Shown here one piece after another: positions 1-64,000 of a stretch of 64,000 nucleotides of DNA; the stretch's first letter is position 1; each line of letters opens with the position of its first letter. The notes under the pieces are model-generated. The model worked only from the letters and a program-made list of their open reading frames with translations. It was not told where the DNA came from and made no database searches. Made by a program: the position numbers and the translations under genes. Source of the stretch: Pseudoxanthomonas broegbernensis (lineage in GTDB: Bacteria > Pseudomonadota > Gammaproteobacteria > Xanthomonadales > Xanthomonadaceae); the NCBI RefSeq assembly GCF_014202435.1, contig NZ_JACHGU010000001.1:1-64000 (forward strand). The letters are read 5' to 3'.

Positions 1-1
1 C

Positions 2-121
2 GGCAAGCCGGTGCACATCCTCACCACCAGCGCCAGCCCGCGCCGCATCCTCAACATGACCGCCATCGCCGCCGTCGACGCGCAGATCCGGCAGCAGAGG
101 GAAGATGCGCGCAAGGGCTGA
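2..121 (+). CDS. C-terminal end of an unidentified protein (partial)
   Basis: Only the last 39 codons are present; the gene enters from the left edge and stops with TGA. The visible peptide has a short hydrophobic stretch (VHILTTSASP), then an Ala/Ile segment, and ends in a charged tail QQREDARKG. The frame is open to the window edge and has the codon bias of the neighbouring genes. I do not recognise the family from this fragment and assign no function. Confidence 0.5.
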   Translation, partial: GKPVHILTTSASPRRILNMTAIAAVDAQIRQQREDARKG

Positions 122-160
122 GGGGCCATTGCGGAGCCGGGCATGGCCGACGCCGATGCC

Positions 161-239
161 TGTCGCCGGCTGAAGCCGGCTCCTGCGGGAAGGCGACGAA
201 GCCCGGCCCCTGGGTAGGAGCCGGGTTGAGCCGGCGCCG
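161..239. repeat. Pair of inverted REP-like elements upstream of aceE
   Basis: Two copies of a REP-type unit face each other. Positions 214-239 on the plus strand begin GTAGGAGCCGGGTTGAGCC. Positions 161-189 carry the same unit on the minus strand (GCAGGAGCCGGCTTCAGCC). Each has the short head and imperfect stem-loop typical of REP sequences in xanthomonads and pseudomonads. They lie in the 450-base gap between the first partial gene and aceE. The rest of that gap shows no gene; a weak TAAACT at 511-516 could be part of the aceE promoter. Confidence 0.6.
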
Positions 240-571
240 CCCTGCCGGGCATGGCCGGCTACGGCCGCATGTCGCCGACGGGGGGCGGTCCCTGTGGCCG
301 GCGCCTGCGGAAAGGGCGACGGAAGCGGGCGACTGCGCCCCGCGGCCGGCCACCGGCCGGCCCGGGAGGTGGTGGCCGGAGAAACCATCTGCGCCGCGCC
401 GCCGCCCGGCCGCGTTTGCGGCGTGGCCGTGTCCCGAGGACAAGCCGCCACAGTGCCGCCCCGGCGCGGCATACGCCCCGGTAGCGAGGCAGGGGGTGCC
501 GGCCTTGCGTTAAACTTGCAAACCCACAAGACATGAGATTGCCGCGCCTCCCGCGCGGCCACGGGAGTGAT

Positions 572-3265
572 ATGAACTGGCTCAACGAAGTCCTCCAGAA
601 CGATCCGGATCCGGTCGAGACCCGGGAATGGATCGAGTCGCTCAAGGCGGTCATCGACCGTGACGGCCCCGAGCGCGCCCACGGCCTGCTGGAGGACATG
701 GTCGAGCTGACCCGCCGCTCCGGCGCGGTCCTGCCGTTCTCGCCCACCACCGAATACGTCAACACCATCGCCCCGCACCTGGAGGCCAAGAGCCCGGGCG
801 ACGCAGACCTGGAGTGGCGGATCCGCTCGATCATCCGCTGGAACGCGATGGCCACCGTGGTGCGCGCCAACCGCAAGCCCGGCGACCTGGGCGGCCACAT
901 CGCCTCCTTCGCCTCCTCGGCCACCCTGTACGACGTGGGCTTCAATCACTTCTGGCGCGCCCCGTCCGAGCAGCATCCGGGCGACCTGGTCTACATCCAG
1001 GGCCACAGCTCGCCGGGCATCTACGCCCGCTCGTTCCTGGAAGGCCGCATCACCCAGAACCAGTTGGACAACTTCCGCATGGAAGTGGACGGCCGCGGCA
1101 TCTCCTCCTACCCGCACCCGTGGCTGATGCCCGACTACTGGCAGGCCCCCACCGTGTCGATGGGCCTGGGCCCGCTGACCGCGATCTACCAGGCGCAGTT
1201 CATGAAGTACCTGGAGCACCGCGGCCTGATCGAGAAGTCCGACCGCAAGGTGTGGTGCTTCATCGGCGACGGCGAGACCGACGAGCCGGAGACCCTGGGC
1301 GCCATCTCCCTGGCTGGCCGCGAGGGCCTGGACAACCTGGTGTTCGTGATCAACTGCAACCTGCAGCGCCTGGACGGCCCGGTGCGCGGCAACGGCAAGA
1401 TCATCCAGGAGCTGGAAGGCGTGTTCCGCGGCGGCGGCTGGAACGTGATCAAGCTGCTGTGGGGCAGCTACTGGGATCCGCTCCTGGCCAAGGACACCAA
1501 CGGCATCCTCAAGAAGCTGATGATGGAGACCGTCGACGGTGAGTACCAGAACTGCAAGGCCTTCGGCGGCGCGTATACCCGCGAGCACTTCTTCGGCAAG
1601 TACCCGGAGACGGCGGCCATGGTCGCCTCGCTGTCGGACGAGGACATCTGGCGCCTGAACCGCGGCGGCCACGACCCGCACAAGGTCTATGCCGCCTACC
1701 ACCAGGCGGTGAACACCAAGGGCGTGCCGACCGTGATCCTGGCCAAGACGGTCAAGGGCTACGGCATGGGCTCGGCCGGCGAGTCGCTCAACCCGACCCA
1801 CCAGACCAAGAAGCTGGACGACGACTCGGTGCGCGCCTTCCGCGACCGCTTCAACATCCCGATCAGCGACAAGGAACTGGCCGGGGCCGAGCAGGTCCCG
1901 TTCTACCTCCCCGGCGAGGACTCGCCGGAAGTGCAGTACCTCAAGGAGCGCCGCGCCGCCCTGGGCGGCTACCTGCCGCAGCGCCGCCGCAAGGCCTCCA
2001 AGTCCTTCACCGTGCCGGCGCTGGACAAGTACGAGCGCCTGCTCAAGGACAGCGGCGAGCGCACCTACTCCACCACCATGGCCTTCGTGCAGACCCTCAA
2101 CATCGCCCTGCGCGACAAGGAGATGGGCCCGCGCCTGGTGCCGATCGTCGCCGACGAGGCGCGCACCTTCGGCATGGAGGGCCTGTTCCGCCAGATCGGC
2201 ATCTACGCCCCGTTCGGCCAGAAGTACAAGCCGGTGGACGCCGACCAGCTCATGTACTACCGCGAGGACCAGTCCGGCCAGGTGCTGCAGCAGGGCATCA
2301 GCGAGCCGGGCGCCATCGCCTCGTGGATGGCCGCCGGCACCAGCTACTCGGTGTCGAACGTGCCGATGCTGCCGTTCTACATCTACTACTCCATGTTCGG
2401 CTTCCAGCGCGTGGGCGACCTGGCCTGGCAGGCGGCGGACATGCGTACCCGCGGCTTCCTGCTGGGCGGCACCGCCGGCCGCACCACCCTCAACGGCGAG
2501 GGCCTGCAGCACGAGGACGGCTTCAGCCAGATCGTGGCCGGCGGCATCCCCAACGTGCGCAGCTACGACCCGACCTTCGGCTACGAGGTCACCGTCATCG
2601 TCCAGCACGGCATGAAGTCCATGCTCCAGGACCAGATCGACGAGTACTACTACGTCACCCTGATGAACGAGAACTACACCCACCCGGAGATGCCCAAGGG
2701 CGCCGAGGCGGGGATCATCAAGGGCATGTACCTGCTCACCGACGCCGGCAAGCCGAAGAAGGGCGAACTGCGCGTGCAGTTGCTGGGCAGCGGCACCATC
2801 CTGCGCGAGGCCATCGCCGCGGCCGAGCTGCTGGACAAGGACTTCGGCGTCACCGCCGACATCTGGTCCTGCACCAGCTTCAACGAGCTGCGCCGCGAAG
2901 GCTTCGACGCCGAGCGCTGGAACCGCCTGAACCCGGAAGCCAAGGCCCCGCGCAAGGCCTACGTGACCGAGCTGCTGGAAGGCCGCCAGGGCCCGGCCAT
3001 CGCCGCCACCGACTACGTGCGCGCCTTCGCCGACCAGATCCGCGCGTTCGTGCCGATGCAGTACACCGTGCTGGGCACCGACGGCTTCGGCCGCTCCGAT
3101 ACCCGCGCCAACCTGCGGCGGTTCTTCGAGGTGGACCGGTACTACATCGCCCATGCCGCCATCGCCGCGCTGGCGAAGGAAGGCAAGATGACCGGCAAGG
3201 ACGTGGCCCGGGCGATCAAGCAGTACAAGATCGATCCGGAGAAGGCGAACCCGATCGGGGTTTGA
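572..3265 (+). CDS. aceE: Pyruvate dehydrogenase E1 component, homodimeric type
   Basis: Encodes an 897-residue thiamine-diphosphate enzyme that decarboxylates pyruvate and passes the acetyl group to the E2 lipoyl domain of the cytoplasmic pyruvate dehydrogenase complex. The N-terminus MNWLNEVLQNDPDPVETREW is characteristic of gammaproteobacterial AceE. The ThDP/Mg motif starts at GDGETDEPET (about residue 231) and closes near NCNLQRLDGP. Length is close to the E. coli protein (887). The ATG at 572 is preceded by a GGGAG ribosome site (ACGGGAGTGAT), and the peptide coded just upstream has no family similarity. E2 and E3 are not adjacent; an intrinsic terminator follows, so it is probably transcribed alone. 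Identification is secure. Confidence 0.97.
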   Translation: MNWLNEVLQNDPDPVETREWIESLKAVIDRDGPERAHGLLEDMVELTRRSGAVLPFSPTTEYVNTIAPHLEAKSPGDADLEWRIRSIIRWNAMATVVRANRKPGDLGGHIASFASSATLYDVGFNHFWRAPSEQHPGDLVYIQGHSSPGIYARSFLEGRITQNQLDNFRMEVDGRGISSYPHPWLMPDYWQAPTVSMGLGPLTAIYQAQFMKYLEHRGLIEKSDRKVWCFIGDGETDEPETLGAISLAGREGLDNLVFVINCNLQRLDGPVRGNGKIIQELEGVFRGGGWNVIKLLWGSYWDPLLAKDTNGILKKLMMETVDGEYQNCKAFGGAYTREHFFGKYPETAAMVASLSDEDIWRLNRGGHDPHKVYAAYHQAVNTKGVPTVILAKTVKGYGMGSAGESLNPTHQTKKLDDDSVRAFRDRFNIPISDKELAGAEQVPFYLPGEDSPEVQYLKERRAALGGYLPQRRRKASKSFTVPALDKYERLLKDSGERTYSTTMAFVQTLNIALRDKEMGPRLVPIVADEARTFGMEGLFRQIGIYAPFGQKYKPVDADQLMYYREDQSGQVLQQGISEPGAIASWMAAGTSYSVSNVPMLPFYIYYSMFGFQRVGDLAWQAADMRTRGFLLGGTAGRTTLNGEGLQHEDGFSQIVAGGIPNVRSYDPTFGYEVTVIVQHGMKSMLQDQIDEYYYVTLMNENYTHPEMPKGAEAGIIKGMYLLTDAGKPKKGELRVQLLGSGTILREAIAAAELLDKDFGVTADIWSCTSFNELRREGFDAERWNRLNPEAKAPRKAYVTELLEGRQGPAIAATDYVRAFADQIRAFVPMQYTVLGTDGFGRSDTRANLRRFFEVDRYYIAHAAIAALAKEGKMTGKDVARAIKQYKIDPEKANPIGV

Positions 3266-3344
3266 CGGCTCAAGGGCCCTGGGGCCCGCCGGTGGCAATG
3301 CCGTGTAGGTCCGGATTTCCCTCCGGAAAACATCTAAAGAAACG

Positions 3345-3377
3345 GGGCTTGGCTACAAAATGCCAAGCCCTTTTTTT
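3345..3377 (+). terminator. Intrinsic terminator of aceE
   Basis: A perfect 8-bp stem (GGGCTTGG / CCAAGCCC) with a 10-base loop is followed at once by seven T residues, about 80 bases after the aceE stop. This is the only hairpin with a real T-run that I found in the window. Confidence 0.9.
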
Positions 3378-3410
3378 GGTGGATGTGATTTATGGCCGCA
3401 ACATTTCCCA

Positions 3411-3578
3411 GAGGACAGGGTCATCACCATCGAGCCGTTCCTGTCCACCCGCAGCCGGGTGGTGGTGGAGGCGGACGACGGCTGGACGCTGGTGGGTGCG
3501 AAGGGCAACCGCTTGGCGCAGTTCGAGCACACCCTGATCGTGACCCGGGGCGATCCGATCGTGGTGACCGTGCATTGA
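3411..3578 (+). pseudogene. 3' remnant of a type I methionine aminopeptidase
   Basis: The frame ending at 3578 encodes ITIEPFLSTRSRVVVEADDG, then a WTLVGAKGN stretch, then QFEHTLIVTRGDPIVV. This is the C-terminal part of an M24-family methionine aminopeptidase: the TIEPF segment with a metal-ligand Glu, and the FEHT segment with the last ligand Glu. About 50 residues remain of a family normally 250-270 long. The N-terminal four fifths, including the other metal ligands, are absent, and the homology begins soon after the aceE terminator. It cannot be active. It sits in a decayed segment with the frameshifted gene at 3608 and the IS element, which suggests a deletion that removed most of the gene. 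Confidence 0.75.
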
Positions 3579-3607
3579 GCCTGTCGTCTGGTAACGCCGG
3601 GGATGCC

Positions 3608-3956
3608 ATGCGCAAGTTCCGAGCGCGGATGCGAGCGGCCAGGGCGGTGGGGATCGTCCTGGTCCTCCTCGCTTCCATGGCCATGCCCATCCCGGTGGCC
3701 TGAACAAGGAGGGCTGCCACAACGGCCGCAAGAACGGTGGCTACCACTGCCATCGTGCCGCCGCGGCCGACAGCGCCTCGCGGTCGGCTCCGAAGCCCTC
3801 CGATGTCGCGCCTGTCCGCACGGTCCCGATGCAGGGGCGTGCATTCCGAAATTGCGACGAGGCGCGGCCCCGGTGCGGCGAGGCGAGCCGGGCTACGGGC
3901 CGCACCTCGACTGCGACAACGATGGCGTCGGGTGCGAGCCTTATCGCGGCCGCTAG
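3608..3956 (+). pseudogene. Frameshifted YHYH / excalibur calcium-binding-type secreted protein
   Basis: Three pieces of one protein lie in three frames. A signal peptide (MRKFRARMRAARAVGIVLVL) ends at a TGA at 3701. The next piece, GCHNGRKNGGYHCHR then an A/S/P-rich linker and FRNCDEAR, is in the frame starting at 3694. The final piece, PGYGPHLDCDNDGVGCEPYR, is in a third frame and ends at 3956. In intact homologues the order is signal peptide, GCHxNRKTGxYHCHR-like YHYH motif, then the DxDxDGxGCE excalibur motif. At least two indels therefore break the gene. Its last codon abuts the IS481 insertion site. A sequencing error could mimic one frameshift, but two within 250 bases favour true decay. 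Confidence 0.75.
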
Positions 3957-4903
3957 CTGTGTAAACCCATGAGGTTGTTCAGCGGCAGTTGGAGTCGGCT
4001 GATAGGGGGCTTGTAGCCCAGGCTGGCGTGCGGTCGATGCCAGTTGTAGCGGTGCAGCCAGGCAGGAAGTGCCTGCTGGCGCTGGTGGGAGTTGTCATAG
4101 GAACGGGCGTAGGCCCATTCGCGCAACGCGGTCTGGACCAGCCGTTCGGCCTTGCCGTTGGTGCGTGGCGTATAGGGCCGTGTGCGCAGGTGTCGCAGCC
4201 CCAGGCGCTGCAGGAGTCGGCGGAACCGGCGGCTCCTGTAGCAGGCCCCGTTGTCGGTCATCACCCGGGTAAAGGTGACGCCGAGGGTTCGGTAGTAGCG
4301 CAGTGTCTGCAGCAATGCGCGACAGGCGCTGGAGCCACGCTCGTCGTTCTCGATGGTACCGAAGGCGACCCGGGAGTGGTCGTCGATGGCCAGGTGGACG
4401 AACTCCCATCCGGCGCCGTCGGATGCGCGTTGGCGATCACCGGTGACCCGGTGTCCGGGCCGCCAGAACCGTCCCAGTTTCTTGATGTCCAGGTGCAGCA
4501 GGTCGCCCGCCTGCGGGTACTCGTAGCGGTTGTCCGGGCGTGCCGGCGCGAGTTCCGCCAGTCGGTGCAGCCCGGCACGCTGCATCAGTCGGGCGATGGT
4601 GCTCAGCCCGACGGGCAAGGTCAGCGAGATCTGGCGATAGGTCTGTCGCTGGCGGCGCAGCGCGATCACCTGCGCAACCACCCCTGGCGGAGTCGCCGTG
4701 GGGGATCGGAGAGGACGCGAGGAGCGGTCATGCAACCTGTCCGGGCCTTCCTGGCGGAAACGGCGGAGCCACTTGTACGCCGTACGGATGCTCACCCCGG
4801 CGGCGTGGGCGGCTTCCTCGACCCGCAGGCCGTGGTCGATCACCCGCTCGACAAGCAGGGCTCGACCGCGAGGCGTAAGACGGGCATGTTTATGCAGGTT
4901 CAT
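3953..4903 (-). CDS. IS481-family DDE transposase
   Basis: A 316-residue transposase. Residues 1-60 form a helix-turn-helix starting MNLHKHARLTPRGRALLVER, with a second HTH after it. The rve/DDE integrase core follows, with catalytic Asp in HLDIKKLGRFWRPGH, Asp in VMTDNGACYRS and Glu in NGKAERLVQTALREW. Length and layout match the family, and no frameshift is seen, so it may be functional. The start at 4903 gives the standard family N-terminus. The TAG stop (3953-3955) and two bases of the last Ser codon are supplied by the GCTAGC target sequence, not by the element: inside the IS the frame is open to its last base. Confidence 0.95.
   Translation of the reverse strand: MNLHKHARLTPRGRALLVERVIDHGLRVEEAAHAAGVSIRTAYKWLRRFRQEGPDRLHDRSSRPLRSPTATPPGVVAQVIALRRQRQTYRQISLTLPVGLSTIARLMQRAGLHRLAELAPARPDNRYEYPQAGDLLHLDIKKLGRFWRPGHRVTGDRQRASDGAGWEFVHLAIDDHSRVAFGTIENDERGSSACRALLQTLRYYRTLGVTFTRVMTDNGACYRSRRFRRLLQRLGLRHLRTRPYTPRTNGKAERLVQTALREWAYARSYDNSHQRQQALPAWLHRYNWHRPHASLGYKPPISRLQLPLNNLMGLHS
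3958..3981 (+). repeat. Terminal inverted repeat of the IS481 element (transposase 3' side)
   Basis: Begins TGTG and ends AGGTTGTTCA. It matches the other end at 17 of 24 positions, with the inner 10 bases and outer 4 bases identical. Confidence 0.85.
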
Positions 4904-4962
4904 CCGGGGCTCCTGGGGGCTGGGTTGGCTTCGCAACCCCCATCTTCCAGAGATGCCCCGGA

Positions 4963-4986
4963 TGAACAACCTACTGAGAGATCACA
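4963..4986 (-). repeat. Terminal inverted repeat of the IS481 element (transposase 5' side)
   Basis: Reverse complement begins TGTGATCTCTCAGTAGGTTG. It is the partner of the repeat at 3958-3981 and is followed by the right-hand target copy GCTAGT. Confidence 0.85.
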
Positions 4987-5267
4987 GCTAGTCGAGGATG
5001 TGGCGAACAGCACGCACGGTCATGGGCCGGGAGCAGGGATCGCCCTTTCGCCAGGCCGGTGAAGCGGTGCAAACAGCCTTCCCGCTGCCGCCTCCGTTGC
5101 CGTCGAAACTATGGCGGCGGCCTTCTGCAGACACCCATGCGCGCGTTAATATCCCCGTCCGATGGCCGGGCAGGGAGGTGCCCGGAATCGCGACGGCCGC
5201 GTCCTCGCTTGCCCGCGCTGGAGCGCCGTTTTCCTCGAATATCCCGTCCGACATGGAGGTCGCATAC

Positions 5268-6197
5268 ATGCCAGTCCGTTCGATCCTGGTTTTCCTGGGT
5301 GCGCTGTTCTGCGCGCAAGCATTGGCGGCTGAGGCGGCCGCGCCGGTGGAGCGCCCCGCGCGCATCCGCCTGTTCGGCCAGAACGGCGTCGCCCTGACCA
5401 TGTACACGAATGCGCGGTGCGAGCGCGAGTACGACGAGGAGATCGATGCTTCCGGTTCGCTCTCGCATGGTTTCAGGACGCTGCTGGGGAAGAAGCGCCG
5501 GAACGTAACCATCGGCATTCCCGAGACGGACAACACCCGCAACCTGGCCGCGCGCGACAGGCTGATGGCCAACCCCTACTACCTGGAATATCCCCTGGTG
5601 CCGGGGCAGCCCGTGATGCTGGAAGCGCAGGTTTCGAACAACCCCCAAGGGTGGGGCTGCGCCCGCCGTGTGCAGGTCGCCTTCGTCCCCGAGCCTGGAG
5701 AGGACTACGAGGGCGACATGATCCGCGACTTCGAGAATGGGGTCTGCTTGATGGCGATCCGCCGTGTCGCGGTGGATGGCCAACTGAGCCCGGTCCGCGC
5801 CTTGCCCGTACGCCGCGCCTGCGAAGCGGAGCCGACCGAGGCGGTGCCGCTGATGGTCATGCTGTTCGAGCCGGACCGGCTGCAGTACCGGTCCGCGGAA
5901 GCGGGCGCCGGCGTGGAAGAGCTGGACGACGACGAGGACGACATCGAGGACTTCGAAGCGGCCATCGCGGAAGCGCCGATCCTGCCGGGCATGACGCTGT
6001 GCATCGTCGCGGCCGGGGACGCGGAGGCGAGCCCGCTCGGGAGCCGGCTCCCGGCCTTGCTGGAGGCGCGCGGCACGCAGGTCCGGGTGGTCCGGGGCGA
6101 CGCCAATGCCCTGCAGGCGGAGTGGCGGCTCACCGAAGAGCGGCCACTGACCTTCCCGCTGGCCGAGTACTACTGCCGCTCCATCGCCGGCTACTGA
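5268..6197 (+). CDS. Secreted hypothetical protein
   Basis: Encodes 309 residues that I cannot assign to a family. The start at 5268 is chosen because a GGAGGT ribosome site lies 7 bases upstream and a clear Sec signal peptide follows (MPVRSILVFLGALFCAQALA, cleavage likely after ALAAEA). The mature part has five or more Cys residues (CERE, WGCARR, NGVCLM, RRACEAE, CIVAAG, YYCRS), compatible with disulfides in the periplasm, and an acidic patch ELDDDEDDIEDFE near residue 225. No catalytic motif or membrane segment is visible after the signal. Codon use matches the neighbours, unlike the decayed genes to its left. Confidence 0.8.
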   Translation: MPVRSILVFLGALFCAQALAAEAAAPVERPARIRLFGQNGVALTMYTNARCEREYDEEIDASGSLSHGFRTLLGKKRRNVTIGIPETDNTRNLAARDRLMANPYYLEYPLVPGQPVMLEAQVSNNPQGWGCARRVQVAFVPEPGEDYEGDMIRDFENGVCLMAIRRVAVDGQLSPVRALPVRRACEAEPTEAVPLMVMLFEPDRLQYRSAEAGAGVEELDDDEDDIEDFEAAIAEAPILPGMTLCIVAAGDAEASPLGSRLPALLEARGTQVRVVRGDANALQAEWRLTEERPLTFPLAEYYCRSIAGY

Positions 6198-6459
6198 CGG
6201 AGCCCGTTCACCCATCGTCGCCGGGGCCTTGGCGCGCAGGCGCGTGGCATCGGCGCAGCGGGAGCTGCGCCGGCCCCGGGCTCTCGGTGCGGCATGCTCG
6301 GCGCGGTGGACGGCCGGCCGTGCAATGCCCGGCATGTCCGCAGCCGTGCCATGGCCCCTTGCGTTGGCGGGCACCACCGAATGGACCGGTACGGTGTTCA
6401 CGGGGACGCCACCTGGCGGGGCGTTACGTTGGAGCCTCCCCCCCCATGGAGCCCCCACG

Positions 6460-6945
6460 ATGGCCACCCCCGCCGAGCTGGAACGGAAATTCTGGAAGAC
6501 CCTCAAGTCCGACATGACGCTGATGCTGGGCGTGGACGGGCTGGAGGACGGCCACACCCGGCCGATGACGGCGCAACTCGAGCACGAGGAACACGGCCCC
6601 CTCTGGTTCTTCGCTTCGAACGACAACGCGTTGGTGCGCCACGCCGGCACGCCACGACGCGCCGTGGCCGCCTTCTCCGCCAAGGGCCATTCGCTGTTCG
6701 CGAGCATCGGTGGCGTGTTGCGCGTGGACACCGACCGGGCCGTGGTGGAACGCCTGTGGAATCCGTTCGTCGCGGCCTGGTACGAGGGCAAGGACGACCC
6801 CAAGCTGGCACTGTTGCGGCTGGACCCGGACCGGGGCGAGGTGTGGTTGAACGAGAACAACCTGCTGGCCGGCGTGAAGATGCTGATGGGCATCGACCCG
6901 AAGAAGGACTACCGGGACAAGGTGGCCAAGGTCGACCTGAGCTGA
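6460..6945 (+). CDS. Pyridoxamine 5'-phosphate oxidase-family (general stress protein 26-like) protein
   Basis: A 161-residue split-barrel flavin-binding protein of the stress-protein 26 type. The N-terminal helix (MATPAELERKFWKTLKSD) is followed by the beta-barrel, with the family's PLWFFASNDNALVRHAG and GKGDDPKLALLRLDP-like segments (here YEGKDDPKLALLRLDPDRGE). These proteins bind FMN or a related cofactor, and their physiological role is usually unknown. The ATG at 6460 gives the typical N-terminus. Transcribed alone between the secreted hypothetical gene and the pseudogene at 6983. Confidence 0.85.
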   Translation: MATPAELERKFWKTLKSDMTLMLGVDGLEDGHTRPMTAQLEHEEHGPLWFFASNDNALVRHAGTPRRAVAAFSAKGHSLFASIGGVLRVDTDRAVVERLWNPFVAAWYEGKDDPKLALLRLDPDRGEVWLNENNLLAGVKMLMGIDPKKDYRDKVAKVDLS

Positions 6946-6982
6946 CGGTCGCACGGAACCTGCGGCGGTGCGCCGCCTGGCC

Positions 6983-7563
6983 TCAGCGGCCGTCGCGGTC
7001 GGCGTCTCCGGGCAGCGCGCGTTCGCGCCATGCCAGGCATCGCGGACCGCCGCCCGGGCATCGGTCCAGGCCATGCGCGAGGTGCCCTTGTTCTTCTCTC
7101 AGCCGCGCTCCAGGCCAGCCTCGAGTCCCTCGTCTCAGGTGCGCCCGGCATGGGAGTTGCGGGCGTAGGCGCCGTAGGTAGGCCGGGCGGTAGTCGTAAT
7201 CGCCCCTGCAGTAGTCGGCCGAGCGGTACCGGTCGGCATGGTAGCGACCGGTGGCCTCGTAGGTGCGATAGGTACGGTCGGAGCGGTCGGAGCGGTCGAA
7301 GGCATCGTGTACTGCTTCCTTGGCCTGCTCCCACTCCAGTTGCGACTTGCCGTGGCCGTTTCCCAGCCCTGGCGGACGTCGGATTCGAGCGAACCGTCCC
7401 GGCGCCGGTCGGCGTACCGGCCGCGCACGCTGTTGCCGTACCCGTGCCGGCGCGTAGTCGGTGTCGTAGCTGTAGGTGTGATCGGGTAGGGCAGGTTGGC
7501 GTATTCGGTACGCCAGTAATCGGCTTCGCCGGTGGTGGGCGCAGGAAGCGACCCTGGCCTCAT
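6983..7563 (-). pseudogene. Multiply frameshifted Tyr/Arg/Asp-rich hypothetical protein
   Basis: Pieces of one hydrophilic protein are scattered over frames. EADYWRTEYANLPYP, then THTYSYDTDYAPA in another frame, GYGNSVRGRYADRR and SDVRQGWETA back in the first, then KSQLEWEQAKEAVHDAFDRS and TYRTYEATGRYHADRYRSAD in another. AYARNSHAGRT is next, with TGA (7135-7137) where WDEGLEAGLERG would continue. A second TGA follows after ERG, then EKNKGTSRMAWTDARAAVRD, and a last shift gives RERALPGDADRDGR and a stop at 6983. Two Trp codons have become TGA and at least four indels are needed. Read as a decayed member of a small xanthomonad family with DYW...GWE...W repeats and no known function. Confidence 0.75.
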
Positions 7564-7580
7564 TACGGATTCGTCAGGAA

Positions 7581-7603
7581 TGCTAGTATCGGTTAGCGCT
7601 AAC
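7581..7603 (+). promoter_or_regulatory. Extended -10 with LacI-type palindromic operator
   Basis: TGCTAGTAT (7581-7589) fits an extended -10 element. Two bases later a perfect 12-bp palindrome GTTAGCGCTAAC (7592-7603) would cover the transcription start, the classic place for a repressor. A central CG in such a palindrome is typical of LacI/GalR-family operators. It lies 57 bases before the beta-helix gene, and a 10/12 match lies upstream of the GH9 gene. Confidence 0.55.
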
Positions 7604-7659
7604 ATCCGGACGGGATGCCAGTGTTGTGCGCCTCACCGCACAGTCCTTGGGAGGGACAC

Positions 7660-9543
7660 ATGTCGATATCGTTTTCCGCACCCCCCACGCGTGGCCGAAT
7701 CGCTCCGCGCCTGCTTCGCTCGCTCCTGGTCGCGGCCGGCGCGCTGCTGGCGGCGCCCGTCATGGCCCAGCCGTCCGGCGGCCCCTATGGGCCAATCCCG
7801 CAGTCCTACGCCGTGCCGGAGACGGGCACCGTCTACTACGTCGCCCCCGATGGCGACGCCGGCGTGCCGGGCACCGCGCTGGCCAAGCCCACCACCCTCG
7901 AGTCGGCGATCGCGCGGGTGGTCACCGGCGACAGCATCGTGCTGCGCGGCGGCACCTACCGCACCGGCGGCCTGCAGCTCAACCAGGGCATCACCCTGCA
8001 GCCCTACCTGGACGAGCGCCCGGTGCTGAAGGGCACGCGGGTCGCCACCGAATGGGAAGCGCTGCGCGACAACGTGTGGCGCACCAGGTGGGAGCACCTG
8101 TTCCCGGCGCGGCCGCTGGCCTGGTGGCGGCTGGAGCGCGAGGGCATGCGCACCCCGCTGCACCGGTTCAACAACGACATGGTCTTCGTCGACGGCCGGC
8201 TGCTGCTGTCGCAGGGCTGGGCCGGCGGGCTGGGCGATGAGGGCTACTACATCGACTACGACAACGGCTATGTCTACATCGGCGTCGATCCGGCCGAGCA
8301 CCAGGTCGAGATCACCGCGCACGACATCGCCCTGCACCGGCCCTCGCGCGAGGTGCATGGCAAGCCGTCCGATGGCAAGGGCCCGACCATCCGCGGCCTG
8401 ACCTTCACCCAGTACGCCTTCCGCGCCATCGACATCGAGGGCAAGAAGCCGTCCACCGGCCCCAACGACGAACCGACCGACGACCCGGTGGGCGTGTCCG
8501 CACGCCATGAGCACGGCAAGGAAGTGGTCGGCACCACGCTGGAGAACGTGACCATCAGCTTCACCTCGCGCGTGGCCGGCTACTTCCGGGGCGACAACCT
8601 CACCATCCGCAACTCGCTGATCAGCGACACCGGCACCGAGGGCATCTACCTCATCGGCTCGTCCGACTCGCTGCTGGAGCGCAACATCGTCCGGCGCAAC
8701 AACATCGAGCAGTTGACCGGCTACTACCCGGCGGCGGTGAAGATCTTCAACCAGTCCTACGACGTGGTGGTGCGCGACAACCTGATCGTCGACCACCCGC
8801 ACTCCAACGGGGTGTGGTACGACGTGGGCAACGTCGAGGGCGTGTTCGCGGACAACCACGTCGAGGGCACGCTGATCGGGCTGTTCTTCGAGATTTCCAA
8901 GGGCATCGTGGTGGCGGGCAACGTGTTCGTGGACAACCAGCAGGGCATCCGGGTGCTGAACAGCTCCGATGCCCGGGTCTACCACAACACCTTCTACAAC
9001 TCGCCGGCGATGTTCGACCGCAACGAGCGCAGTGCGCAGGCCGACCATTTCGGCTGGCACCCGCAGACCGGCCCGGACGTGGACGAGCGCGAGGGGCACG
9101 TGTTCGAGGGCAACCTGCTGGTCGCCGGCGCGGGCTTCGCCGGGCCGCTGCTGCACTTCGACCAGCCGGCCGCCATGTGCGGCACGCTGAAGCGGCCGAT
9201 GACCACCCGGGTGGACCACAACGCCTACGTGCGGGCCGACGCCGGCGAGCAGCCGCTGGTCACCTGGAGCCCGGTCGCGGGCAAGGACTGCCTGGCCGAG
9301 TTCGCCACGCTGGACGCCTTCCGCAAGGCTACCGGGCTCGAGAAGCAGGGCGTGTCCCTGCAGGGCTACGACGGCACGCTGTTCCGCAGCATGGAGCTGA
9401 GCCGCTTCGAGCTGGCGCAGCGTCCGCAGGGCATGCGGGAAGTGCCCGTCGCCGCTGAAGCGGCGAAGGTGCTCGGCTGGAGCGAGCAGCCGCGCCTGCC
9501 GGGCGCCTATCCGGCCGCCGCGTCGTCCACGCCGACGCGGTAA
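7660..9543 (+). CDS. Secreted right-handed parallel beta-helix repeat protein
   Basis: A 627-residue exported protein. After the signal peptide (to about residue 37, LLAAPVMAQ) comes a DUF1565-like entry to the fold (VYYVAPDGDAGVPGTALAKP, then GDSIVLRGGTYRTGG). Repeated rungs such as NLTIRNSLISDTGTEGIYLI, DVVVRDNLIVDHPHSNGVWY and GIVVAGNVFVDNQQGIRVLN follow. The fold is that of polysaccharide lyases and glycosidases that bind or cut extended polysaccharides; I cannot name the substrate or a catalytic residue. The start at 7660 has a GGAGGGA site. The operator upstream suggests sugar-responsive repression. Confidence 0.85.
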   Translation: MSISFSAPPTRGRIAPRLLRSLLVAAGALLAAPVMAQPSGGPYGPIPQSYAVPETGTVYYVAPDGDAGVPGTALAKPTTLESAIARVVTGDSIVLRGGTYRTGGLQLNQGITLQPYLDERPVLKGTRVATEWEALRDNVWRTRWEHLFPARPLAWWRLEREGMRTPLHRFNNDMVFVDGRLLLSQGWAGGLGDEGYYIDYDNGYVYIGVDPAEHQVEITAHDIALHRPSREVHGKPSDGKGPTIRGLTFTQYAFRAIDIEGKKPSTGPNDEPTDDPVGVSARHEHGKEVVGTTLENVTISFTSRVAGYFRGDNLTIRNSLISDTGTEGIYLIGSSDSLLERNIVRRNNIEQLTGYYPAAVKIFNQSYDVVVRDNLIVDHPHSNGVWYDVGNVEGVFADNHVEGTLIGLFFEISKGIVVAGNVFVDNQQGIRVLNSSDARVYHNTFYNSPAMFDRNERSAQADHFGWHPQTGPDVDEREGHVFEGNLLVAGAGFAGPLLHFDQPAAMCGTLKRPMTTRVDHNAYVRADAGEQPLVTWSPVAGKDCLAEFATLDAFRKATGLEKQGVSLQGYDGTLFRSMELSRFELAQRPQGMREVPVAAEAAKVLGWSEQPRLPGAYPAAASSTPTR

Positions 9544-9553
9544 CGCGAAGAAA

Positions 9554-9582
9554 CCCGGACCCGTCCGCGCGACGGGTCCGGG
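9554..9582 (+). terminator. Hairpin after the beta-helix gene
   Basis: A perfect 12-bp stem (CCCGGACCCGTC / GACGGGTCCGGG) with a 5-base loop begins 11 bases after the stop codon. There is no T-run, so termination efficiency is uncertain. Confidence 0.6.
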
Positions 9583-9779
9583 AGCGGCCGTGCGACCCTC
9601 CGTCCGCACCGGGCGGCGTCTTCACATGCCCGTGCGCAGGCACGTAATAGCGTGCGCCGCCTCGGTAATCGAAGCGCCAGGCAATCCGCCTGGCGCCGCC
9701 GCGCGTCGCCCGGGCCTGCCGGTGCGCGCTGCCCGGCATACCGGACTGATCGCGCCGGCCGGGCGCTGGGACGGGTGGA

Positions 9780-10949
9780 ATGGAAAGGCGCGAGGAAGAA
9801 ACCGACCCGCAACTGGCGGGCTATCTGGAGCACGTGCGCGCGGTGCTCCAGGGGCCGACCCTGGCACTACAGGCGCTCGCGATCTCGCTGTGGTGCGTCT
9901 CGCTCGCGTTCAATCCGCAGGTGGAGCGCGGGGCGACCCCGGCCACGGTTGCGATGCTGGCGGCCCTGCTGGGCATATGCGTCTACAAGGGATGGAAGGC
10001 GAGCGTGCTGCGCTGGCGCGTGGGCAACATCCTGTACGCCATGCTGCTGGCCTCGGCGTTCAGGATGATGCTGTCGATGATGGTCCGCCCCCAGGAACTG
10101 CTGGTATTGCCGGTGGCCATCCTGGTGTCGCTGGGGTTCGCCAGCGTGGTGCCGCTGCGGCGCGACTACCTGCTCATCCTGGCGGCGGTGTGGGCGATCC
10201 TCATGTCGGGCCACCCGGGGGTGGACGCCGACAGCCTGGACCCGGAGAACCTGGCGATCCTGGTGGCGGCGTCGATCCTGGTGGCGCTGGGACTCAACCA
10301 TGCGGTGGTCACCCACCTGCGGGCCACGTTCCGGCTCAAGGAGGATTTCCGTCGCCTGGCGGAGACCGATGCGCTGACCGGGCTGCCCAACCGCCGTGCG
10401 CTGCTGGCGCGGCTGGATGAGGCCTGCGCGGCGGACGGGCGCCAGGCGCGGCATTTCGCGCTGCTGGACCTGGACGACTTCAAGGACGTCAACGACCGCT
10501 TCGGCCACGATGCGGGCGATGCGGTGCTGCAGGCGCTGGCCGGCGACCTGCGCAGGCTGCCGCACGCGTTCGCCGGGCGGCTGGGCGGCGAGGAGTTCGG
10601 CGTGATCTTCGACGGCGCCGATGGCGAGGAGGTCGGCGCGCTGCTGGAGCGGATGCTCGGGGACGCCCGCCGCGGGGGGATGCGGGAGGGCGGTTTCTCC
10701 TTCAGCGCCGGGGTCGTGCGGACCCTGCCGGGAGAGCCTGCCGTGGACGTGCTGCGCCGCGCCGACGAGGCGATGTACCAGGCCAAGCGCATGGGCAAGC
10801 GACGGGTGGTCCGGGCGGGCATGGACGCGGGCCGGGGTGCGGGTTGGGCCGGGCCCGCCCTGCGGGTCCGCTGCGATCCACCCGCCGGAGGCGGCCGCCA
10901 CGGCCCGCCGCCGGGTGCCCACTGGCGTCCGCAAACCTGGAGGTCGTGA
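9780..10949 (+). CDS. Membrane-bound GGDEF diguanylate cyclase
   Basis: A 389-residue protein. Residues about 25-180 hold several hydrophobic segments, followed by a GGDEF domain (about 195-345) with DALTGLPNRRALL, DDFKDVNDRFGHDAGD and the active-site motif GGEEF at 269-273. It should make cyclic di-GMP from two GTP at the inner face of the membrane. The product-inhibition site (RxxD five residues before the motif) is absent, so feedback control is probably lost. The start at 9780 lacks a strong ribosome site. After the domain there is a 45-residue Gly/Arg/Pro-rich tail of no recognisable fold. Confidence 0.9.
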   Translation: MERREEETDPQLAGYLEHVRAVLQGPTLALQALAISLWCVSLAFNPQVERGATPATVAMLAALLGICVYKGWKASVLRWRVGNILYAMLLASAFRMMLSMMVRPQELLVLPVAILVSLGFASVVPLRRDYLLILAAVWAILMSGHPGVDADSLDPENLAILVAASILVALGLNHAVVTHLRATFRLKEDFRRLAETDALTGLPNRRALLARLDEACAADGRQARHFALLDLDDFKDVNDRFGHDAGDAVLQALAGDLRRLPHAFAGRLGGEEFGVIFDGADGEEVGALLERMLGDARRGGMREGGFSFSAGVVRTLPGEPAVDVLRRADEAMYQAKRMGKRRVVRAGMDAGRGAGWAGPALRVRCDPPAGGGRHGPPPGAHWRPQTWRS

Positions 10950-10977
10950 CGACCGCGAGGGGGAGCGCACGGCGGGA

Positions 10978-10991
10978 TTGACCTGGATCAA
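10978..10991 (+). promoter_or_regulatory. FNR/Anr-type box upstream of the universal stress gene
   Basis: TTGACCTGGATCAA matches the FNR/Anr consensus TTGAT-N4-ATCAA at 9 of 10 defined positions. It ends 55 bases before the usp start codon, suitable for oxygen-responsive activation. Confidence 0.65.
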
Positions 10992-11046
10992 TGAGGGCCG
11001 CGGGGCACCGGGGGAGACTGCAAACACACCAGACGGAGAAGCAGAC

Positions 11047-11493
11047 ATGTACAAGCATCTTCTGGTTCCCACCGACGGTTCGCCGCTGTCCGACACCGCC
11101 GTCGACCAGGCCCTGGCGCTGGCCAGGGCGCTGGATGCCAAGGTCACCCTGTTCACGGCGGTCGAGCCTTTCCAGGTCTTCGCCTACCTGCCCGAGCAGG
11201 TCGCCGAGACCCGCGACGCCTACGAGCGGCACGCCCGGGCGGCGGCGGCCCGGCGCCTGGAGCAGGCGGCGCAGAAGGCCGCCGCGGCCGGCGTGGCGCA
11301 CGCGAGCGCGGTGGCGGACAGCGCCGACCCGCACGAGTCGATCATCGCCACGGCGAAGGAAAAAGGCTGCGACCTGATTGCGATGGCGTCCCACGGCCGC
11401 CGCGGGGTCAAGGCGCTGGTGCTGGGCAGCGTGACCGCCAAGGTGCTCACCTACTCGAACATCCCGGTGCTGGTCTATCGCGACGCCGGCTGA
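11047..11493 (+). CDS. Universal stress protein, UspA family
   Basis: A 148-residue single-domain Usp protein beginning MYKHLLVPTDGSPLSDTAVD. The nucleotide loop ASHG-x9-GSVT near residues 116-132 follows the G-2x-G-9x-G(S/T) ATP-binding pattern, with Ala at the first position as in many proteobacterial members. Such proteins are cytoplasmic and induced by oxygen limitation or growth arrest. The FNR-like box upstream is consistent with anaerobic induction. GGAG lies a few bases before the ATG. A large hairpin follows, so it is probably monocistronic. Confidence 0.93.
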   Translation: MYKHLLVPTDGSPLSDTAVDQALALARALDAKVTLFTAVEPFQVFAYLPEQVAETRDAYERHARAAAARRLEQAAQKAAAAGVAHASAVADSADPHESIIATAKEKGCDLIAMASHGRRGVKALVLGSVTAKVLTYSNIPVLVYRDAG

Positions 11494-11507
11494 GGCGCCT
11501 GGGCACC

Positions 11508-11546
11508 CCGGGCCGCGACCGCGTGGAGAACGCGGCCGCGGCCCGG
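11508..11546 (+). terminator. Long GC hairpin after the usp gene
   Basis: A 10-bp outer stem (CCGGGCCGCG / CGCGGCCCGG) and a 6-bp inner stem (CCGCGT / ACGCGG) form one nearly perfect hairpin 14 bases after the stop. No T-run follows. Confidence 0.6.
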
Positions 11547-11589
11547 TCGTCCGTGGCCGGCCGGTGCCGGCGGCATCGCGCTCCTCGCC

Positions 11590-11595
11590 TAGAAT
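11590..11595 (+). promoter_or_regulatory. -10 element TAGAAT of the SDR gene
   Basis: CCTAGAATC 33 bases before the start codon. The same TAGAAT is found at 30554, 43285 and 52218 at a similar distance from genes. No convincing -35 is visible. Confidence 0.4.
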
Positions 11596-11627
11596 CGGGG
11601 TCTTCCCGCACGGACCGAGGCGACCCC

Positions 11628-12299
11628 ATGGCCACCATCCTCATCACCGGCGCCAACCGCGGCATCGGCCTGTCCCTGGCCCGGCGGCTGCGCGCGCGAG
11701 GCGACGAGGTGATCGCGGTGTGCCGGCGCGGCGGCCCGGCGCTGGAAGCCACCGGGGCGCAGGTGGTGGACGGGGTGGACGTGTCCGACGCGCGGACGGT
11801 GGCCGCGTTGCCGCAGCGGCTGGCCGGGCGCGTGCTGGACACGCTGATCCTCAACGCCGGCATCTTCACCAACGAGACCCTGGACGCGCTGGACGCGGAC
11901 GCCTTCGCGCGCATCCAGCGCCAGTTCGAGGTCAACGCGCTGGGGCCGCTGCGCGTGGCCGCGGCGTTGCAGGGGCAACTGGCGCAGGGCGCGAAGGTCG
12001 GCATCGTCACCAGCCGCATGGGCTCCATCGCCGACAACGGCTCCGGCGCCTACTACGGCTATCGCGCCTCCAAGGCGGCGGTCAACGCGATCGGCCGTTC
12101 GCTCGCCCGCGACCTGGCGCCGCGCGGCATCGCAGTGCTGCTGCTGCATCCGGGCCTGGTGGCCACCGAGATGGTCGGCGGCCACGGCGACTTCACCCCC
12201 GAGGAGGCGGCGGCCAACCTCATCGCCCGCCTCGACGGCCTGGACCTGGCCGGCAGCGGCGGCTTCCTGCACGCCAACGGCACGCCGCTGCCCTGGTAG
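11628..12299 (+). CDS. Short-chain dehydrogenase/reductase (C-factor-like)
   Basis: A 223-residue classical SDR. The dinucleotide-binding motif TGANRGIG is at residues 7-14, LILNAG near 78, and the catalytic YxxxK is in YYGYRASKAAVNAIGRS. It ends after HPGLVATEMVGG and a short C-terminal loop. It resembles the csgA/C-factor-like SDR group; the substrate is unknown. The ATG at 11628 sets the Rossmann motif at the normal distance from the N-terminus. It lies alone between the usp gene and the S9 peptidase. Confidence 0.88.
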   Translation: MATILITGANRGIGLSLARRLRARGDEVIAVCRRGGPALEATGAQVVDGVDVSDARTVAALPQRLAGRVLDTLILNAGIFTNETLDALDADAFARIQRQFEVNALGPLRVAAALQGQLAQGAKVGIVTSRMGSIADNGSGAYYGYRASKAAVNAIGRSLARDLAPRGIAVLLLHPGLVATEMVGGHGDFTPEEAAANLIARLDGLDLAGSGGFLHANGTPLPW

Positions 12300-12402
12300 G
12301 CCGGTCGCACGGCGCGGGCATCGGCAAGCCGGAACCCATGGACAGCCCGGCCGGCCGGCGCCACCATCGCCCGCATCCATGGGAAACGACGGAGGGGCGG
12401 GG

Positions 12403-14376
12403 ATGGGGATGCCGTACCGCGCGATTCTGGCCGTGACGCTGCTGCTTGGCCTAGCGCCAGGCCGGACGCACGCGCAGCCGGGGACCCTCGACCTGACGCC
12501 CTACCTGAGGCAGGACGTCTACGAGCGGGTGAAGATTTCGCCCGATGGCGCCCACTACGCGGTGACCGTGCCGCTGGAGGACCGCACCGTGCTGGTGGTC
12601 GTCCGCCGCTCGGACCTGCAGCCCACCACCAAGATCCTCGGCCGCAAGGACTCGGCGGTGGATGGCTTCTGGTGGGCCAGCAACGAGCGGGTGGTGGTGT
12701 CGATGGCGCACAAGTACGGTTCGCGCGACCAGCCTATCGCCATCGGCGAGCTGCACGCGGTGAACGTGGACGGCACCCAGGCCCGGCTGCTCGCCAGCCC
12801 CTACGGGGTGGACGAGGCGCCGGGCATCGTCGCCCGCTACAAGGTGCAGCTCGAGCAGGCGGTGTACATGCTCGATCCCCTGGTGGACGACCCGCGCAAC
12901 ATCCTGGTGTACTCGATGCCGCTCAAGAGCGACCCGTACATCGCCATCGAGAAGCTGGACATCTACAACCGCCGCCGCGTCCTGGTTGCCGCCGCGCCGG
13001 TGCGCCGCGCCGACTTCGTGGCCGACGCCCAGGGGCAGGTGCGCTTCGCCCATGGCGCCGATGCCGACAACATGGCCAAGCTGTTCTACCGGGACGCACG
13101 CGGTGCGGAATGGCGGCTGGTCAACGACGAGCGGGCCAGCGGCCACCGCGTCTTCCCCCTGGGCTTGAGCGCCGATGGCGCCACGGCCTACCTGCAGGTG
13201 GAGCGCGACACCGGGCCGGATGCGGTGGTGGCCTGGAACCCGCACGGCGCCGGCTTCACCGAACTGCTGCGCGACCCGGCGGTGGACCCGTACCGCATCC
13301 TCTACGACCTGGACGGCCATACCCCGATCGGCGCGTCCTTCATGACCGACCGGGTGCGCAACCGCTTCTTCGACGAGGACGCGCCCGCGGCGCGCTTCTA
13401 CCGCAGCCTGGAGAAGGCCTTCGGCACCGATGCCGTGCACATGACCTCGGCCACCGCCGACGGCCGGCTGGTGCTGCTGTACGTGTGGAGCGACCGCAAC
13501 AACGGCGACTACTTCCTGTTCGACACGGCCCGGCGGTCGGCCGCGCGGGTGTTCAGCCGCCGCGAATGGTTCGTGCCCGACGCGGTCCCGGCGTCGAAGT
13601 ACGTCCGCTTCCAGGCGCGCGACGGCATGGCCCTGCACGGCTACCTCACCGAGCCGCTGGCCGCCGCCGACGGGCCGCGGCCGATGGTGGTGCTGCCGCA
13701 TGGCGGGCCGTTCGGCGTCTTCGACGGGTGGTCGTTCGACGACGACGCGCAGATCCTGGCGGCGGCCGGCTACGCGGTGCTGCGGGTCAATTACCGCGGC
13801 TCGGGCAACTACGGCCGCGCGTACATGCGCGCGGGCCTGCAGGAATGGGGCGGGCGCATGCAGGACGACCTTACCGACGCCACCGCCTGGGCGATCGGGC
13901 AGGGCATCGCGGACGCCTCGCGCATCTGCATCTACGGTGCCAGCTACGGCGGCTATGCCGCGCTGATGGGCGTGGCGCGCGAACCGGACCTGTACCGGTG
14001 CGCGGTCGGCTACGTCGGCGTCTACGACCTGGAGCTGATGCATCGCGCCGCCTCCAGCCGCAGCCGCTCCGGCCGGACCTGGGCGCTGGAATGGATGGGC
14101 GCGCGCGACACCCTGGCCGCGCGTTCGCCGACCCGGCTGGCCGGGCGGATCAAGGCGCCGGTCTTCCTCGCCGCCGGCGGCACCGACGAGCGCGCGCCCA
14201 TCGAGCACAGCCAGCGCATGGAAAAGGCGCTGCGCAAGGCCGGCGTACCGGTGGAAACCTTGTACTTCCCCAACGAGGGCCATGGTTTCTACACCGAGGC
14301 GCACCGCCGCGAGTACTACACCCGGCTGCTGGATTTCCTGGCACGGCACCTGGGCGGGGCGACCGCGCAGCGCTGA
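12403..14376 (+). CDS. S9-family prolyl oligopeptidase-type peptidase, exported
   Basis: A 657-residue serine peptidase. A signal peptide (MPYRAILAVTLLLGLAPG, through THAQ) is followed by a beta-propeller-like region and a C-terminal alpha/beta hydrolase. The triad is Ser514 in GASYGGY, Asp595 in GGTDERAP and His627 in EGHGFY. The oxyanion region is HGGPFGVFDGW. This family cleaves short peptides, often after Pro or Ala, and many xanthomonad genomes carry several. The start at 12403 is preferred over 12379 or 12409 because GGAGGGG sits seven bases upstream. Confidence 0.92.
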   Translation: MGMPYRAILAVTLLLGLAPGRTHAQPGTLDLTPYLRQDVYERVKISPDGAHYAVTVPLEDRTVLVVVRRSDLQPTTKILGRKDSAVDGFWWASNERVVVSMAHKYGSRDQPIAIGELHAVNVDGTQARLLASPYGVDEAPGIVARYKVQLEQAVYMLDPLVDDPRNILVYSMPLKSDPYIAIEKLDIYNRRRVLVAAAPVRRADFVADAQGQVRFAHGADADNMAKLFYRDARGAEWRLVNDERASGHRVFPLGLSADGATAYLQVERDTGPDAVVAWNPHGAGFTELLRDPAVDPYRILYDLDGHTPIGASFMTDRVRNRFFDEDAPAARFYRSLEKAFGTDAVHMTSATADGRLVLLYVWSDRNNGDYFLFDTARRSAARVFSRREWFVPDAVPASKYVRFQARDGMALHGYLTEPLAAADGPRPMVVLPHGGPFGVFDGWSFDDDAQILAAAGYAVLRVNYRGSGNYGRAYMRAGLQEWGGRMQDDLTDATAWAIGQGIADASRICIYGASYGGYAALMGVAREPDLYRCAVGYVGVYDLELMHRAASSRSRSGRTWALEWMGARDTLAARSPTRLAGRIKAPVFLAAGGTDERAPIEHSQRMEKALRKAGVPVETLYFPNEGHGFYTEAHRREYYTRLLDFLARHLGGATAQR

Positions 14377-14404
14377 GCCTGCGGCGCCGGGGCGACGGCG
14401 CCCT

Positions 14405-15253
14405 TCAGCGCCTGGACGCCAGGATGCCGTCCAGCGCCGGCTGCGCGCGGAACCCGGCCCTCTCCAGCCGCCGCGCCACCTCGCGCGGGACGTCGCGGCC
14501 GCTGGTCAGCCGGTTGGGAGTGCCGGTGTAGTGGAACAACCGGCCGCCGCGGCGCAGGACCCGGGCGAGCTGGTCGTAGAAGGCCTGCGCGTACAGCTCG
14601 CCGGCGATGCCGAAGCGCGGCGGGTCGTGCAGCACCGCGTCCACCGAGGCGTCGTCCACGCCGGCGATGGCCTGCGCCACGTCGGCATGGGCCAGGCGCA
14701 GGCGCCCGCCGCTTCCCGGCGCGTCCGGGTCGGGCGACCAGGGGTTGAGGGAGCGCAGCCAGAGCACGTCCGCGTTCTTCTCGAACGAGCGGATGCTCGC
14801 CACGCCGGCCTCCAGGCAGCAGGCGGCGAAGTAGCCCAGGCCGCCGCAGGTATCCAGCACCGCCTTGCCGCGCGGCGCCACCAGCGCCACCTTGCGGCGC
14901 GCGTCCTCGAACGGGGACACCCGGGAGGTGGGCAGCATCTTGATGCCGTCGATCTCGAAGGTCGGCGCGCCCCACCGGGTGGGCACCAGCTTGATCAGCG
15001 CGGCGGAGAAGCGCGCGGCCGGCCGCCAGCCGGTGCCGTCGAAGTAGTGGATCGTGCGGTCCTTGAGCGTGCCCGGGTACGGGTATGGCGCGCCCTGCCA
15101 CTCCCAGCGATCCTGCAGGAGCGTGGCGGTGGCCTGGCTGCGTTCCAGGTCGAGCGAGCCGGTCCATGCCTCCATGCCCGCCTGTCGCGCGGCCAGCAGC
15201 GCGGTGGCGGTGTCGCGGGTCAGCAGTGGGCCGGCGGGATGGGGCACGGGCAT
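14405..15253 (-). CDS. Class I SAM-dependent methyltransferase
   Basis: A 282-residue protein with a Rossmann methyltransferase core. Motif I is VLDTCGGLGYFAACCLEAG, an acidic residue follows in RSFEKNADVL, and the post-I region is LRLAHADVAQAIAG. The catalytic-loop-like segment is VDAVLHDPPRFGIAGELYAQ, then RVLRRGGRLFHYTGTPN. The layout recalls the spermidine-synthase-like/RsmD-like methyltransferases; the substrate is not predictable. It converges with the S9 peptidase gene (28-base gap, with a small GCGCCG/CGGCGC hairpin). The ATG at 15253 is chosen because the upstream reading contains only low-complexity Pro/Arg sequence. Confidence 0.85.
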   Translation of the reverse strand: MPVPHPAGPLLTRDTATALLAARQAGMEAWTGSLDLERSQATATLLQDRWEWQGAPYPYPGTLKDRTIHYFDGTGWRPAARFSAALIKLVPTRWGAPTFEIDGIKMLPTSRVSPFEDARRKVALVAPRGKAVLDTCGGLGYFAACCLEAGVASIRSFEKNADVLWLRSLNPWSPDPDAPGSGGRLRLAHADVAQAIAGVDDASVDAVLHDPPRFGIAGELYAQAFYDQLARVLRRGGRLFHYTGTPNRLTSGRDVPREVARRLERAGFRAQPALDGILASRR

Positions 15254-15599
15254 GGGGACGATGCGGGGTGGGCGGCATCGTAACCGAGCACGGTGCCGCG
15301 GCCACGGTGCCTTCGTGCGCCTGTCGCGCGGGATCTCCGGCGGACCCGTGGGCACGAGGCTTCGCCGGCGCGGGCGGGTTGACGGGCCTGCGCGCTTGGG
15401 GTCGTATGGACGGTGGGGGGGTGCCGGGGGATCGGGCTTCACGTGGCCGTGGGCGCCGTCCGGTCAAGAATCCCGGCACCGGCCCGATAGTCGTTCTGGG
15501 CGAACGGGCTCCAAGCGCCCGCGGCCAGCCGATCCAGTGCGTTTCCCGCGTGGGCGCCGCGCCCGGCGCGGGGCCGCTCGTCTCCGCCGGGAAGCCTTC
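15254..15599 (+). other. Divergent intergenic region without a gene
   Basis: 346 GC-rich bases between the divergent methyltransferase and GGDEF/EAL genes. No ORF with recognisable coding content, repeat or strong promoter was seen, although both promoters must lie here. Confidence 0.5.
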
Positions 15600-18281
15600 A
15601 TGCCAGCGCAGGAAACGCCGCCAGCCTTGCCGGAAGCCATGGACGCCGCCGTGCCGCATGCGCCGGCGCTGGCCTCGCCGGTATGGGCGCTGCTGGTGCT
15701 GCTGGCGGGGCTGCTGCTTACCGGCGAACTGGCCCGGCGCGAGTGGGTCGACATGCACGAGCGCGCCGCCGCGATGCACCGCTCGCTGGCCGATGCGGTG
15801 CCGGGGCGCCTGCGCGAGCCGCTGGCCACCGCGGCGCTGGCGCTGCGCGCGATGCAGACCGTGTTCCTGTCCAACGACCGGATGGACCAGGCGCTGTTCG
15901 CCTACTACCACGACAACCTGCGCGTGCGCGACCGGTTGCCCGGCTACGTGGTCACCGCGTTCGCGCGCCGCCAGCAAGACCCGGCGGCGGAGCGGCCGTC
16001 CTATCGCTACGCGTTCGTCGCGCCGCTGCAGGGCAACGAGTCGCTGGTCGACTTCGACATCGCCGGGCAGCCGGAGAACCTGGCCGCGCTGGAGGCCTCG
16101 CGCGATGCCGACTGGCCGCTCGCCTCGGCGCCGTTCGACCTGCTCCAGTTCCGGGAAGCCGGCGGCGGCCAGGCGCTGGGGATCACGTTGCGCGTGCCGG
16201 TGTACTCGCGCGGGCCGGCGCCGGTCACGGTGGCCACGCGCCGCGCGCGCGAGATCGGCGCGCTGGCGATCAGCCTGCGGCTGGAGCCGATGGTGCGCAA
16301 GGCGCTGGAGGGGCGGACCCTGGAATCCATGCACGTGGACATCCGCGACCTGGGTGCCGCGCCCGGGCACGAGGCGGTGTTCGCGTCCGCGCCGGTGCCC
16401 GATGCCGGCGCGCAGATCCAGATGCGCCGGATCGAGTTCGGCGGGCGCCGCTGGGAGCTGCGCATGTGGCCGCGCTCGGCCAGGGTGGAGACCGGCCGGC
16501 TGTACCTCATCGTCCTGGCCGGCAGCGCGATCAGCATCCTGCTGTCGCTGCTGCTGTGGTCGCAGTCGACCATCCAGCGCCGGGCGCTGGAACTGGGCCG
16601 GCGCATGAGCGCGCGCTTCGGCGAGAGCGAGGCGCGCTTCCGCGTGCTCAACGAACTGCTGCCGGCGCTGGTGCTGCTGGCCGACGGCCGCGATGGCCGC
16701 ATCGCCTATGCCAACCAGGCCGCGCGCCAGCGCCTGGGCGAGGTGGCCGGCGCGCCGCTGGCCTCGCTGTTCGCCGATCCGGAGATGGGGTCGACGGCCC
16801 TGGAGGAGGCCGCCCGCGGCGGCGGCTGGGCCAGCCGGGAGGCGGTGATCGTCGGCGGCGGCCGCCGCTTCTGGGCCAGCGCCTCGCTCGCCCGGATCGA
16901 GGTGGAGGGCGCACCCTGCCTGCTGATGGTGGCCAACGACACCAGCGAGCAGCGCGAACTGACCGAGCGGCTGCGCTACCAGGCCGCGCACGACGGGCTG
17001 ACCGAGCTGCCCAACCGCCGCGAGTTCGAGCGCCGCCTGCAGCAGGCGCTGGCGGCGGGCCGGGAGCGTTCGGCGCCGTTCGCGCTGCTGTACATCGACC
17101 TGGACCAGTTCAAGCTGATCAACGACGTCGCCGGGCACATGGCCGGCGACCAACTGCTGGTGCAACTGGTGCACGCGATGCACCGCGAGCTGCGCGAGGG
17201 CGACCTGCTGGCGCGGCTGGGCGGGGACGAGTTCGGCCTGCTGGCCTTCGGCGTGGACGAGGAGCAGGCCATGGCGCTGGCCGAGTACATGCGCCGCTGC
17301 ATCGAGGGCGTGGCGTTCGTGTGGCAGGAACGCGCCTACACGGTCAGCGCCAGCATCGGCGTGGTCCTGGCCGACCGCCAGGGCTGCACCCTGAAGGACC
17401 TGCTGGCCTGGGCCGACAGCGCCTGCTACCAGGCCAAGGAGGAGGGCCGCAACCGGGTGTGGGCCTACCGCGAGGACGCCGACACCACGCGCCGCCACAG
17501 CGAGATGGAATGGGTCAACCGCCTGCGCCTGGCGCTGGAGCAGGACCGCCTGCTGCTGGACTACCAGGAGGTGCTGCCGCTGGACCCGGCCTCGGACGAC
17601 GGCCTGCACATCGAGCTGTTGCTGCGCCTGCGCGAGGAAAACGGCGAGACCGTGCTGCCGGGCGCGTTCCTGCCCGCCGCCGAGCGCTACGGGCTGATGC
17701 CCGCGCTGGACCGCTGGGTGATCCGCACCGCGCTGGCCCATTTCGGCGGGCTGCACCCGCAGGGCGACCGGCTGCGCACCTGCGCGATCAACCTCTCCGG
17801 CGCCAGCATCGAGGACGAGGACCTGGCCGAGTTCATCCTCGCCACCATGGACGAGTTCGCCGTGCCGGCGCAGCGGCTGTGCCTGGAGATCACCGAGACG
17901 GTGGCGGTGCGCAGCCTGCTCAAGGTGGTGCGGGTGATCGAGCGGCTGCGCACGGCCGGGTGCCGGATCGCGCTGGACGACTTCGGCGCCGGCATGTCCT
18001 CGTTCGGCTACCTGAAAAACCTGCCGGTGGACATGATCAAGATCGACGGCAGCTTCGTCCGCGACCTGGGCAGCGACCCGATGAGCCGGGTCATCGTCAA
18101 CGCGGTGGCGCAGATCGGCCACCAGCGCGGCTTGAAGGTGGTGGCCGAGTGGGTCAGCGACGAGCGCACCCTGGGGGTGCTGCGCGGGCTGGAGGTGGAC
18201 TACGGGCAGGGCTTCCTGCTGCACCGGCCCGAGCGGGTGGTGTTCCAGCGCCGGCGGGACGAGGGTGGCACCGGGCGGTGA
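15600..18281 (+). CDS. CHASE-PAS-GGDEF-EAL cyclic di-GMP signalling protein
   Basis: An 893-residue inner-membrane protein. TM1 is at about 28-42 (VWALLVLLAGLLLTGELA), a periplasmic CHASE domain spans about 60-295, and TM2 (LYLIVLAGSAISILLSLLLW) follows. Then come a PAS domain (about 340-450), GGDEF (about 460-620, motif GGDEF 541-545) and EAL (about 640-880). The GGDEF half has an intact inhibitory site (REGD five residues before the motif). The EAL signature reads ELL, but the other catalytic residues are visible: Asn in INLSGASI, Glu in EITET, DDFGAG, Lys in IKIDGSF, Glu in AEW. A bifunctional cyclase/phosphodiesterase is plausible. The CHASE domain implies control by an external small ligand. 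Confidence 0.93.
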   Translation: MPAQETPPALPEAMDAAVPHAPALASPVWALLVLLAGLLLTGELARREWVDMHERAAAMHRSLADAVPGRLREPLATAALALRAMQTVFLSNDRMDQALFAYYHDNLRVRDRLPGYVVTAFARRQQDPAAERPSYRYAFVAPLQGNESLVDFDIAGQPENLAALEASRDADWPLASAPFDLLQFREAGGGQALGITLRVPVYSRGPAPVTVATRRAREIGALAISLRLEPMVRKALEGRTLESMHVDIRDLGAAPGHEAVFASAPVPDAGAQIQMRRIEFGGRRWELRMWPRSARVETGRLYLIVLAGSAISILLSLLLWSQSTIQRRALELGRRMSARFGESEARFRVLNELLPALVLLADGRDGRIAYANQAARQRLGEVAGAPLASLFADPEMGSTALEEAARGGGWASREAVIVGGGRRFWASASLARIEVEGAPCLLMVANDTSEQRELTERLRYQAAHDGLTELPNRREFERRLQQALAAGRERSAPFALLYIDLDQFKLINDVAGHMAGDQLLVQLVHAMHRELREGDLLARLGGDEFGLLAFGVDEEQAMALAEYMRRCIEGVAFVWQERAYTVSASIGVVLADRQGCTLKDLLAWADSACYQAKEEGRNRVWAYREDADTTRRHSEMEWVNRLRLALEQDRLLLDYQEVLPLDPASDDGLHIELLLRLREENGETVLPGAFLPAAERYGLMPALDRWVIRTALAHFGGLHPQGDRLRTCAINLSGASIEDEDLAEFILATMDEFAVPAQRLCLEITETVAVRSLLKVVRVIERLRTAGCRIALDDFGAGMSSFGYLKNLPVDMIKIDGSFVRDLGSDPMSRVIVNAVAQIGHQRGLKVVAEWVSDERTLGVLRGLEVDYGQGFLLHRPERVVFQRRRDEGGTGR

Positions 18282-18303
18282 CCCGCCGGAGGCTTGCCGC
18301 ATG

Positions 18304-18331
18304 GCGCGGGCGTCGCATGCGACGCCCGCGC
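18304..18331. terminator. Perfect 28-bp palindrome between convergent genes
   Basis: A 14+14 base perfect inverted repeat (half-site GCGCGGGCGTCGCA) with no loop spacer, between the stop codons of the GGDEF/EAL gene and the GH9 gene. Best read as a bidirectional terminator, although it lacks T-runs. Confidence 0.55.
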
Positions 18332-18398
18332 GGCGATGCGCGCGGCCTGGCGCACCCGGGGCCGGAACAGGGTTCCGGCCGAGGCGCGCCGCCCGCCG

Positions 18399-20876
18399 CT
18401 ACTGGCGCAGCAGGTCCTGCGCCGCGTGCACCAGGTAGATGTAGCTGGCGCCGAGGTTGATCACGTACTCGTTCTGGCCCCACAGGAACGGCCAGTCCTC
18501 CTTGTTCTCCGGGAAGTCCGGCTTGAGCACCAGCACCCCCGGCACCACGCCGCCGGCGATGAAGCTGAAGTCGGCGCGGTTGTTGCCGTAGGCCACCTGC
18601 TTGGACTTGGCGCCCACGGCCGAGACGAAGGAGATGTTGGAGTCGGGGTGGGTGCCGTACAGGTAGTTCAGGCCCTGCAGCGTGTCCTCGATGCCGAACA
18701 GGTCCGGGAACGCCTTGTGCAGGCGGTAGTTGGCGGCGGCCATGCCCACCACCGCGCCGTTGCCGGCCCAGCCGCCGCGGGTGATGAGCACCCCGTACGG
18801 GTTCTCGGACACCATGGCCGCGCGCTCGGCCTTGAACGCCTCCGCGCGCGCGCGCAGCTTCGCGCCGAAGGCCGCGTCCATCTTCGGCATCGCCGCCAGC
18901 GCGTAGGGCGCGTTGAACGGGAAGCGGGCGTCGATGGCCGGCCACAGCTCGCCGATGCGGGCGGCGTACCCGGCGTCATCGGTGGTCAACAGCAGTTGCA
19001 CCGCCGCGCGCAGTTCCTCGTCCTCCGGGTTGCCGCCGGTGGTGTTGCCGACCTGGAACAGGTTGGGCTCGCGCGAATGCTCGAACTCCCACACCCGCTT
19101 GGCCGTGGCCAGGCATTCCTCGGCCAGCGCGTCGTTGTAGCCGCGCAGGGCGCGGCTGGCGGCGGCCAGGGCGGCGGCCGAGCCGTAGTTGAGCGCGGTG
19201 GTGTTGGTGGTGAAGGCCAGGCGGTCGTCGTTGGGCGAGTCCGGGTCGCTGGGGTCGTCCACCTTGCCGTCGGTCTTGGTCACCGCGTCGCCCAGGTGGG
19301 TGTACTGGCCCAGGTCGGGCTCGACGATGCCGGGGATGGCATGGCCGAACACGCGGTGCTGGGCGATCAGCATCAAGGTGCCGTGCTCGATCTGCTGCAG
19401 CATGTCGGGCACGCCGTCGGGCACGTGGATCTCCACGTGCTTCTTCTTCTGGTCGATGGTGGTCTCGTCGCGGGTGGGGCGGAACTGCTCCCAGGTGTCC
19501 ACCAGCGACATCACCGTGGCGTAGTGGGTCTGGGTGCGCAGGTCGAAGTCGCCGGCGTCGAACCAGCCGCCGATGTCCAGCCCGGGGATGTGCTCGCCCG
19601 GCTGGAACGGCGAATCCAGGTCCGGGCCCTGGCCGTAGAGGTCGAAGTGCTCCTTGTTGGGCGCCACCTGGCGGGCGTCGTCCATGTGCGAGCGGCCGTG
19701 CCAGACGCGGTAGGCCTCGTTGACGAACATGTGGTCCATCTGCACCGGCATGAACACGTCCAGCGTGGGGTGCCAGGCGGTGGCGTAGACATCCTGCGCG
19801 ATGCGGAAGGCATGGGTGCGCTGCCCGGCGGCCTCGATCACGTACAGGCCCGGCGTGCGCACGCCGGAGAAGTCGAAGGTGTAGTAGTCGTAGCGCAGGT
19901 ATTGGCCCCAGCGCGCGGTGTCGGCGGCCAGCGCCTCGTGCTCGCTGCCGTCGGCGTCGATGCGCAGCAGGCGCGCGCTGCCCGGCGCCGGCGCGTTGCG
20001 GTCGTTCTCCAGCACCGCGACCTTGCGCTGGGCCGGGTGGTAGCCCACCTGCGAATGGCCGATGACCGTGGGCCGGGTCCAGCCGGGCACGGTGTTGCCG
20101 GACAGGGTCCACTCCATCACCGTGCCGCTCTTGCCGGCCGGCAGCAGGGTGCGCACCACGTACCAGCCGTTCTGCGCCTGGTTGCGGCCGTCGTACAGCC
20201 CCAGCTCCCCGGTATGGGCCTGGATGGTGACGCGGCGCTGCGGGTCCTCGGGCGCCAGGGTCAGGCGCTTGCCGGTGACGATGGGCAGGCGCACCGTCGC
20301 GCCGTCGGCGGCGCGTCCGCTGGGGCCGGTGGGATACAGCGGGAACTGGCCGTCGCGCGCGTCCATGGTCCACGACTTGCCGAAGTAGGCCGAGGGCAGG
20401 AACTCCATGTTGAAGCCGGCCCGGCCCTGCAGCGACTTGGGCAGCGGCTTGTCGAGCACGACCTGCATGCGCACGCCGCCGTCCTGCGGCGTCACCCGGA
20501 TGTCGTACTCGAACTTCTCGTTGGGATAGCCCAGGCGGGTGGTGACCGTGCCGGTCTTCGCATCCACCTTGCGGTCCACCATCAGCGCCACCGGGTCCCA
20601 CTGCTCGGGCGTGGGGCTCAGGCGCACGTCGCCGTTAGTGGCGGTGCGCACGCCGTGGTGGATCAGTTCCACGCCGGCGTGCTTGGAGTCGCTGAACAGG
20701 CCGTCGTAGTAGTTGTTGAACACCAGCACGTCCAGCCCCGGCCGGCTGAAGTACTCCTGCGCGTTGAGCTTCAGCCCCGCGTCGGCGGCCAGCGCCGGTG
20801 CGGCGGCGATCGCCAGGATGGCGGCGGCGAGGACGCGGCGATGCATCGGCGCGGGGGGACGGTTGCGATGGGTCAT
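18399..20876 (-). CDS. Glycoside hydrolase family 9 protein, secreted
   Basis: An 825-residue exported glycosidase. After the signal peptide (AAAILAIAAAPALA) comes a long N-terminal region, a CelD-type Ig-like domain (VIGHSQVGYHPAQRKVAVLE, then FRIAQDVY) and the (alpha/alpha)6 GH9 barrel. The nucleophilic-water Asp pair is in GGWFDAGDFD (about residues 436-445) and the C-terminal acid Glu in GQNEYVINLGASY (near residue 803). GH9 enzymes cut beta-1,4-glucans or related beta-glycans; some bacterial members with this extended N-terminus act on oligosaccharides, so the exact substrate is open. The ATG at 20876 follows GGGAGGAG. An operator-like motif lies just upstream. Confidence 0.9.
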   Translation of the reverse strand: MTHRNRPPAPMHRRVLAAAILAIAAAPALAADAGLKLNAQEYFSRPGLDVLVFNNYYDGLFSDSKHAGVELIHHGVRTATNGDVRLSPTPEQWDPVALMVDRKVDAKTGTVTTRLGYPNEKFEYDIRVTPQDGGVRMQVVLDKPLPKSLQGRAGFNMEFLPSAYFGKSWTMDARDGQFPLYPTGPSGRAADGATVRLPIVTGKRLTLAPEDPQRRVTIQAHTGELGLYDGRNQAQNGWYVVRTLLPAGKSGTVMEWTLSGNTVPGWTRPTVIGHSQVGYHPAQRKVAVLENDRNAPAPGSARLLRIDADGSEHEALAADTARWGQYLRYDYYTFDFSGVRTPGLYVIEAAGQRTHAFRIAQDVYATAWHPTLDVFMPVQMDHMFVNEAYRVWHGRSHMDDARQVAPNKEHFDLYGQGPDLDSPFQPGEHIPGLDIGGWFDAGDFDLRTQTHYATVMSLVDTWEQFRPTRDETTIDQKKKHVEIHVPDGVPDMLQQIEHGTLMLIAQHRVFGHAIPGIVEPDLGQYTHLGDAVTKTDGKVDDPSDPDSPNDDRLAFTTNTTALNYGSAAALAAASRALRGYNDALAEECLATAKRVWEFEHSREPNLFQVGNTTGGNPEDEELRAAVQLLLTTDDAGYAARIGELWPAIDARFPFNAPYALAAMPKMDAAFGAKLRARAEAFKAERAAMVSENPYGVLITRGGWAGNGAVVGMAAANYRLHKAFPDLFGIEDTLQGLNYLYGTHPDSNISFVSAVGAKSKQVAYGNNRADFSFIAGGVVPGVLVLKPDFPENKEDWPFLWGQNEYVINLGASYIYLVHAAQDLLRQ

Positions 20877-20903
20877 TGCGGGGGGCTCCTCCCTAGGATT
20901 CAT

Positions 20904-20915
20904 GTGAACGCTAAC
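20904..20915 (-). promoter_or_regulatory. LacI-type operator-like motif upstream of the GH9 gene
   Basis: On the minus strand GTTAGCGTTCAC matches the perfect palindrome GTTAGCGCTAAC before the beta-helix gene at 10 of 12 positions, and both are followed by A. It lies 28 bases before the GH9 start codon. Confidence 0.45.
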
Positions 20916-21070
20916 ATCGACGGCACCGGGATTCCTTCCGCAGCGCAGCACCCACGGCAGCGGCGCGCGCGAAAACCGCCGGACCGTCGACGTCGGTCCG
21001 CGTTCGGCGCTGTAGCCGACGGCTTCGGTCGGCGACCGTATTCGCAGCCAGCAAGGCCGGCCTGAACCCC

Positions 21071-21709
21071 TTACCGGCCGGCCAGGACGTCCCCGACATC
21101 GCCATCGCCCGGCGGCAGCGCCAACGCGCCGCGCACCTGTTCGACGTAAGCCTGCAACTGCGGGAAGAAGGCCTCGAAGCCGGCGGCGATCTCGGCCTCG
21201 TGGCGGCGCAGGTCGTGCAGGCCGTCCACCAGGCGCTCGCCGTTGCGCGACAGGCGGCCGGCGATGCGGGCCACCGCGCGGTCGACGTTGCCGCGCTCGC
21301 GGTAGCCGCCCAGCCAGTCGTGCGCGGCCATCAGCGGCGCGATCCGGCGCAGGCGCTCGGGCAGCGCGTCCAGGCGCTGCAGCAGGTAGGCGTAGAACGG
21401 CGCGGTGAACGCGTCCAGCGGCTGGTCGCTGTGGCGGCTCCACGCCCGGGCCAGGCAGTGGTCGTAGTACACGTCCAGGACGATGCCGGCATAGCGGCGC
21501 CGGCCCTCGGGGAACAGCGCCCGCGCCGCGGACACCCGCGGATGGGTGTCGGTGTAGCGGTCCACCCGGCGGTGGATCACGATCTCGCGGCGCACCTGCG
21601 GGGCGTAGTCCTCCAGCGCGATGCGGCCGAACACGAAGTCGCCCAGCAGCGCGCCGAGCATGGCGGGGTGGCTCTGGCGGGCCAGGTACAGGTGCGCGAG
21701 GTAGTTCAC
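21071..21709 (-). CDS. acpH: Acyl carrier protein phosphodiesterase (AcpH/DUF479 family)
   Basis: A 212-residue cytoplasmic enzyme that removes the 4'-phosphopantetheine arm from holo-ACP. The N-terminus NYLAHLYLA, GDFVFGRI, the HRRVDRYTDTHPR segment and the DVYYDHCLARAW motif are diagnostic of the family and carry its metal-binding His/Asp residues. The gene starts with GTG (21709), which gives exactly the family's first residue. It is divergent from the MFS gene. Length matches E. coli AcpH (193) apart from a short C-terminal extension. Confidence 0.9.
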   Translation of the reverse strand: MNYLAHLYLARQSHPAMLGALLGDFVFGRIALEDYAPQVRREIVIHRRVDRYTDTHPRVSAARALFPEGRRRYAGIVLDVYYDHCLARAWSRHSDQPLDAFTAPFYAYLLQRLDALPERLRRIAPLMAAHDWLGGYRERGNVDRAVARIAGRLSRNGERLVDGLHDLRRHEAEIAAGFEAFFPQLQAYVEQVRGALALPPGDGDVGDVLAGR

Positions 21710-21857
21710 GGGCCGGGGCGCGGCGCCCTGCGGAAGGGGGGCGCCAGTGTGGCATGGCCGCCCGCTCGCTCCGCCGCGCGATCGTTGCATGAATGGACGG
21801 CAGCGTTCGCCCCGCCGATGCTTTCCGCGGTTGCTGCGCTGCAGCATAATGGCGCGC

Positions 21858-23090
21858 ATGTCCTCCGCGCCCCTGCCCGCCGCCGCCCCGCCCGTCCCCG
21901 TCCCCGCGATCGGCCGTGGCCGCCACGCCCTGATCCTCACCGCCCTGACCCTGGGCGGCTTCGCCATCGGCACCAGCGAGTTCGCCGGCATGGGGCTGAT
22001 GCCGAACATGGTGGCCGAGCTGGGCGTGAGCGAGCCGCAGGTCGGCCACCTGATCAGCGCCTACGCCCTGGGCGTGGTGGTCGGCGCGCCGCTGCTGGCG
22101 ATCCTCGGCGGCACGCTGTCGCGCAAGGCCCTGCTGCTGGCGCTGATGTCGTTCTACGCCGCCGGCAACCTGGCCAGCGCGCTCGGGCCGGACTACCACA
22201 GCCTGCTGCTGTTCCGCTTCATCGCCGGCCTGCCGCACGGCGCCTACTTCGGCGTGGCGGCGCTGACCGCGGTGTCGATCAGCCCGCCGCACCAGCGCGG
22301 CCGGGCGGTGAGCCTGGTGATGCTGGGCCTGACCCTGGCGATCCTGGTCGGCACCCCGCTGGCCACCTGGATGGGGCAGATGGTGAGCTGGCGCTGGGCC
22401 TTCGCCGCGGTGTCGGTGATCTCCCTGGTCACCGTGGCCCTGACCGCCCTGTGCCTGCCCCGGATGGTGGACGGCCCGCGCGAGCGGGCGCTGGACGAAC
22501 TGCGCGCCTTCAACCGGCTGCCGGTGTGGCAGGCGCTGCTGATCGGCGCCATCGGCTTTGCCGGCATGTTCTGCGTCTTCAGCTACCTGGCTCCGACCAT
22601 GGTCCAGGTCACCGGGGTGGCCCCGGCGTGGATCCCGCTGGGCCTGGCCGGCTTCGGCCTGGGCGGGGTGATCGGCAACATGGTCGGCGGCTGGCTGTTC
22701 GACCGGCTGAAGTTCCGCGCCGTGCCGGTGGTGCTGGCCTGGGCCACGGTGATGCTGTTGCTGTTCCCGCTGGCCGCGCACGCACCGTGGAGCCTGCTGC
22801 TGGCCACCGTGTGCATCGGCTCGATGGGCGCGCTGGGGCCGATCCTGCAGTCGCACCTGATGGACGTGGCCGACGGCGCCCAGACCCTGGCCGCCGCCTC
22901 GCACCACGCCGCCTTCAACGCTGCCAACGCACTGGGCCCCTGGCTGGGCGGCATGGCCATCAGCGCCGGGCTCGGCTGGACCTCCACCGGCGTGGTCGGC
23001 GCGGCCACCGCGGTGGCCGGCATCGGCTTGTACCTGTGGGCCGCGCGCACCCGCGCGCGCCGTCGACAGGTCTGCCCGGTCGCTCCCTGA
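21858..23090 (+). CDS. MFS transporter, DHA1 (AraJ/NepI-like) family
   Basis: A 410-residue inner-membrane permease with about 12 hydrophobic segments. The first helix reads LGGFAIGTSEFAGMGLMPNM, typical of DHA1 exporters of the AraJ/NepI/PbuE branch, and FIAGLPHGAYFGVAALT marks the motif-C-like helix. Likely exports sugars, nucleosides or drugs; the substrate is unknown. The start could be 21858 or 21849 in the same frame. CATAAT at 21845-21850 resembles a -10 box that would put the mRNA start at or near 21858, so a leaderless message is possible. Confidence 0.88.
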   Translation: MSSAPLPAAAPPVPVPAIGRGRHALILTALTLGGFAIGTSEFAGMGLMPNMVAELGVSEPQVGHLISAYALGVVVGAPLLAILGGTLSRKALLLALMSFYAAGNLASALGPDYHSLLLFRFIAGLPHGAYFGVAALTAVSISPPHQRGRAVSLVMLGLTLAILVGTPLATWMGQMVSWRWAFAAVSVISLVTVALTALCLPRMVDGPRERALDELRAFNRLPVWQALLIGAIGFAGMFCVFSYLAPTMVQVTGVAPAWIPLGLAGFGLGGVIGNMVGGWLFDRLKFRAVPVVLAWATVMLLLFPLAAHAPWSLLLATVCIGSMGALGPILQSHLMDVADGAQTLAAASHHAAFNAANALGPWLGGMAISAGLGWTSTGVVGAATAVAGIGLYLWAARTRARRRQVCPVAP

Positions 23091-23349
23091 GCATCGCTGC
23101 AACCGATTGCGCAACGCCCCGGGGACGATCTCCCGGGACGGGGCAGGCCGGCTCGCCGTGTCTTGCCCCGCTTCGCCTTGCATCGCCGCGCCCTCGCACC
23201 CCCCGGCGCTTCGCGCCAGCGCCGAGGCGCGACACCGCGCGGCCCCATACGCCCGTGCAGGGCCATCCTCGCACCGGACCACTTAGACTGTGCCCACCCG
23301 ACGGCGCCGTCGCGCCGCATCCCCGTTCCGCTTCACGAGAGAGTGCCGC

Positions 23350-24555
23350 GTGGTCATCCATCCCAAAGTCCGAGGCTTCATCTGCACCACCGCCCACCCC
23401 GAGGGCTGCGCGAAGAACGTGCGGGACCAGATCCGCCACGTGCAGGCGCACGGCGTGCGCAGCGACGGCCCCAGGCGCGTGCTGGTGATCGGCGCCTCCA
23501 CTGGCTATGGCCTGGCCGCCCGCATCACCGCCGCCTTCGGCTTCGGCGCCGCCACCCTGGGCGTGTTCTTCGAAAAGCCCGGCACCGACAAGAAGCCGGG
23601 CAACCCTGGCTGGTACAACTCCGCCGCCTTCGACCGCCAGGCCAAGGAAGCCGGCCTGTGGAGCCGCTCGATCAACGGCGACGCCTTCTCCGACGAGGTA
23701 CGGGCCAAGGCCATCGAACTGGCCCGCGAGATGGGCGGCCCGATCGACCTGGTGGTTTACTCGCTGGCCTCCCCGGTGCGCCGCCTGCCCGATACCGGCG
23801 AACTCAAACGCTCGGCGCTCAAGCCCATCGGCCAACCGTACGTCGCCACCGCCGTGGACACCAACCGCGACCAGATCATCCAGGCCACGGTCGAGCCGGC
23901 CACCGAACAGGAGATCGCCGACACGGTGACGGTGATGGGCGGGCAGGACTGGGAACTGTGGATCGACGCCCTGGACAAGGCCGGCGTGCTCGCCGCCGAC
24001 GCCAAGACCGTGGCCTTCAGCTACATCGGCACCGAGATCACCTGGCCGATCTACTGGCACGGCGCGCTGGGCAAGGCCAAGGAAGACCTGGACCGCGCCG
24101 CCCACGCCATCGACGCCCGGCTCAAGCCGGGCGGCGGCCAGGCCAACGTGGCGGTGCTCAAGTCGGTGGTGACCCAGGCCAGCGCCGCGATCCCGGTGAT
24201 GCCGCTGTACATCGCCATCGTCTACCGGATCATGAAGGAAAAGGGCCTGCACGAAGGCACCATCGAGCAACTGGACCGCACCTTCCGCGAACACCTGTAC
24301 ACGGCTGCGCCGCCGCCGCAGGACGACTCCGGCCGCCTGCGCCTGGACGACCGCGAGCTGCGCGACGACGTGCAGCAGGCCTGCCGCGACCTGTGGCCGG
24401 CGGTGACCAGCGAGAACCTGTTCGAGCTGACCGACTACGCCAGCTACAAGCGCGATTTCCTGAAGCTGTTCGGCTTCGAGCGCGACGACGTGGACTACGA
24501 CGCCGAGGTCGACCCGGTGGCCGGGTTCGACGTGGTCGACATGACCGCCGGATGA
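23350..24555 (+). CDS. fabV: Enoyl-[acyl-carrier-protein] reductase FabV
   Basis: A 401-residue NADH-dependent trans-2-enoyl-ACP reductase, the last step of each fatty-acid elongation cycle. The start is GTG at 23350, giving the family N-terminus [19 protein letters not shown]. Nucleotide-binding residues are in [16 protein letters not shown], and the catalytic Tyr-x8-Lys is in the [19 protein letters not shown] segment. FabV is the large, triclosan-insensitive type found in Vibrio, Pseudomonas and xanthomonads. Length is as expected. TAGACT around 23285 may be the -10. A hairpin follows the stop. Confidence 0.97.
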
Positions 24556-24561
24556 TCGCCA

Positions 24562-24586
24562 GCCGGCCGCGTGACGCGCGGCCGGC
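24562..24586 (+). terminator. Hairpin after fabV
   Basis: A perfect 10-bp stem GCCGGCCGCG / CGCGGCCGGC with a 5-base loop, starting 6 bases after the stop. No T-run. Confidence 0.6.
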
Positions 24587-24850
24587 CCGGGACCTCCGGC
24601 CGCGACGGGCGCACCCTCGCGGGCGGCGCATCGCCCCGGGCTTGCGGCCAGGGCATGCGCGCGCGGCATGCGTGCATGGCCGGGAGCCGCATGGCGAACG
24701 CACCGGAACGGCGGCGTCCGGCCATCGGCGCCACTCGAACGCCAGGTGAAGGACCTGCCGCTGCCGCCGCCGCCGCGGGAACCGGCGATGGCCGCGCACG
24801 GTCAGGCTGGCGTGCCCTTCGCCTTCCCGCCCCGCCGCCGCTCGAACCCG

Positions 24851-25804
24851 ATGTCCCGCGACGACGAGGTCCTGCCGCGGCTGGCCGCGGCCGCCGCGAC
24901 CCTGGCGTTGCTGGCCCTGGCCGGCCGCCTGCTGAGCCTGGTGCCGGCCCCGGCGCCGGCGACGGCGCAGGAAACGCGCATCCAGATGCGTTTCGTGCCG
25001 CGCACCGTGGCCGTGGCGCCCTTGGCCGCCGGCGCGGAACGGCCATCCGGCGCGAAGGCGCCGCCGCCGTCCGCCCCGTCCGCCATGTCCGCCATGTCCG
25101 CCCCGGGGCTTCCCGCCGCGAGTGGCCCGCCGCCGCGGACGGATGCGGCGCCTACCGCCGCCGCCCCGGGCATGGCCCTGTACGACGAGGAAGGCCGCGT
25201 GCGCCTGCCCGCCGACACCGTGGCGGCCCCGGCCGTGCCGGCCACGCGCGATCCGCTGCGGCCGCCGAATCCGGTCGACTACCGCGGCACCCGCTTCGAG
25301 GACGACTGGATCAGCGACGGCGACGTGGCGGACGTGGCCGAGCAGCAGATCGCGCGTGGGTACCGGCGCGTGGCCGAATGGATGTTCGGCAAGGACGTGC
25401 AGCCGGCCCGGGCACGGCCCGCGCCGCAGGTGCGCTACAACCCGGCCCGCCACGAGCGTCCCTCCGACCTGGGCAGCGAGGCCACCGGCGACGCCTGGCG
25501 CGCCGCGCCCATCAGCTACGAGCCCGCGCCGGGCCTGGACGGCGAGGCCAGCCGCCGCATCCGCGCGCAGGTGGGCGAACTGGAGCGCACGCATGCCGGC
25601 TGCGACCCGCAGCGCCTGGGGCGGCTGATGGCGCCGGTGCGGCAGTACCTGGACGAACTGCAGCGCGCCGAATACGCCTTCGCCCATGGCGCCGACCCGA
25701 TCCGGGCCGAACACCAGTTGCCGAGCACCGCCAACGGCGCCTATGACCAGGCGCGGCGCGCGCTGTGGTACGCGCAGCGGGAACTGGCCGACTGCCGCCG
25801 CTGA
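24851..25804 (+). CDS. Membrane-anchored hypothetical protein
   Basis: 317 residues with no family I recognise. One N-terminal transmembrane or signal-anchor segment (RLAAAAATLALLALAGRLLS) is followed by a Pro/Ala-rich linker (about 50-130). A C-terminal soluble region follows, with DYRGTRFEDDWISDGDVADV, RGYRRVAEWMFGKD and two Cys (AGCDPQR, ADCRR) that could pair. The region after the anchor is probably periplasmic. The start is uncertain: an in-frame ATG at 24788 would add 21 residues. Neither has a strong ribosome site. Transcribed alone between fabV and the convergent DUF3297 gene. Confidence 0.7.
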   Translation: MSRDDEVLPRLAAAAATLALLALAGRLLSLVPAPAPATAQETRIQMRFVPRTVAVAPLAAGAERPSGAKAPPPSAPSAMSAMSAPGLPAASGPPPRTDAAPTAAAPGMALYDEEGRVRLPADTVAAPAVPATRDPLRPPNPVDYRGTRFEDDWISDGDVADVAEQQIARGYRRVAEWMFGKDVQPARARPAPQVRYNPARHERPSDLGSEATGDAWRAAPISYEPAPGLDGEASRRIRAQVGELERTHAGCDPQRLGRLMAPVRQYLDELQRAEYAFAHGADPIRAEHQLPSTANGAYDQARRALWYAQRELADCRR

Positions 25805-25909
25805 GCGCGGCCCGTTCCGGCATTCCTGCCGCAGTCCTGCCGTGCCTGCGCTGCGCATCGCCGGCGGTGCGCGCGCCTTTCGCCGGTACCGGCCGGCACG
25901 GGCCCGGCT

Positions 25910-26152
25910 TCAGGCCGGGTCGTGGAAGTACGGCTCGACCTTGCCCTTGACCTTGATCGTCATCGGGTTGCCGCGGCGGTCGCGCGAACGGCCGACCTGC
26001 ACCCGGATCCAGCCCTCGCCGACCGAGTATTCCTCGACGTTGTCGCGCTCCACTCCGTTGAAGCGCACGCCCACGCCACGGTCGATCGCGGCGGCATCGT
26101 GGAAGGGGCTGCGGGGGTCCAGGGCGAGCCGGTCGGGAGGCGTGTCGGTCAT
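25910..26152 (-). CDS. DUF3297 family protein
   Basis: An 80-residue cytoplasmic protein. The family hallmarks are all present: MTDTPPDRLALDPRSPFHD, GVGVRFNGVERDNVEEYSVG, EGWIRVQVGRS, and a C-terminal TIKVKGKVEPYFHD. No biochemical function is known for the family, which is widespread in proteobacteria. It is divergent from yaeQ (162-base gap), so the two may share a regulatory region. Confidence 0.9.
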   Translation of the reverse strand: MTDTPPDRLALDPRSPFHDAAAIDRGVGVRFNGVERDNVEEYSVGEGWIRVQVGRSRDRRGNPMTIKVKGKVEPYFHDPA

Positions 26153-26314
26153 CGTGTCGCGTCGTCCATCGCCGGAACCGCCGGCGCACAGGCGCCAAGG
26201 ATACGGCCTGCGCGCATGGAAGGCGCGTGGCGCGCGTATCATGCCTTCCCCCCTTTTGCCCGTGCCCGCCGCCGCGCCCGCGCCGCGCCGCCACGGGCCG
26301 CAACAGGACATCCC

Positions 26315-26869
26315 ATGGCGCTGAAGGCCACCGTGGTCCGGGCCGAGCTGCAGCTCAGCGACCTGGACCGCCATCACTACGGGACCTATCCGCTCACCCT
26401 GGCCCAGCATCCGTCCGAGACCGACGAGCGGCTGATGGTGCGGCTGCTGGCCTTCGCCCTGCATGCCGACGAACGGCTGGAGTTCGGCCGCGGCCTGAGC
26501 AACGACGAGGAGCCGGACCTGTGGCTGCGCGACTACACCGGCCAGGTGCAGTGCTGGATCGAGCTGGGCCAGCCGGACGAGTCGCGCATCCGCAAGGCCT
26601 GCGGCCGCGCCGCGCAGGTGGTGGTGCTCAACTACGGCGGCCGCGCCGCGGACCTGTGGTGGGACAAGCACGGCCGCGCGCTCGCGCGGCACGGCAACCT
26701 GACCGTGCTCGACCTGCCCGCCGCGCAGGTGCAGGCGCTGGCGGCGTGCTATGCGCGCGGCCTGCGCCTGACCGTGGTGATCGAGGACGGCGAGGTGCGG
26801 CTGCTGGACGAGGCCGGCGCCGAGGTGCTGCTGCAACCGGCCGTGCGCATGGCCCCGCGCGCGGCCTGA
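26315..26869 (+). CDS. yaeQ: YaeQ family protein
   Basis: A 184-residue protein matching YaeQ, a PD-(D/E)XK-nuclease-fold family of unknown cellular role. Recognised from MALKATVVRAELQLSDLDRH, the RLLAFALHADERLEFGRGLS segment, the EEPDLWLRDYTGQVQCWIEL segment holding the Asp/Glu/Gln site, and the C-terminal VLDLPAAQVQALA. The gene is followed after 9 bases by the YhiN-like flavoprotein gene, so the two are probably cotranscribed. The start at 26315 gives the family N-terminus. Confidence 0.93.
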   Translation: MALKATVVRAELQLSDLDRHHYGTYPLTLAQHPSETDERLMVRLLAFALHADERLEFGRGLSNDEEPDLWLRDYTGQVQCWIELGQPDESRIRKACGRAAQVVVLNYGGRAADLWWDKHGRALARHGNLTVLDLPAAQVQALAACYARGLRLTVVIEDGEVRLLDEAGAEVLLQPAVRMAPRAA

Positions 26870-26878
26870 GCCTAGGGC

Positions 26879-28066
26879 GTGGCGGCCGATTACGATGTCC
26901 TGGTGGTCGGTGCCGGCGCCGCCGGGCTGATGTGCGCGCTCACCGCCGCCGGCCGCGGGCTGCGCGTGCTGGTGGTCGAGCATGCCAACAAGGTCGGCAA
27001 GAAGATCCTCATGTCCGGCGGCGGGCGCTGCAACTTCACCCACACCGGCGCCGGGCCGGGCAACTACCTGTCGGCCAACCCGCACTTCTGCAAGTCGGCG
27101 CTGGCGCGCTACACGCCCTGGCACTTCATCGAACTGGTGGACCGGCACCGCATCGCCTGGCACGAGAAGACGCCGGGGCAACTGTTCTGCGACGAGTCCT
27201 CCAAGCTGATCGTGCGGATGCTGCTGGACGAGTGCGCCGCGGCCGGGGCGCAGGTGCGCACCCATTGCGCGATCGAGCGGGTGGAGCATGCCGACGACGG
27301 CCGCTTCCGCCTGCATACCGCGCAGGGCGCGTTCGCCGCGCCGGCGCTGGTGGTGGCCAGCGGCGGGCTGTCGATCCCCAGCCTGGGCGCCAGCGGCTTC
27401 GGCTACGAGCTTGCGCGCCGCTTCGGCCATGCACTGCTGCCCACCCGCGCCGGCCTGGTGCCGCTGACCCTCAGCGGCAAGCACCAGGAGCGCCTGGCCG
27501 ACCTGTCCGGCGTGTCGCTGGAAGTGGAGGCGCGCTGCAACGGGCACGGTTTCCGCGAGGCGCTGCTGTTCACCCATCGCGGGGTCAGCGGCCCGGCGAT
27601 CCTGCAGATTTCCTCCCACTGGCAGGCGGGCGACGAACTGCGCCTGGACCTGCTGCCCGGCCGCGACGCGCACGACTGGCTGCGCGCGCAGCAGAAGCAG
27701 CGCCCCGACGCGGAACTGAAGACGGTGCTGGCCGAGGCGCTGCCGCGCCGTTTCGCCCAGCGCCTGTGCGAGGTCTGGCTGCCGAACCGGCCGATGCGCC
27801 GGTACGACCCGCCGCAACTGCGCCAGGCCGCCGCGCTGCTGGCCGACTGGCCACTGGTGGCCAGCGGCACCGAAGGCTACCGCACCGCCGAGGTGACCCT
27901 GGGCGGGGTGGATACCGACGGCGTGGCGTCTGCCACGATGCAGTCGCGCTCCGTGCCCGGCCTGTACTTCATCGGCGAGGTGCTGGACGTGACCGGCTGG
28001 CTGGGCGGCTACAACTTCCAGTGGGCCTGGGCCTCCGGCCACGCGGCGGGGATGGCGCTGGGCTGA
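26879..28066 (+). CDS. NAD(P)/FAD-dependent oxidoreductase, HI0933/YhiN family
   Basis: A 395-residue flavoprotein. The ADP-binding motif VVGAGAAGLMCA is at residues 8-19, and the family-specific GKKILMSGGGRCNFTH follows at about 41-56. A VVASGGLSIPSLGASGFGYE segment is in mid-protein. The C-terminal GLYFIGEVLDVTGWLGGYNF, then QWAWASG, completes the FAD site. Known members bind FAD but their substrate is not established. The gene starts with GTG at 26879, nine bases after yaeQ, the position that puts the dinucleotide motif at the normal distance. Confidence 0.92.
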   Translation: MAADYDVLVVGAGAAGLMCALTAAGRGLRVLVVEHANKVGKKILMSGGGRCNFTHTGAGPGNYLSANPHFCKSALARYTPWHFIELVDRHRIAWHEKTPGQLFCDESSKLIVRMLLDECAAAGAQVRTHCAIERVEHADDGRFRLHTAQGAFAAPALVVASGGLSIPSLGASGFGYELARRFGHALLPTRAGLVPLTLSGKHQERLADLSGVSLEVEARCNGHGFREALLFTHRGVSGPAILQISSHWQAGDELRLDLLPGRDAHDWLRAQQKQRPDAELKTVLAEALPRRFAQRLCEVWLPNRPMRRYDPPQLRQAAALLADWPLVASGTEGYRTAEVTLGGVDTDGVASATMQSRSVPGLYFIGEVLDVTGWLGGYNFQWAWASGHAAGMALG

Positions 28067-28230
28067 GCGGCGGCGGGTTCGCGCCGGCGCTTCCTCGCCG
28101 CGCATGGCCGTCGCGCCCGCGGCGCCCGGCTTCACCCGCGTGCGACGGCCAGGCTGGGATGCTGCGCATGCAGGGGGCGGCATCCGCGCCTCGGCGTGGA
28201 CGCCGGCGGCCGGCAGGAACGAACGACACC

Positions 28231-28551
28231 ATGCACGACAAGCGCACACCGGCGCGCCCGGCGCTGTTGATCGACATCGACCGCGAGCGCGAGCACTGGA
28301 AGCCGCGCTACCCCGGACTGCCGCGGGCCAGGGCCATGCGCAGCTTCGCCCGCTACTGGCCGGTGCTGTGCGCGGCCTACGACGTATACCTCAACCATCC
28401 CCGCGCCGGCCGCGACGAGGCGCTGGGCCTGTTCCTGCAGCGCTCGGACGTGGCCGCCAGCCCGTTGACCGCCGGGGAGGCGGGCGAGGTGTTCGCGCGG
28501 GTGTGGGAACGCATCGGCGGCATGGTGCGGGACCCGCCGCCGCCGCGCTGA
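28231..28551 (+). CDS. Small hypothetical protein
   Basis: 106 residues, soluble, mostly helical by composition (RAMRSFARYWPVLCAAYDVY, EVFARVWERIGGMVRDP). I do not recognise the family. Codon bias and an intact frame support a real gene. It converges with msrB, whose stop is only 22 bases away, and no hairpin is obvious in that gap. Confidence 0.65.
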   Translation: MHDKRTPARPALLIDIDREREHWKPRYPGLPRARAMRSFARYWPVLCAAYDVYLNHPRAGRDEALGLFLQRSDVAASPLTAGEAGEVFARVWERIGGMVRDPPPPR

Positions 28552-28572
28552 GCGCATGCGGCCCGGCGCGGG

Positions 28573-29037
28573 TCAGGGCGGCCCGGCCTCGGCGCCGCCG
28601 CGGCCGAGCGGGTCGGGCAGCGGTTCGCCCGCGCCGACGAAGCCCAGCGAGACCGAGTTCAGGCAGTGCCGCTCGCCGGTCGGCGGCGGGCCGTCGGGGA
28701 AGACGTGGCCCAGGTGGCTGCCGCAGCGCGCGCACACGACCTCGGTGCGGATCATGCCGTGGCTGGTGTCGCGGATGCGGGCCACGTGCGCGTCGTCGTA
28801 GGGGGCGAAGAAGCTGGGCCAGCCGGTGCCGGAGTCGAACTTGGCCGAGGAGCGGAACAGCGGCAGGCCGCACAGGCGGCACACGTAGGCGCCCTCGCGC
28901 TTGTTGTCCAGGAACGCGCCGCAGAACGGCGCCTCGGTGCCGTGCTGCAGGAGCACGCGGCGTTCCTCCGGCGACAGCGCCCCGGCCAGGGCCTGGCGCT
29001 GGGCATCCTCGGGCGGGGTGAGGTCGAAACGGGTCAT
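28573..29037 (-). CDS. msrB: Peptide-methionine (R)-S-oxide reductase MsrB
   Basis: A 154-residue enzyme that reduces methionine-R-sulfoxide in proteins. It carries two zinc-binding CxxC pairs (CRLC and CARC), the substrate-binding [10 protein letters not shown] segment, and the catalytic Cys in [11 protein letters not shown]. Length is typical for the single-domain form. No signal peptide, so it is cytoplasmic. The resolving Cys seen in some members near the middle (here [10 protein letters not shown]) is present. The start at 29037 gives the standard N-terminus. Confidence 0.95.
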
Positions 29038-29251
29038 GGCGGGCCTTCGGGAGGGACGAACGGGACCCATGATGCCGCAAGGCACGGGAAGAGGCGGCCA
29101 CACGGGCGGTAAGGGGAGTGCACGGGCGATGGCCCGCGGTGGCCGGCCCAGGGCGACACCCGCGCCGACGCAATGGTGACTTCGCCTGCGCGGCGCGCTA
29201 ACACGCCGCCGCGTAGGCTCGCGGCCGATCCCTCAACCATTGGGAGGTGCC

Positions 29252-29656
29252 ATGCGCAGGATCCCGCGCGAAGCTTGGGTACTGGTCGCCGACGGCGCGT
29301 CGGCGCGGCTGTTCCGCAACCTCGGCAGCGAGACCGGGCAGGTCCGCCTGCACCAGGAGGAATCGCTGGTGCTGGACCCGGCCGAAGGCGTGATGCCGAC
29401 GGTGCTGCCGGCCGACACCCCGCTGCGGGAGGCCGAGGAAGCCTCCTTCGCGCGCCAGTTGGCGCAGCGCCTCAACCAGGAGGCGCTGGGCGGGCGCTTC
29501 CGCCACCTGGTGCTGGCGGCCGACCCGCAGACCCTGGGCCAAATCCGCCCGCTGCTGCACGAGGAGGTGCGCGCCCGGCTGCTGGCCGAGGTGCCGAAGA
29601 ACTACACCAACGCCCGCCGCGAGGACATCGAGCGGGCGCTGGCGCCGGAATTCTGA
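29252..29656 (+). CDS. Host attachment protein family (AtsE-like)
   Basis: A 134-residue protein of the 'required for attachment to host cells' family. The N-terminal strand WVLVADGASARLFRN and the C-terminal FRHLVLAADPQTLGQIRPLL, then a PKNYTNARREDIERAL segment, are the usual marks. The fold is similar to eRF1-domain proteins; the molecular function is unclear even where attachment phenotypes were reported in plant-associated bacteria. GGGAGGTG lies just before the ATG at 29252. Monocistronic. Confidence 0.85.
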   Translation: MRRIPREAWVLVADGASARLFRNLGSETGQVRLHQEESLVLDPAEGVMPTVLPADTPLREAEEASFARQLAQRLNQEALGGRFRHLVLAADPQTLGQIRPLLHEEVRARLLAEVPKNYTNARREDIERALAPEF

Positions 29657-29812
29657 AAAAAACGCCCGATCGCGGGAACCGCGTGGCCGCCGATGCGAAG
29701 TCGCTCCGGCGGCCACCCATCTGGCGTGCCGTCCACCTGCAACCGGCCGGGCGAACGGCACGCCCGGGCCGGAACCTGCCGCGCGGCGGCGAGGCGCCGC
29801 CCGCGCCCGCGC

Positions 29813-30367
29813 CTATGCGCGCGGCGGGGCGGGCAGTTCGCGGCGCAGCCAGTCGTCGATCATCCGCTTCTCGTGGCGCAGCGGATCGGTGTTGCCGACC
29901 GAGCCGTTCATCAGGTAGTTGGTGTCGTAGAGCTTGCGCTCGCCCTCTTCCAGCACCTGGCCGTCGGCGTCGGTGATGCGCACGTTCACGGTCATGCGCG
30001 GCGGGTAGGTGTCGCGCAGGATCCGCACGGAGTCCATCTGGATGCCGCGCCACGGCTCGTAGCGGCCGGCGCGCTGGATATCGGTGATGGTCACGTCCAT
30101 CCGCTGGCCGTCGGGCAGGCGCTTGCTGGCGCGGTCCTGCAGGTACTCGGCCAACTGGTTGACCCAGTCCCCGCGGTCCGCTTCCCAGCGGTTGCCGCTG
30201 AAGCGCAGCTCGGAGAACTGCGCCGGGTCGGTCCAGGACACGCTGACCGGGCCTTCCTGGGGCAGGGCGCGCGGCAGGTCCGGATCGGTGACCCGGGGGG
30301 TGGCGGCCAGGGCGGGCAGGCTCGCCGACAGGACCAGCAACAGGGCGGTGATTGGCAGGCGTTTCAT
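29813..30367 (-). CDS. DUF3016 domain-containing secreted protein
   Basis: A 184-residue protein with signal peptide MKRLPITALLLVLSASLPAL (cleaved after ALAA). The mature DUF3016 region carries VSWTDPAQFSELRFSGNRWE, LAEYLQDRASKRLPDGQ, VTITDIQRAGRYEPWRG and RHEKRMIDDWLRREL. Likely periplasmic or outer-membrane associated; no function is known. It is divergent from the DMT permease gene, with 225 bases between them. Confidence 0.88.
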   Translation of the reverse strand: MKRLPITALLLVLSASLPALAATPRVTDPDLPRALPQEGPVSVSWTDPAQFSELRFSGNRWEADRGDWVNQLAEYLQDRASKRLPDGQRMDVTITDIQRAGRYEPWRGIQMDSVRILRDTYPPRMTVNVRITDADGQVLEEGERKLYDTNYLMNGSVGNTDPLRHEKRMIDDWLRRELPAPPRA

Positions 30368-30553
30368 GGCGGTGTCTCCAATATCGCTTGGGCCGAATAT
30401 GCGCCCGCCGCCCGGGGCCGACAAGGCGCGCGCCGGTGGCCGTTGCGCGGGCTTCAGCCAGCGACGGCGGCGGCCGCGCCACTGCAACGCTGTTTCGTGC
30501 CGGCGGGCCGCAAGACGCTACCGATGGCACATTCCACGGGCCCGGCGCTGGAC

Positions 30554-30559
30554 TAGAAT
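30554..30559 (+). promoter_or_regulatory. -10 element TAGAAT of the two-permease operon
   Basis: ACTAGAATCCGTC here is identical over 13 bases to the sequence before the IclR-family gene (43283-43295). It lies 33 bases before the first start codon. Confidence 0.45.
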
Positions 30560-30592
30560 CCGTCCTCGCATCCCCCCGCCCCCCCCACGCCC

Positions 30593-31492
30593 ATGCATGC
30601 TCCCGCACAGGCCCCGGCCCACGCCGCCGGCCTGGCCGTCGTCGTCGCCCTGGCCATCGTCTACGTGGTCTGGGGATCGACCTACCTGGGCATCCGTTTC
30701 GCCCTGGAGGGCGGCTGGCCGCCGTTGACCGCGGTCTCCGGCGCGCGCTTCCTGGTGGCCGGCGGCGCGATGTACGCGTTCCTGCGCTGGCGCGGCGTGG
30801 CCGCGCCGACCCGCGCGCAATGGAGGAACCTGGCGGCGCTGGGCCTGCTGTTGCTGCTGCTGGGCAACGGCTGCGTGGTGCTGGCCGAGCAGAGCGTGTC
30901 CTCGGGCCTGGCCGCGGTGGCGGTGGCGTCGGTGCCGTTGTGGATGGGACTGTTCGGCGCGATGTTCGGGCTGCGGCCCAGCCGCACCGAGTGGCTGGGC
31001 ATCGGCATCGGTTTCGCCGGCGTGCTCTGGCTCAACGCCGGCGCCAGCCTCAGCGCCAGTCCCGCCGGCCTGGTGCTACTGCTGATCGCACCGGTGGGCT
31101 GGGCGTTCGGCTCGGTGTGGTCGCGCGGGCGCGACCTGCCGTCGCCGTTCATGGCCGCGGCCGGGCAGATGCTGTGCGGCGGGGCGATGCTGCTGGCCGC
31201 CGGCCTTTTGCGCGGCGAGAGCCTGGCGGTCGCGCCGACCGTGCACGGCACGCTGGCACTGGCCTACCTGGCGGTGTTCGGCTCGGTCGTGGCTTTCAGC
31301 ACCTACGTATGGCTGCTGCAGCGCGTGCGCCCGGCCCTGGTCAGCAGCTACGCCTACGTCAACCCGGCCATCGCCGTGGCCCTGGGCGCGTGGCTGGCCG
31401 GCGAGCGCTTCACCGCGCACGACCTGGGCGCGATGGCGGTGATCCTGGCCGGCGTGGTCATCATCACCCTGGCCCGGGTGATGCGCCGATGA
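30593..31492 (+). CDS. EamA/DMT-superfamily permease
   Basis: A 299-residue inner-membrane protein with ten predicted helices in two EamA repeats. The first repeat contains YVVWGSTYLGIRFALEGG and the second VAFSTYVWLLQRVRPALVSS followed by a YVNPAIAV segment. This is the YedA/RhaT-like drug-metabolite transporter type, usually an exporter of amino acids or related metabolites. Its stop overlaps the rarD start (ATGA), so the two permeases are translationally coupled. Confidence 0.9.
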   Translation: MHAPAQAPAHAAGLAVVVALAIVYVVWGSTYLGIRFALEGGWPPLTAVSGARFLVAGGAMYAFLRWRGVAAPTRAQWRNLAALGLLLLLLGNGCVVLAEQSVSSGLAAVAVASVPLWMGLFGAMFGLRPSRTEWLGIGIGFAGVLWLNAGASLSASPAGLVLLLIAPVGWAFGSVWSRGRDLPSPFMAAAGQMLCGGAMLLAAGLLRGESLAVAPTVHGTLALAYLAVFGSVVAFSTYVWLLQRVRPALVSSYAYVNPAIAVALGAWLAGERFTAHDLGAMAVILAGVVIITLARVMRR

Positions 31493-32400
31493 GCGCGGCG
31501 CCGGCACAGGGCATCGACCGGCGCGGGCTGGCGGTCACCGCGGGCACCTTCGTCCTGTGGGGCGTGGTGCCGGTGTACTGGCACCTGCTCAAGACGGTGC
31601 CGGCGCTGCAGATCATGGCCCACCGGGTGATCTGGAGCGCGCTGCTGGTGGTCGGCTGGCTGCTGCTGCGCCACGGCGGGCAATGGCTGCGGCTGATCGC
31701 CGCGCAGCCGCGCGCGCTGGCCGCGCTGGCGCTGAGCGGGGTGCTGATCGCGTTCAACTGGGGCCTGTACATCTGGGCGGTGAACGCCGGCCACGTGGTC
31801 GAGACCAGCCTGGGCTACTTCATCAATCCGCTGGTCAACGTGGTGCTGGGCGTGCTGGTGCTGCACGAGCGGCTGCGCCGGCTGCAGTGGATCGCGGTGT
31901 CCTGCGCGGCGGCGGGCGTGGCCTGGCTGACCTGGAGCGCCGGTTCGCCGCCGTGGATCGCGCTGGGGCTGGCCGGCTCGTTCGGGCTGTACGGGCTGGT
32001 GCGCAAGCTGGTGGCGGTGGACCCGGTGGCCGGGCTGGGGCTGGAGAGCCTGTACCTGCTGCTGCCGTCGCTGGCCTACGTGCTGTGGGCCGAGGCGGGC
32101 CACGGCGGCGGTTTTTCCGGGCAGTGGAGCCTGGGCATCGACCTGCTGCTGGTGTTCGGCGGGGTGGTCACGGCGGTGCCGCTGATCGGCTTCGCCTACG
32201 GCGTGCGGCGGATCCCGCTGAGCGTGGTCGGGCTGCTGCAGTACATCGCGCCGACGCTGCAGTTGCTGCTGGGGGTGTGGTTCTTCCGCGAGCCGTTCGA
32301 CGCCACCCGTGCGCTGGGCTTCGGCGCGATCTGGCTGGGGCTGGCGCTCTATGCGGGCGAAGGGGTGTGGCGCAGCCGGCGCAAGGCGCCGGTGGCGTAG
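31489..32400 (+). CDS. rarD: RarD protein, EamA-family permease
   Basis: A 303-residue inner-membrane protein. It is recognised as RarD by the first helix FVLWGVVPVYWHLLKTVPAL, the AFNWGLYIWAVNAGHVVETS segment, LGYFINPLVNVVLGV, and the C-terminal SVVGLLQYIAPTLQLLLGVW. About ten membrane helices. Named for chloramphenicol sensitivity in Pseudomonas; the transported compound is not established. It follows the first permease by a 4-base overlap and ends before the REP-repeat region. Confidence 0.93.
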   Translation: MSAAPAQGIDRRGLAVTAGTFVLWGVVPVYWHLLKTVPALQIMAHRVIWSALLVVGWLLLRHGGQWLRLIAAQPRALAALALSGVLIAFNWGLYIWAVNAGHVVETSLGYFINPLVNVVLGVLVLHERLRRLQWIAVSCAAAGVAWLTWSAGSPPWIALGLAGSFGLYGLVRKLVAVDPVAGLGLESLYLLLPSLAYVLWAEAGHGGGFSGQWSLGIDLLLVFGGVVTAVPLIGFAYGVRRIPLSVVGLLQYIAPTLQLLLGVWFFREPFDATRALGFGAIWLGLALYAGEGVWRSRRKAPVA

Positions 32401-32466
32401 GCAAAGAAGACCGGCGGGGCGAAAGCGGAAAGCGGGCGAAGGCGGCGCCACGGACGGTCTTGCGGG

Positions 32467-32618
32467 CGCCGACCGAAGTCGGCTCCTGCAGGAAGGCGGC
32501 GATGGACCGCAATCTCTCTCTTTCTGCAGGAGCCGAGCAGGCTGGCGCGCGCCATGCCGCACCGCCGACGCTTCCGTGGCTCCCGCGCCATGTCGCCGGC
32601 CATGGCCGGCTCCTGCGG
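32467..32618. repeat. Cluster of three REP-like elements
   Basis: Three units related to those at 161-239. 32467-32494 is on the minus strand (GCAGGAGCCGACTTCGGTCG), 32524-32550 is on the plus strand (GCAGGAGCCGAGCAGGCTGG), and 32591-32618 is on the minus strand (GCAGGAGCCGGCCATGGCCG). They fill the gap between the convergent rarD and ABC-permease genes and may also stop transcription from both sides. Confidence 0.6.
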
Positions 32619-32657
32619 ATGCACGGATGCAGCGTTGCGGCCGCTTCCGCGCTGCGC

Positions 32658-33968
32658 TCAGACCTCGCGCAGCGCGGCGGTGATCGGCAGCCGCGCCGCG
32701 CGCAGCGCGGGGAACAGGCCGCCGACCAGGCCGATGCCCAGCGCCCACTTCAGGCCGCTCCACAGCAGGTCGGGCGTCACGCTGAACTTGAACACCACCG
32801 CGCTGAAGTTGCTGCCCATGGTCGAGGCGCTGTAGCCGTTGAACACCAGCCAGGCCAGCAGCCCGCCGAGCACGCCGCCGGCCAGCGCCAGCAGCATCGT
32901 CTCCAGCATCACCGCCATCACCACCGGCAGGCCGCGGAAGCCGATGGCGCGCATCGTCGCGATCTCGCGCGCGCGCCCGGCCACCGCCGCATACATGGTG
33001 TTGAGCGCGCCGAACACCGCGCCCACCGCCATGATCGCGCCGATCACCGTGCCCAGGATGGTCAGCAACTGGTTGAGCTGGCCGCTCTGCTTGGCGTAGT
33101 ACGCCTTGGTGGTTTCCACGTCGAGCTTGAGCCGGGGGTCGGCGGCCATCGCCGACTTGAACTGCTCGAAGCCGGCCGCGCCCTCGGTGCGCACGCTGAC
33201 CGACTGCCAGGCGCCGCGGTCGTAGGTGGCGGACAGGGTCTGCGCGTCGGTCCACAGCTCCGAGTCGTGGACGTCGCCGGAGGCGAACACGCCCACCACC
33301 GCCCATTGCTGGTTGCCCAGGGTCAGCGTGGCGCCCACGTCCAGGTCGCGGAACTGCTTGCGCGCGCCCTGGCCGACCACGATCTCGCGCAGGCCGGTGC
33401 CGAACTTGCGGCCTTCGACGATCCTGACCTTGTCGTGCACCGCCCAGGCGTGCTCGCCGACGCCGCGGAACTGCACGTTGACGTCGCTGCCGTCGTCGCG
33501 CGATACCAGGCTCACCACCTGCGAAAGTTCCGGCGAGGCGATCGGCCGGCCCTCCGCGTCGCGGGCGATGCCCGGCAGGCTGGAGATCAGCGGCACCTGG
33601 TCGCGCATGATCACCGAGTTGGTCTCCGCCTGCGAGCCGCCGCGCAGGACGATGGCGGTGGCCTCGTCGCCGGTGCCCGACACCGTGGACTGGAAGCCGC
33701 GGCCCATCGACAGCATCGCCACCAGCACGCCGACCACGCCGGCGATGCCCACGATGATGACCGACGAGGCGCCCCAGCGCTGCGGCAGGCTGGCGATGCC
33801 GATGCGGGTGGCGGCCAGCGCCAGCCGCCCGCCGCGGGCCAGCAGCAGCCACAGGGCCAGCGCGCCGGCCACCGCGAGCACGCCCCACCACGGCAGGGCC
33901 ACCCACAGGACCAGGCCGGCGACCAGCGCCAGGACCGTGACGACGTTCAAAAGCCATTGCTTGTTCAT
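32658..33968 (-). CDS. ABC transporter permease (MacB/FtsX type)
   Basis: A 436-residue permease. It has N-terminal helices, a MacB-type periplasmic domain (about 80-280), then three C-terminal helices of the FtsX fold (TILGTVIGAIMAVGAVFGAL; VVMAVMLETMLLALAGGVLG; ALGIGLVGGLFPALRAARLP). The extra pair of helices before the first domain (VVTVLALVAGLVLWVALPWW) is longer than in plain MacB. Last gene of the export operon; 19 bases after the companion permease. It probably pairs with it in a heterodimeric MacB-like exporter. Confidence 0.9.
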   Translation of the reverse strand: MNKQWLLNVVTVLALVAGLVLWVALPWWGVLAVAGALALWLLLARGGRLALAATRIGIASLPQRWGASSVIIVGIAGVVGVLVAMLSMGRGFQSTVSGTGDEATAIVLRGGSQAETNSVIMRDQVPLISSLPGIARDAEGRPIASPELSQVVSLVSRDDGSDVNVQFRGVGEHAWAVHDKVRIVEGRKFGTGLREIVVGQGARKQFRDLDVGATLTLGNQQWAVVGVFASGDVHDSELWTDAQTLSATYDRGAWQSVSVRTEGAAGFEQFKSAMAADPRLKLDVETTKAYYAKQSGQLNQLLTILGTVIGAIMAVGAVFGALNTMYAAVAGRAREIATMRAIGFRGLPVVMAVMLETMLLALAGGVLGGLLAWLVFNGYSASTMGSNFSAVVFKFSVTPDLLWSGLKWALGIGLVGGLFPALRAARLPITAALREV

Positions 33969-33987
33969 GTCCGTCTCCGTTGTGCGC

Positions 33988-35145
33988 TCAGCGCCCGGCC
34001 AGCGCATCGACGATCTTCAGCCGCTTGGCGCGCAGTGCCGGCAGCACGCCCACCACCAGGCCGATCAGCACGATCAGCGCCAGGCCCAGGGCCCAGGTCT
34101 GCAGCGGGATGGTGGCCGGCAGCATGCCCTGTGCCCTGCTCGCCAGCCCCGGCAGGATCGCCCGCGCCAGCCCCAGGCCCAGCACGCCGCCCAGGCCCAC
34201 CAGCAGCACCGACTCCACCAGCACCAGCCACAGCACCAGCCCGTCGCGGAAGCCCAGGGTCTTGAGCACGGCCAGCTCCGGGATGCGCTCGCGCACGGCC
34301 TGGGCCATGGTGTTGCCGGTCAGCAGCAGCAGGGTGAAGAACACCGCGCCCATGATCGAGGTGACGATCAGGCCGATGTCGGCGAACTGCTTGGCGAAGG
34401 CCTGCTGGAACGCCGACTCGGTCTGGGTCTTGGTCTCGCCGTCGGAGTTGGCCGACAGCGCGTCGACGGCCTGGGCCACGCGCGAGGCGTGGTCGGGGTT
34501 GTCCACGGTCACCGTGTACCAGCTCACCTGGCCCTTGATGTAGTCGTTGGACTCGTCGAAGTATTTCCAGTTCATCATCAACTGGCGCTCCTCGCCGCTG
34601 GCCGCGGCGCGGTCCCTGGAGCGGAAGACGCCCACCAGCTCCAGCGGCCAGTCGTTGCTGCCCTGGCGCGGGAAGATGGTGGCCTGCAGCGGGATGGTGT
34701 CGCCGATCTTCCAGCCGAACTCGTTGGCCAGGGTCTCGCCGACCACCGCGCCGGTGCGGGTGTCCTGGAACGCCTTGAGCTGCTCCGGCGGTAACTGCAG
34801 GTTGGAATAGACGTCGAAGTAGTTGGGCGCCACCGAGAAGCTGGGGAAGAAGTTCTTCGGGTCCTGGTAGATGCCGCCGAACCACATCGCGTAGGTCACG
34901 TCGCGGACCCCGGCCACGGTGCGGATCTGCTGCTCCAGGCGCACCGGCAGGCTCTGGGTGATGGACAGGCGCGAGGTGGTGACCAGGCGGTTGGCGCCGT
35001 CCACGCTGCCGCCGGAGTTGAACGCCACCCGCACCGAGTCGAGCATGCCGAACAGCAGGAACGCGGTGACCACCGACAGCAGGGTCAGCAGCGTCCGCGT
35101 CTTGCTGCGGAAGAGCTGCGCCCATACGAGCGAGAAATATTTCAT
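33988..35145 (-). CDS. ABC transporter permease (MacB/FtsX type)
   Basis: A 385-residue permease. N-terminal helix in TRTLLTLLSVVTAFLLFGML, a periplasmic MacB-like domain (about 45-260), and three C-terminal helices with the FtsX signature VRERIPELAVLKTLGFRDGL, which contacts the ATPase. Transcribed 12 bases after the ATPase gene. Together with the 436-residue permease and the MacA-like adaptor it should export a compound from inner membrane or periplasm; no outer-membrane channel gene is in the operon. Confidence 0.91.
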   Translation of the reverse strand: MKYFSLVWAQLFRSKTRTLLTLLSVVTAFLLFGMLDSVRVAFNSGGSVDGANRLVTTSRLSITQSLPVRLEQQIRTVAGVRDVTYAMWFGGIYQDPKNFFPSFSVAPNYFDVYSNLQLPPEQLKAFQDTRTGAVVGETLANEFGWKIGDTIPLQATIFPRQGSNDWPLELVGVFRSRDRAAASGEERQLMMNWKYFDESNDYIKGQVSWYTVTVDNPDHASRVAQAVDALSANSDGETKTQTESAFQQAFAKQFADIGLIVTSIMGAVFFTLLLLTGNTMAQAVRERIPELAVLKTLGFRDGLVLWLVLVESVLLVGLGGVLGLGLARAILPGLASRAQGMLPATIPLQTWALGLALIVLIGLVVGVLPALRAKRLKIVDALAGR

Positions 35146-35157
35146 CGCGGCGCTCCG

Positions 35158-35847
<690 letters not shown>

Positions 35848-35939
35848 CGCATGTTCCTCGTCGTGGCCTTCGCGCGCTGGCGTCGGCGGGTGTCCAGGGT
35901 GGTTCGCGCCGGGGCGCGGGGTGTCACATCGGTACGGCG

Positions 35940-37190
35940 TCAGCGCGTGCCGCCTTCGGCGGCCACGCGCACGCGGTCGCCGTCGTCGAGCGTTTCCGGC
36001 GGGTCGAGCACCACGGTCTCGCCGGCGCCCAGGCCCGACAGCACCTGCCGGTCCTTGCCCATCGCCATGCCGGCGCGGACCGCGCGCCGTTCCACGCTGT
36101 CGTCGCCGCCAAGCACGAACGCCGCCTCGGCGCCGGCGCGCTGGACGATGGCGGCGGCCGGCACGCGCACGCCCTGCGGCCGCTCCTGGCCGGCCTCGGG
36201 CGCCGCTTCCAGGAAGCTCACCCGCACGCCCATGTCCGGGACGATGCGCGGGTCCTTTTCCTTCAGCGCCACGCGCACCTTGACCGTGGCCTTGCCGCGG
36301 TCGGCGGCGGGGATGATGGCGATCACCTCGGCCGGGATGCGCCATTCCGGGTAGGCGTTGAGCGTGGCCACCACCGGCATCTCCGGGCGCACCCGGCCGA
36401 TGTAGGACTCGCCCACCTCGACCTCGATCTCCAGCGACTCCATGTCCACGATGGTGCCGATGCCGGTGCGGGTGTAGCCGCCGGTGGCCAGCGGCGAGAC
36501 GATCTCGCCGGGCTGGGCCGCCTTGGCGGTGACGATGCCGGCGAACGGCGCACGCACGATGGTGTTGTCCACGCCCTGGGTGGCGATGTGCAACTGGTCG
36601 CCGGCGACCTGGGCGTTGCGCCGGGCGGTGGCCAGTTGCGCGCGCAGGCTGTCGCGCTGGGCCACCGCCTGCTCGTACTGCGCGCGAGAGACCAGTTGCC
36701 GGCCGACCAGCTCGGACAGGCGCCGGGCATTGGCTTCGGCGTCCACCAGTTGCGCCTGCACGCCGTCGGCCTGGCTGTGCGCGGCGGCCACCTGCGAAGC
36801 GGCCAGGGCGCGCTGGGCATCGGCGTCGATCGGGTCCAGCCGCGCCAGGACCTGGCCCTCCTCCACGCGCATGCCTTCCTCGATCAGCACCTCCTTGACC
36901 CGGCCGGTCACCTTGGCCGAGACGGTGGCCATGCGCCGGGCGACGACGTAGCCGCTGGCGTCCAGCACCGAGGCGCTGGCATTGCCGGCGGCGATGGCCA
37001 CCACCGGCGCGGTGCGCACTTCCGGGGCCTGCTCGCGGCCGAGCAGCGCCCAGGCCGCAAGCGCGGCCAGGGCCACCGCCGCGGCCACGGCCAGCCCGAT
37101 CCACAGCCCGCGCCGGGACGGTGGCGGGGTGGATGGGGTCTTGCTGCGCTCGATGCGGAGTTCCTTGAGCAGTTCGGCGGAAGCGTTCAT
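35940..37190 (-). CDS. Periplasmic adaptor subunit (MacA/HlyD family) of the exporter
   Basis: A 416-residue membrane-fusion protein. One N-terminal membrane anchor (LWIGLAVAAAVALAALAAWA), then a biotinyl-lipoyl-like half (ARRMATVSAKVTGRVKEVLI), a coiled-coil hairpin (about 120-205), and the second lipoyl half VRAPFAGIVTAKAAQPGEIV. A beta-barrel domain and a membrane-proximal domain complete it. It is the first gene of the operon and would link the ABC permeases to an outer-membrane channel. It is divergent from the histidine kinase; the 407-base gap between them carries the inverted repeats at 37468-37493. Confidence 0.92.
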   Translation of the reverse strand: MNASAELLKELRIERSKTPSTPPPSRRGLWIGLAVAAAVALAALAAWALLGREQAPEVRTAPVVAIAAGNASASVLDASGYVVARRMATVSAKVTGRVKEVLIEEGMRVEEGQVLARLDPIDADAQRALAASQVAAAHSQADGVQAQLVDAEANARRLSELVGRQLVSRAQYEQAVAQRDSLRAQLATARRNAQVAGDQLHIATQGVDNTIVRAPFAGIVTAKAAQPGEIVSPLATGGYTRTGIGTIVDMESLEIEVEVGESYIGRVRPEMPVVATLNAYPEWRIPAEVIAIIPAADRGKATVKVRVALKEKDPRIVPDMGVRVSFLEAAPEAGQERPQGVRVPAAAIVQRAGAEAAFVLGGDDSVERRAVRAGMAMGKDRQVLSGLGAGETVVLDPPETLDDGDRVRVAAEGGTR

Positions 37191-37467
37191 TGAGTTCTCT
37201 TTCGGATCCCGTGCCAGTGTCCGGCGCAAGGGTACAGGCAGACCAGTTGCCGGAAGTCACCAAAGCGGCCTTTCGGAGCGGTCCGCCCCCTCGCCCCGCT
37301 CCGCGCGGGCCAGAGCCGGTGCCTTGGCCTTCGACGGCTTCGAGCCGCGGGCCTCCCGCCTGTGCGCGGATGACGATAACGTGTCCGGACGTTCGCCCGT
37401 CGCGGCCGGGTCGCCCGGCGCGGCGGTGGACGGGTGCATCCTGCCGGCCCGGGGCCGGATGGCGTAG

Positions 37468-37493
37468 TGACGGCTGTCATGCCATCGGCATGA
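37468..37493. promoter_or_regulatory. Candidate operator of the DesR-like response regulator
   Basis: Two overlapping inverted repeats, TGAC-N4-GTCA (37468-37479) and TCATGCC-N3-GGCATGA (37477-37493), lie in the gap between the divergent exporter operon and the two-component genes. Dyads of this size suit dimeric NarL/DesR-type regulators. Confidence 0.45.
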
Positions 37494-37597
37494 GGCGCAC
37501 GACTGCCGGCGGCCGCTGCCGCGTCGGAGAATGGACGCCCCCGGTGGACTTCCCGCCCGGCCTTCCTGGCCCTTTCCTTCTTCCGGAATTCATCGCG

Positions 37598-38764
37598 ATG
37601 TCCCGATCCGCGTTCCGCTGGCTCCCCGTGGCTCCCGATTCGCTGCTGGCCTCCAGCCAGTGCCAGGGCCGCCCGGCCTGGAGCGAAGCCATCCACCTGC
37701 TGTGGACGATGTGGGTGTTCATCGTGCCGGTGTTCACCCCGCAGGGCTATGACGCGACGTGGTGGCTGCTGACTGCGCTGTCCTACCCGGTATTCGTGCT
37801 GCTGTATGCCGCCGCGCTGTCGTCGCCGCTGCGCTGGGTGCCGGCGTGCGCGCTGGGCATGGCCGCCCTGAGCCTGGCGCTGCTGCGGTGGTATCCGTCG
37901 GGGATGAGCTATTTCGTGTTCGGCTGTGTGTTCCTGGGCAGCGGCCAGTGGCGCTCGCCATGGCGGTACGCGCTGTCGCTGCTGCTGCTCAACCTGGTCT
38001 TCGTGGGCTGGGCGCGGGCGATCGGCTTCCCCTGGTCGGCGATGCTGTGGATGCCCTTGACCACGGTGGTGGTCGGCCTGCTGGTGTACGTGGACCGCAT
38101 GGGCCGGCAGAAGAGCGCCGCGCTGCGGCTTTCGCAGGAGGAAGTGCGGCGCCTGGCCGCCAATGCCGAGCGCGAGCGCATCGGCCGCGACCTGCACGAC
38201 CTGCTCGGCCATACCCTGTCGCTGGTGGCGCTGAAGGCCGACCTGACCGGCAGGCTGCTGCACAGCGACCCGGCCGCGGCCCGGCGCGAGATCGCCGAGC
38301 TGGGCCAGGTCGCGCGCGACGCGCTGGGCCAGGTGCGGCGCGCGGTCACCGGCATCCGCGCCGCGGGACTGGCGGCCGAACTGGCCGCGGCCAGGCTGCT
38401 GCTGGAAGGCGAGGGCGTGTCGCTGCAGGTGGAGGTGGAAGACGCCGCGCTGCCGGCCGAGCAGGAAACCGTGCTGGCCCTGTGCCTGCGCGAAGCGGTG
38501 ACCAACATCCACCGGCATGCGCGGGCCACGCGCGTGCGGGTGGGGCTGGGCGGCGATGCGGGAGGCTGGCGGCTGCACGTGGAGGACGACGGGCGCGGCG
38601 GTGCGATCCGCCCGGGCAACGGCCTGGGCGGCATGCGCGAACGGCTGGAGATGCTGGGCGGCAGCCTGCGTATCGAACCGGCGCCGCGCCGCGGCACGCG
38701 CCTGCTGGCGGAGCTGCCGCACGGGCATGCGGCCATGGCGGCGGTCCCGCCGGCGTTGCCTTGA
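37598..38764 (+). CDS. Sensor histidine kinase, DesK-like (HisKA_3)
   Basis: A 388-residue inner-membrane kinase. Four or more helices in residues 25-170, then a dimerisation region with the phospho-acceptor His200 in RERIGRDLHDLLGHTLSLVA (HisKA_3 family). The ATPase domain has an N-box in LALCLREAVTNIHRHARAT, DDGRGG and GLGGMRERLEMLGG. Having no large periplasmic domain, it probably senses a membrane property or a lipophilic compound, as in DesK. The response regulator gene follows after 52 bases. The start at 37598 lacks a strong ribosome site. Confidence 0.92.
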   Translation: MSRSAFRWLPVAPDSLLASSQCQGRPAWSEAIHLLWTMWVFIVPVFTPQGYDATWWLLTALSYPVFVLLYAAALSSPLRWVPACALGMAALSLALLRWYPSGMSYFVFGCVFLGSGQWRSPWRYALSLLLLNLVFVGWARAIGFPWSAMLWMPLTTVVVGLLVYVDRMGRQKSAALRLSQEEVRRLAANAERERIGRDLHDLLGHTLSLVALKADLTGRLLHSDPAAARREIAELGQVARDALGQVRRAVTGIRAAGLAAELAAARLLLEGEGVSLQVEVEDAALPAEQETVLALCLREAVTNIHRHARATRVRVGLGGDAGGWRLHVEDDGRGGAIRPGNGLGGMRERLEMLGGSLRIEPAPRRGTRLLAELPHGHAAMAAVPPALP

Positions 38765-38816
38765 GCCGCGCGCGGTTTGCTAACGTCGCTCCCATGCCCC
38801 TCCGGCGATGCCACCG

Positions 38817-39419
38817 ATGATCCGCGTGCTGCTGGCCGAGGACCAGGCCATGGTCCGCGGCGCGCTGGCCGCATTGCTGGGCATGGAGCCGGACATCGAG
38901 GTGGCCGGCGCGGCGGCCGATGGCGAGAGCGCCTGGCGCGAGTTGCAGCGCCTGCGGCCCGACGTGCTGGTCGCCGACATCGAGATGCCCGGCCTGACCG
39001 GACTGGAGCTGGCCCAGCGCATCCAGCGCCATGCGCTGCCGGTGAAAGTGGTGATCGTCACCACCTTCGCCCGCGCCGGCTTCCTGCGCCGCGCGCTGGA
39101 CGCCGGGGTGGTCGGCTACCTGCTCAAGGACGCGCCGGCCGAACGCCTGGCCGAGGCCCTGCGCAAGGTTCGCCACGGCGGCCGCGCGATCGACCCGGAA
39201 CTGGCGGTGGAAGCGTGGAGCGAGGCCGACCCGCTCAACGAGCGCGAGCGCCAGGTGCTGCGCCTGGCCGGCGAGGGCCGCTCCTCCGGCGAGATCGCCG
39301 CGCACCTGGGCCTGTCGCAGGGCACGGTGCGCAACTACCTGTCCGAGGCCATCGGCAAGCTCGGCGTGGGCAACCGGATCGAGGCCTATCGCCTGGCCCG
39401 GCAGAAGGGCTGGCTGTAG
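38817..39419 (+). CDS. LuxR/NarL-family response regulator, DesR-like
   Basis: A 200-residue regulator. The receiver domain has phospho-acceptor Asp54 in VLVADIEMPGLTG, Thr in VIVTTFARAG and Lys in GYLLKDAPAERL. It is followed by a LuxR-type HTH, LNERERQVLRLAGEGRSSGE, then IAAHLGLSQGTVRNYLSEA. Paired with the kinase just upstream. The likely target is the divergent MacA/ABC exporter through the inverted repeats near 37480. MIRVLLAED at 38817 is the usual start; an ATG at 38808 would add three residues. Confidence 0.92.
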   Translation: MIRVLLAEDQAMVRGALAALLGMEPDIEVAGAAADGESAWRELQRLRPDVLVADIEMPGLTGLELAQRIQRHALPVKVVIVTTFARAGFLRRALDAGVVGYLLKDAPAERLAEALRKVRHGGRAIDPELAVEAWSEADPLNERERQVLRLAGEGRSSGEIAAHLGLSQGTVRNYLSEAIGKLGVGNRIEAYRLARQKGWL

Positions 39420-39437
39420 CGCGCCCGCAAGGCCCGT

Positions 39438-39457
39438 CGGCGGATCGCCTTCCGCCG
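39438..39457. terminator. Hairpin between convergent genes
   Basis: A perfect 7-bp stem CGGCGGA / TCCGCCG with a 6-base loop, 18 bases after the response regulator stop. The facing SDR gene ends at 39532. Confidence 0.45.
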
Positions 39458-39531
39458 GCGTGGTCCAGGCATCCAGGCGCAGATCGGCGAACCAGTGCGC
39501 GGCGTGTTCCAGGCGCCGTTGCCGGACCGGC

Positions 39532-40305
39532 TCAGCGGCAGGTGTAGCCGCCGTCCACCGGCAGGGCCACGCCGGTGACGTAGGACGATTCGTCCGAGGC
39601 CAGCCACAGCGCGGCGTCGGCGACCTCGTGGGCCAGGCCGAAGCGCGCCATCGGGATCGCGGCCAGCAGCTTCCGCTCGTTGGCCGCGGTCTCCTCGGGA
39701 TCGCCGCTGCGGCCGACGAAGCCCTGCTTCATCGGCGTCTCGGTCAGGCCCGGGCAGACCACGTTGACCCGGATGCCGTCGGCCGCGAAGCGCTGCGCGG
39801 CCGACTTGGCGAAGCCGACCACGGCGAACTTGGCCGCCGAGTACACCGGGCTCATCATCGAGCCGACCAGGCCGGAGACCGAGGCGGTGAAGATCAGCGA
39901 GCCGCCGCCGCGCGCGCGCATGTGCCGGGCCACCTCGCCGGCGGCCAGCACCGCCGAGGTGACGTTGAGGTCGATCGCGCGCCGGTACTCGTCCAGGTCC
40001 ATGCCCTCGACCGTGGCCGGGCCGGGGATGCCGGCGTGGGCCCAGAGGACGTCGATCCCGCCCAGGCGCGCGGCCGCCTCGTGGATGCTGCCGCGCGCCT
40101 GGACCGGATCGGACAGGTCGGCGACGAGGGTCTCCAGCGGGGCATGGCCGTGCTCGGCGACCTCGATCGCCAGCTGTGCCAGCGCCTGCGCATTGAGATC
40201 GATCGCGGCCACCCGCGCGCCTTCGCGGGCGAAGCGCAGCACGCCTTCGCGGCCCATGCCCGAGGCGGCGGCGGTGACCACCGCCAGTTTGTCTTTCAGT
40301 CGCAT
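39532..40305 (-). CDS. SDR-family oxidoreductase
   Basis: A 257-residue classical SDR with cofactor motif TAAASGMG (usual TGxxxGxG, first Gly replaced by Ala), acidic Asp in VAAIDLNAQ favouring NAD, catalytic Ser in FTASVSGLVG, YSAAKFAVVGF with the YxxxK pair, and the closing VDGGYTC. Substrate unknown; its place 31 bases after the aldehyde dehydrogenase gene suggests that an alcohol oxidised here yields the aldehyde used next. The two genes form an operon divergent from the CoA-transferase gene. Confidence 0.9.
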   Translation of the reverse strand: MRLKDKLAVVTAAASGMGREGVLRFAREGARVAAIDLNAQALAQLAIEVAEHGHAPLETLVADLSDPVQARGSIHEAAARLGGIDVLWAHAGIPGPATVEGMDLDEYRRAIDLNVTSAVLAAGEVARHMRARGGGSLIFTASVSGLVGSMMSPVYSAAKFAVVGFAKSAAQRFAADGIRVNVVCPGLTETPMKQGFVGRSGDPEETAANERKLLAAIPMARFGLAHEVADAALWLASDESSYVTGVALPVDGGYTCR

Positions 40306-40336
40306 GCTCGTGTTCCTGGTTGCGGAAGCGCAGCGG

Positions 40337-41821
40337 TCACTGCGCGTAGGGATCGGGGAAGCGGCCGGTGGTGCTGACCACGGTGGTGCGGGTTTCCAGG
40401 TAGGCGTCCAGGCCTTCCAGCCCGTTCTCGCGGCCCCAACCGCTGTGCTTCATCCCGCCGTAGGGCGTGGACCAGCGCAGGAAGCGGTAGGTGTTGACCC
40501 AGACGATGCCGGCCTCGATCCGCGCCGCCACCCGGTGCGCGCGGCTGGCGTCGCCGGTCCACAGGCCGGCGGCCAGTCCGTACTCGGTGGCGTTGGCCAG
40601 GGCGACGGCTTCCTCCTCGCCCTCGAACGGGATCAGCGCGGCCACCGGGCCGAAGATTTCCTCGCGGGCCACGCGCATGTCGTTGTTCACGTTGGCGAAC
40701 ACGGTGGGCGCGACGAAGTAGCCGCCGGCCAGCACGCCGTCGTCCAGGCGGGTGCCGCCGGCGACCAGCTCGGCGCCTTCGCCCAGGGCGATGCCGACGT
40801 AGGACAGGGTCTTTTCCAGTTGCGCGGCGTGCGCCTGCGGGCCCATGTGGGTGGCCTCGTCCAGCGGCATGCCCACTCGCACCTTCGCGGCGCGGCGGGC
40901 GAACTCCTCGACCACGCGGTCGTATACCGGGCGCTCGACCAGCACCCGCGAGCCCAGCGCGCAGCTCTGCCCGCACAGCGCCCAGGCCGAGCCGGTGGCG
41001 GCGTTGAGCGCCTGCTCGATGTCGGCGTCGGCGAAGATGATGTGCGGCGCCTTGCCGCCCAGCTCGAAGCTGAAGCGCTTGAGGGTGTCGGCGCCGTTGC
41101 GCAGGATCGCCTTGGCGGTGGCGCCCTCGCCGGTGAAGCTGATCTTGTCCACGCCCGGATGCGCGACCAGGGCCGCGCCCGCCTCCGGCCCGCCCGGGAT
41201 CACGTTGACCACGCCCGGCGGGAAGCCGGCGGCCTCGACCAGCCTGGCCAGTTCCAGGCTGGAGACCGGGGTGTGCTCGGCCGGCTTGAGGATCACCGTG
41301 CAGCCGGCGGCCAGGGCCGGCGCCAGCTTCCAGATGGCCGACATCAGCGGTACGTTCCAGGGCGTGATCGCGGCGACCACGCCCACCGGCAGGCGCGAGG
41401 TGAACACGTGCACGCTGTCGTCGAAGGGGATGGTGCGGCCGGACAGCTTGTCGGCCAGCGAGGCGTACCAGTGCAGCCACTGGTGGTGGGCGCCGACGTC
41501 CACCCGGCTCTCGCGCAGGGCGCGGCCGTTGTCGCGCGATTCGATCCTGGCCAGTTGCGGCGCGTGCCGCTGGTACAGCTCGGCGAACCTGCGCAGCAGC
41601 GCGGCGCGCTCGTGCCCGGGCAGGCGCCGCCAGGGACCGGCGAAGGCCTCGCGCGCGGCGGCCACCGCGCGGTCCACGTCGCCCGGGCCGGCGAAGGCCA
41701 CCCGCGCCCAGGGCCGGCCGGTGGCCGGGTCGATGCTGTCGACGTGCGCGCCGTCCGCCGGTTCGGCCCAGCGGCCGCCGATGAACAGGTGCGGGTAGGG
41801 TTCCAGGTCCGGAGTGGCCAT
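40337..41821 (-). CDS. NAD-dependent aldehyde dehydrogenase
   Basis: A 494-residue class I/II-type aldehyde dehydrogenase. The catalytic Cys287 is in ALCGQSCALGSR, the general base Glu in FSFELGGKAPHI, and the cofactor region in VAAITPWNVPLMSAIW and PGGPEAGAALVAHPGVDKIS. EEIFGPVAALIPFE and TYRFLRWSTPYGGMKHSGWG close the fold. It resembles enzymes of betaine aldehyde or 5-carboxymethyl-2-hydroxymuconate semialdehyde type, but the substrate cannot be fixed. The start at 41821 is chosen because the upstream in-frame ATG lies inside the operator-like AT-rich region. Confidence 0.92.
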   Translation of the reverse strand: MATPDLEPYPHLFIGGRWAEPADGAHVDSIDPATGRPWARVAFAGPGDVDRAVAAAREAFAGPWRRLPGHERAALLRRFAELYQRHAPQLARIESRDNGRALRESRVDVGAHHQWLHWYASLADKLSGRTIPFDDSVHVFTSRLPVGVVAAITPWNVPLMSAIWKLAPALAAGCTVILKPAEHTPVSSLELARLVEAAGFPPGVVNVIPGGPEAGAALVAHPGVDKISFTGEGATAKAILRNGADTLKRFSFELGGKAPHIIFADADIEQALNAATGSAWALCGQSCALGSRVLVERPVYDRVVEEFARRAAKVRVGMPLDEATHMGPQAHAAQLEKTLSYVGIALGEGAELVAGGTRLDDGVLAGGYFVAPTVFANVNNDMRVAREEIFGPVAALIPFEGEEEAVALANATEYGLAAGLWTGDASRAHRVAARIEAGIVWVNTYRFLRWSTPYGGMKHSGWGRENGLEGLDAYLETRTTVVSTTGRFPDPYAQ

Positions 41822-41839
41822 GTTCGTCCAATAATTCCA

Positions 41840-41870
41840 ATATGTGAATTTACAATGCACATATGTGATT
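41840..41870. promoter_or_regulatory. AT-rich divergent control region with palindrome and direct repeat
   Basis: In an otherwise very GC-rich window this stretch is AT-rich. It holds a perfect 10-bp palindrome CACATATGTG (41858-41867). ATATGTGAATT at 41840 is repeated as ATATGTGATT at 41861, 21 bases apart, about two helical turns. It lies between the divergent aldehyde dehydrogenase and CoA-transferase genes and is a good site for the nearby IclR or Lrp regulator. Confidence 0.5.
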
Positions 41871-42017
41871 TAATCGGCAAGCATTGGCGTGTCCCGCGTG
41901 TTTGCGCCACCGCGCCGTGGTTCCCATCCGATTGAATGGAAAGGACATTCTTGTGACTGGATCGAGCATGGCCTGCTGCAATGCAGCAGGCGGAAACGCC
42001 TGCCGGGGGTGGACGCC

Positions 42018-43238
42018 ATGGGGCCGCTGAACGGGATCCGGGTGGTGGACCTGACCACCGTGCTGATGGGGCCGTACGCGACCCAGGTGCTGGCGCAGAT
42101 GGGCGCGGACGTGATCAAGGTGGAGGCGCCGGAAGGCGACGTGATCCGCCACGTGGGGCCGGAACGCAACCCCGGGATGGGCGCGCTGTTCCTCAACTCC
42201 AACCGCGGCAAGCGCAGCCTGTGCCTGGACCTGAAGCGCCCGCAGGCGCGCGAGGCGCTGCTGGCGGTGCTGCGCGAGGCGGACGTGCTGGTGCACAACC
42301 TGCGGCCGCAGGCGCTGGCCCGGCTCGGCCTGGACCACGCCAGCCTGGCGGGCGCGTACCCGCGGCTGCTGCACGTCGGCCTCACCGGCTTCGGCCAGGA
42401 CGGCCCCTACGCCGGCAGGCCGGCCTACGACGACCTGATCCAGGGCGCCTCCGGCCTGAGCGCATGGATGGCCACGGCCGGCGACGGCACCCCGCGCTAC
42501 GTGCCCACCGCGCTGGCCGACCGGATGGTCGGCCTGGCCGCGGTCGGTGCCATCTGCGCCGGCCTGCTGCACCGCGAGCGCAGCGGCCGCGGCCAGCAGG
42601 TGGAGGTGCCGATGTTCGAGACCATGGCCGCGCTGGTGCTCAGCGACCACCTCGGCGGCCAGACCTTCCAGCCGCCGCTGCCGGGCGAGGGCTACCGGCG
42701 CCTGCTCTCCCCCTACCGGCGGCCGTACCGCACCCGCGACGGCCACGTCTGCGCGCTGGTCTACACCGACCGCCACTGGCAGTGCTTCCTCGATGCGCTC
42801 GGCCTGGGCGACCTGCCGGTGCACGACCGCCGCTTCGCCAGCTTCGCCAGCCGCACCGCGCACATCGACCACGTCTATGCCTTCCTGCAGGAGCGCTTCC
42901 GCGAGCGCACCACCGCGCAGTGGCTGGAACTGCTGGAACGGATCGACGTGCCGGCCATGCCGATGCACGACCTGGCCGGCGTGCTGGCCGACCCGCACCT
43001 GGCCGCCACCGGCTTCTTCCAGGAGATCGAGCATCCGAGCGAAGGCAGGCTGCGCGCCACCGCCCCGCCGGTGCGCTGGTCGGATACGCCGGCGCCGGAC
43101 GTGCGCCCGGCGCCGCGGCAGGGCGCCGACGGCATCGAGGTGCTGCGCGAGGCGGGGTTGGCGGAGGAGGCGATCGGCGCGCTGCTCGCCTCCGATGCCT
43201 TGCGGCTGCCGCCCGGGCGGGCGCGGCCGGAAGGGTGA
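42018..43238 (+). CDS. CaiB/BaiF-type (class III) CoA-transferase
   Basis: A 406-residue family III CoA-transferase. N-terminus LNGIRVVDLTTVLMGPYATQ, GADVIKVEAPEGD, NRGKRSLCLDLKRPQAREAL, and the catalytic Asp in the RPAYDDLIQGASG segment (Asp-Asp, about residue 140). Transfers CoA between organic acids; the partner acids are unknown. The first gene to the right of the divergent control region, followed 82 bases later by the IclR regulator gene. With the dehydrogenases on the other side it fits a pathway alcohol, aldehyde, acid, acyl-CoA. Confidence 0.92.
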   Translation: MGPLNGIRVVDLTTVLMGPYATQVLAQMGADVIKVEAPEGDVIRHVGPERNPGMGALFLNSNRGKRSLCLDLKRPQAREALLAVLREADVLVHNLRPQALARLGLDHASLAGAYPRLLHVGLTGFGQDGPYAGRPAYDDLIQGASGLSAWMATAGDGTPRYVPTALADRMVGLAAVGAICAGLLHRERSGRGQQVEVPMFETMAALVLSDHLGGQTFQPPLPGEGYRRLLSPYRRPYRTRDGHVCALVYTDRHWQCFLDALGLGDLPVHDRRFASFASRTAHIDHVYAFLQERFRERTTAQWLELLERIDVPAMPMHDLAGVLADPHLAATGFFQEIEHPSEGRLRATAPPVRWSDTPAPDVRPAPRQGADGIEVLREAGLAEEAIGALLASDALRLPPGRARPEG

Positions 43239-43284
43239 GCGGCGGTGCCGCCTGCGCGGGGATGGCGGGCGGGAGGGGGCACAC

Positions 43285-43290
43285 TAGAAT
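43285..43290 (+). promoter_or_regulatory. -10 element TAGAAT of the IclR gene
   Basis: ACTAGAATCCGTC, the same 13 bases as before the permease operon at 30552, ending 26 bases before the regulator start codon. Suggests the regulator also has its own promoter. Confidence 0.45.
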
Positions 43291-43320
43291 CCGTCGTCCC
43301 GCCCACGCCCAGGAAGCCGC

Positions 43321-44073
43321 ATGCACGTCCGCCAGGCCGCCAACGTCCTCGAACTGCTGGAGTTCTTCGCTCGCCGCGGCTCGGTGGCGACCCTGGCCGA
43401 GATCGCCGACGAACTCGGCTGGCCGCGCTCGAGCACCTTCAACCTGGTCAACACCCTGGCCGACGCCGGCTTCCTCTACGAGCCGTTCGACCGCCGAGGC
43501 TATTACCCCACGCCGCGCTGGCTGATGCTGGCCCAGCGCGTGGCCGAGGCCGAGCCGCTGCCCGGGGCCATCCACGAACTGGCCGCGGAAGTGGCGCGCC
43601 GGACCGGCGAGACCACCGCCATCGGCGCGCCGGCCGGGGTGCATGCCAGCCTGCTGGACGTGGCCGAGTCCGCCCACGCGGTGCGCTTCTTCGCCCGGAT
43701 CGGCGACCGCATCCCGATCCATGCCAGTTCCCTGGGCCGCGCGCTGCTGGCCCAGTACGCGCCCGCCGAGCGCCAGGCGCTGTACCGCAGGATCCGCTTC
43801 GAGCGGTACTCGCAGACCACGCCGATGGCGCCCGAGGCGATCGAGTCGGCCATCGCCGAGGGCGAGCGGCGCGGCTACCACCGCAGCGACCACGAGTACC
43901 TGCCGGATCTGGCCGGCGTGGCCCTGCCGCTGCCGCTGCCGCACCGGCGGCTGTCCATCGTGGTCGCCGGGCCGGTGTCGCGCTGCCTGGAGCACCGCGA
44001 TGCGATCGCGCGCACCGTGCGGGACCTGCGCGACCGCTGCCTGGCGGCGCTGGAGGATGGCGGCGCGGGCTGA
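43321..44073 (+). CDS. IclR-family transcriptional regulator
   Basis: A 250-residue regulator. The N-terminal winged HTH (MHVRQAANVLELLEFFARRG, then a TLAEIADELGWPRSSTFNLV helix pair) is followed by the IclR effector domain (about 80-245), with ARIGDRIPIHASSLGRALLA and YHRSDHEYLPDLAGVALPLP. Such proteins repress or activate adjacent catabolic operons according to a small organic acid. Its targets are probably the CoA-transferase and dehydrogenase genes, through the AT-rich region near 41860. It converges with the Lrp-type gene. Confidence 0.92.
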   Translation: MHVRQAANVLELLEFFARRGSVATLAEIADELGWPRSSTFNLVNTLADAGFLYEPFDRRGYYPTPRWLMLAQRVAEAEPLPGAIHELAAEVARRTGETTAIGAPAGVHASLLDVAESAHAVRFFARIGDRIPIHASSLGRALLAQYAPAERQALYRRIRFERYSQTTPMAPEAIESAIAEGERRGYHRSDHEYLPDLAGVALPLPLPHRRLSIVVAGPVSRCLEHRDAIARTVRDLRDRCLAALEDGGAG

Positions 44074-44117
44074 AGGCGAGGCCCCGCCGCGCCGCGCGCG
44101 GCGCCGTGCGTACCGCC

Positions 44118-44609
44118 TCAGCCGGCGGCGGGCGAGGGTGCGAGCGGATAGCCGCCGAAGGACTTCATCTCGTCCATCAGGAAGTTGGAGGTGATCTTCT
44201 CCACGCCGAAGCCGCCTTCCATCATCTCCAGCATCAGCCGCTTCCAGTCGTGCAGGTCGGTGACGACCACCCGCAGCATGTAGTCGTACTGCCCGCTCAC
44301 CCGCCACGACTCGACCACCTCGCCGGTGCGCGCCACCCACTGGTCGAACCGGCCGAAATGGCCGGGCGAGTGCCGCTCGAACGAGACCTGGGCCAGGACG
44401 ATGGTCACCGCGCGGATGCGGTCCACCGCCACGTGCGCGTGGTAGCCGGTGATCAGGCGCTTGCCCTCCAGCTCGCGCACCCGCCGCAGGCAGGCGCTGG
44501 GCGACAGCGCCACGCGGTCGGCCAGGGCCTGGTTGGAGATCCGCGCGTCCTGCTGCAGCACCTGCAGGATCTTCAGGTCGGTGCGGTCGATGGTGTCTTT
44601 CAGGGACAT
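44118..44609 (-). CDS. Lrp/AsnC-family transcriptional regulator
   Basis: A 163-residue regulator. HTH in IDRTDLKILQVLQQDARISN then ALADRVALSPSACLRRVREL, and an RAM ligand-binding domain (about 70-155) with SFERHSPGHFGRFDQWVART and VSGQYDYMLRVVVTDLHDWK. This is the branch that responds to amino acids. It is divergent from the peptidase/permease/amidase operon to its right, which deals with peptides and amino acids and is its most likely target. The stop lies 45 bases from the IclR gene stop. Confidence 0.93.
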   Translation of the reverse strand: MSLKDTIDRTDLKILQVLQQDARISNQALADRVALSPSACLRRVRELEGKRLITGYHAHVAVDRIRAVTIVLAQVSFERHSPGHFGRFDQWVARTGEVVESWRVSGQYDYMLRVVVTDLHDWKRLMLEMMEGGFGVEKITSNFLMDEMKSFGGYPLAPSPAAG

Positions 44610-44979
44610 CTGCGGGTGGCCGTGGCGGGCGGAAGTGCCGGCAGTGTCCACAACGCTTCCCCGCGCCACAACCGTGCCCGATCGCGCGCGCGCGCGACCG
44701 CAGGATCTGTCGAATCGCCCCGCCCTGGCGTCGCACATCTGCGCAATTGCACCGCCCGGACGCGGGGATTGTTGCGCGCGACCGCAAGGAAATCCTTTTG
44801 CATCAATGGGTTGAAGCGATTCGGCGCATGCGCGTGGCGGCTGGACACGGGCCGGTGGCCGGGGCGTAGATAGGCCCGGGAAAACATCGTGCGCGTGTGC
44901 GGACTTCAACGCCGCGCACCGCCGGAACTTCGCGGCGCGGCCGCCGCCCATGCACCGCGCGACCTGGACGGGGAAGACG
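44610..44979. other. Divergent intergenic region between the Lrp gene and the peptidase operon
   Basis: 370 bases with no gene. It includes a locally less GC-rich stretch around 44770-44830 (AGGAAATCCTTTTGCATC, TTGAAGCGATTC) that may hold the operon promoter and Lrp sites. No repeat clear enough to name was found. Confidence 0.45.
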
Positions 44980-47286
44980 ATGGACGAGGGACGCAAGGCA
45001 AATGCGCGCGCGCCGGCACGGCGCCCGGCCGCACCGTCGGCATGCGCGCGCGCCGCCGCTCCAGGACCGTCCGCCGACCCGCCCATGGCCGGCCGCCGCA
45101 CCTTCCTCGCCGCTTGCGCCGGCCTGCTGGCGGGCGCCGTGTCGCCGCGGATCGCGGCGGCGGCCGCGTCCATCTCCGCGCCCTCTCCGTGGCCGCTGCC
45201 GCCGGCGGCAAGGCGGATCGCGGCCACGATCGGCCGCTTCGGCCATGCGCGCATCGACCCCTACGCCTGGCTGCGGCCGAAGGACTGGTTCGCGGTGCTG
45301 CGCGATCCATCCACGCTGGAGGCGCCGATCCGCGCCCAGATCGATGCCGAGAACGCCTACGCCCAGGCCATGCTCGCGCCGACGCGGCCGCTGCAGCGCC
45401 AATTGCGCGAGCGCATCGAACGGCTGGCCGCGCTGCCGCGCCCACTCGCCGGCCTGCGCAGCGGCGGCTTCCTCTACGCCACGCGCACGGCGGGCGGCAA
45501 CACCGTGCACGTGCGCACGCCATCGGCCGGCGGGCCGGAACAGGTGCTCCTGGACGAGGCCGCCGACACCGGCGGCAAGGCGCCGGCGGCCACCCGCCAT
45601 AGCGCCGACGGGCGCCTGTTCGGCTGGGCGGTCGAAACGGGCGAGGGACGCCACCGGCTGCGCGTGCGCACGGTCGCCGACGGCCGCCTGCGGGTGGACG
45701 ACATCGACGATGGCACCGGTGCGTTCGCGTTCTCGCCCGACGGCCGCTGGCTGTTCTGGGCCGCGCACGGGGCCGACGGACAGGGGGCGAGCGTGCTGCG
45801 CCGCGACCTCGCCTCCGGCGCGCAGGACGTGCTGTACGCCGAGGCCGACGCCGCCTTCGCGCTGACCCTGCGCACCACCGCGGCCGGCGGCTACCTGGTC
45901 GTCCGCGCCGACGATGGCCAGGCCTCGGAGGTGCGGCTGCTGGCGTTGCGCGCACCCGGGGCCGCGTTGCGGCGGGTCGAGCCGCGCACGCCGGGCCTGC
46001 GCTACGACGTGGACGAATGGAACGGCGGCCTGCTGGTGCTGACCAATGCCGACGGCGCCCACGACTTCAAGCTGATGGCCGCGCCGCTGGAGCGGCCGGG
46101 CCGCGCGGCATGGACGCCCCTGGTGGCGCACGTGCCGGGCCGCCCGATCCACGCGGTGCATCCGTTCGCCGCCGCGCTGGTGCGCGAGGAATGGCGCGAT
46201 GCCCTGCCGCGGCTGGTGCTGATGCACGCCGACGGTCGCGAGCGGGAGGTCGCGTTCGACGCGCCGGCCTGGGCGCTGCAGGTGGCGCCGGGGCAGGACT
46301 GGGACGTGGACGCGCTGGCGTTCGCCTTGCAGTCGCCGCGCATGCCGCCGCAGTCGCGCCTGCTCGACCTGGTGAGCGGCAGGCACGCGGCCGACGCCGC
46401 GCAGCCGGCGGCCGCGTCCTCGCCCGCGTTCGATCCGGAGCGCTACGAGGTGCGCCGTTTCGACGTCCGCGCCGACGATGGCGCGCAGGTGCCGGTCACG
46501 GTGGTGATGCGCGCCGGGCAGGCGCTGGACGGCAACGCGCCGCTGCTGCTGCGCGGCTATGGCGCGTACGGCCATTCGGCCGAGGCGGCGTTCGAGCCGC
46601 CGGTGCTGGCGCTGGTCGACCAGGGCTGGGTACACGCGGTCGCGCACGTGCGCGGCGGCGCCGAGCGCGGCAGCCGGTGGTGGGACGCGGTGCGGCGCAC
46701 CGGCAAGAAGAAGACCTTCACCGACTTCATCGCCTGCGCCGAGCACCTGGCCGATGCCGGCTACACCGCGCGCGGGCGCATCGTCGGCTTCGGCCTGTCC
46801 GCCGGCGGCACCCTGGTGGGCGCGGCGTACACGATGCGCCCGGAATTGTGGGCCGGGATGATCGCGCCGGTCGCGTTCGTGGACGTGCTGACCTCGCTGG
46901 AGTACTACGAGGACCACCCGATCGGCGCCCGCGGCATCCCGGTCTGGGGCGACCCGGCCGACCCGGCCGAGCACGCCTACGTGGCCAGCTACTCGCCCTA
47001 CGACAACCTGCGCGCGGCCGCGTATCCGGCGCTGCTGGCCACCGGCGTGGTCGACGACGACGCGGTCTCGTTCTGGGAGCCGCTGAAGTTCGCGATCAAG
47101 GCGCGCGTGCTGACCACGGCCGGGCAGCCGATCCTGTCGCTGACCGCTGCCGAGGGCGGCCACCTCGGGCCGCTGGGTGCGTATCCCGGCGTGGAGCAGC
47201 AGGCGATGTACCTGGCCTTCGCCATCTGGGCGGCGGAGCGGCGCTGGGGCGAGGTGCCGCAGCGCGCGCACGGGACCGCCCGGTGA
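44980..47286 (+). CDS. Oligopeptidase B-like S9 peptidase with Tat-type signal
   Basis: A 768-residue serine peptidase of the prolyl oligopeptidase/protease II type. N-terminal DPYAWLRPKDW, a beta-propeller, then the hydrolase domain with HVRGGAERGSRWWD, nucleophile Ser607 in GFGLSAGGTLVG, Asp in VVDDDAVSFWEP and His in AEGGHLGPL. A twin-arginine motif GRRTFLAACAGLLAGAVSPR lies about 36 residues in; an ATG at 45085 would place it at the very N-terminus, while 44980 has the better ribosome site (GGGGAAG). Export through Tat is likely. It is the first gene of the run whose next members overlap by 4 bases. Confidence 0.88.
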   Translation: MDEGRKANARAPARRPAAPSACARAAAPGPSADPPMAGRRTFLAACAGLLAGAVSPRIAAAAASISAPSPWPLPPAARRIAATIGRFGHARIDPYAWLRPKDWFAVLRDPSTLEAPIRAQIDAENAYAQAMLAPTRPLQRQLRERIERLAALPRPLAGLRSGGFLYATRTAGGNTVHVRTPSAGGPEQVLLDEAADTGGKAPAATRHSADGRLFGWAVETGEGRHRLRVRTVADGRLRVDDIDDGTGAFAFSPDGRWLFWAAHGADGQGASVLRRDLASGAQDVLYAEADAAFALTLRTTAAGGYLVVRADDGQASEVRLLALRAPGAALRRVEPRTPGLRYDVDEWNGGLLVLTNADGAHDFKLMAAPLERPGRAAWTPLVAHVPGRPIHAVHPFAAALVREEWRDALPRLVLMHADGREREVAFDAPAWALQVAPGQDWDVDALAFALQSPRMPPQSRLLDLVSGRHAADAAQPAAASSPAFDPERYEVRRFDVRADDGAQVPVTVVMRAGQALDGNAPLLLRGYGAYGHSAEAAFEPPVLALVDQGWVHAVAHVRGGAERGSRWWDAVRRTGKKKTFTDFIACAEHLADAGYTARGRIVGFGLSAGGTLVGAAYTMRPELWAGMIAPVAFVDVLTSLEYYEDHPIGARGIPVWGDPADPAEHAYVASYSPYDNLRAAAYPALLATGVVDDDAVSFWEPLKFAIKARVLTTAGQPILSLTAAEGGHLGPLGAYPGVEQQAMYLAFAIWAAERRWGEVPQRAHGTAR

Positions 47287-48782
47287 ACGGTGCCGCGCCC
47301 GCATTGCGCCGCGGCCTGACCTGGCGCTCGCTGCTGGTGCTGGGCATCGCCAACATCCTCGGCGCCGGGGTCTACGTGATGACCGGCACCGCGGCGGCGC
47401 AGTACGCCGGGCCGGCGGTGGTGGTGTCGTTCGGGCTGGCCGGGGCGGCCTGCGTCCTGGTCGGCCTGTGCTACGCCGAGCTGGCCGCGTGCATGCCCGA
47501 GTCCGGCTCGGCCTACACCTACTGCAGGCGCATGCTCGGGCTGGGGCCGGCATGGGCCCTGGGCTGGCTGCTGTTCCTGGAGTTCAGCGCCGGCGCGGCG
47601 CTGCTGGCGGTGGGGTTTTCCGGCTACCTGGGCAGCCTGCTCGGCGACCTGGGCCTGGCCCTGCCGGCGGCGCTGTCCACGCCGCTGGTGCGGGCCGGCG
47701 GCAGCGGCGGCCAGGTGGCGCTGGAACTCGGGCACGGGATCAACCTGGTGGCCGGACTGGCGGTGCTGGCGGCGGGCGCGGTGATGGCCTGGGGCATCTC
47801 GCATTCCTCGCGGGCCAACGCGGTGCTGGTGGTCATCAAGGTCGCGGTGCTGGTCGGCTTCGTGGCTGTGGGCGCCGGCGCGGTGGACGCGTCCCACTGG
47901 CGCCCGTTCGTGCCGCCCAACGAGGGCGGCTTCGCCTACGGCTGGCAGGGGGTGATGCGTGCGGCCTCGCTGCTGTTCTTCGCCTTCCTCGGCTTCGAGA
48001 CCGTGTCCACCGCCGCGGCCGAGACCGCCGACCCGCAGCGCGACGTGCCGCTGGGCATCCTCGGCTCGCTGGGGGTGTGCACCCTGCTGTACGGGCTGGT
48101 GGCGGTGGTGCTGACCGGGCTGGTGCCGTTCCGCGAGCTGGGTGTGCCCGACCCGATCGCCATCGCGGTGGACCGGATCGGGATGCCGGGCTTCGCCGTG
48201 CTGATCAAGGTCGGCGCGCTGGCCGGGCTGGCCTCGGTGCTGCTGGCCAACGCCTTCGGCCATTCGCGGGTGTGCTACGCGATGGCGCGCGACGGCCTGC
48301 TGCCCGGCCTGTTCGCGGTGGTGCACGCGCGCCGCGGCAGCCTGTGGCAGGCCAACCTGGTGCTGGCGGCGCTGGCCGCCGTCGGCGCCGCGCTGCTGCC
48401 GATCGCGGTGATCGCCGACATCGTCAGCTTCGGCGTGGCCTTCATGTTCAGCACCGTGGCCTTCGCCCTGATGCGCCTGCGCGGCGGCCAGCCGCACGCC
48501 GGGCACCGCTTCCGCGTGCCGCTGGGCGGACCGACCGTGCGCGGCACCTGGCTGGGCGTGGTGCCGGTGCTGGCCATCGCCTGCAGCGCGGCCATGGTGC
48601 TGCCGGTGGCGCTGGACATCCTCGGCCAACTGCGCCGCGGCGACTGGCTGCCGGCGCTGCTGCTGGGCGCCTACGGCGCGCTCGGCGCCGCGCTGTACTT
48701 CGGCTATGGCCGCGCCCGTGCGCGCGGCCTCGCCGTGGCCTCGCTTCCCGTCCCCCCCGCTTCCACCGGAACCGTCGCATGA
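47283..48782 (+). CDS. APC-family amino acid permease
   Basis: A 499-residue permease with about 12-14 helices. The first helix carries LGIANILGAGVYVMTGTAAA, the glycine-rich substrate site of the CAT/APC branch (as in YfnA), and the middle FFAFLGFETVSTAAAETADP motif is conserved. Takes up amino acids with protons. It starts with GTG overlapping the peptidase stop (GTGA), and its own stop overlaps the amidase start (ATGA): peptides cut outside could enter here as amino acids. Confidence 0.91.
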   Translation: MNGAAPALRRGLTWRSLLVLGIANILGAGVYVMTGTAAAQYAGPAVVVSFGLAGAACVLVGLCYAELAACMPESGSAYTYCRRMLGLGPAWALGWLLFLEFSAGAALLAVGFSGYLGSLLGDLGLALPAALSTPLVRAGGSGGQVALELGHGINLVAGLAVLAAGAVMAWGISHSSRANAVLVVIKVAVLVGFVAVGAGAVDASHWRPFVPPNEGGFAYGWQGVMRAASLLFFAFLGFETVSTAAAETADPQRDVPLGILGSLGVCTLLYGLVAVVLTGLVPFRELGVPDPIAIAVDRIGMPGFAVLIKVGALAGLASVLLANAFGHSRVCYAMARDGLLPGLFAVVHARRGSLWQANLVLAALAAVGAALLPIAVIADIVSFGVAFMFSTVAFALMRLRGGQPHAGHRFRVPLGGPTVRGTWLGVVPVLAIACSAAMVLPVALDILGQLRRGDWLPALLLGAYGALGAALYFGYGRARARGLAVASLPVPPASTGTVA

Positions 48783-50239
48783 GCGCCACCCCCATGAGCC
48801 TGCGCCAGGCCTTCGAGATCGGGCGCCTGGATGCGCACGACCAGGCCGCGCTGCGCCGCCGCGGCGAGGTGTCCGCGCCGGAACTGGCCGAAGCCGCGCT
48901 GCTGCGGATCGAGGCGCTGGACCCATTGCTGGGCGCGGTCAGCCATCGCGCGCCGGAACGGGCGCGGGCGCGCGCGGCCGGCCCGCTGGCCGACGCGCCG
49001 CTGGCCGGGGTGCCGTGGCTGGCCAAGGATTCGCTGGACTACCCGGGCATGCCGACCCGCGCGTGCTCGCGCAGCCGCAGCGGGGTGCTGGCCGAGCGCG
49101 GCCATGCCTACGCCGAGCGGATGGATGCGCAGGGCCTGGTGGCGGTGGGCAAGTCGTCGATGCCGGAGTTCGGCCTGCTCGGCTCCACCGAGCCGCTGGC
49201 CGGCCCGGTGACCCGCAACCCGTGGTCGCCGCGGCATTCGCCCGGCGGCTCCAGCGGCGGCGCGGCGGCGGCGGTGGCCGCCGGCCTGGTGCCACTGGCG
49301 CAGGGCAGCGACGGCGGCGGTTCGATCCGCATCCCGGCGGCCTGCTGCGGCATCGTCGGGCTCAAGCCGGGGCGCGACAGCACGGTGCGGGTGCGCGCGC
49401 GGCACACGATCGAGGACCTGCTGGTCGGCGACAGCCTGATGGCGCGCAGCGTGCGCGACGTGGCCCAGGGCTTCGCCGCCGCGCACGTCGACCCGCGCCG
49501 CGCCGCGGTCGCACGCCCGGGCGCCGCGCGGCTGCGGATCGGCGTGATCCAGGCCGGCCTGCTCGGCGATGCGCCGCATCCGGACGTGGCCGAATCGATC
49601 CGCGCCAGCGCCGACCTGTGCGCCTCGCTGGGACACGCGGTGGAGGCGGCGCAGTGGCCGCTGGACGGCACGGCCATGCTGCACGCCTTCCAGGACATCT
49701 GGACCCACCTGGGCGCCGACTGCGTGGATGCCGCCCGGCCGCTGCTGGGCGGGCGCCGGCTGGAGGATGCGCTGGAGCCCTGGACCCTGGCCCTGGGCCG
49801 GCGCGCGCTGGAACTGCCCACCGCCGCGCTGGAACGCGGCTACGCGCAACTGGCGCGGCTGCCGGCGCAGATGGCCGCCTTCCACACGCGCTACGACGTG
49901 CTGCTGTCGCCGGTGGTCGCCGCGCCGGTGCCGCCGCTGGGCAGCTTCGGCCCGTCGCTCCCGGCGGAGGAACTGATGGGTACGATGTTCGACTGGATCG
50001 CCTACACGCCGCTGCAGAACCTGGCCGGCACCCCGGCCATCTCGCTGCCGCTGTCCTGCGACGCGCAGGGCCTGCCGCTGGGCAGCATGTTCGGCGCCGA
50101 CCGCGGCGACGAGGACCTGCTGCTGGGCCTGGCGCTGGAACTGGAGCAGGCCCGGCCCTGGCAGGGGCGGTGGCCGCCCGTCTCGGTGGCTTCGCCGCCG
50201 GCGGCCGTTCCCGCACCTTCCTTTCCCCTGTCCGTGTGA
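48779..50239 (+). CDS. Amidase, amidase-signature family
   Basis: A 486-residue amide hydrolase. The Ser-cisSer-Lys triad is complete: Lys83 in [10 protein letters not shown], Ser158 in [12 protein letters not shown] and nucleophile Ser182 in [13 protein letters not shown], with the spacings (75 and 24) seen in fatty-acid amide hydrolase and other members. No signal peptide, so it acts in the cytoplasm. Substrate unknown; it may be an amide, amino-acid amide or carbamoyl compound. Translationally coupled to the permease before it; the PaiB-esterase fusion begins 7 bases later. Confidence 0.93.
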
Positions 50240-50246
50240 TCCGTCC

Positions 50247-51899
50247 ATGAATCCTCTCTTTTCCGCGCGCGGGCCCGCCGACGCGATCGACCTCTTCGCC
50301 GGCCAGCCCCTGGCCTGGATCGTCACCGGCCAGGCCGGGCAGCTCGGCGCCAGCGTGCTGCCGCTGCAACTGGAGTGCGATGCCGAAGGCCGGCCCGTGC
50401 GCATCCTCGGCCACTTCGGCCGCGGCAACCCGCAGGTGCGCGCGCTGGCTGCCGACCCGCGCGCCACCATCCTGCTGTTGGGCCCGCACGGCTACATCTC
50501 CCCGTCCTGGTTCGCCGACCGCAGCCGCGCGCCGACCTGGAACTACGCCTGGGCGGTGTTCGAGGTGGAGGTCGAACTGCGCGACACCCCGGCCGACGCC
50601 GATGCCCTGATCGGCGGCCTGGTCGAACAGATGGAGGCCGGGCGGCCGGCGGCATGGAGCGTGCGCGACATGGGCGCGCGCTACGCGCAGCTCGCGCCGG
50701 GCGTGGTCGGCTTCCACGCCCACGTGCGCGCGGCGCGCAGTGCGTTCAAGCTGGGCCAGGACGAACGCGACGACGTGCTGGCCGACATCCTGCGCGGGCT
50801 GGACATCACCGGCCAGGACGCGCTGGCGGCATGGATGCGCCGCTTCGCCCAGGACCGGCCGCAGGCGCTGCCCGCGCCGATGCCGGCGCCGGCGCCGCTG
50901 GACCCGGAGATCATGCTGTTCATCGACGACGTGCGCGCGACCTGGCAACGCCTGAGCCAGGGCCGCGCGCTTGACTGGCCCGCCCGCCGCGCGCTGGCCG
51001 AGGCCTCGCGCGCGCCCTGGCGCGAGGGCGGTCCGGCGATGGGCCGGACCACCGAGCCGAGCGCGCCGACCGAGGCCGGCCCGGTGCGCCTGCGCATCCA
51101 CGATCCCGCGCCGGGCCGGGCCAAGCCGACCCTGGTCTACATGCACGGCGGCGGCTGGGCGTTGTTCAGCCTGGACACCCACGACCGCCTGATGCGCGAG
51201 TACGCCCACGCCACCGGCATGGCCGTGGTCGGCGTGGACTACGCGCTGGCGCCGGAGGCGCGCTACCCGGCGGCGCTGGACCAGGTGGTCGGCGTGGTGC
51301 GCTGGCTGCGCGCGCACGGCGCCGACCACGGCCTGGACGGCGAGCGCCTGGCCCTGGGCGGCGACTCGGCCGGCGGCAGCCTGTCCATGGGCGCGGCGCT
51401 GAAGCTGCGCGACGCCGGCCAGGGCGATGCGGTCAAGGCGGTGCTGAGCATCTACGGCGGCTTCGGCCCGGACTTCTCCCCGACCGCCCTGCAGCGCTAC
51501 GCCTCGCCCGAGGACATGCTCACCGCGCAGGAGATCCGCGAGTTCTGGGACAACTACGCCGGCCACGTCCACGACCGCCGCGATCCCTGCCTGGTGCCGC
51601 TGCTCGCGCGCCTGGACGGGTTGCCGCCGGTGTTCCTGGTGATCGCCGAGTGCGACGCGCTGGCCGAGCAGAACCTGCAGATGGCCGGCAGCCTGCTCGC
51701 GGCCGGCGTCGCGGTGGAGGCGAAGGTCTACCCGGGCGCGCCGCACAGCTTCATCGAGGCGATGGCGGTGTCCTCGACCGCGCGCCGGGCGATCGCCGAC
51801 AGCGCGCGATGGCTGTGCCGGACCCTCGGCGTGGAGTATCCGGCGCCCGCCGCCGCCGACGGGCAGCGCGCCGACGGGTCCGGGGCCGGGCGCCGATGA
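50247..51899 (+). CDS. PaiB-like FMN-binding domain fused to an HSL-type alpha/beta hydrolase
   Basis: A 550-residue two-domain protein. Residues about 1-200 match PaiB-type split-barrel proteins (ILGHFGRGNPQVRALA, GPHGYISPSWFADRSRAPTW, then NYAWAVFEVEVELRD, and the AFKLGQDERDDV end). After a Pro-rich linker, residues about 285-530 form a hormone-sensitive-lipase-family esterase: oxyanion MHGGGWALFS (His300), nucleophile Ser374 in GGDSAGGSL, acid in AECDALAEQN, base His in GAPHSFIEA. Each half is complete. PaiB proteins are linked to sporulation and protease repression in Bacillus and bind flavin or heme-like ligands. The combination is unusual to me. Coupled to the amidase; the proC remnant overlaps its stop. 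Confidence 0.9.
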   Translation: MNPLFSARGPADAIDLFAGQPLAWIVTGQAGQLGASVLPLQLECDAEGRPVRILGHFGRGNPQVRALAADPRATILLLGPHGYISPSWFADRSRAPTWNYAWAVFEVEVELRDTPADADALIGGLVEQMEAGRPAAWSVRDMGARYAQLAPGVVGFHAHVRAARSAFKLGQDERDDVLADILRGLDITGQDALAAWMRRFAQDRPQALPAPMPAPAPLDPEIMLFIDDVRATWQRLSQGRALDWPARRALAEASRAPWREGGPAMGRTTEPSAPTEAGPVRLRIHDPAPGRAKPTLVYMHGGGWALFSLDTHDRLMREYAHATGMAVVGVDYALAPEARYPAALDQVVGVVRWLRAHGADHGLDGERLALGGDSAGGSLSMGAALKLRDAGQGDAVKAVLSIYGGFGPDFSPTALQRYASPEDMLTAQEIREFWDNYAGHVHDRRDPCLVPLLARLDGLPPVFLVIAECDALAEQNLQMAGSLLAAGVAVEAKVYPGAPHSFIEAMAVSSTARRAIADSARWLCRTLGVEYPAPAAADGQRADGSGAGRR

Positions 51900-52381
51900 G
51901 CGCCCGCATCGCGTTCGTCGGCGGCGGCCACATGGCGCGCTGCCTGGTCGGAGGATTGCTGCGGCAGGGCATGCCGGCCGCGGCGATCCGCGTGGCCGAG
52001 CCCGGCGCCGCGCAGTTGATGTCGGGTTCGGCGCGGCCTCCGGAGGAACTGCGCCGCCAGGTCGCATCGCCCGGCGGCACCACCGAGGCGGCGCTGTCCA
52101 CGCTGGCGCAGGGGCGGTTCGTCCCCTTGCTGGTGGAGGCGGTGAGCCACGCCGCGCAGCGCGGGCCGGCGCATGCGGCGGAGGCCGCGCGCGTTGGCGC
52201 GGGGAATCGCCTTCACCTAGAATCCTGGCGGTCGGACGCCAGCCGCTCGCCACGTCCCCCACGACCGTCGCCGGTCCCGATTCCCGGGGGCACCATGGGC
52301 TTGCAAGTTGCCGCGCGCCGCGCCGGTCCGGCTCGGGATGCCGCCGCCTGCGATGGCATCCCGGCGGCGGGGCCGGCATGA
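51896..52381 (+). pseudogene. proC: proC with in-frame internal deletion
   Basis: Starts at an ATG overlapping the previous stop. Residues 1-39 are the NAD(P)-binding N-terminus of pyrroline-5-carboxylate reductase (MSARIAFVGGGHMARCLVGG). The frame then jumps straight to the C-terminus, LMSGSARPPEELRRQVASPG, then the GTTEAAL segment and a RFVPLLVEAVSHAAQRG tail. The roughly 170 residues between, including the proline-binding part and the dimer helices, are missing. The frame runs on about 60 residues past the normal end to 52381. Not able to catalyse P5C reduction. The junction is near 52013. Confidence 0.82.
52218..52223 (+). promoter_or_regulatory. -10 element TAGAAT before the DUF3325 operon
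   Basis: CCTAGAATCC lies inside the far end of the proC remnant frame and about 155 bases before the DUF3325 gene; it may start the membrane-protein operon. Confidence 0.3.
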
Positions 52382-52668
52382 CGGCCGCCTGGCTGCTCCT
52401 TTCCCTGTTGGCCGCGCTGGGCTTCTACCTGGCCTGCGCGCACCAGAAGCTGTGGCCGCGGCGCGGCGGCCGCGTCCGCGCGCTGCGCATGGCGGCGGGG
52501 GCATGCGCGCTGCTGGCGTTGCTGGCGGCGATCGCCGCACTGGGCGTGTGGGCCGGCGTGTTCGCGGCGCTGACCGCGTTCATGCTGGCGGCGGTGCTGC
52601 TGCCGTACTTCGATGCCTGGCGCCAGGCGCGCGCGGCGGCGCACGAGGAGCCGCGCCATGTGGGGTAG
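52378..52668 (+). CDS. DUF3325 domain-containing membrane protein
   Basis: A 96-residue protein with three hydrophobic helices (LLLSLLAALGFYLACA; ACALLALLAAIAALGVWAG; FAALTAFMLAAVLLPY). The LACAHQKLWPRR pattern after the first helix is typical of DUF3325. In many proteobacteria the gene lies with DUF3649 and PepSY-type membrane genes near siderophore receptors, so it may help handle iron-siderophore complexes. Its start overlaps the stop of the proC remnant, and its end overlaps the next gene. Confidence 0.8.
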   Translation: MTAAWLLLSLLAALGFYLACAHQKLWPRRGGRVRALRMAAGACALLALLAAIAALGVWAGVFAALTAFMLAAVLLPYFDAWRQARAAAHEEPRHVG

Positions 52669-52930
52669 GTCGCTGGCCGCCGCATTGCTGGGACTGCCGC
52701 TGGCGGTGGGCCTGGTGGGCCTGCTCGCCCTGGCGTGGCCGGGGCGGCTGGAGGCGACCACGCTGCCCTGGCTGCTGCTCGCGTTCCCGGTGTGGATCGC
52801 GGCGATGTCGCTGGCCTTCGCGTGCAGGACCGGGTTGCGCGCGTGGCTGTGGCTGGGCGGCGCCACGGCGCTGTGCTTCGGCCTGATCCACGCGTGCAAG
52901 TGGCTGGGGTGGGTGGAGGTGGGCGCATGA
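52658..52930 (+). CDS. DUF3649-like small membrane protein
   Basis: 90 residues with three predicted helices (ALLGLPLAVGLVGLLALAW; LPWLLLAFPVWIAAMSLAFA; WLWLGGATALCFGLIHACKW). It corresponds in size and gene order to the DUF3649 proteins of siderophore-linked operons. It overlaps the preceding gene by 11 bases and the following gene by 4 (ATGA). Function unknown. Confidence 0.78.
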   Translation: MWGRSLAAALLGLPLAVGLVGLLALAWPGRLEATTLPWLLLAFPVWIAAMSLAFACRTGLRAWLWLGGATALCFGLIHACKWLGWVEVGA

Positions 52931-54471
52931 GGGCCGCCACGCTGCGCACCTTCCTGTCGGTGCATACCTGGGTCGGCCTGGTCGCCGGCATGGCGCTGTT
53001 CATTGCTTTCTACGCCGGGTCGGTCACCGTGTTCACCCACGAGCTGGGCGACTGGCAGCGCGCCGACGACGGCGCCGTCCACGCTCCGCTGGAACGGTCG
53101 CAGGCGCTGCTCGATGCGCTGCTGGCCGCGCACCCGGAGTCGGCCCACAGCGTGTTCCTGGTGCTGCCCGGCGAGCACGGCCCGCAGCCCTCGGCGTACT
53201 GGTACAACGAATCGAGCGGGCAATCGCGCCGCTTCGTGCTGGACGCCGCCGGCGTGCTGGAAGAGGCCCCGCCGCGCCTGGGCGCGGTCGACTTCGTCTA
53301 CGACCTGCACTTCACCGCCGGCCTGCCGCGCACCTTCGGCACCTACCTGTTCGGGGTGGTCTGCGTCCTGTACGGGCTGGCCCTGGTCAGCGGCGTGGTG
53401 ATCTACGCGCCGGGCCTGCTCAAGGATCTGTTCGCGCTGCGCCTGGGCCGCAACGTCAAGCGCCTGTGGCAGGACGCGCACAACGCGGTGGGCGTGCTGT
53501 CGCTGCCGTTCCACGTCGTGTTCGCCTGGACCGGGGCGGTGCTGGCCATCGGCCTGCTGCTGCTGGCGCCGTTCCAGTTCCTGGTCTACGAGGGCAGGCT
53601 GCTGGAGATCCTGGAGACGGATTTCGAGGTCGCCCCGCACGTGGAGCCGGCCGGCGTGACCAGGCCGATGCTGCCGCTGGACGAGCTGCTGCGCCGCGCG
53701 CAGCGGGAACTGCCCGCGCTGGAGATCAACTCGATCGGCTTCCACGATGCCGGCGACGCCAACGCCCAGGCCACGGTGTACGGCGAACTGGCGCAACGGC
53801 GCCTGACCAGCACCGGCGCGGTCGCCCTGAACGCGGCGAGCGGCGAGACGATCGCCACCTCCGAACCCCGCGACTATTCGCCGGGCCGGGCGTTCCTGTA
53901 CGCGATGTACTCGCTGCATTTCGGCAACTTCGGCCACTACGCGGTGAAGTGGCTGTACTTCGTCCTCGGCCTGGCCGGCGCCTTCCTGTTCTACAGCGGC
54001 AACCTGCTGTGGATCGAGGCGCGGCGCAAGCGCAGGCAGGCCGGGCAGCCGCGCCGCACCCGGGTCATGGCGGGGCTGACCCTGGGCGTGTGCCTGGGGT
54101 GCGTGGCCGGCGTGTCGGCCACGTTCCTGGCCGGCGCGCTGCTGGCGGACCCGTGGGCGCCGCGCGGCTACTACCTGGTGTTCTTCGCCAGCCTGGCGTG
54201 GGCGCTGCTGCGCCCGCCGGCCCGCGCCGCGCACGAACTGCTGTGGGCGTGCGCGCTGCTGACCGCGGCGATCCCGCTGGCCGGGTTCGCCGCGTCCGGC
54301 GAACATCCGCTGGCGGCGATGCGGCATGGCCACTGGCACCGCTTCATGGTGGACGCCGTCGCCGTGGCGATGGCCGCCGCCTACTGGCGGATGGCCCGCG
54401 CCGCGCTGCGCCGCGGCCTGCACGGCGATCCGAACAGCGTATGGGCGCTGCCGCGGGCGGCGCGGGACTGA
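52927..54471 (+). CDS. PepSY-associated TM protein (siderophore reductase-like)
   Basis: A 514-residue inner-membrane protein. The first helix follows LRTFLSVHTWVGLVAGMALF, with a conserved His; further helices carry NAVGVLSLPFHVVFAWTGAV (His residues) and SLHFGNFGHYAVKWLYFVLG. The His pattern suits haem binding by four-helix PepSY_TM proteins such as the siderophore-iron reductases (FoxB/PiuB type). A periplasmic PepSY-like domain lies between. Probably moves electrons across the membrane to ferric siderophores. No TonB-dependent receptor is next to it. Confidence 0.88.
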   Translation: MRAATLRTFLSVHTWVGLVAGMALFIAFYAGSVTVFTHELGDWQRADDGAVHAPLERSQALLDALLAAHPESAHSVFLVLPGEHGPQPSAYWYNESSGQSRRFVLDAAGVLEEAPPRLGAVDFVYDLHFTAGLPRTFGTYLFGVVCVLYGLALVSGVVIYAPGLLKDLFALRLGRNVKRLWQDAHNAVGVLSLPFHVVFAWTGAVLAIGLLLLAPFQFLVYEGRLLEILETDFEVAPHVEPAGVTRPMLPLDELLRRAQRELPALEINSIGFHDAGDANAQATVYGELAQRRLTSTGAVALNAASGETIATSEPRDYSPGRAFLYAMYSLHFGNFGHYAVKWLYFVLGLAGAFLFYSGNLLWIEARRKRRQAGQPRRTRVMAGLTLGVCLGCVAGVSATFLAGALLADPWAPRGYYLVFFASLAWALLRPPARAAHELLWACALLTAAIPLAGFAASGEHPLAAMRHGHWHRFMVDAVAVAMAAAYWRMARAALRRGLHGDPNSVWALPRAARD

Positions 54472-54527
54472 TCCATGCCGCGGATGCGGCGCAATGGCCG
54501 ATGCCGGCCGACCATGGGGGACTGCAC

Positions 54528-56840
54528 ATGCTGAGATGGATCCGTCGCGTCGCCTTGCTGCTGCTGGCACTGGCCGCGCTGGCCGCGCTTTCGGCCTGGG
54601 TGCTGCTGCGCGGCAGCCTGGCCGACCTCGACGGCGAAGCCGGCTTGCCCGGCCTGTCCGCGCCGGTGTCGATCCAGCGCGATGCCCTGGGCACGGTCAC
54701 CGTGGAGGCGGCCGACGAGACCGACATGGCGCGCGCGCTGGGCTACGTGCACGCCCAGGAGCGCTTCTTCGAGATGGACCTGATGCGCCGCACCGCGGCC
54801 GGCGAGCTGTCCGAACTGTTCGGGCCGATCGCGGTGGAGTTCGACAAGCGGCACCGCGCGCATCGCATCCGCGCACGGGTGGCGGCCGACCTGGCGGCGT
54901 TCACCGGCGGCCATGCGGCGCAGTTGCAGGCCTATGCCGACGGCGTCAACGCCGGCCTGGCGGCGCTGGCCGTCCGTCCCTGGCCTTACCTGCTGCTGCG
55001 CCAGGCGCCGCGCCGGTGGGAGGTGGCCGATTCCGCGCTGGTCGGCTACGCCATGTACTTCGACCTGCAGGACGCGGGCAACGCGCGCGAGCTGGCGCTG
55101 TGGAAGATCAAGCCCCACCTGCCGCCGGCGCTGTACGCACTGCTGGCCCACGACGGCAGCCAGTGGGACGCGCCGCTGCTGGGCCAGGCGCGCGGCAATG
55201 CGGCCCTGCCCGATGCCGGCGAGGTCGACCTGCGGCGCCTGCCGGTGGCCGCCGCCGCGCGGCAAGGGCTGCCCGAGAGGCTGGCCCCGGGCAGCAACAA
55301 CTGGGCGGTGGGCGGCGCCCTGACCGCCGACGGCCGCGCCATCGTCGCCGACGACATGCACCTGGGCCTGCGCGCGCCCAACCTGTGGTTCCGCGCGCGC
55401 CTGCGCTACGCCGATGCGCGGGCGCCCGGCGGCAGGGTCGAGGTTGCCGGCTTCACCCTTCCCGGCGTGCCGGCGGTGATCGCCGGCAGCAACGGGCACG
55501 TGGCGTGGGGGTTCACCAACGGCTACATCGACAACGCCGACTGGCTGGCGGTGCCCCGGGATTCGCCGGACATCCGCCAGTACGAGGAGACGGTCCGCGT
55601 CGCCGGGCAGCCGGCGCAGGTCCTGCGGGTGCGCGAGTCCGGCTGGGGCCCGGTCCTGGCCGAGGCGGGCGACGACCTGCTCGCGCTGCGCTGGACCGCC
55701 CAGCAGCCCGGCGCGATGAACTTCGCCCTCTCCGGCCTGGCCTCGGCCCGCGACCTCGACGCGGCCTTCGCCGTGGCCGACCTGGCCGGCATGCCGGCGC
55801 AGAACCTGGTGGTCGCCGACGCCGGCGGCCGGATCGGCTGGCGGTTGATCGGCGCGCGTCCGCACCGTTCCGGCGATTGCGATCCGGCCACGGTCGCGGC
55901 CGGCGCCTGCGAGCCATGGGCGATCGAAAGCGCCGGTGCGCCGAGCCTGGTCGACCCGCCCTCGCACCGCTTGTGGACCGCCAACAACCGCATCCTCGAC
56001 GGCGCCGACCTGGCCCGCGCCGGCGATGCCGGCTACGCCCTGGGCGCGCGCGCCGGGCAGATCCGCGACGGCCTGTTCGCCCAGGAGCGCTTCACCGAGC
56101 GCGATCTGCTGGCCCTCCAGCTCGACGACCGCGCGTTGTTCCTGGAGCGCTGGTGGGCGCTGCTGCAGGCCGAGGCCGGCAAGGGCGCGGCGCTGGGCGA
56201 GCTGGCCGCGGCCGCGCGGCGCTGGGAAGGGCGCGCGAGCCCGGAGTCGGTCGCCTACCGGCTGGTCGGCGCCTGGCGCCTGGCGGTGCATGCGCGCATC
56301 GCCGATGGCTTGACCGCGCCGGCGCAGGCCGCGCTCGGCGAGGACTTCCAGATGCCGTGGCTGCCGCAGTTCGAGGGCGTGGCCTGGCCGTTGCTGGAAC
56401 AGCGCCCGGCGCATCTGCTGCCGCCCCGCTTCGCCGATTGGGATGCGCTGCTGGAAGACGCGGCCAAGGAGGTCGGTGCGGACCTGGGCGGCCACGGCGC
56501 GCTGGCGCAGCGCCGCTGGGGCGAACTCAACACCGCGCGGATCTGCCATCCGCTGGCGGCCGCGCTGCCGGGCTGGGTCGGGTCCAGGCTGTGCATGCCG
56601 GCCGACGAACTGGCCGGCGACACCGACATGCCGCGCGTGGCCGCGCCCGCGTTCGGCGCCAGCCAGCGCATGGTCGTTGCCCCCGGACACGAGGCGGACG
56701 GCATCGTCCACATGCCGGGCGGGCAGAGCGGGCATCCGCTGTCGCCGTTCTGGGGCGCCGGGCACCGGGCCTGGGTCGACGGCGAGCCGACCCCGTTCCT
56801 GCCCGGCCCGGCCGAGCACGTGCTGGCCCTGTCGCCCTAG
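54528..56840 (+). CDS. Penicillin acylase-family (S45, Ntn-hydrolase) amidohydrolase
   Basis: A 770-residue proenzyme. Signal peptide or anchor LLLLALAALAALSAWVLLRG, alpha-chain region with ALGYVHAQERFFEMDLMRR, a spacer, then the autocatalytic site: Ser256 in APGSNNWAVGG becomes the N-terminal nucleophile of the beta chain. IVADDMHLGLRAPNLWF and TNGYIDNADW are usual for the family. Cleaves N-acyl amides in the periplasm, which can include acyl-homoserine lactones, acylated siderophore precursors or beta-lactams. GGGGGA precedes the ATG at 54528. The upstream PepSY gene ends 56 bases away. Confidence 0.92.
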   Translation: MLRWIRRVALLLLALAALAALSAWVLLRGSLADLDGEAGLPGLSAPVSIQRDALGTVTVEAADETDMARALGYVHAQERFFEMDLMRRTAAGELSELFGPIAVEFDKRHRAHRIRARVAADLAAFTGGHAAQLQAYADGVNAGLAALAVRPWPYLLLRQAPRRWEVADSALVGYAMYFDLQDAGNARELALWKIKPHLPPALYALLAHDGSQWDAPLLGQARGNAALPDAGEVDLRRLPVAAAARQGLPERLAPGSNNWAVGGALTADGRAIVADDMHLGLRAPNLWFRARLRYADARAPGGRVEVAGFTLPGVPAVIAGSNGHVAWGFTNGYIDNADWLAVPRDSPDIRQYEETVRVAGQPAQVLRVRESGWGPVLAEAGDDLLALRWTAQQPGAMNFALSGLASARDLDAAFAVADLAGMPAQNLVVADAGGRIGWRLIGARPHRSGDCDPATVAAGACEPWAIESAGAPSLVDPPSHRLWTANNRILDGADLARAGDAGYALGARAGQIRDGLFAQERFTERDLLALQLDDRALFLERWWALLQAEAGKGAALGELAAAARRWEGRASPESVAYRLVGAWRLAVHARIADGLTAPAQAALGEDFQMPWLPQFEGVAWPLLEQRPAHLLPPRFADWDALLEDAAKEVGADLGGHGALAQRRWGELNTARICHPLAAALPGWVGSRLCMPADELAGDTDMPRVAAPAFGASQRMVVAPGHEADGIVHMPGGQSGHPLSPFWGAGHRAWVDGEPTPFLPGPAEHVLALSP

Positions 56841-56870
56841 GCGCGGATGGACGGGCCAGGCGGATGCGGG

Positions 56871-56889
56871 CGGCCGCGGTGCGCGGCCG
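56871..56889. terminator. Hairpin between convergent genes
   Basis: A perfect 8-bp stem CGGCCGCG / CGCGGCCG with a 3-base loop, in the 70-base gap between the acylase and permease stop codons. Confidence 0.5.
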
Positions 56890-56910
56890 TGGCGCCCCGG
56901 CCGCGCGGCA

Positions 56911-58212
56911 TCAGGCGCCGGCGTCCTTCATCGTCGGTGCTGCGCCGGTCCGCCCGCGCAGGCGCAGGACCGCCAGGTAGATGGCGGCGGCGAGCAGGGT
57001 CGCATCCAGCGTCGGCACCCCGGTCAGGGTCGCGCGGCAGGCCGACGCCAGCAGCGCGATCGCCACCGAGACGGCCCAGGTGGCCAGCGCCGGCCAGCGG
57101 ATCGCGGGCAGGTCGCGCAGGGTGGCCGCCGCGTCCGCGTGGCGGAACACGGTGAAGCCGTCGATCACGTAGATCGCGGCGATGGGCGGGATGATCAGCC
57201 CCAGGAACAGCAGAAACGGGATGAACGCGTCGATGATGCCCATCAACGCGAAGCAGGCGCCGATCGCGCCGCCCAGCAGGGTGAACATCCACGGCCGCAC
57301 CGCGGGGAAGGTGGCCGACAGGGACAGGCTGGCCGAATAGAGGTTGGCCGCGTTGATCGTCCAGCACGACAGCACCAGCATGGCCAGCGCCGGCACGCCC
57401 AGGCCGAAGCCGACGATCAGCTTCATGATGTCGGTCTGCCCGGTGGCCAGCGCCGGCAGCGCGGCGGCCACCATCAGCAGCGGCGCGGCGACCGGGAAGG
57501 ACAGGGCCATGCCGGCCAGCGCGCCGCGGGCGGTGCGGATGTAGCGCGACAGGTCGGGCATCGCGGCCACGGTCAGCATGTTGCCGCCGACCAGCGCCGA
57601 CAGGGCGATGCCGAAGCCCATCGGCACCGGCGGGTCGGGGCTGGGCTGGAGCACGAAGCCGTGCTTGCGCACCGCCGCCACGCACACCCACACCAGGATC
57701 GCGCCCAGCAGCGGCACCGCGACCAGGGCCAGCCGCTCCAGGGTGCGGAAGCCGTAGATCGTGGAGACCGTCATCAGCACGCTGCCGACCGCCACGAACG
57801 CGGAGAACGGCACCTGCACGCCGTAGAGCTGCTCGGTGGCGGCCACCATCGCGATGCCGAAGAACGACACGTTGACCCCGAACCACCCGTAGTGCACCAG
57901 CGCGATCACCAGGTTGACCACCGCCGCGCCGCGGCGCCCGAACGAGCGCTGCACCAGCAGGTAGGTGGTCAGGCGGCTGCGCACGCTGACCACCGAGGTC
58001 AGGCAGCCGCCGATGCACAGCAGCGCGCCGGCCAGCAGCGCGGCCAGCACCGCCTGGCCGAAGCCCAGGGCCAGGCCGGTCTGCGCGCCGTTGAGGAAGG
58101 CCGGCGCGGCGATGGAGAAGCTGGCCACGATCAGCGCCACGCGCCAGCCCGGGACCAACTGGTGCGCGGGCACCGGCGCGTTGGCGTACTGGGCCGTGGC
58201 CGGGGCCGTCAT
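56911..58212 (-). CDS. NCS1-family purine/cytosine (hydantoin-type) permease
   Basis: A 433-residue permease with about 12 helices. SFSIAAPAFLNGAQTGLALG in the first helix, TTYLLVQRSFGRRGAAVVNL, the VHYGWFGVNVSFFGIAMV segment and the TVFRHADA end match the CodB/cytosine-permease branch of NCS1. Imports a nucleobase, hydantoin or similar ring with sodium or protons. It is the last gene of the unit and overlaps the DUF917 gene by 4 bases, so the substrate is probably what the DUF917/hydantoinase pair opens. Confidence 0.92.
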   Translation of the reverse strand: MTAPATAQYANAPVPAHQLVPGWRVALIVASFSIAAPAFLNGAQTGLALGFGQAVLAALLAGALLCIGGCLTSVVSVRSRLTTYLLVQRSFGRRGAAVVNLVIALVHYGWFGVNVSFFGIAMVAATEQLYGVQVPFSAFVAVGSVLMTVSTIYGFRTLERLALVAVPLLGAILVWVCVAAVRKHGFVLQPSPDPPVPMGFGIALSALVGGNMLTVAAMPDLSRYIRTARGALAGMALSFPVAAPLLMVAAALPALATGQTDIMKLIVGFGLGVPALAMLVLSCWTINAANLYSASLSLSATFPAVRPWMFTLLGGAIGACFALMGIIDAFIPFLLFLGLIIPPIAAIYVIDGFTVFRHADAAATLRDLPAIRWPALATWAVSVAIALLASACRATLTGVPTLDATLLAAAIYLAVLRLRGRTGAAPTMKDAGA

Positions 58213-59318
58213 CGGCCGGCATCCCAGCCGTTGAGGGCCTCGATCGGCACGTAGCCCTCGGCGAAGCCGAACGCGGCCGGGCCGACGAAGTCCAGCGCGC
58301 GCGCCTCGCGCAGCATCGGCGGCGCCGCGGCGCCGACCACCTTGACCCGCTGCCCGTACTTGAGCCGCTCGGTGGTGATGCTGTCGGCGGTCTCGCGGTC
58401 CATCACCGTGATCAGGTCCGGCACCATCGCGCGGACCTGGCCGTCGCGGCGCGCGACCAGGTTCTCGTTCTGGAATTCCAGCAGCATCCGTCCCCCGTCC
58501 TCGCCGAAGCCCTCGATCGCCACCCGTCCGACCGAGAAGCCGTTGCGGGTCTCGCGTTCGAGGTCGACGATCTTGCCGTCGAACAGCACGCCGGCGCGAG
58601 CATAGAGGCCCGAGCGGCGCAGCGCGTCGAACAGCGCGGCGAACGGGTCGCCGCCGCCGCCGCGCGCCCGGCGCACCGCCGCGCCGATGGCGATGGCCGC
58701 CGAGACGCTGCCGCCGATGGCGTGCTCGCGCGCCTGGCGCCCGCTGAGCGGGTACTCGGCCATGTGCGCGATCCCGCCCATCGCCACCGAGACGCCGCGG
58801 GCGATGCGCTCGTGGGCCAGGTTGTCCACGCTTTCCACCACCACCAGCGAGCCGCCGGCGTCGGTCAGCACCGAGGGGCAGGCCGACAGCCCGCGGATGT
58901 TGAAGATGGCCATTTGCGACTCGGGGAAGGCGCGCCCCATGCCGTCGGCGTCGACCATCGGCACGCCCAGTTGCGCGGCCGCCGTCAGCGGCGCCAGGCC
59001 GTTGCCGCCGCCGATCTCCACCGGCATCACCGCGTCGATCCGGCGGTCCAGGATGCGCTCCATCCGGCGCAGGCCGGCGACGGTCTCGCGCCCGCTGGGC
59101 AGCTTCTCCACCGACACCGTAGGCGCGCCGATCCAGCCGCAGGGCACCACCAGCGCGTCGTCGGCCAGGTCCTCCAGCGCGACCAGGCCGATGGCGCCGT
59201 GGCGGGCCAGCTCGGCCTCGGCCAGCAGCCGGGCGTAATAGGGGTCGCCGCCGCCGCCGGACCCGAGGAAGGCGGCGCCGCAGGCCAGGTCGGCCAGGGC
59301 CGTGCGGTCAATGCGCAT
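58209..59318 (-). CDS. DUF917 (S-methyl thiohydantoin desulfurase-type) protein
   Basis: A 369-residue protein. The Gly-rich CGAAFLGSGGGGDPYYARLL near the N-terminus, PVEIGGGNGLAPLTAAAQLG, the DADGMGRAFPESQM motif and ADSITTERLKYGQRVKVVGA are family marks. DUF917 proteins are nearly always beside hydantoinase/oxoprolinase genes and are thought to act on (thio)hydantoin-like rings. No signal peptide. It overlaps the hydantoinase gene by 11 bases and the permease by 4. Confidence 0.93.
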   Translation of the reverse strand: MRIDRTALADLACGAAFLGSGGGGDPYYARLLAEAELARHGAIGLVALEDLADDALVVPCGWIGAPTVSVEKLPSGRETVAGLRRMERILDRRIDAVMPVEIGGGNGLAPLTAAAQLGVPMVDADGMGRAFPESQMAIFNIRGLSACPSVLTDAGGSLVVVESVDNLAHERIARGVSVAMGGIAHMAEYPLSGRQAREHAIGGSVSAAIAIGAAVRRARGGGGDPFAALFDALRRSGLYARAGVLFDGKIVDLERETRNGFSVGRVAIEGFGEDGGRMLLEFQNENLVARRDGQVRAMVPDLITVMDRETADSITTERLKYGQRVKVVGAAAPPMLREARALDFVGPAAFGFAEGYVPIEALNGWDAGR

Positions 59319-60972
59319 GGCGCACCTGTGCGGCCGGCAGGGAGGGGGCGCCCGTGGACGCCAGGTCGCCTACCGCGCGCACCCGCACCTGCGCCGCGCG
59401 CCCGGGCAGGTAGCTGAGGAATACCTCGTCCACCTCCACCACCTGCACCGTGCGCGGGTCGCCGCCGGCGGCCACGACCCGGCTGCAGGCTTCCGCGCGC
59501 AGGCCCTCCAGCGCCTGCGCCCGCGGCAGCGTGTCGTAGGCGACGACCTGCTCCACCTGCGCGCCGACCTGGGCGATGGCCGCGCCCACCGCGTTGGCGA
59601 CCGCCGCGTGCGCGGGGCGCACCACCCGGGCCACGCCCTTGAGCGCCTCCGGGACCAGGAACGCGCCGCCGCCCACGGCCAGCACGGTGGCGTCCTCGCG
59701 CGAGGTCTTCATCCGGTCGGTGCCTTCCTCCAGCATGTGCCGGAAGCGGCCCAGCACCGCCGCCAGCACCGCCGGCGACAGCGCCGGCAGCCGGGCCGGG
59801 TCGCCGAAGCGGGCCAGCCCGGCGGCGACCGCCGCGTCGCTGGCGGTCAGGGTCGCGCCGCCGAACAGGCAGGCGTCCTCGGTGAGCCTGAAGCCGACCG
59901 AATCCGGGCCCACCCGTAGCGCCGCCTCGTCCAGCCGCGCGGCGCCGTACAGCGCCGGGTCGAGGTGGATGCGGGTGCCGCCGCCCAGGCCCAGGGCCAG
60001 GATGTCGGGCATGCGCGAGTTGATCCGCACCCCACCGATGTCCACCGCGATGGACGATTCGCGCGGGAAGCCGTTGCCGAGCACGCCGATGTCGGTGGTG
60101 GTGCCGCCCACGTCCATGACGATGGCATCGCCCACGCCGGTCAGGAAGGCGGCCCCGCGCATGCTGTTGGTCGGGCCGGAGCCGATGGTGGTCACCGGGT
60201 AGGCGGCGGCCTGCGCGTGCGAGATCAGGGTGCCGTCGTTCTGGCTGATGTACAGCGGCGCGCCCACGCCGATCGAGCGCAGCGCGTCGGCGAAGGCGGC
60301 CACGGTGCGCCCGCCCAGCGACGACAGCGCGGCATTGAGGATCGCCGCGTTCTCGCGCTCGATGAAGCCCAGGCGGCCGATGGCGCAGGACAGGGTGATG
60401 GCCGCGCGCGGGTGCTCCCGGCGCACGATCGCCGCCGCGCGCTCCTCCATGGCCGCGTTCATCGGTGCGAAGGCGCTGCTGATCGCCACCGCGTCCACGC
60501 CGGCCAGGCGCAGGCGGCGGGCCGCGTCGCGCACCCGCGCCTCGTCCAGCGGGGCGATCTCGCGGCCGTCGACCTCGTAGCCGCCGGGCAGCAGGAACAC
60601 CCACCGGCCGCGCTCGCAGACATGCGCGACCAGTTCCTGCGGCCAGCCGGTCATCGGCGGCAGGGCCTCGCCGGACGGGCTGGCCAGGCGGATGACCCCG
60701 GCCGCGGCCAGCGCCCGGCGCTCGACCAGGGCGTTGGTGAAGTGGGTGGTGCCGATCATGACCGACGCCACCTGCGCGGCGTCCACGCCGGCCTCATCCA
60801 GCACCGTGCCGATCGCCTCGGCGATGCCCGAGCCGACGTCGCCGGTGGTCGGGCGCTTGGTCCACGCCGCCACCTCGCCGCCGTGCATCAGCACCGCATC
60901 GGTATTGGTCCCGCCCACGTCCACGCCCAGTCGCACCGGTCCAGCCCCGCCGTCGCACAAGTCGGGAACCAT
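59308..60972 (-). CDS. Hydantoinase/oxoprolinase family protein (HyuA-like)
   Basis: A 554-residue ATP-dependent ring-opening type enzyme with an ASKHA-like fold. Phosphate-binding loop RLGVDVGGTNTDAVLM at about residues 14-29, GTTHFTNALVERRALAAAGV, TTIGSGPTNSMRGAAFLTGV, and a second Gly-rich loop VMDVGGTTTDIGVL. It is shorter than full oxoprolinases but normal for the HyuA group that works with DUF917 proteins. First gene of the unit. The start at 60972 is 189 bases from the divergent LAL regulator, probably its controller. Confidence 0.93.
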   Translation of the reverse strand: MVPDLCDGGAGPVRLGVDVGGTNTDAVLMHGGEVAAWTKRPTTGDVGSGIAEAIGTVLDEAGVDAAQVASVMIGTTHFTNALVERRALAAAGVIRLASPSGEALPPMTGWPQELVAHVCERGRWVFLLPGGYEVDGREIAPLDEARVRDAARRLRLAGVDAVAISSAFAPMNAAMEERAAAIVRREHPRAAITLSCAIGRLGFIERENAAILNAALSSLGGRTVAAFADALRSIGVGAPLYISQNDGTLISHAQAAAYPVTTIGSGPTNSMRGAAFLTGVGDAIVMDVGGTTTDIGVLGNGFPRESSIAVDIGGVRINSRMPDILALGLGGGTRIHLDPALYGAARLDEAALRVGPDSVGFRLTEDACLFGGATLTASDAAVAAGLARFGDPARLPALSPAVLAAVLGRFRHMLEEGTDRMKTSREDATVLAVGGGAFLVPEALKGVARVVRPAHAAVANAVGAAIAQVGAQVEQVVAYDTLPRAQALEGLRAEACSRVVAAGGDPRTVQVVEVDEVFLSYLPGRAAQVRVRAVGDLASTGAPSLPAAQVRHAH

Positions 60973-61161
60973 CCTAGGTGGCGGCGCTCGCGGCGGACAA
61001 TGCACAAAACGGGTGCAGCGCGCGCCATGGCGGGTAAGCGCGCCGCCGCGACGGGTAATGGCGCGCGCGTCGGCCGGGCGGCCCGCCGGCGCGCGCGCCG
61101 GCATTGCTATGCTCGGCCGAAGGCCATCGCCGCCGCCGGCATCGAGCGGCGGTGGCCGCGC

Positions 61162-63888
61162 ATGGGCAAGGACATCGACGTGGACGTGCTGATCCCGACG
61201 AAAATCGCGCCCCCCGTGTGGATGGGCGACCAGGTCCGGCGCGAGCTGCTGCTGTCGCGCCTGGACGGCGCGCTCGCGCGCCGGCTGACCCTGGTCCACG
61301 CGCCGGCCGGCTACGGCAAGACCAGCCTGCTGGCGCAGTGGCGGCAGCGCCACGACGACGGCTCCATCCTCACCGCCTGGCTGACCCTGGAGCGCGACGA
61401 CTCCGACCTCAAGCGCCTGGCCCGCTACGTGACCCTGGCGATGAACGGTGGCGTGCACGGGGACGACGACGCGGCGGGCGGCACCGGCCTGCCGCCGCGC
61501 GCCGCGCTGTCGGCGATCGTGCGCCAGGTGGCCTCCGAGCGGCGGCCGGTGGTGCTGGTGTTCGACGACTTCCACCGCGCCGAGAGCCCGGCCCTGGCCG
61601 AGTTCCTCGGCTCGCTGATCCGGCTGGCGCCGGAGAACTGCCATTTCATCGTCGCCTCGCGCGACTACCCGATGCTGGGCCAGTCGGTGCTGGCCGCCGA
61701 GGACCAGGTGCTGGAGCTGACCGCCGAGGACCTGCGCTTCTCCGCGTGCGAGGCGCAGGCGATGTTCGCCCGCGGGCAGGGCCCGGCGATCGACAGCGCC
61801 GACGTGCAGCGCATCCTGGAGCGCACCGAGGGCTGGCCGATCGCCCTGCAACTGGCGTTCCTCTCGCTGCGCCGCGGGCTGGACCCGGGGCGGCTGCTCG
61901 CCGGGCTCAGCGGCTCCGGCTCGGAACTGGCGCGCTACCTGTCCGAGCAGGTGCTGGTGGGCCTGCCGGCGGACATGCAGGAGGCGGTGCTGCGCACCGC
62001 ACTGGTCGACCGCCTGGACGGGGACGTGGCCAGCCTGCTGTGCGCGCGCGCCGACGGCTGGCAGGTGCTGGAGCGGCTGGAGCAGCAGGGCGTGTTCCTG
62101 ATCCCGCACCCGGGCGAGGGCCAGGCCTACCGCTACCACCAGTTGTTCGCCGAGTGCATGCGCGAGCGGCTGGCGCGGCAGGACCGCGCGCTGTTCGTCG
62201 CCCTGCAGGGCGACGCCGCGCGCTGGTTCGCCGGGCGCGGCCACGTGACCGAGGCGGTCAACCACGCCCTGCAGGCCGAGGACGAAGCGTTGCTGGCCGG
62301 CATCCTGGAGGATGCCGGCGCCTGGCGGCTGATCCCGCGCGGGCTGCAGAACGTGGCCGCGCGCGGCCTGGAGCGGCTGTCGGACGCGGCGGTGTCCGCG
62401 CGCCCGCGGCTGGTGCTGGCGCGGGTGTACCTGGCGATCAAGCGCGGCGAGCTGGGCGCGGCCCGCGCCGACTACGACCGGCTGGCCGCGGCGATGGAGG
62501 CCGAGCGGCCGCCGGCCGGGCAGGCCAACGAGATCCGGATCGTCGGCGACGTGCTGGCCGAGTACGAGAACGCGCCGGTCACGCTGGAGGACCTGCTCGC
62601 GCGCGAGTCGCTGCTGCGCACCCTACCGTCCAGCGACCACCTGATGCTGGGCAACGTGTGCGAGTCACTGGGCGCCAAGTACTACGAGGGCGGCTGGCTG
62701 GAGCGGGCGATGGAGCCGACCCTGGCCGCGCGCGAGCACCACCAGGCCCAGGGCTCGCTCTACAGCGACCTGTTCACCCGCTTCCTGGAGGCGCGCATCC
62801 GCCGCGCCCAGGGCCGGCTGAAGGAGGCCACGGCGATCCTGGACGAGGCGCGCGCGCAGATCGCCGGCCACTTCGGCGACCGCTCCGACCTGGCCGCCAA
62901 TTGCGCCGCCTTCGAGGCCGACCTGCTGTGCGAGCAGGACCGGCTGGCCGAGGCCGCGGCGCTGCTGGAGTGGTCGCTGCCGCACATGGAGCAGTCCGAC
63001 GGCTGGGTCGACGTGTACGCGGCTGCCTACCTCACCGCCGCGCGCATCGCCTGCGCCCGCGGCGCGATGGAGGAGGCGCAGGCGGTGCTGGCGCGCGCGC
63101 GCCGGCTGGCCCGGCGCCGGCGCCTGGACCAGCTCGAACTGCTGGCCTGGCTGTGCGAACTGCAGTTGCGGCTGCGCCATGACGGCGCCGGCGACGGCGC
63201 GCGCGAACTGGCCGCGCAGCTCGGCCTGGACGCGCTGGCCGACGAGATGGCGCGCGAGTCGGCGGTCTACCGCCAGGTCGCCATCGCCGCCTCGCTGTGC
63301 CGCTGCGAACTGGCGCTGCTGGAGGGCGAGGTGGACGCCGCGCTGGCGGAACTGGCCGCGTTGCGGCGCTGGGCCAGCCGCCACGGCGCCGGCCGGCTGC
63401 TGATCGAGGTCGACCTGCTGGCGGCCCACGGCCTGCTGCGCTCGGGCGAGGCCGCCGCCGCGCAGGCGCGCTTCGACGAGGCGGTGGGCATGGCCATGTT
63501 CCAGGGCATCGCGCGGCCCTTCGTCGATGCCTGGCACCGGATAGAACCGCTGGTCCGCGACGCGCTGCACGGCGGCCCGCAGGGCGACCGGTTCCGCGAG
63601 CAGTTCCTGAAGGGGCTGGCGCGCTCGGTGCCGGCGCGGCCGCCGGCCGCCGGCGCGGCCGGGCTGCTGAGCGAGGCCGAGCTGGCGGTGCTCGAACCGC
63701 TGTGCCGCGGGCGCTCCAACAAGGAGATCGCACGGCTGATCGGGATGTCGCCGGACACGGTGAAGTACCGGCTCAAGTCGCTGTTCCGCAAGATCGGGGT
63801 GAGCAAGCGCCGCGACGCGGTGCGCGTCCTGCGCGAGCGCGGCCTGGTCGCGGGCGAGGACGCGCCGGCGCCCGCGGGCGACGCCTGA
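61162..63888 (+). CDS. LAL/MalT-type LuxR-family transcriptional activator
   Basis: A 908-residue regulator. STAND-type ATPase domain with Walker A APAGYGKTSLLAQW (Lys53) and Walker B VVLVFDDFHR, a long helical-repeat region (about 330-800) typical of MalT-like sensors, and a C-terminal LuxR HTH from about residue 835: LSEAELAVLEPLCRGRSNKE, then IARLIGMSPDTVKYRLKSL. Such proteins bind ATP and an inducer, oligomerise, and activate neighbouring operons. Its divergent position points to the hydantoinase/DUF917/permease unit. The inducer is unknown. The ATG at 61162 gives the family start; no strong ribosome site is visible. Confidence 0.94.
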   Translation: MGKDIDVDVLIPTKIAPPVWMGDQVRRELLLSRLDGALARRLTLVHAPAGYGKTSLLAQWRQRHDDGSILTAWLTLERDDSDLKRLARYVTLAMNGGVHGDDDAAGGTGLPPRAALSAIVRQVASERRPVVLVFDDFHRAESPALAEFLGSLIRLAPENCHFIVASRDYPMLGQSVLAAEDQVLELTAEDLRFSACEAQAMFARGQGPAIDSADVQRILERTEGWPIALQLAFLSLRRGLDPGRLLAGLSGSGSELARYLSEQVLVGLPADMQEAVLRTALVDRLDGDVASLLCARADGWQVLERLEQQGVFLIPHPGEGQAYRYHQLFAECMRERLARQDRALFVALQGDAARWFAGRGHVTEAVNHALQAEDEALLAGILEDAGAWRLIPRGLQNVAARGLERLSDAAVSARPRLVLARVYLAIKRGELGAARADYDRLAAAMEAERPPAGQANEIRIVGDVLAEYENAPVTLEDLLARESLLRTLPSSDHLMLGNVCESLGAKYYEGGWLERAMEPTLAAREHHQAQGSLYSDLFTRFLEARIRRAQGRLKEATAILDEARAQIAGHFGDRSDLAANCAAFEADLLCEQDRLAEAAALLEWSLPHMEQSDGWVDVYAAAYLTAARIACARGAMEEAQAVLARARRLARRRRLDQLELLAWLCELQLRLRHDGAGDGARELAAQLGLDALADEMARESAVYRQVAIAASLCRCELALLEGEVDAALAELAALRRWASRHGAGRLLIEVDLLAAHGLLRSGEAAAAQARFDEAVGMAMFQGIARPFVDAWHRIEPLVRDALHGGPQGDRFREQFLKGLARSVPARPPAAGAAGLLSEAELAVLEPLCRGRSNKEIARLIGMSPDTVKYRLKSLFRKIGVSKRRDAVRVLRERGLVAGEDAPAPAGDA

Positions 63889-64000
63889 GCGCGGCGTCCG
63901 GCCGCACCCGCCGCACACCCCGCGTCCCACCTTCCGCCTACGCCCCCCGCGCGTGGCGCCGCCCCCAGCGGTGCCCGCCGCGTTACCCGTATTGCGCCGC
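63889..64000 (+). other. Right edge of the window, no gene seen
   Basis: 112 GC-rich bases after the LAL regulator stop, with no hairpin, promoter or open frame that I can support. Confidence 0.5.

Follow-up and report, generated by a model that had tools for sequence, protein, structure and literature searches.

A NohD-like domain fused to an HSL-type esterase in Pseudoxanthomonas broegbernensis: a candidate bifunctional enzyme of hydroxamate-siderophore catabolism

NohD, a haem-dependent N-hydroxylamine dehydratase, was reportedly described by Higgins et al. (JACS 2025), and the PDB entries 9oqs-9or1 are probably from the same work. The titles of these entries refer to crystals with haem, and in two entries to N-hydroxylated ornithine; the mutants that they list are T98A/K167A, A59N, V96A and R144Y. 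The solved chains are single-domain proteins of ∼206 residues. The piperazate synthases (KtzT, PipS, SbPZS, LnzB) have the same fold and haem site; in these enzymes the site lies where two subunits of a dimer meet. According to the available part of PMC11705231, PipS only dehydrates some of its substrates, so that the hydroxylamine becomes an imine and, by hydrolysis, an aldehyde; natural fusions of a piperazate synthase with an N-hydroxylating monooxygenase also exist (PMC11705231). A third relative is the Bacillus regulator PaiB (2ol5, 9vyc), which belongs to the same Pfam family.

The bacterial degradation of ferrichrome A was reportedly observed by Neilands in 1964-65, and that of desferrioxamine is said to have been studied by Castignetti and by Winkelmann. 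The available parts of PMC12364333 and PMC11800396 date reports of bacterial ferrichrome breakdown from the 1960s and of desferrioxamine breakdown from the 1990s. By hydrolysing desferrioxamine B and ferrichrome A, bacteria obtain carbon, and from desferrioxamines also nitrogen; Aspergillus esterases open fusarinines (PMC12364333, PMC11800396). Amide hydrolysis and the use of a siderophore as carbon or nitrogen source are features that the operon proposed below would share with these processes; what differs is that the same parts of the two sources name activities and metabolites rather than a gene set.

We analysed a 64,000-nucleotide stretch of P. broegbernensis DNA (the window; assembly GCF_014202435.1, contig NZ_JACHGU010000001.1, positions 1 to 64,000), in which one gene joins a NohD-like domain to an HSL-type esterase. 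In the literature covered on NohD, on siderophore degradation and on PaiB in connection with siderophores, with many subscription journals outside this coverage, we found no description of the operon or of the fusion. We consider it rather probable that the fusion is a bifunctional catabolic enzyme, encoded in an operon that would import and degrade the hydroxamate siderophores of other microbes and convert N5-hydroxyornithine to pyrroline-5-carboxylate (P5C) and proline. If true, one conserved operon would provide a testable gene set for the old question of how bacteria destroy hydroxamate siderophores, and the recently described NohD family would gain a catabolic role. Siderophore loss through such operons could then affect the competition for iron among fungi, bacteria and plants. 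In that case, some proteins annotated as 'FMN-binding negative transcriptional regulator' may likewise be haem enzymes of nitrogen chemistry.

The fusion gene and its esterase half

A sequence-only reading of this locus had described a single uninterrupted 550-residue frame with a complete set of esterase motifs. Our reading of the window confirmed this description. The frame is open from ATG to TGA, and the quoted motifs are all there (HGGGW at residues 300-304, GDSAGG at 372-377, ECDALAEQN at 468-476 and GAPHSF at 497-502). Pfam assigns residues 4-161 to FMN_bind_2 (E 8e-30) and residues 296-503 to Abhydrolase_3 (E 1e-57), both far over the cut-off. In the AlphaFold2 model of the whole fusion (mean pLDDT 84), the lowest confidence between both domains falls on the linker listed in Table 1. 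The peptidase, permease and amidase that the same reading had placed directly upstream were also found, as an S9 peptidase, an APC permease and an amidase, closely packed and on the same strand as the fusion.

Table 1. Features of the fusion locus, in positions of the window
Feature	Positions	Strand	Remarks
Lrp/AsnC regulator, divergent	44118..44609	-	Pfam
S9 peptidase, oligopeptidase-B-like	44950..47286	+	258 bits, under the equivalog cut-off of 1313
APC amino-acid permease (PF13520)	~47277..48782	+	start approximate; Pfam
Amidase (PF01425), directly upstream of the fusion	48779..50239	+	best solved relative: 6-aminohexanoate cyclic dimer hydrolase
Fusion gene: NohD-like (PaiB/FMN_bind_2 fold) domain and HSL-type esterase	50247..51899	+	550 aa
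N-terminal NohD-like domain, residues 1-208	50247..50870	+	predicted haem site H56, N61; predicted catalytic pair T97/K168; R145 at the place of NohD Arg144
Pro/Ala-rich interdomain linker, ~residues 203-219	50853..50903	+	AlphaFold2 model
C-terminal HSL-type esterase domain	50880..51899	+	HGGG 300-303, S374, D470, H500
Remnant of a second, cluster-type proC (pyrroline-5-carboxylate reductase)	51896..52381	+	start overlaps the fusion stop (ATGA); middle lost by in-frame deletion

Compared as a whole, the model matches HSL-type esterases with an alpha/beta hydrolase fold (Z ∼43). The HGGG motif, S374, D470 and H500 are invariant in all 12 aligned fusions; from general knowledge of the HSL family, we take Ser374, Asp470 and His500 to be the catalytic triad. 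The HGGG and GDSAG motifs and the triad Asp and His are common to this domain and to Aes, Est8 and PestE (3ga7, 4ypv, 2yh2; 31-34% identity), whereas the N-terminal NohD-like domain is an addition of the fusion relative to known bacterial HSL esterases. The esterase domain did not reach the cut-off of any curated NCBIfam HSL subfamily.

The N-terminal domain and its closest relatives

As esterases took up all the fold matches listed for the whole protein, we folded the N-terminal domain alone (mean pLDDT 83). In the Foldseek search of this model, NohD occupied 11 of the top 13 rows (E 4e-16, TM 0.77-0.81, 33-34% identity); next came piperazate synthases and PaiB with bound haem, and matches to plain FMN-binding split barrels were far weaker. 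We observed the same order at the sequence level. The nearest solved sequences were eight distinct NohD sequences, mostly engineered variants (best match 9or1, 3e-26 and 95.6 bits; unmutated 9oqs, 3e-25 and 92.5 bits), and after these came piperazate synthases at 60-53 bits and PaiB at 51 bits. The genome also has a separate canonical PaiB (contig C2), the first matches of which are PaiB 2ol5 and 9vyc.

The synthase residues named in the available part of PMC13274692 are the haem ligand His61, Asn66, Thr102, Tyr150, Lys173, Asp177 and Lys178, and their equivalents in the fusion are His56, Asn61, Thr97, Arg145, Lys168, Asp172 and Glu173. We followed these positions in rows from two collections, with some species present in both. 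His56 and Asn61 (both on the haem side) and Thr97 were identical in all 30 fused rows covering them, two rows with gaps (L058 and L104) being left out at positions 56-97, and Arg145, Lys168, Asp172 and Glu173 were identical in 32 of 32 fused rows. Thr97 is replaced by Ser in 22 of the 32 split loci, in which the two halves are not fused. Residue 58, Gly in the window, is Ala in 24, Gly in five and Pro in one of the 30 covering fused rows.

The haem ligand His and the Thr98/Lys167 dyad of NohD are present as H56, T97 and K168; as PaiB shares them, these residues are necessary rather than sufficient marks of a NohD-type domain. At three positions mutated in the NohD variants (Ala59, Val96 and Arg144), the window has Gly58, Ala95 and Arg145, so that two of the three are NohD-like, while Ala95 is synthase-like. 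A Tyr near position 146 was rejected as a shared enzyme mark because it rested on the engineered R144Y of 9or1; against unmutated 9oqs, the equivalent residue is Arg145. Apart from Ala95 in place of Val96, the domain differs from NohD in being fused to an esterase rather than forming a chain of its own.

The common fold and haem-site residues, together with Ala95, would also fit a piperazate synthase in a biosynthetic operon, and this fold is known in fusion with a pathway partner. However, the synthase marks Tyr150 and the Asn two residues past the haem His (SbPZS, LnzB) are absent, being Arg145 and Gly58 (Ala in most relatives) in the window, and Glu173 stands at SbPZS Lys178, where the synthases have Lys or Gln. 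Arg145 with a small residue 58 is as in NohD and unlike both aligned synthases. Moreover, the fusion partner here is a hydrolase, the neighbours are hydrolases and uptake genes, and the setting looks catabolic. No full-length ornithine/lysine N-monooxygenase (PF13434) was found in any of 15 carrier genomes tested, where the best partial match scored 48 bits; true N-monooxygenases scored 370-386 bits over the whole model in three of 114 other genomes, and a fourth had a partial one (149 bits). Aerobactin-type synthetases were present in one of the 15 carriers. We therefore expect the hydroxylamine to come from outside the cell, and hold a biosynthetic role as a piperazate synthase to be very improbable.

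The genome's own PaiB also has the equivalents of Arg145 and Ala58, in addition to the haem-site residues; thus these two states rule out a synthase without telling the domain apart from PaiB. A PaiB-like sensor of haem or flavin, which would regulate the esterase or transcription with no chemistry of its own, is in keeping with these shared residues and with the shared FMN_bind_2 family, and PaiB binds haem without forming an N-N bond, as stated in the available part of PMC13274692. On the other hand, the N-terminal domain is nearer to NohD than to PaiB both in sequence and in fold. Asp172 is kept as in NohD and SbPZS, whereas 2ol5 and the genome's PaiB carry Asn behind their KLxQ motif; this residue therefore separates the domain from PaiB. 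As suits pathway partners, the two halves are also encoded elsewhere by adjacent single genes, and either of them can come first. We regard the sensor explanation as improbable, although less so than the synthase.

On the strength of sequence comparisons and structure models, a NohD-type domain is a better reading of the N-terminal half than a PaiB regulator, with predicted haem binding and dehydratase activity. The sequence-only reading had left its cofactor as flavin- or haem-like. The NohD relationship and the retained residues support a predicted site of the haem rather than of the flavin type. The further suggestion that this half merely gates or supplies the hydrolase is not supported: as its closest solved relatives are enzymes, NohD and then the piperazate synthases, the domain more probably adds another active site to one pathway.

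Fused and split loci in other genomes

We surveyed 395 genomes of the window's family and observed an intact fusion in 11 of them, the window's own included (12 loci, two of them in one genome), with matches spanning both halves; one further genome has a truncated copy. From this survey we took 11 intact fused loci besides the window, and also the truncated one; a single open frame spans both halves in each of the 11 intact loci. A pattern-based scan of a second collection (GTDB species) gave at least 32 loci, comprising 18 intact fusions, one truncated fusion, 12 split loci and one fragment; the 13 intact fusions that were translated contain no stop. The fusion occurs in Luteimonas, Pseudoxanthomonas, Stenotrophomonas, Steroidobacter, Peristeroidobacter, Pseudoduganella and Duganella, that is, in Lysobacteraceae, Steroidobacteraceae and Oxalobacteraceae (family assignment from one species each). 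The class and the phylum were sampled with 369 and 398 genomes, and at E 1e-45 the only fusion among them was that of the window; therefore we consider the fusion to be rare and patchy.

At loci of the split type, the halves were separate adjacent genes in 20 of 20 sampled cases. The esterase gene comes first in four of the split loci (L065, L069, L071 and L075); in another (G031), the end of the PaiB-like gene and the start of the esterase gene share a 4-base ATGA overlap. The sequence-only reading had named separate genes in every close relative as what would speak against it; we found the domains separate in other clades, but fused in many relatives.

The existence of clades with two separate genes, one pair of them overlapping by four bases, is what a sequencing or assembly artefact joining two genes could be argued from. 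The same fusion is nevertheless present in many independent assemblies from three bacterial families, and within the window's family the fused form is a single well-supported clade. The relatives refute an artefact, which we judge to have practically no chance of being the explanation.

Trees were built for the N-terminal domain, the esterase, the amidase and the permease from the window and the family loci only. The fused loci formed one clade in each tree (support 100/99 or 100/100). The concordance of four gene trees indicates that these genes travel as a cassette, and within the window's family the fusion looks like the outcome of one event.

Neighbouring genes and a proposed catabolic route

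For the tally of neighbours, loci were clustered at 90% esterase DNA identity and those of at least 15 kb were counted, which kept 18 of the 21 fused clusters and all 20 split ones; the shorter fused clusters (L053/L096, L091, L101) and the fragment L119 are left out, and the row for the window was entered by hand. The 18 unique fused loci have an amidase in 16 and an APC permease in 15, and the fusion thus recurs beside amidase and APC genes in several lineages, a finding that the sequence-only reading had named as support for a real system. They also have an FhuE-type receptor in 12, an ArgE-type deacetylase in 10, an MFS transporter in 10, an Lrp regulator in seven, an S9 peptidase of the window's type in five, another TonB receptor in three, and AstA and a CocE/NonD hydrolase in two each. 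A single bacterial family accounts for all ten ArgE-MFS linkages. In the 20 unique split loci, Lrp, a TonB receptor, APC, an amidase and an S9 peptidase were found in 17 each.

The FhuE-type homologues were counted at 45% identity or more. The receptor of one fused locus (L048) passes the siderophore-receptor model TIGR01783 (296 vs 223.5 bits), and its best equivalog is FhuE (rhodotorulic acid/coprogen), the cut-off of which (666) was missed by both scores obtained, 399 for this receptor and 407. Among solved proteins, it is closest to E. coli FhuE (7e-92), with the ferripyoverdine receptor not far behind (280 vs 312 bits). The M20 protein of the same locus (ArgE) passes the acetylornithine deacetylase model TIGR01892 (412 vs 298 bits). 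An FhuE-type receptor is present, in a different gene order, at both long Steroidobacteraceae loci, and the one from Steroidobacter (L093) passes TIGR01783 with 298 bits. Three of the 18 unique fused loci, namely the window's, L047/L088 and L058/L104, showed no such siderophore receptor in the stretch read, and the window's cassette has neither a receptor nor an ArgE homologue beside the fusion. The window's genome does encode a receptor of the FhuE type on contig C3, with 54% identity to the L048 protein.

The siderophore and ornithine context in the relatives changes the meaning of the amidase and the esterase. Coprogen has an ester bond, together with N-acetyl and hydroxamate groups on ornithine, and would make use of the esterase, ArgE, the amidase and the haem domain in turn. 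The substrates are probably ornithine-based siderophores of the coprogen, fusarinine or rhodotorulic acid kind. In the route that we propose, the siderophore would be imported by a TonB receptor (FhuE-type in many relatives), and the esterase half would open its ester bonds. The amidase, with the S9 and M20 enzymes, would cleave the amide or hydroxamate bonds and the N-acetyl groups to release free N5-hydroxy-L-ornithine. The haem domain may then remove water from the iron-binding hydroxylamine, giving an imine that would be hydrolysed to glutamate semialdehyde/P5C, and ProC would reduce P5C to proline. For the pathway in this complete form, from import through ester and amide cleavage, haem-catalysed dehydration and reduction, with esterase and haem enzyme in one chain, we put the chances at about even. 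Any advantage of the fusion could lie, for example, in a fixed stoichiometry or in the hand-over of a reactive hydroxylamine.

It may also be that the haem dehydratase is correctly assigned but the food is not a siderophore: it could consist, for instance, of amino acids or peptides of another N-hydroxylated or acylated kind, or the operon could serve hydroxylamine detoxification in connection with ornithine/arginine catabolism. The split clusters, in which most of the genes are the same, have S9 peptidases and a type of TonB receptor that remains under the siderophore cut-off (one scored, 133 vs 223.5 bits); the one Duganella receptor scored is also under it (148 bits). Regulators of the Lrp type fit such a role as well. 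AstA (arginine N-succinyltransferase), found in Duganella and in one Pseudoduganella cluster, points to general arginine/ornithine catabolism at these two betaproteobacterial loci; the Duganella protein passes TIGR03244 (399 vs 391 bits).

Control by iron was looked for by scanning 350 bases upstream of the FhuE, ArgE, TonB, APC, amidase, S9, AstA and Lrp genes for a Fur box, using a simple 19-base consensus against single-base shuffles and a 95% mark. There was no clear enrichment, and hence iron control is not indicated. The upstream regions over the mark were five of 13 for FhuE, none of 11 for ArgE, one of 20 for the split-type TonB receptors, none of 29 for APC, one of 32 for the amidase, none of five for S9, none of two for AstA and four of 23 for Lrp. 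Four of the five FhuE matches are approximately one sequence, which looks like a coding part of the MFS gene in front. The highest-scoring site (13/19, L072) is common to the upstream regions of its TonB and Lrp genes.

Because of the lack of a clear Fur signal, the split-type receptor below the cut-off and the window's cassette without receptor or ArgE, a non-siderophore substrate stays a serious contender. Against it stand the FhuE-type receptors, which 12 of the 18 unique fused loci have and which occur in two families and in two gene orders, and the fact that N-hydroxyornithine occurs mainly as a siderophore building block. On balance, we think a non-siderophore substrate unlikely, and siderophore catabolism remains our preferred reading.

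P5C is the product expected from dehydration of N5-hydroxyornithine followed by hydrolysis and ring closure, and if the operon produces P5C, a P5C reductase gene is expected in it. An intact proC follows the S9 gene in six of the 20 unique split loci, as counted with a full-length ProC query. At each of these six loci, the S9 and proC genes share a four-base overlap (ATGA in three, GTGA in three). Two proC genes, one of them in the cluster, are present in seven of the nine genomes searched, and the window's genome has an intact paralogue elsewhere. The sole proC in the genome of L118 (a metagenome assembly) is the cluster copy. The proC near the fused locus L092 was dropped as support, since it is that genome's only copy. 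Four of the six cluster ProC proteins and the window's remnant carry GGGHMARCL or a variant of its last letter, and the other two have close variants; the two housekeeping-type ProC proteins compared have GGGNMARSL. Two small ORFs lie between the proC remnant and a PepSY gene and have no Pfam match.

Outside these clusters, eight loci with a stand-alone related domain had none of the cassette genes, bar one weak S9 match. At two distant proteobacterial loci, genes for a PaiB-like protein, an esterase and a TonB receptor occur together, along with a large amidohydrolase.

Genes downstream of the fusion gene

The features that follow the fusion gene, up to a TonB receptor just outside the window's right end, are listed in the table below. 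An intact copy of proC, the pyrroline-5-carboxylate reductase gene, is present elsewhere in the same genome (G000:C2:324905-325693). The two small hydrophobic ORFs had no match in Pfam. A further PepSY protein adjoins the FhuE-type receptor on contig C3 of this genome (L143). The penicillin-acylase family protein matched the model of the siderophore acylase PvdQ weakly, with 31 bits against a cut-off of 950. The TonB receptor scored 265 bits, above the siderophore-receptor cut-off, and is only distant kin of the FhuE-type receptors of the relatives.

Features between the fusion gene and a TonB receptor just past the window
Feature	Position	Strand	Remark
proC remnant	51896-52381		most of the protein lost by in-frame internal deletion
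Two small hydrophobic ORFs	~52378-52668; ~52658-52930
PepSY_TM membrane protein	within 52378-54471		after the two small ORFs
Penicillin-acylase family protein	54528-56840
Permease, then two ORFs resembling hydantoin-type utilisation genes	56911-60700	minus	by eye
LuxR/MalT-like regulator	56911-60700 region	plus	by eye
TonB receptor	G000:C1:64378-66354		just outside the right end

Stand-alone relatives of the N-terminal domain

Eight stand-alone relatives of the N-domain (L079-L086; 44–50% identity) were found without the cassette. The position of the haem-side Asn61 is occupied by His or Ser in five of them, and that of Asp172 by Asn in six. These proteins possibly have a different activity.

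Truncated, distant and irregular loci

The fusion of genome G013 (L003/L058/L104) is truncated, the part that carries the haem site being missing, and by eye it adjoins an opposite-strand piece similar to hydroxymethylglutaryl-CoA lyase. At two distant proteobacterial loci (L141 and L142), the PaiB-like and esterase genes are accompanied by genes for a TonB receptor and for a large protein of the PD40/Amidohydro_1 type. A complete Stenotrophomonas-type split cluster was observed under the label Bacillus subtilis SK7B5 (L115), and this record is therefore probably contaminated or mislabelled. In a metagenome assembly (L118), the S9 gene match is split over two frames around 13067-13074, which indicates a frameshift or an assembly error in that copy.
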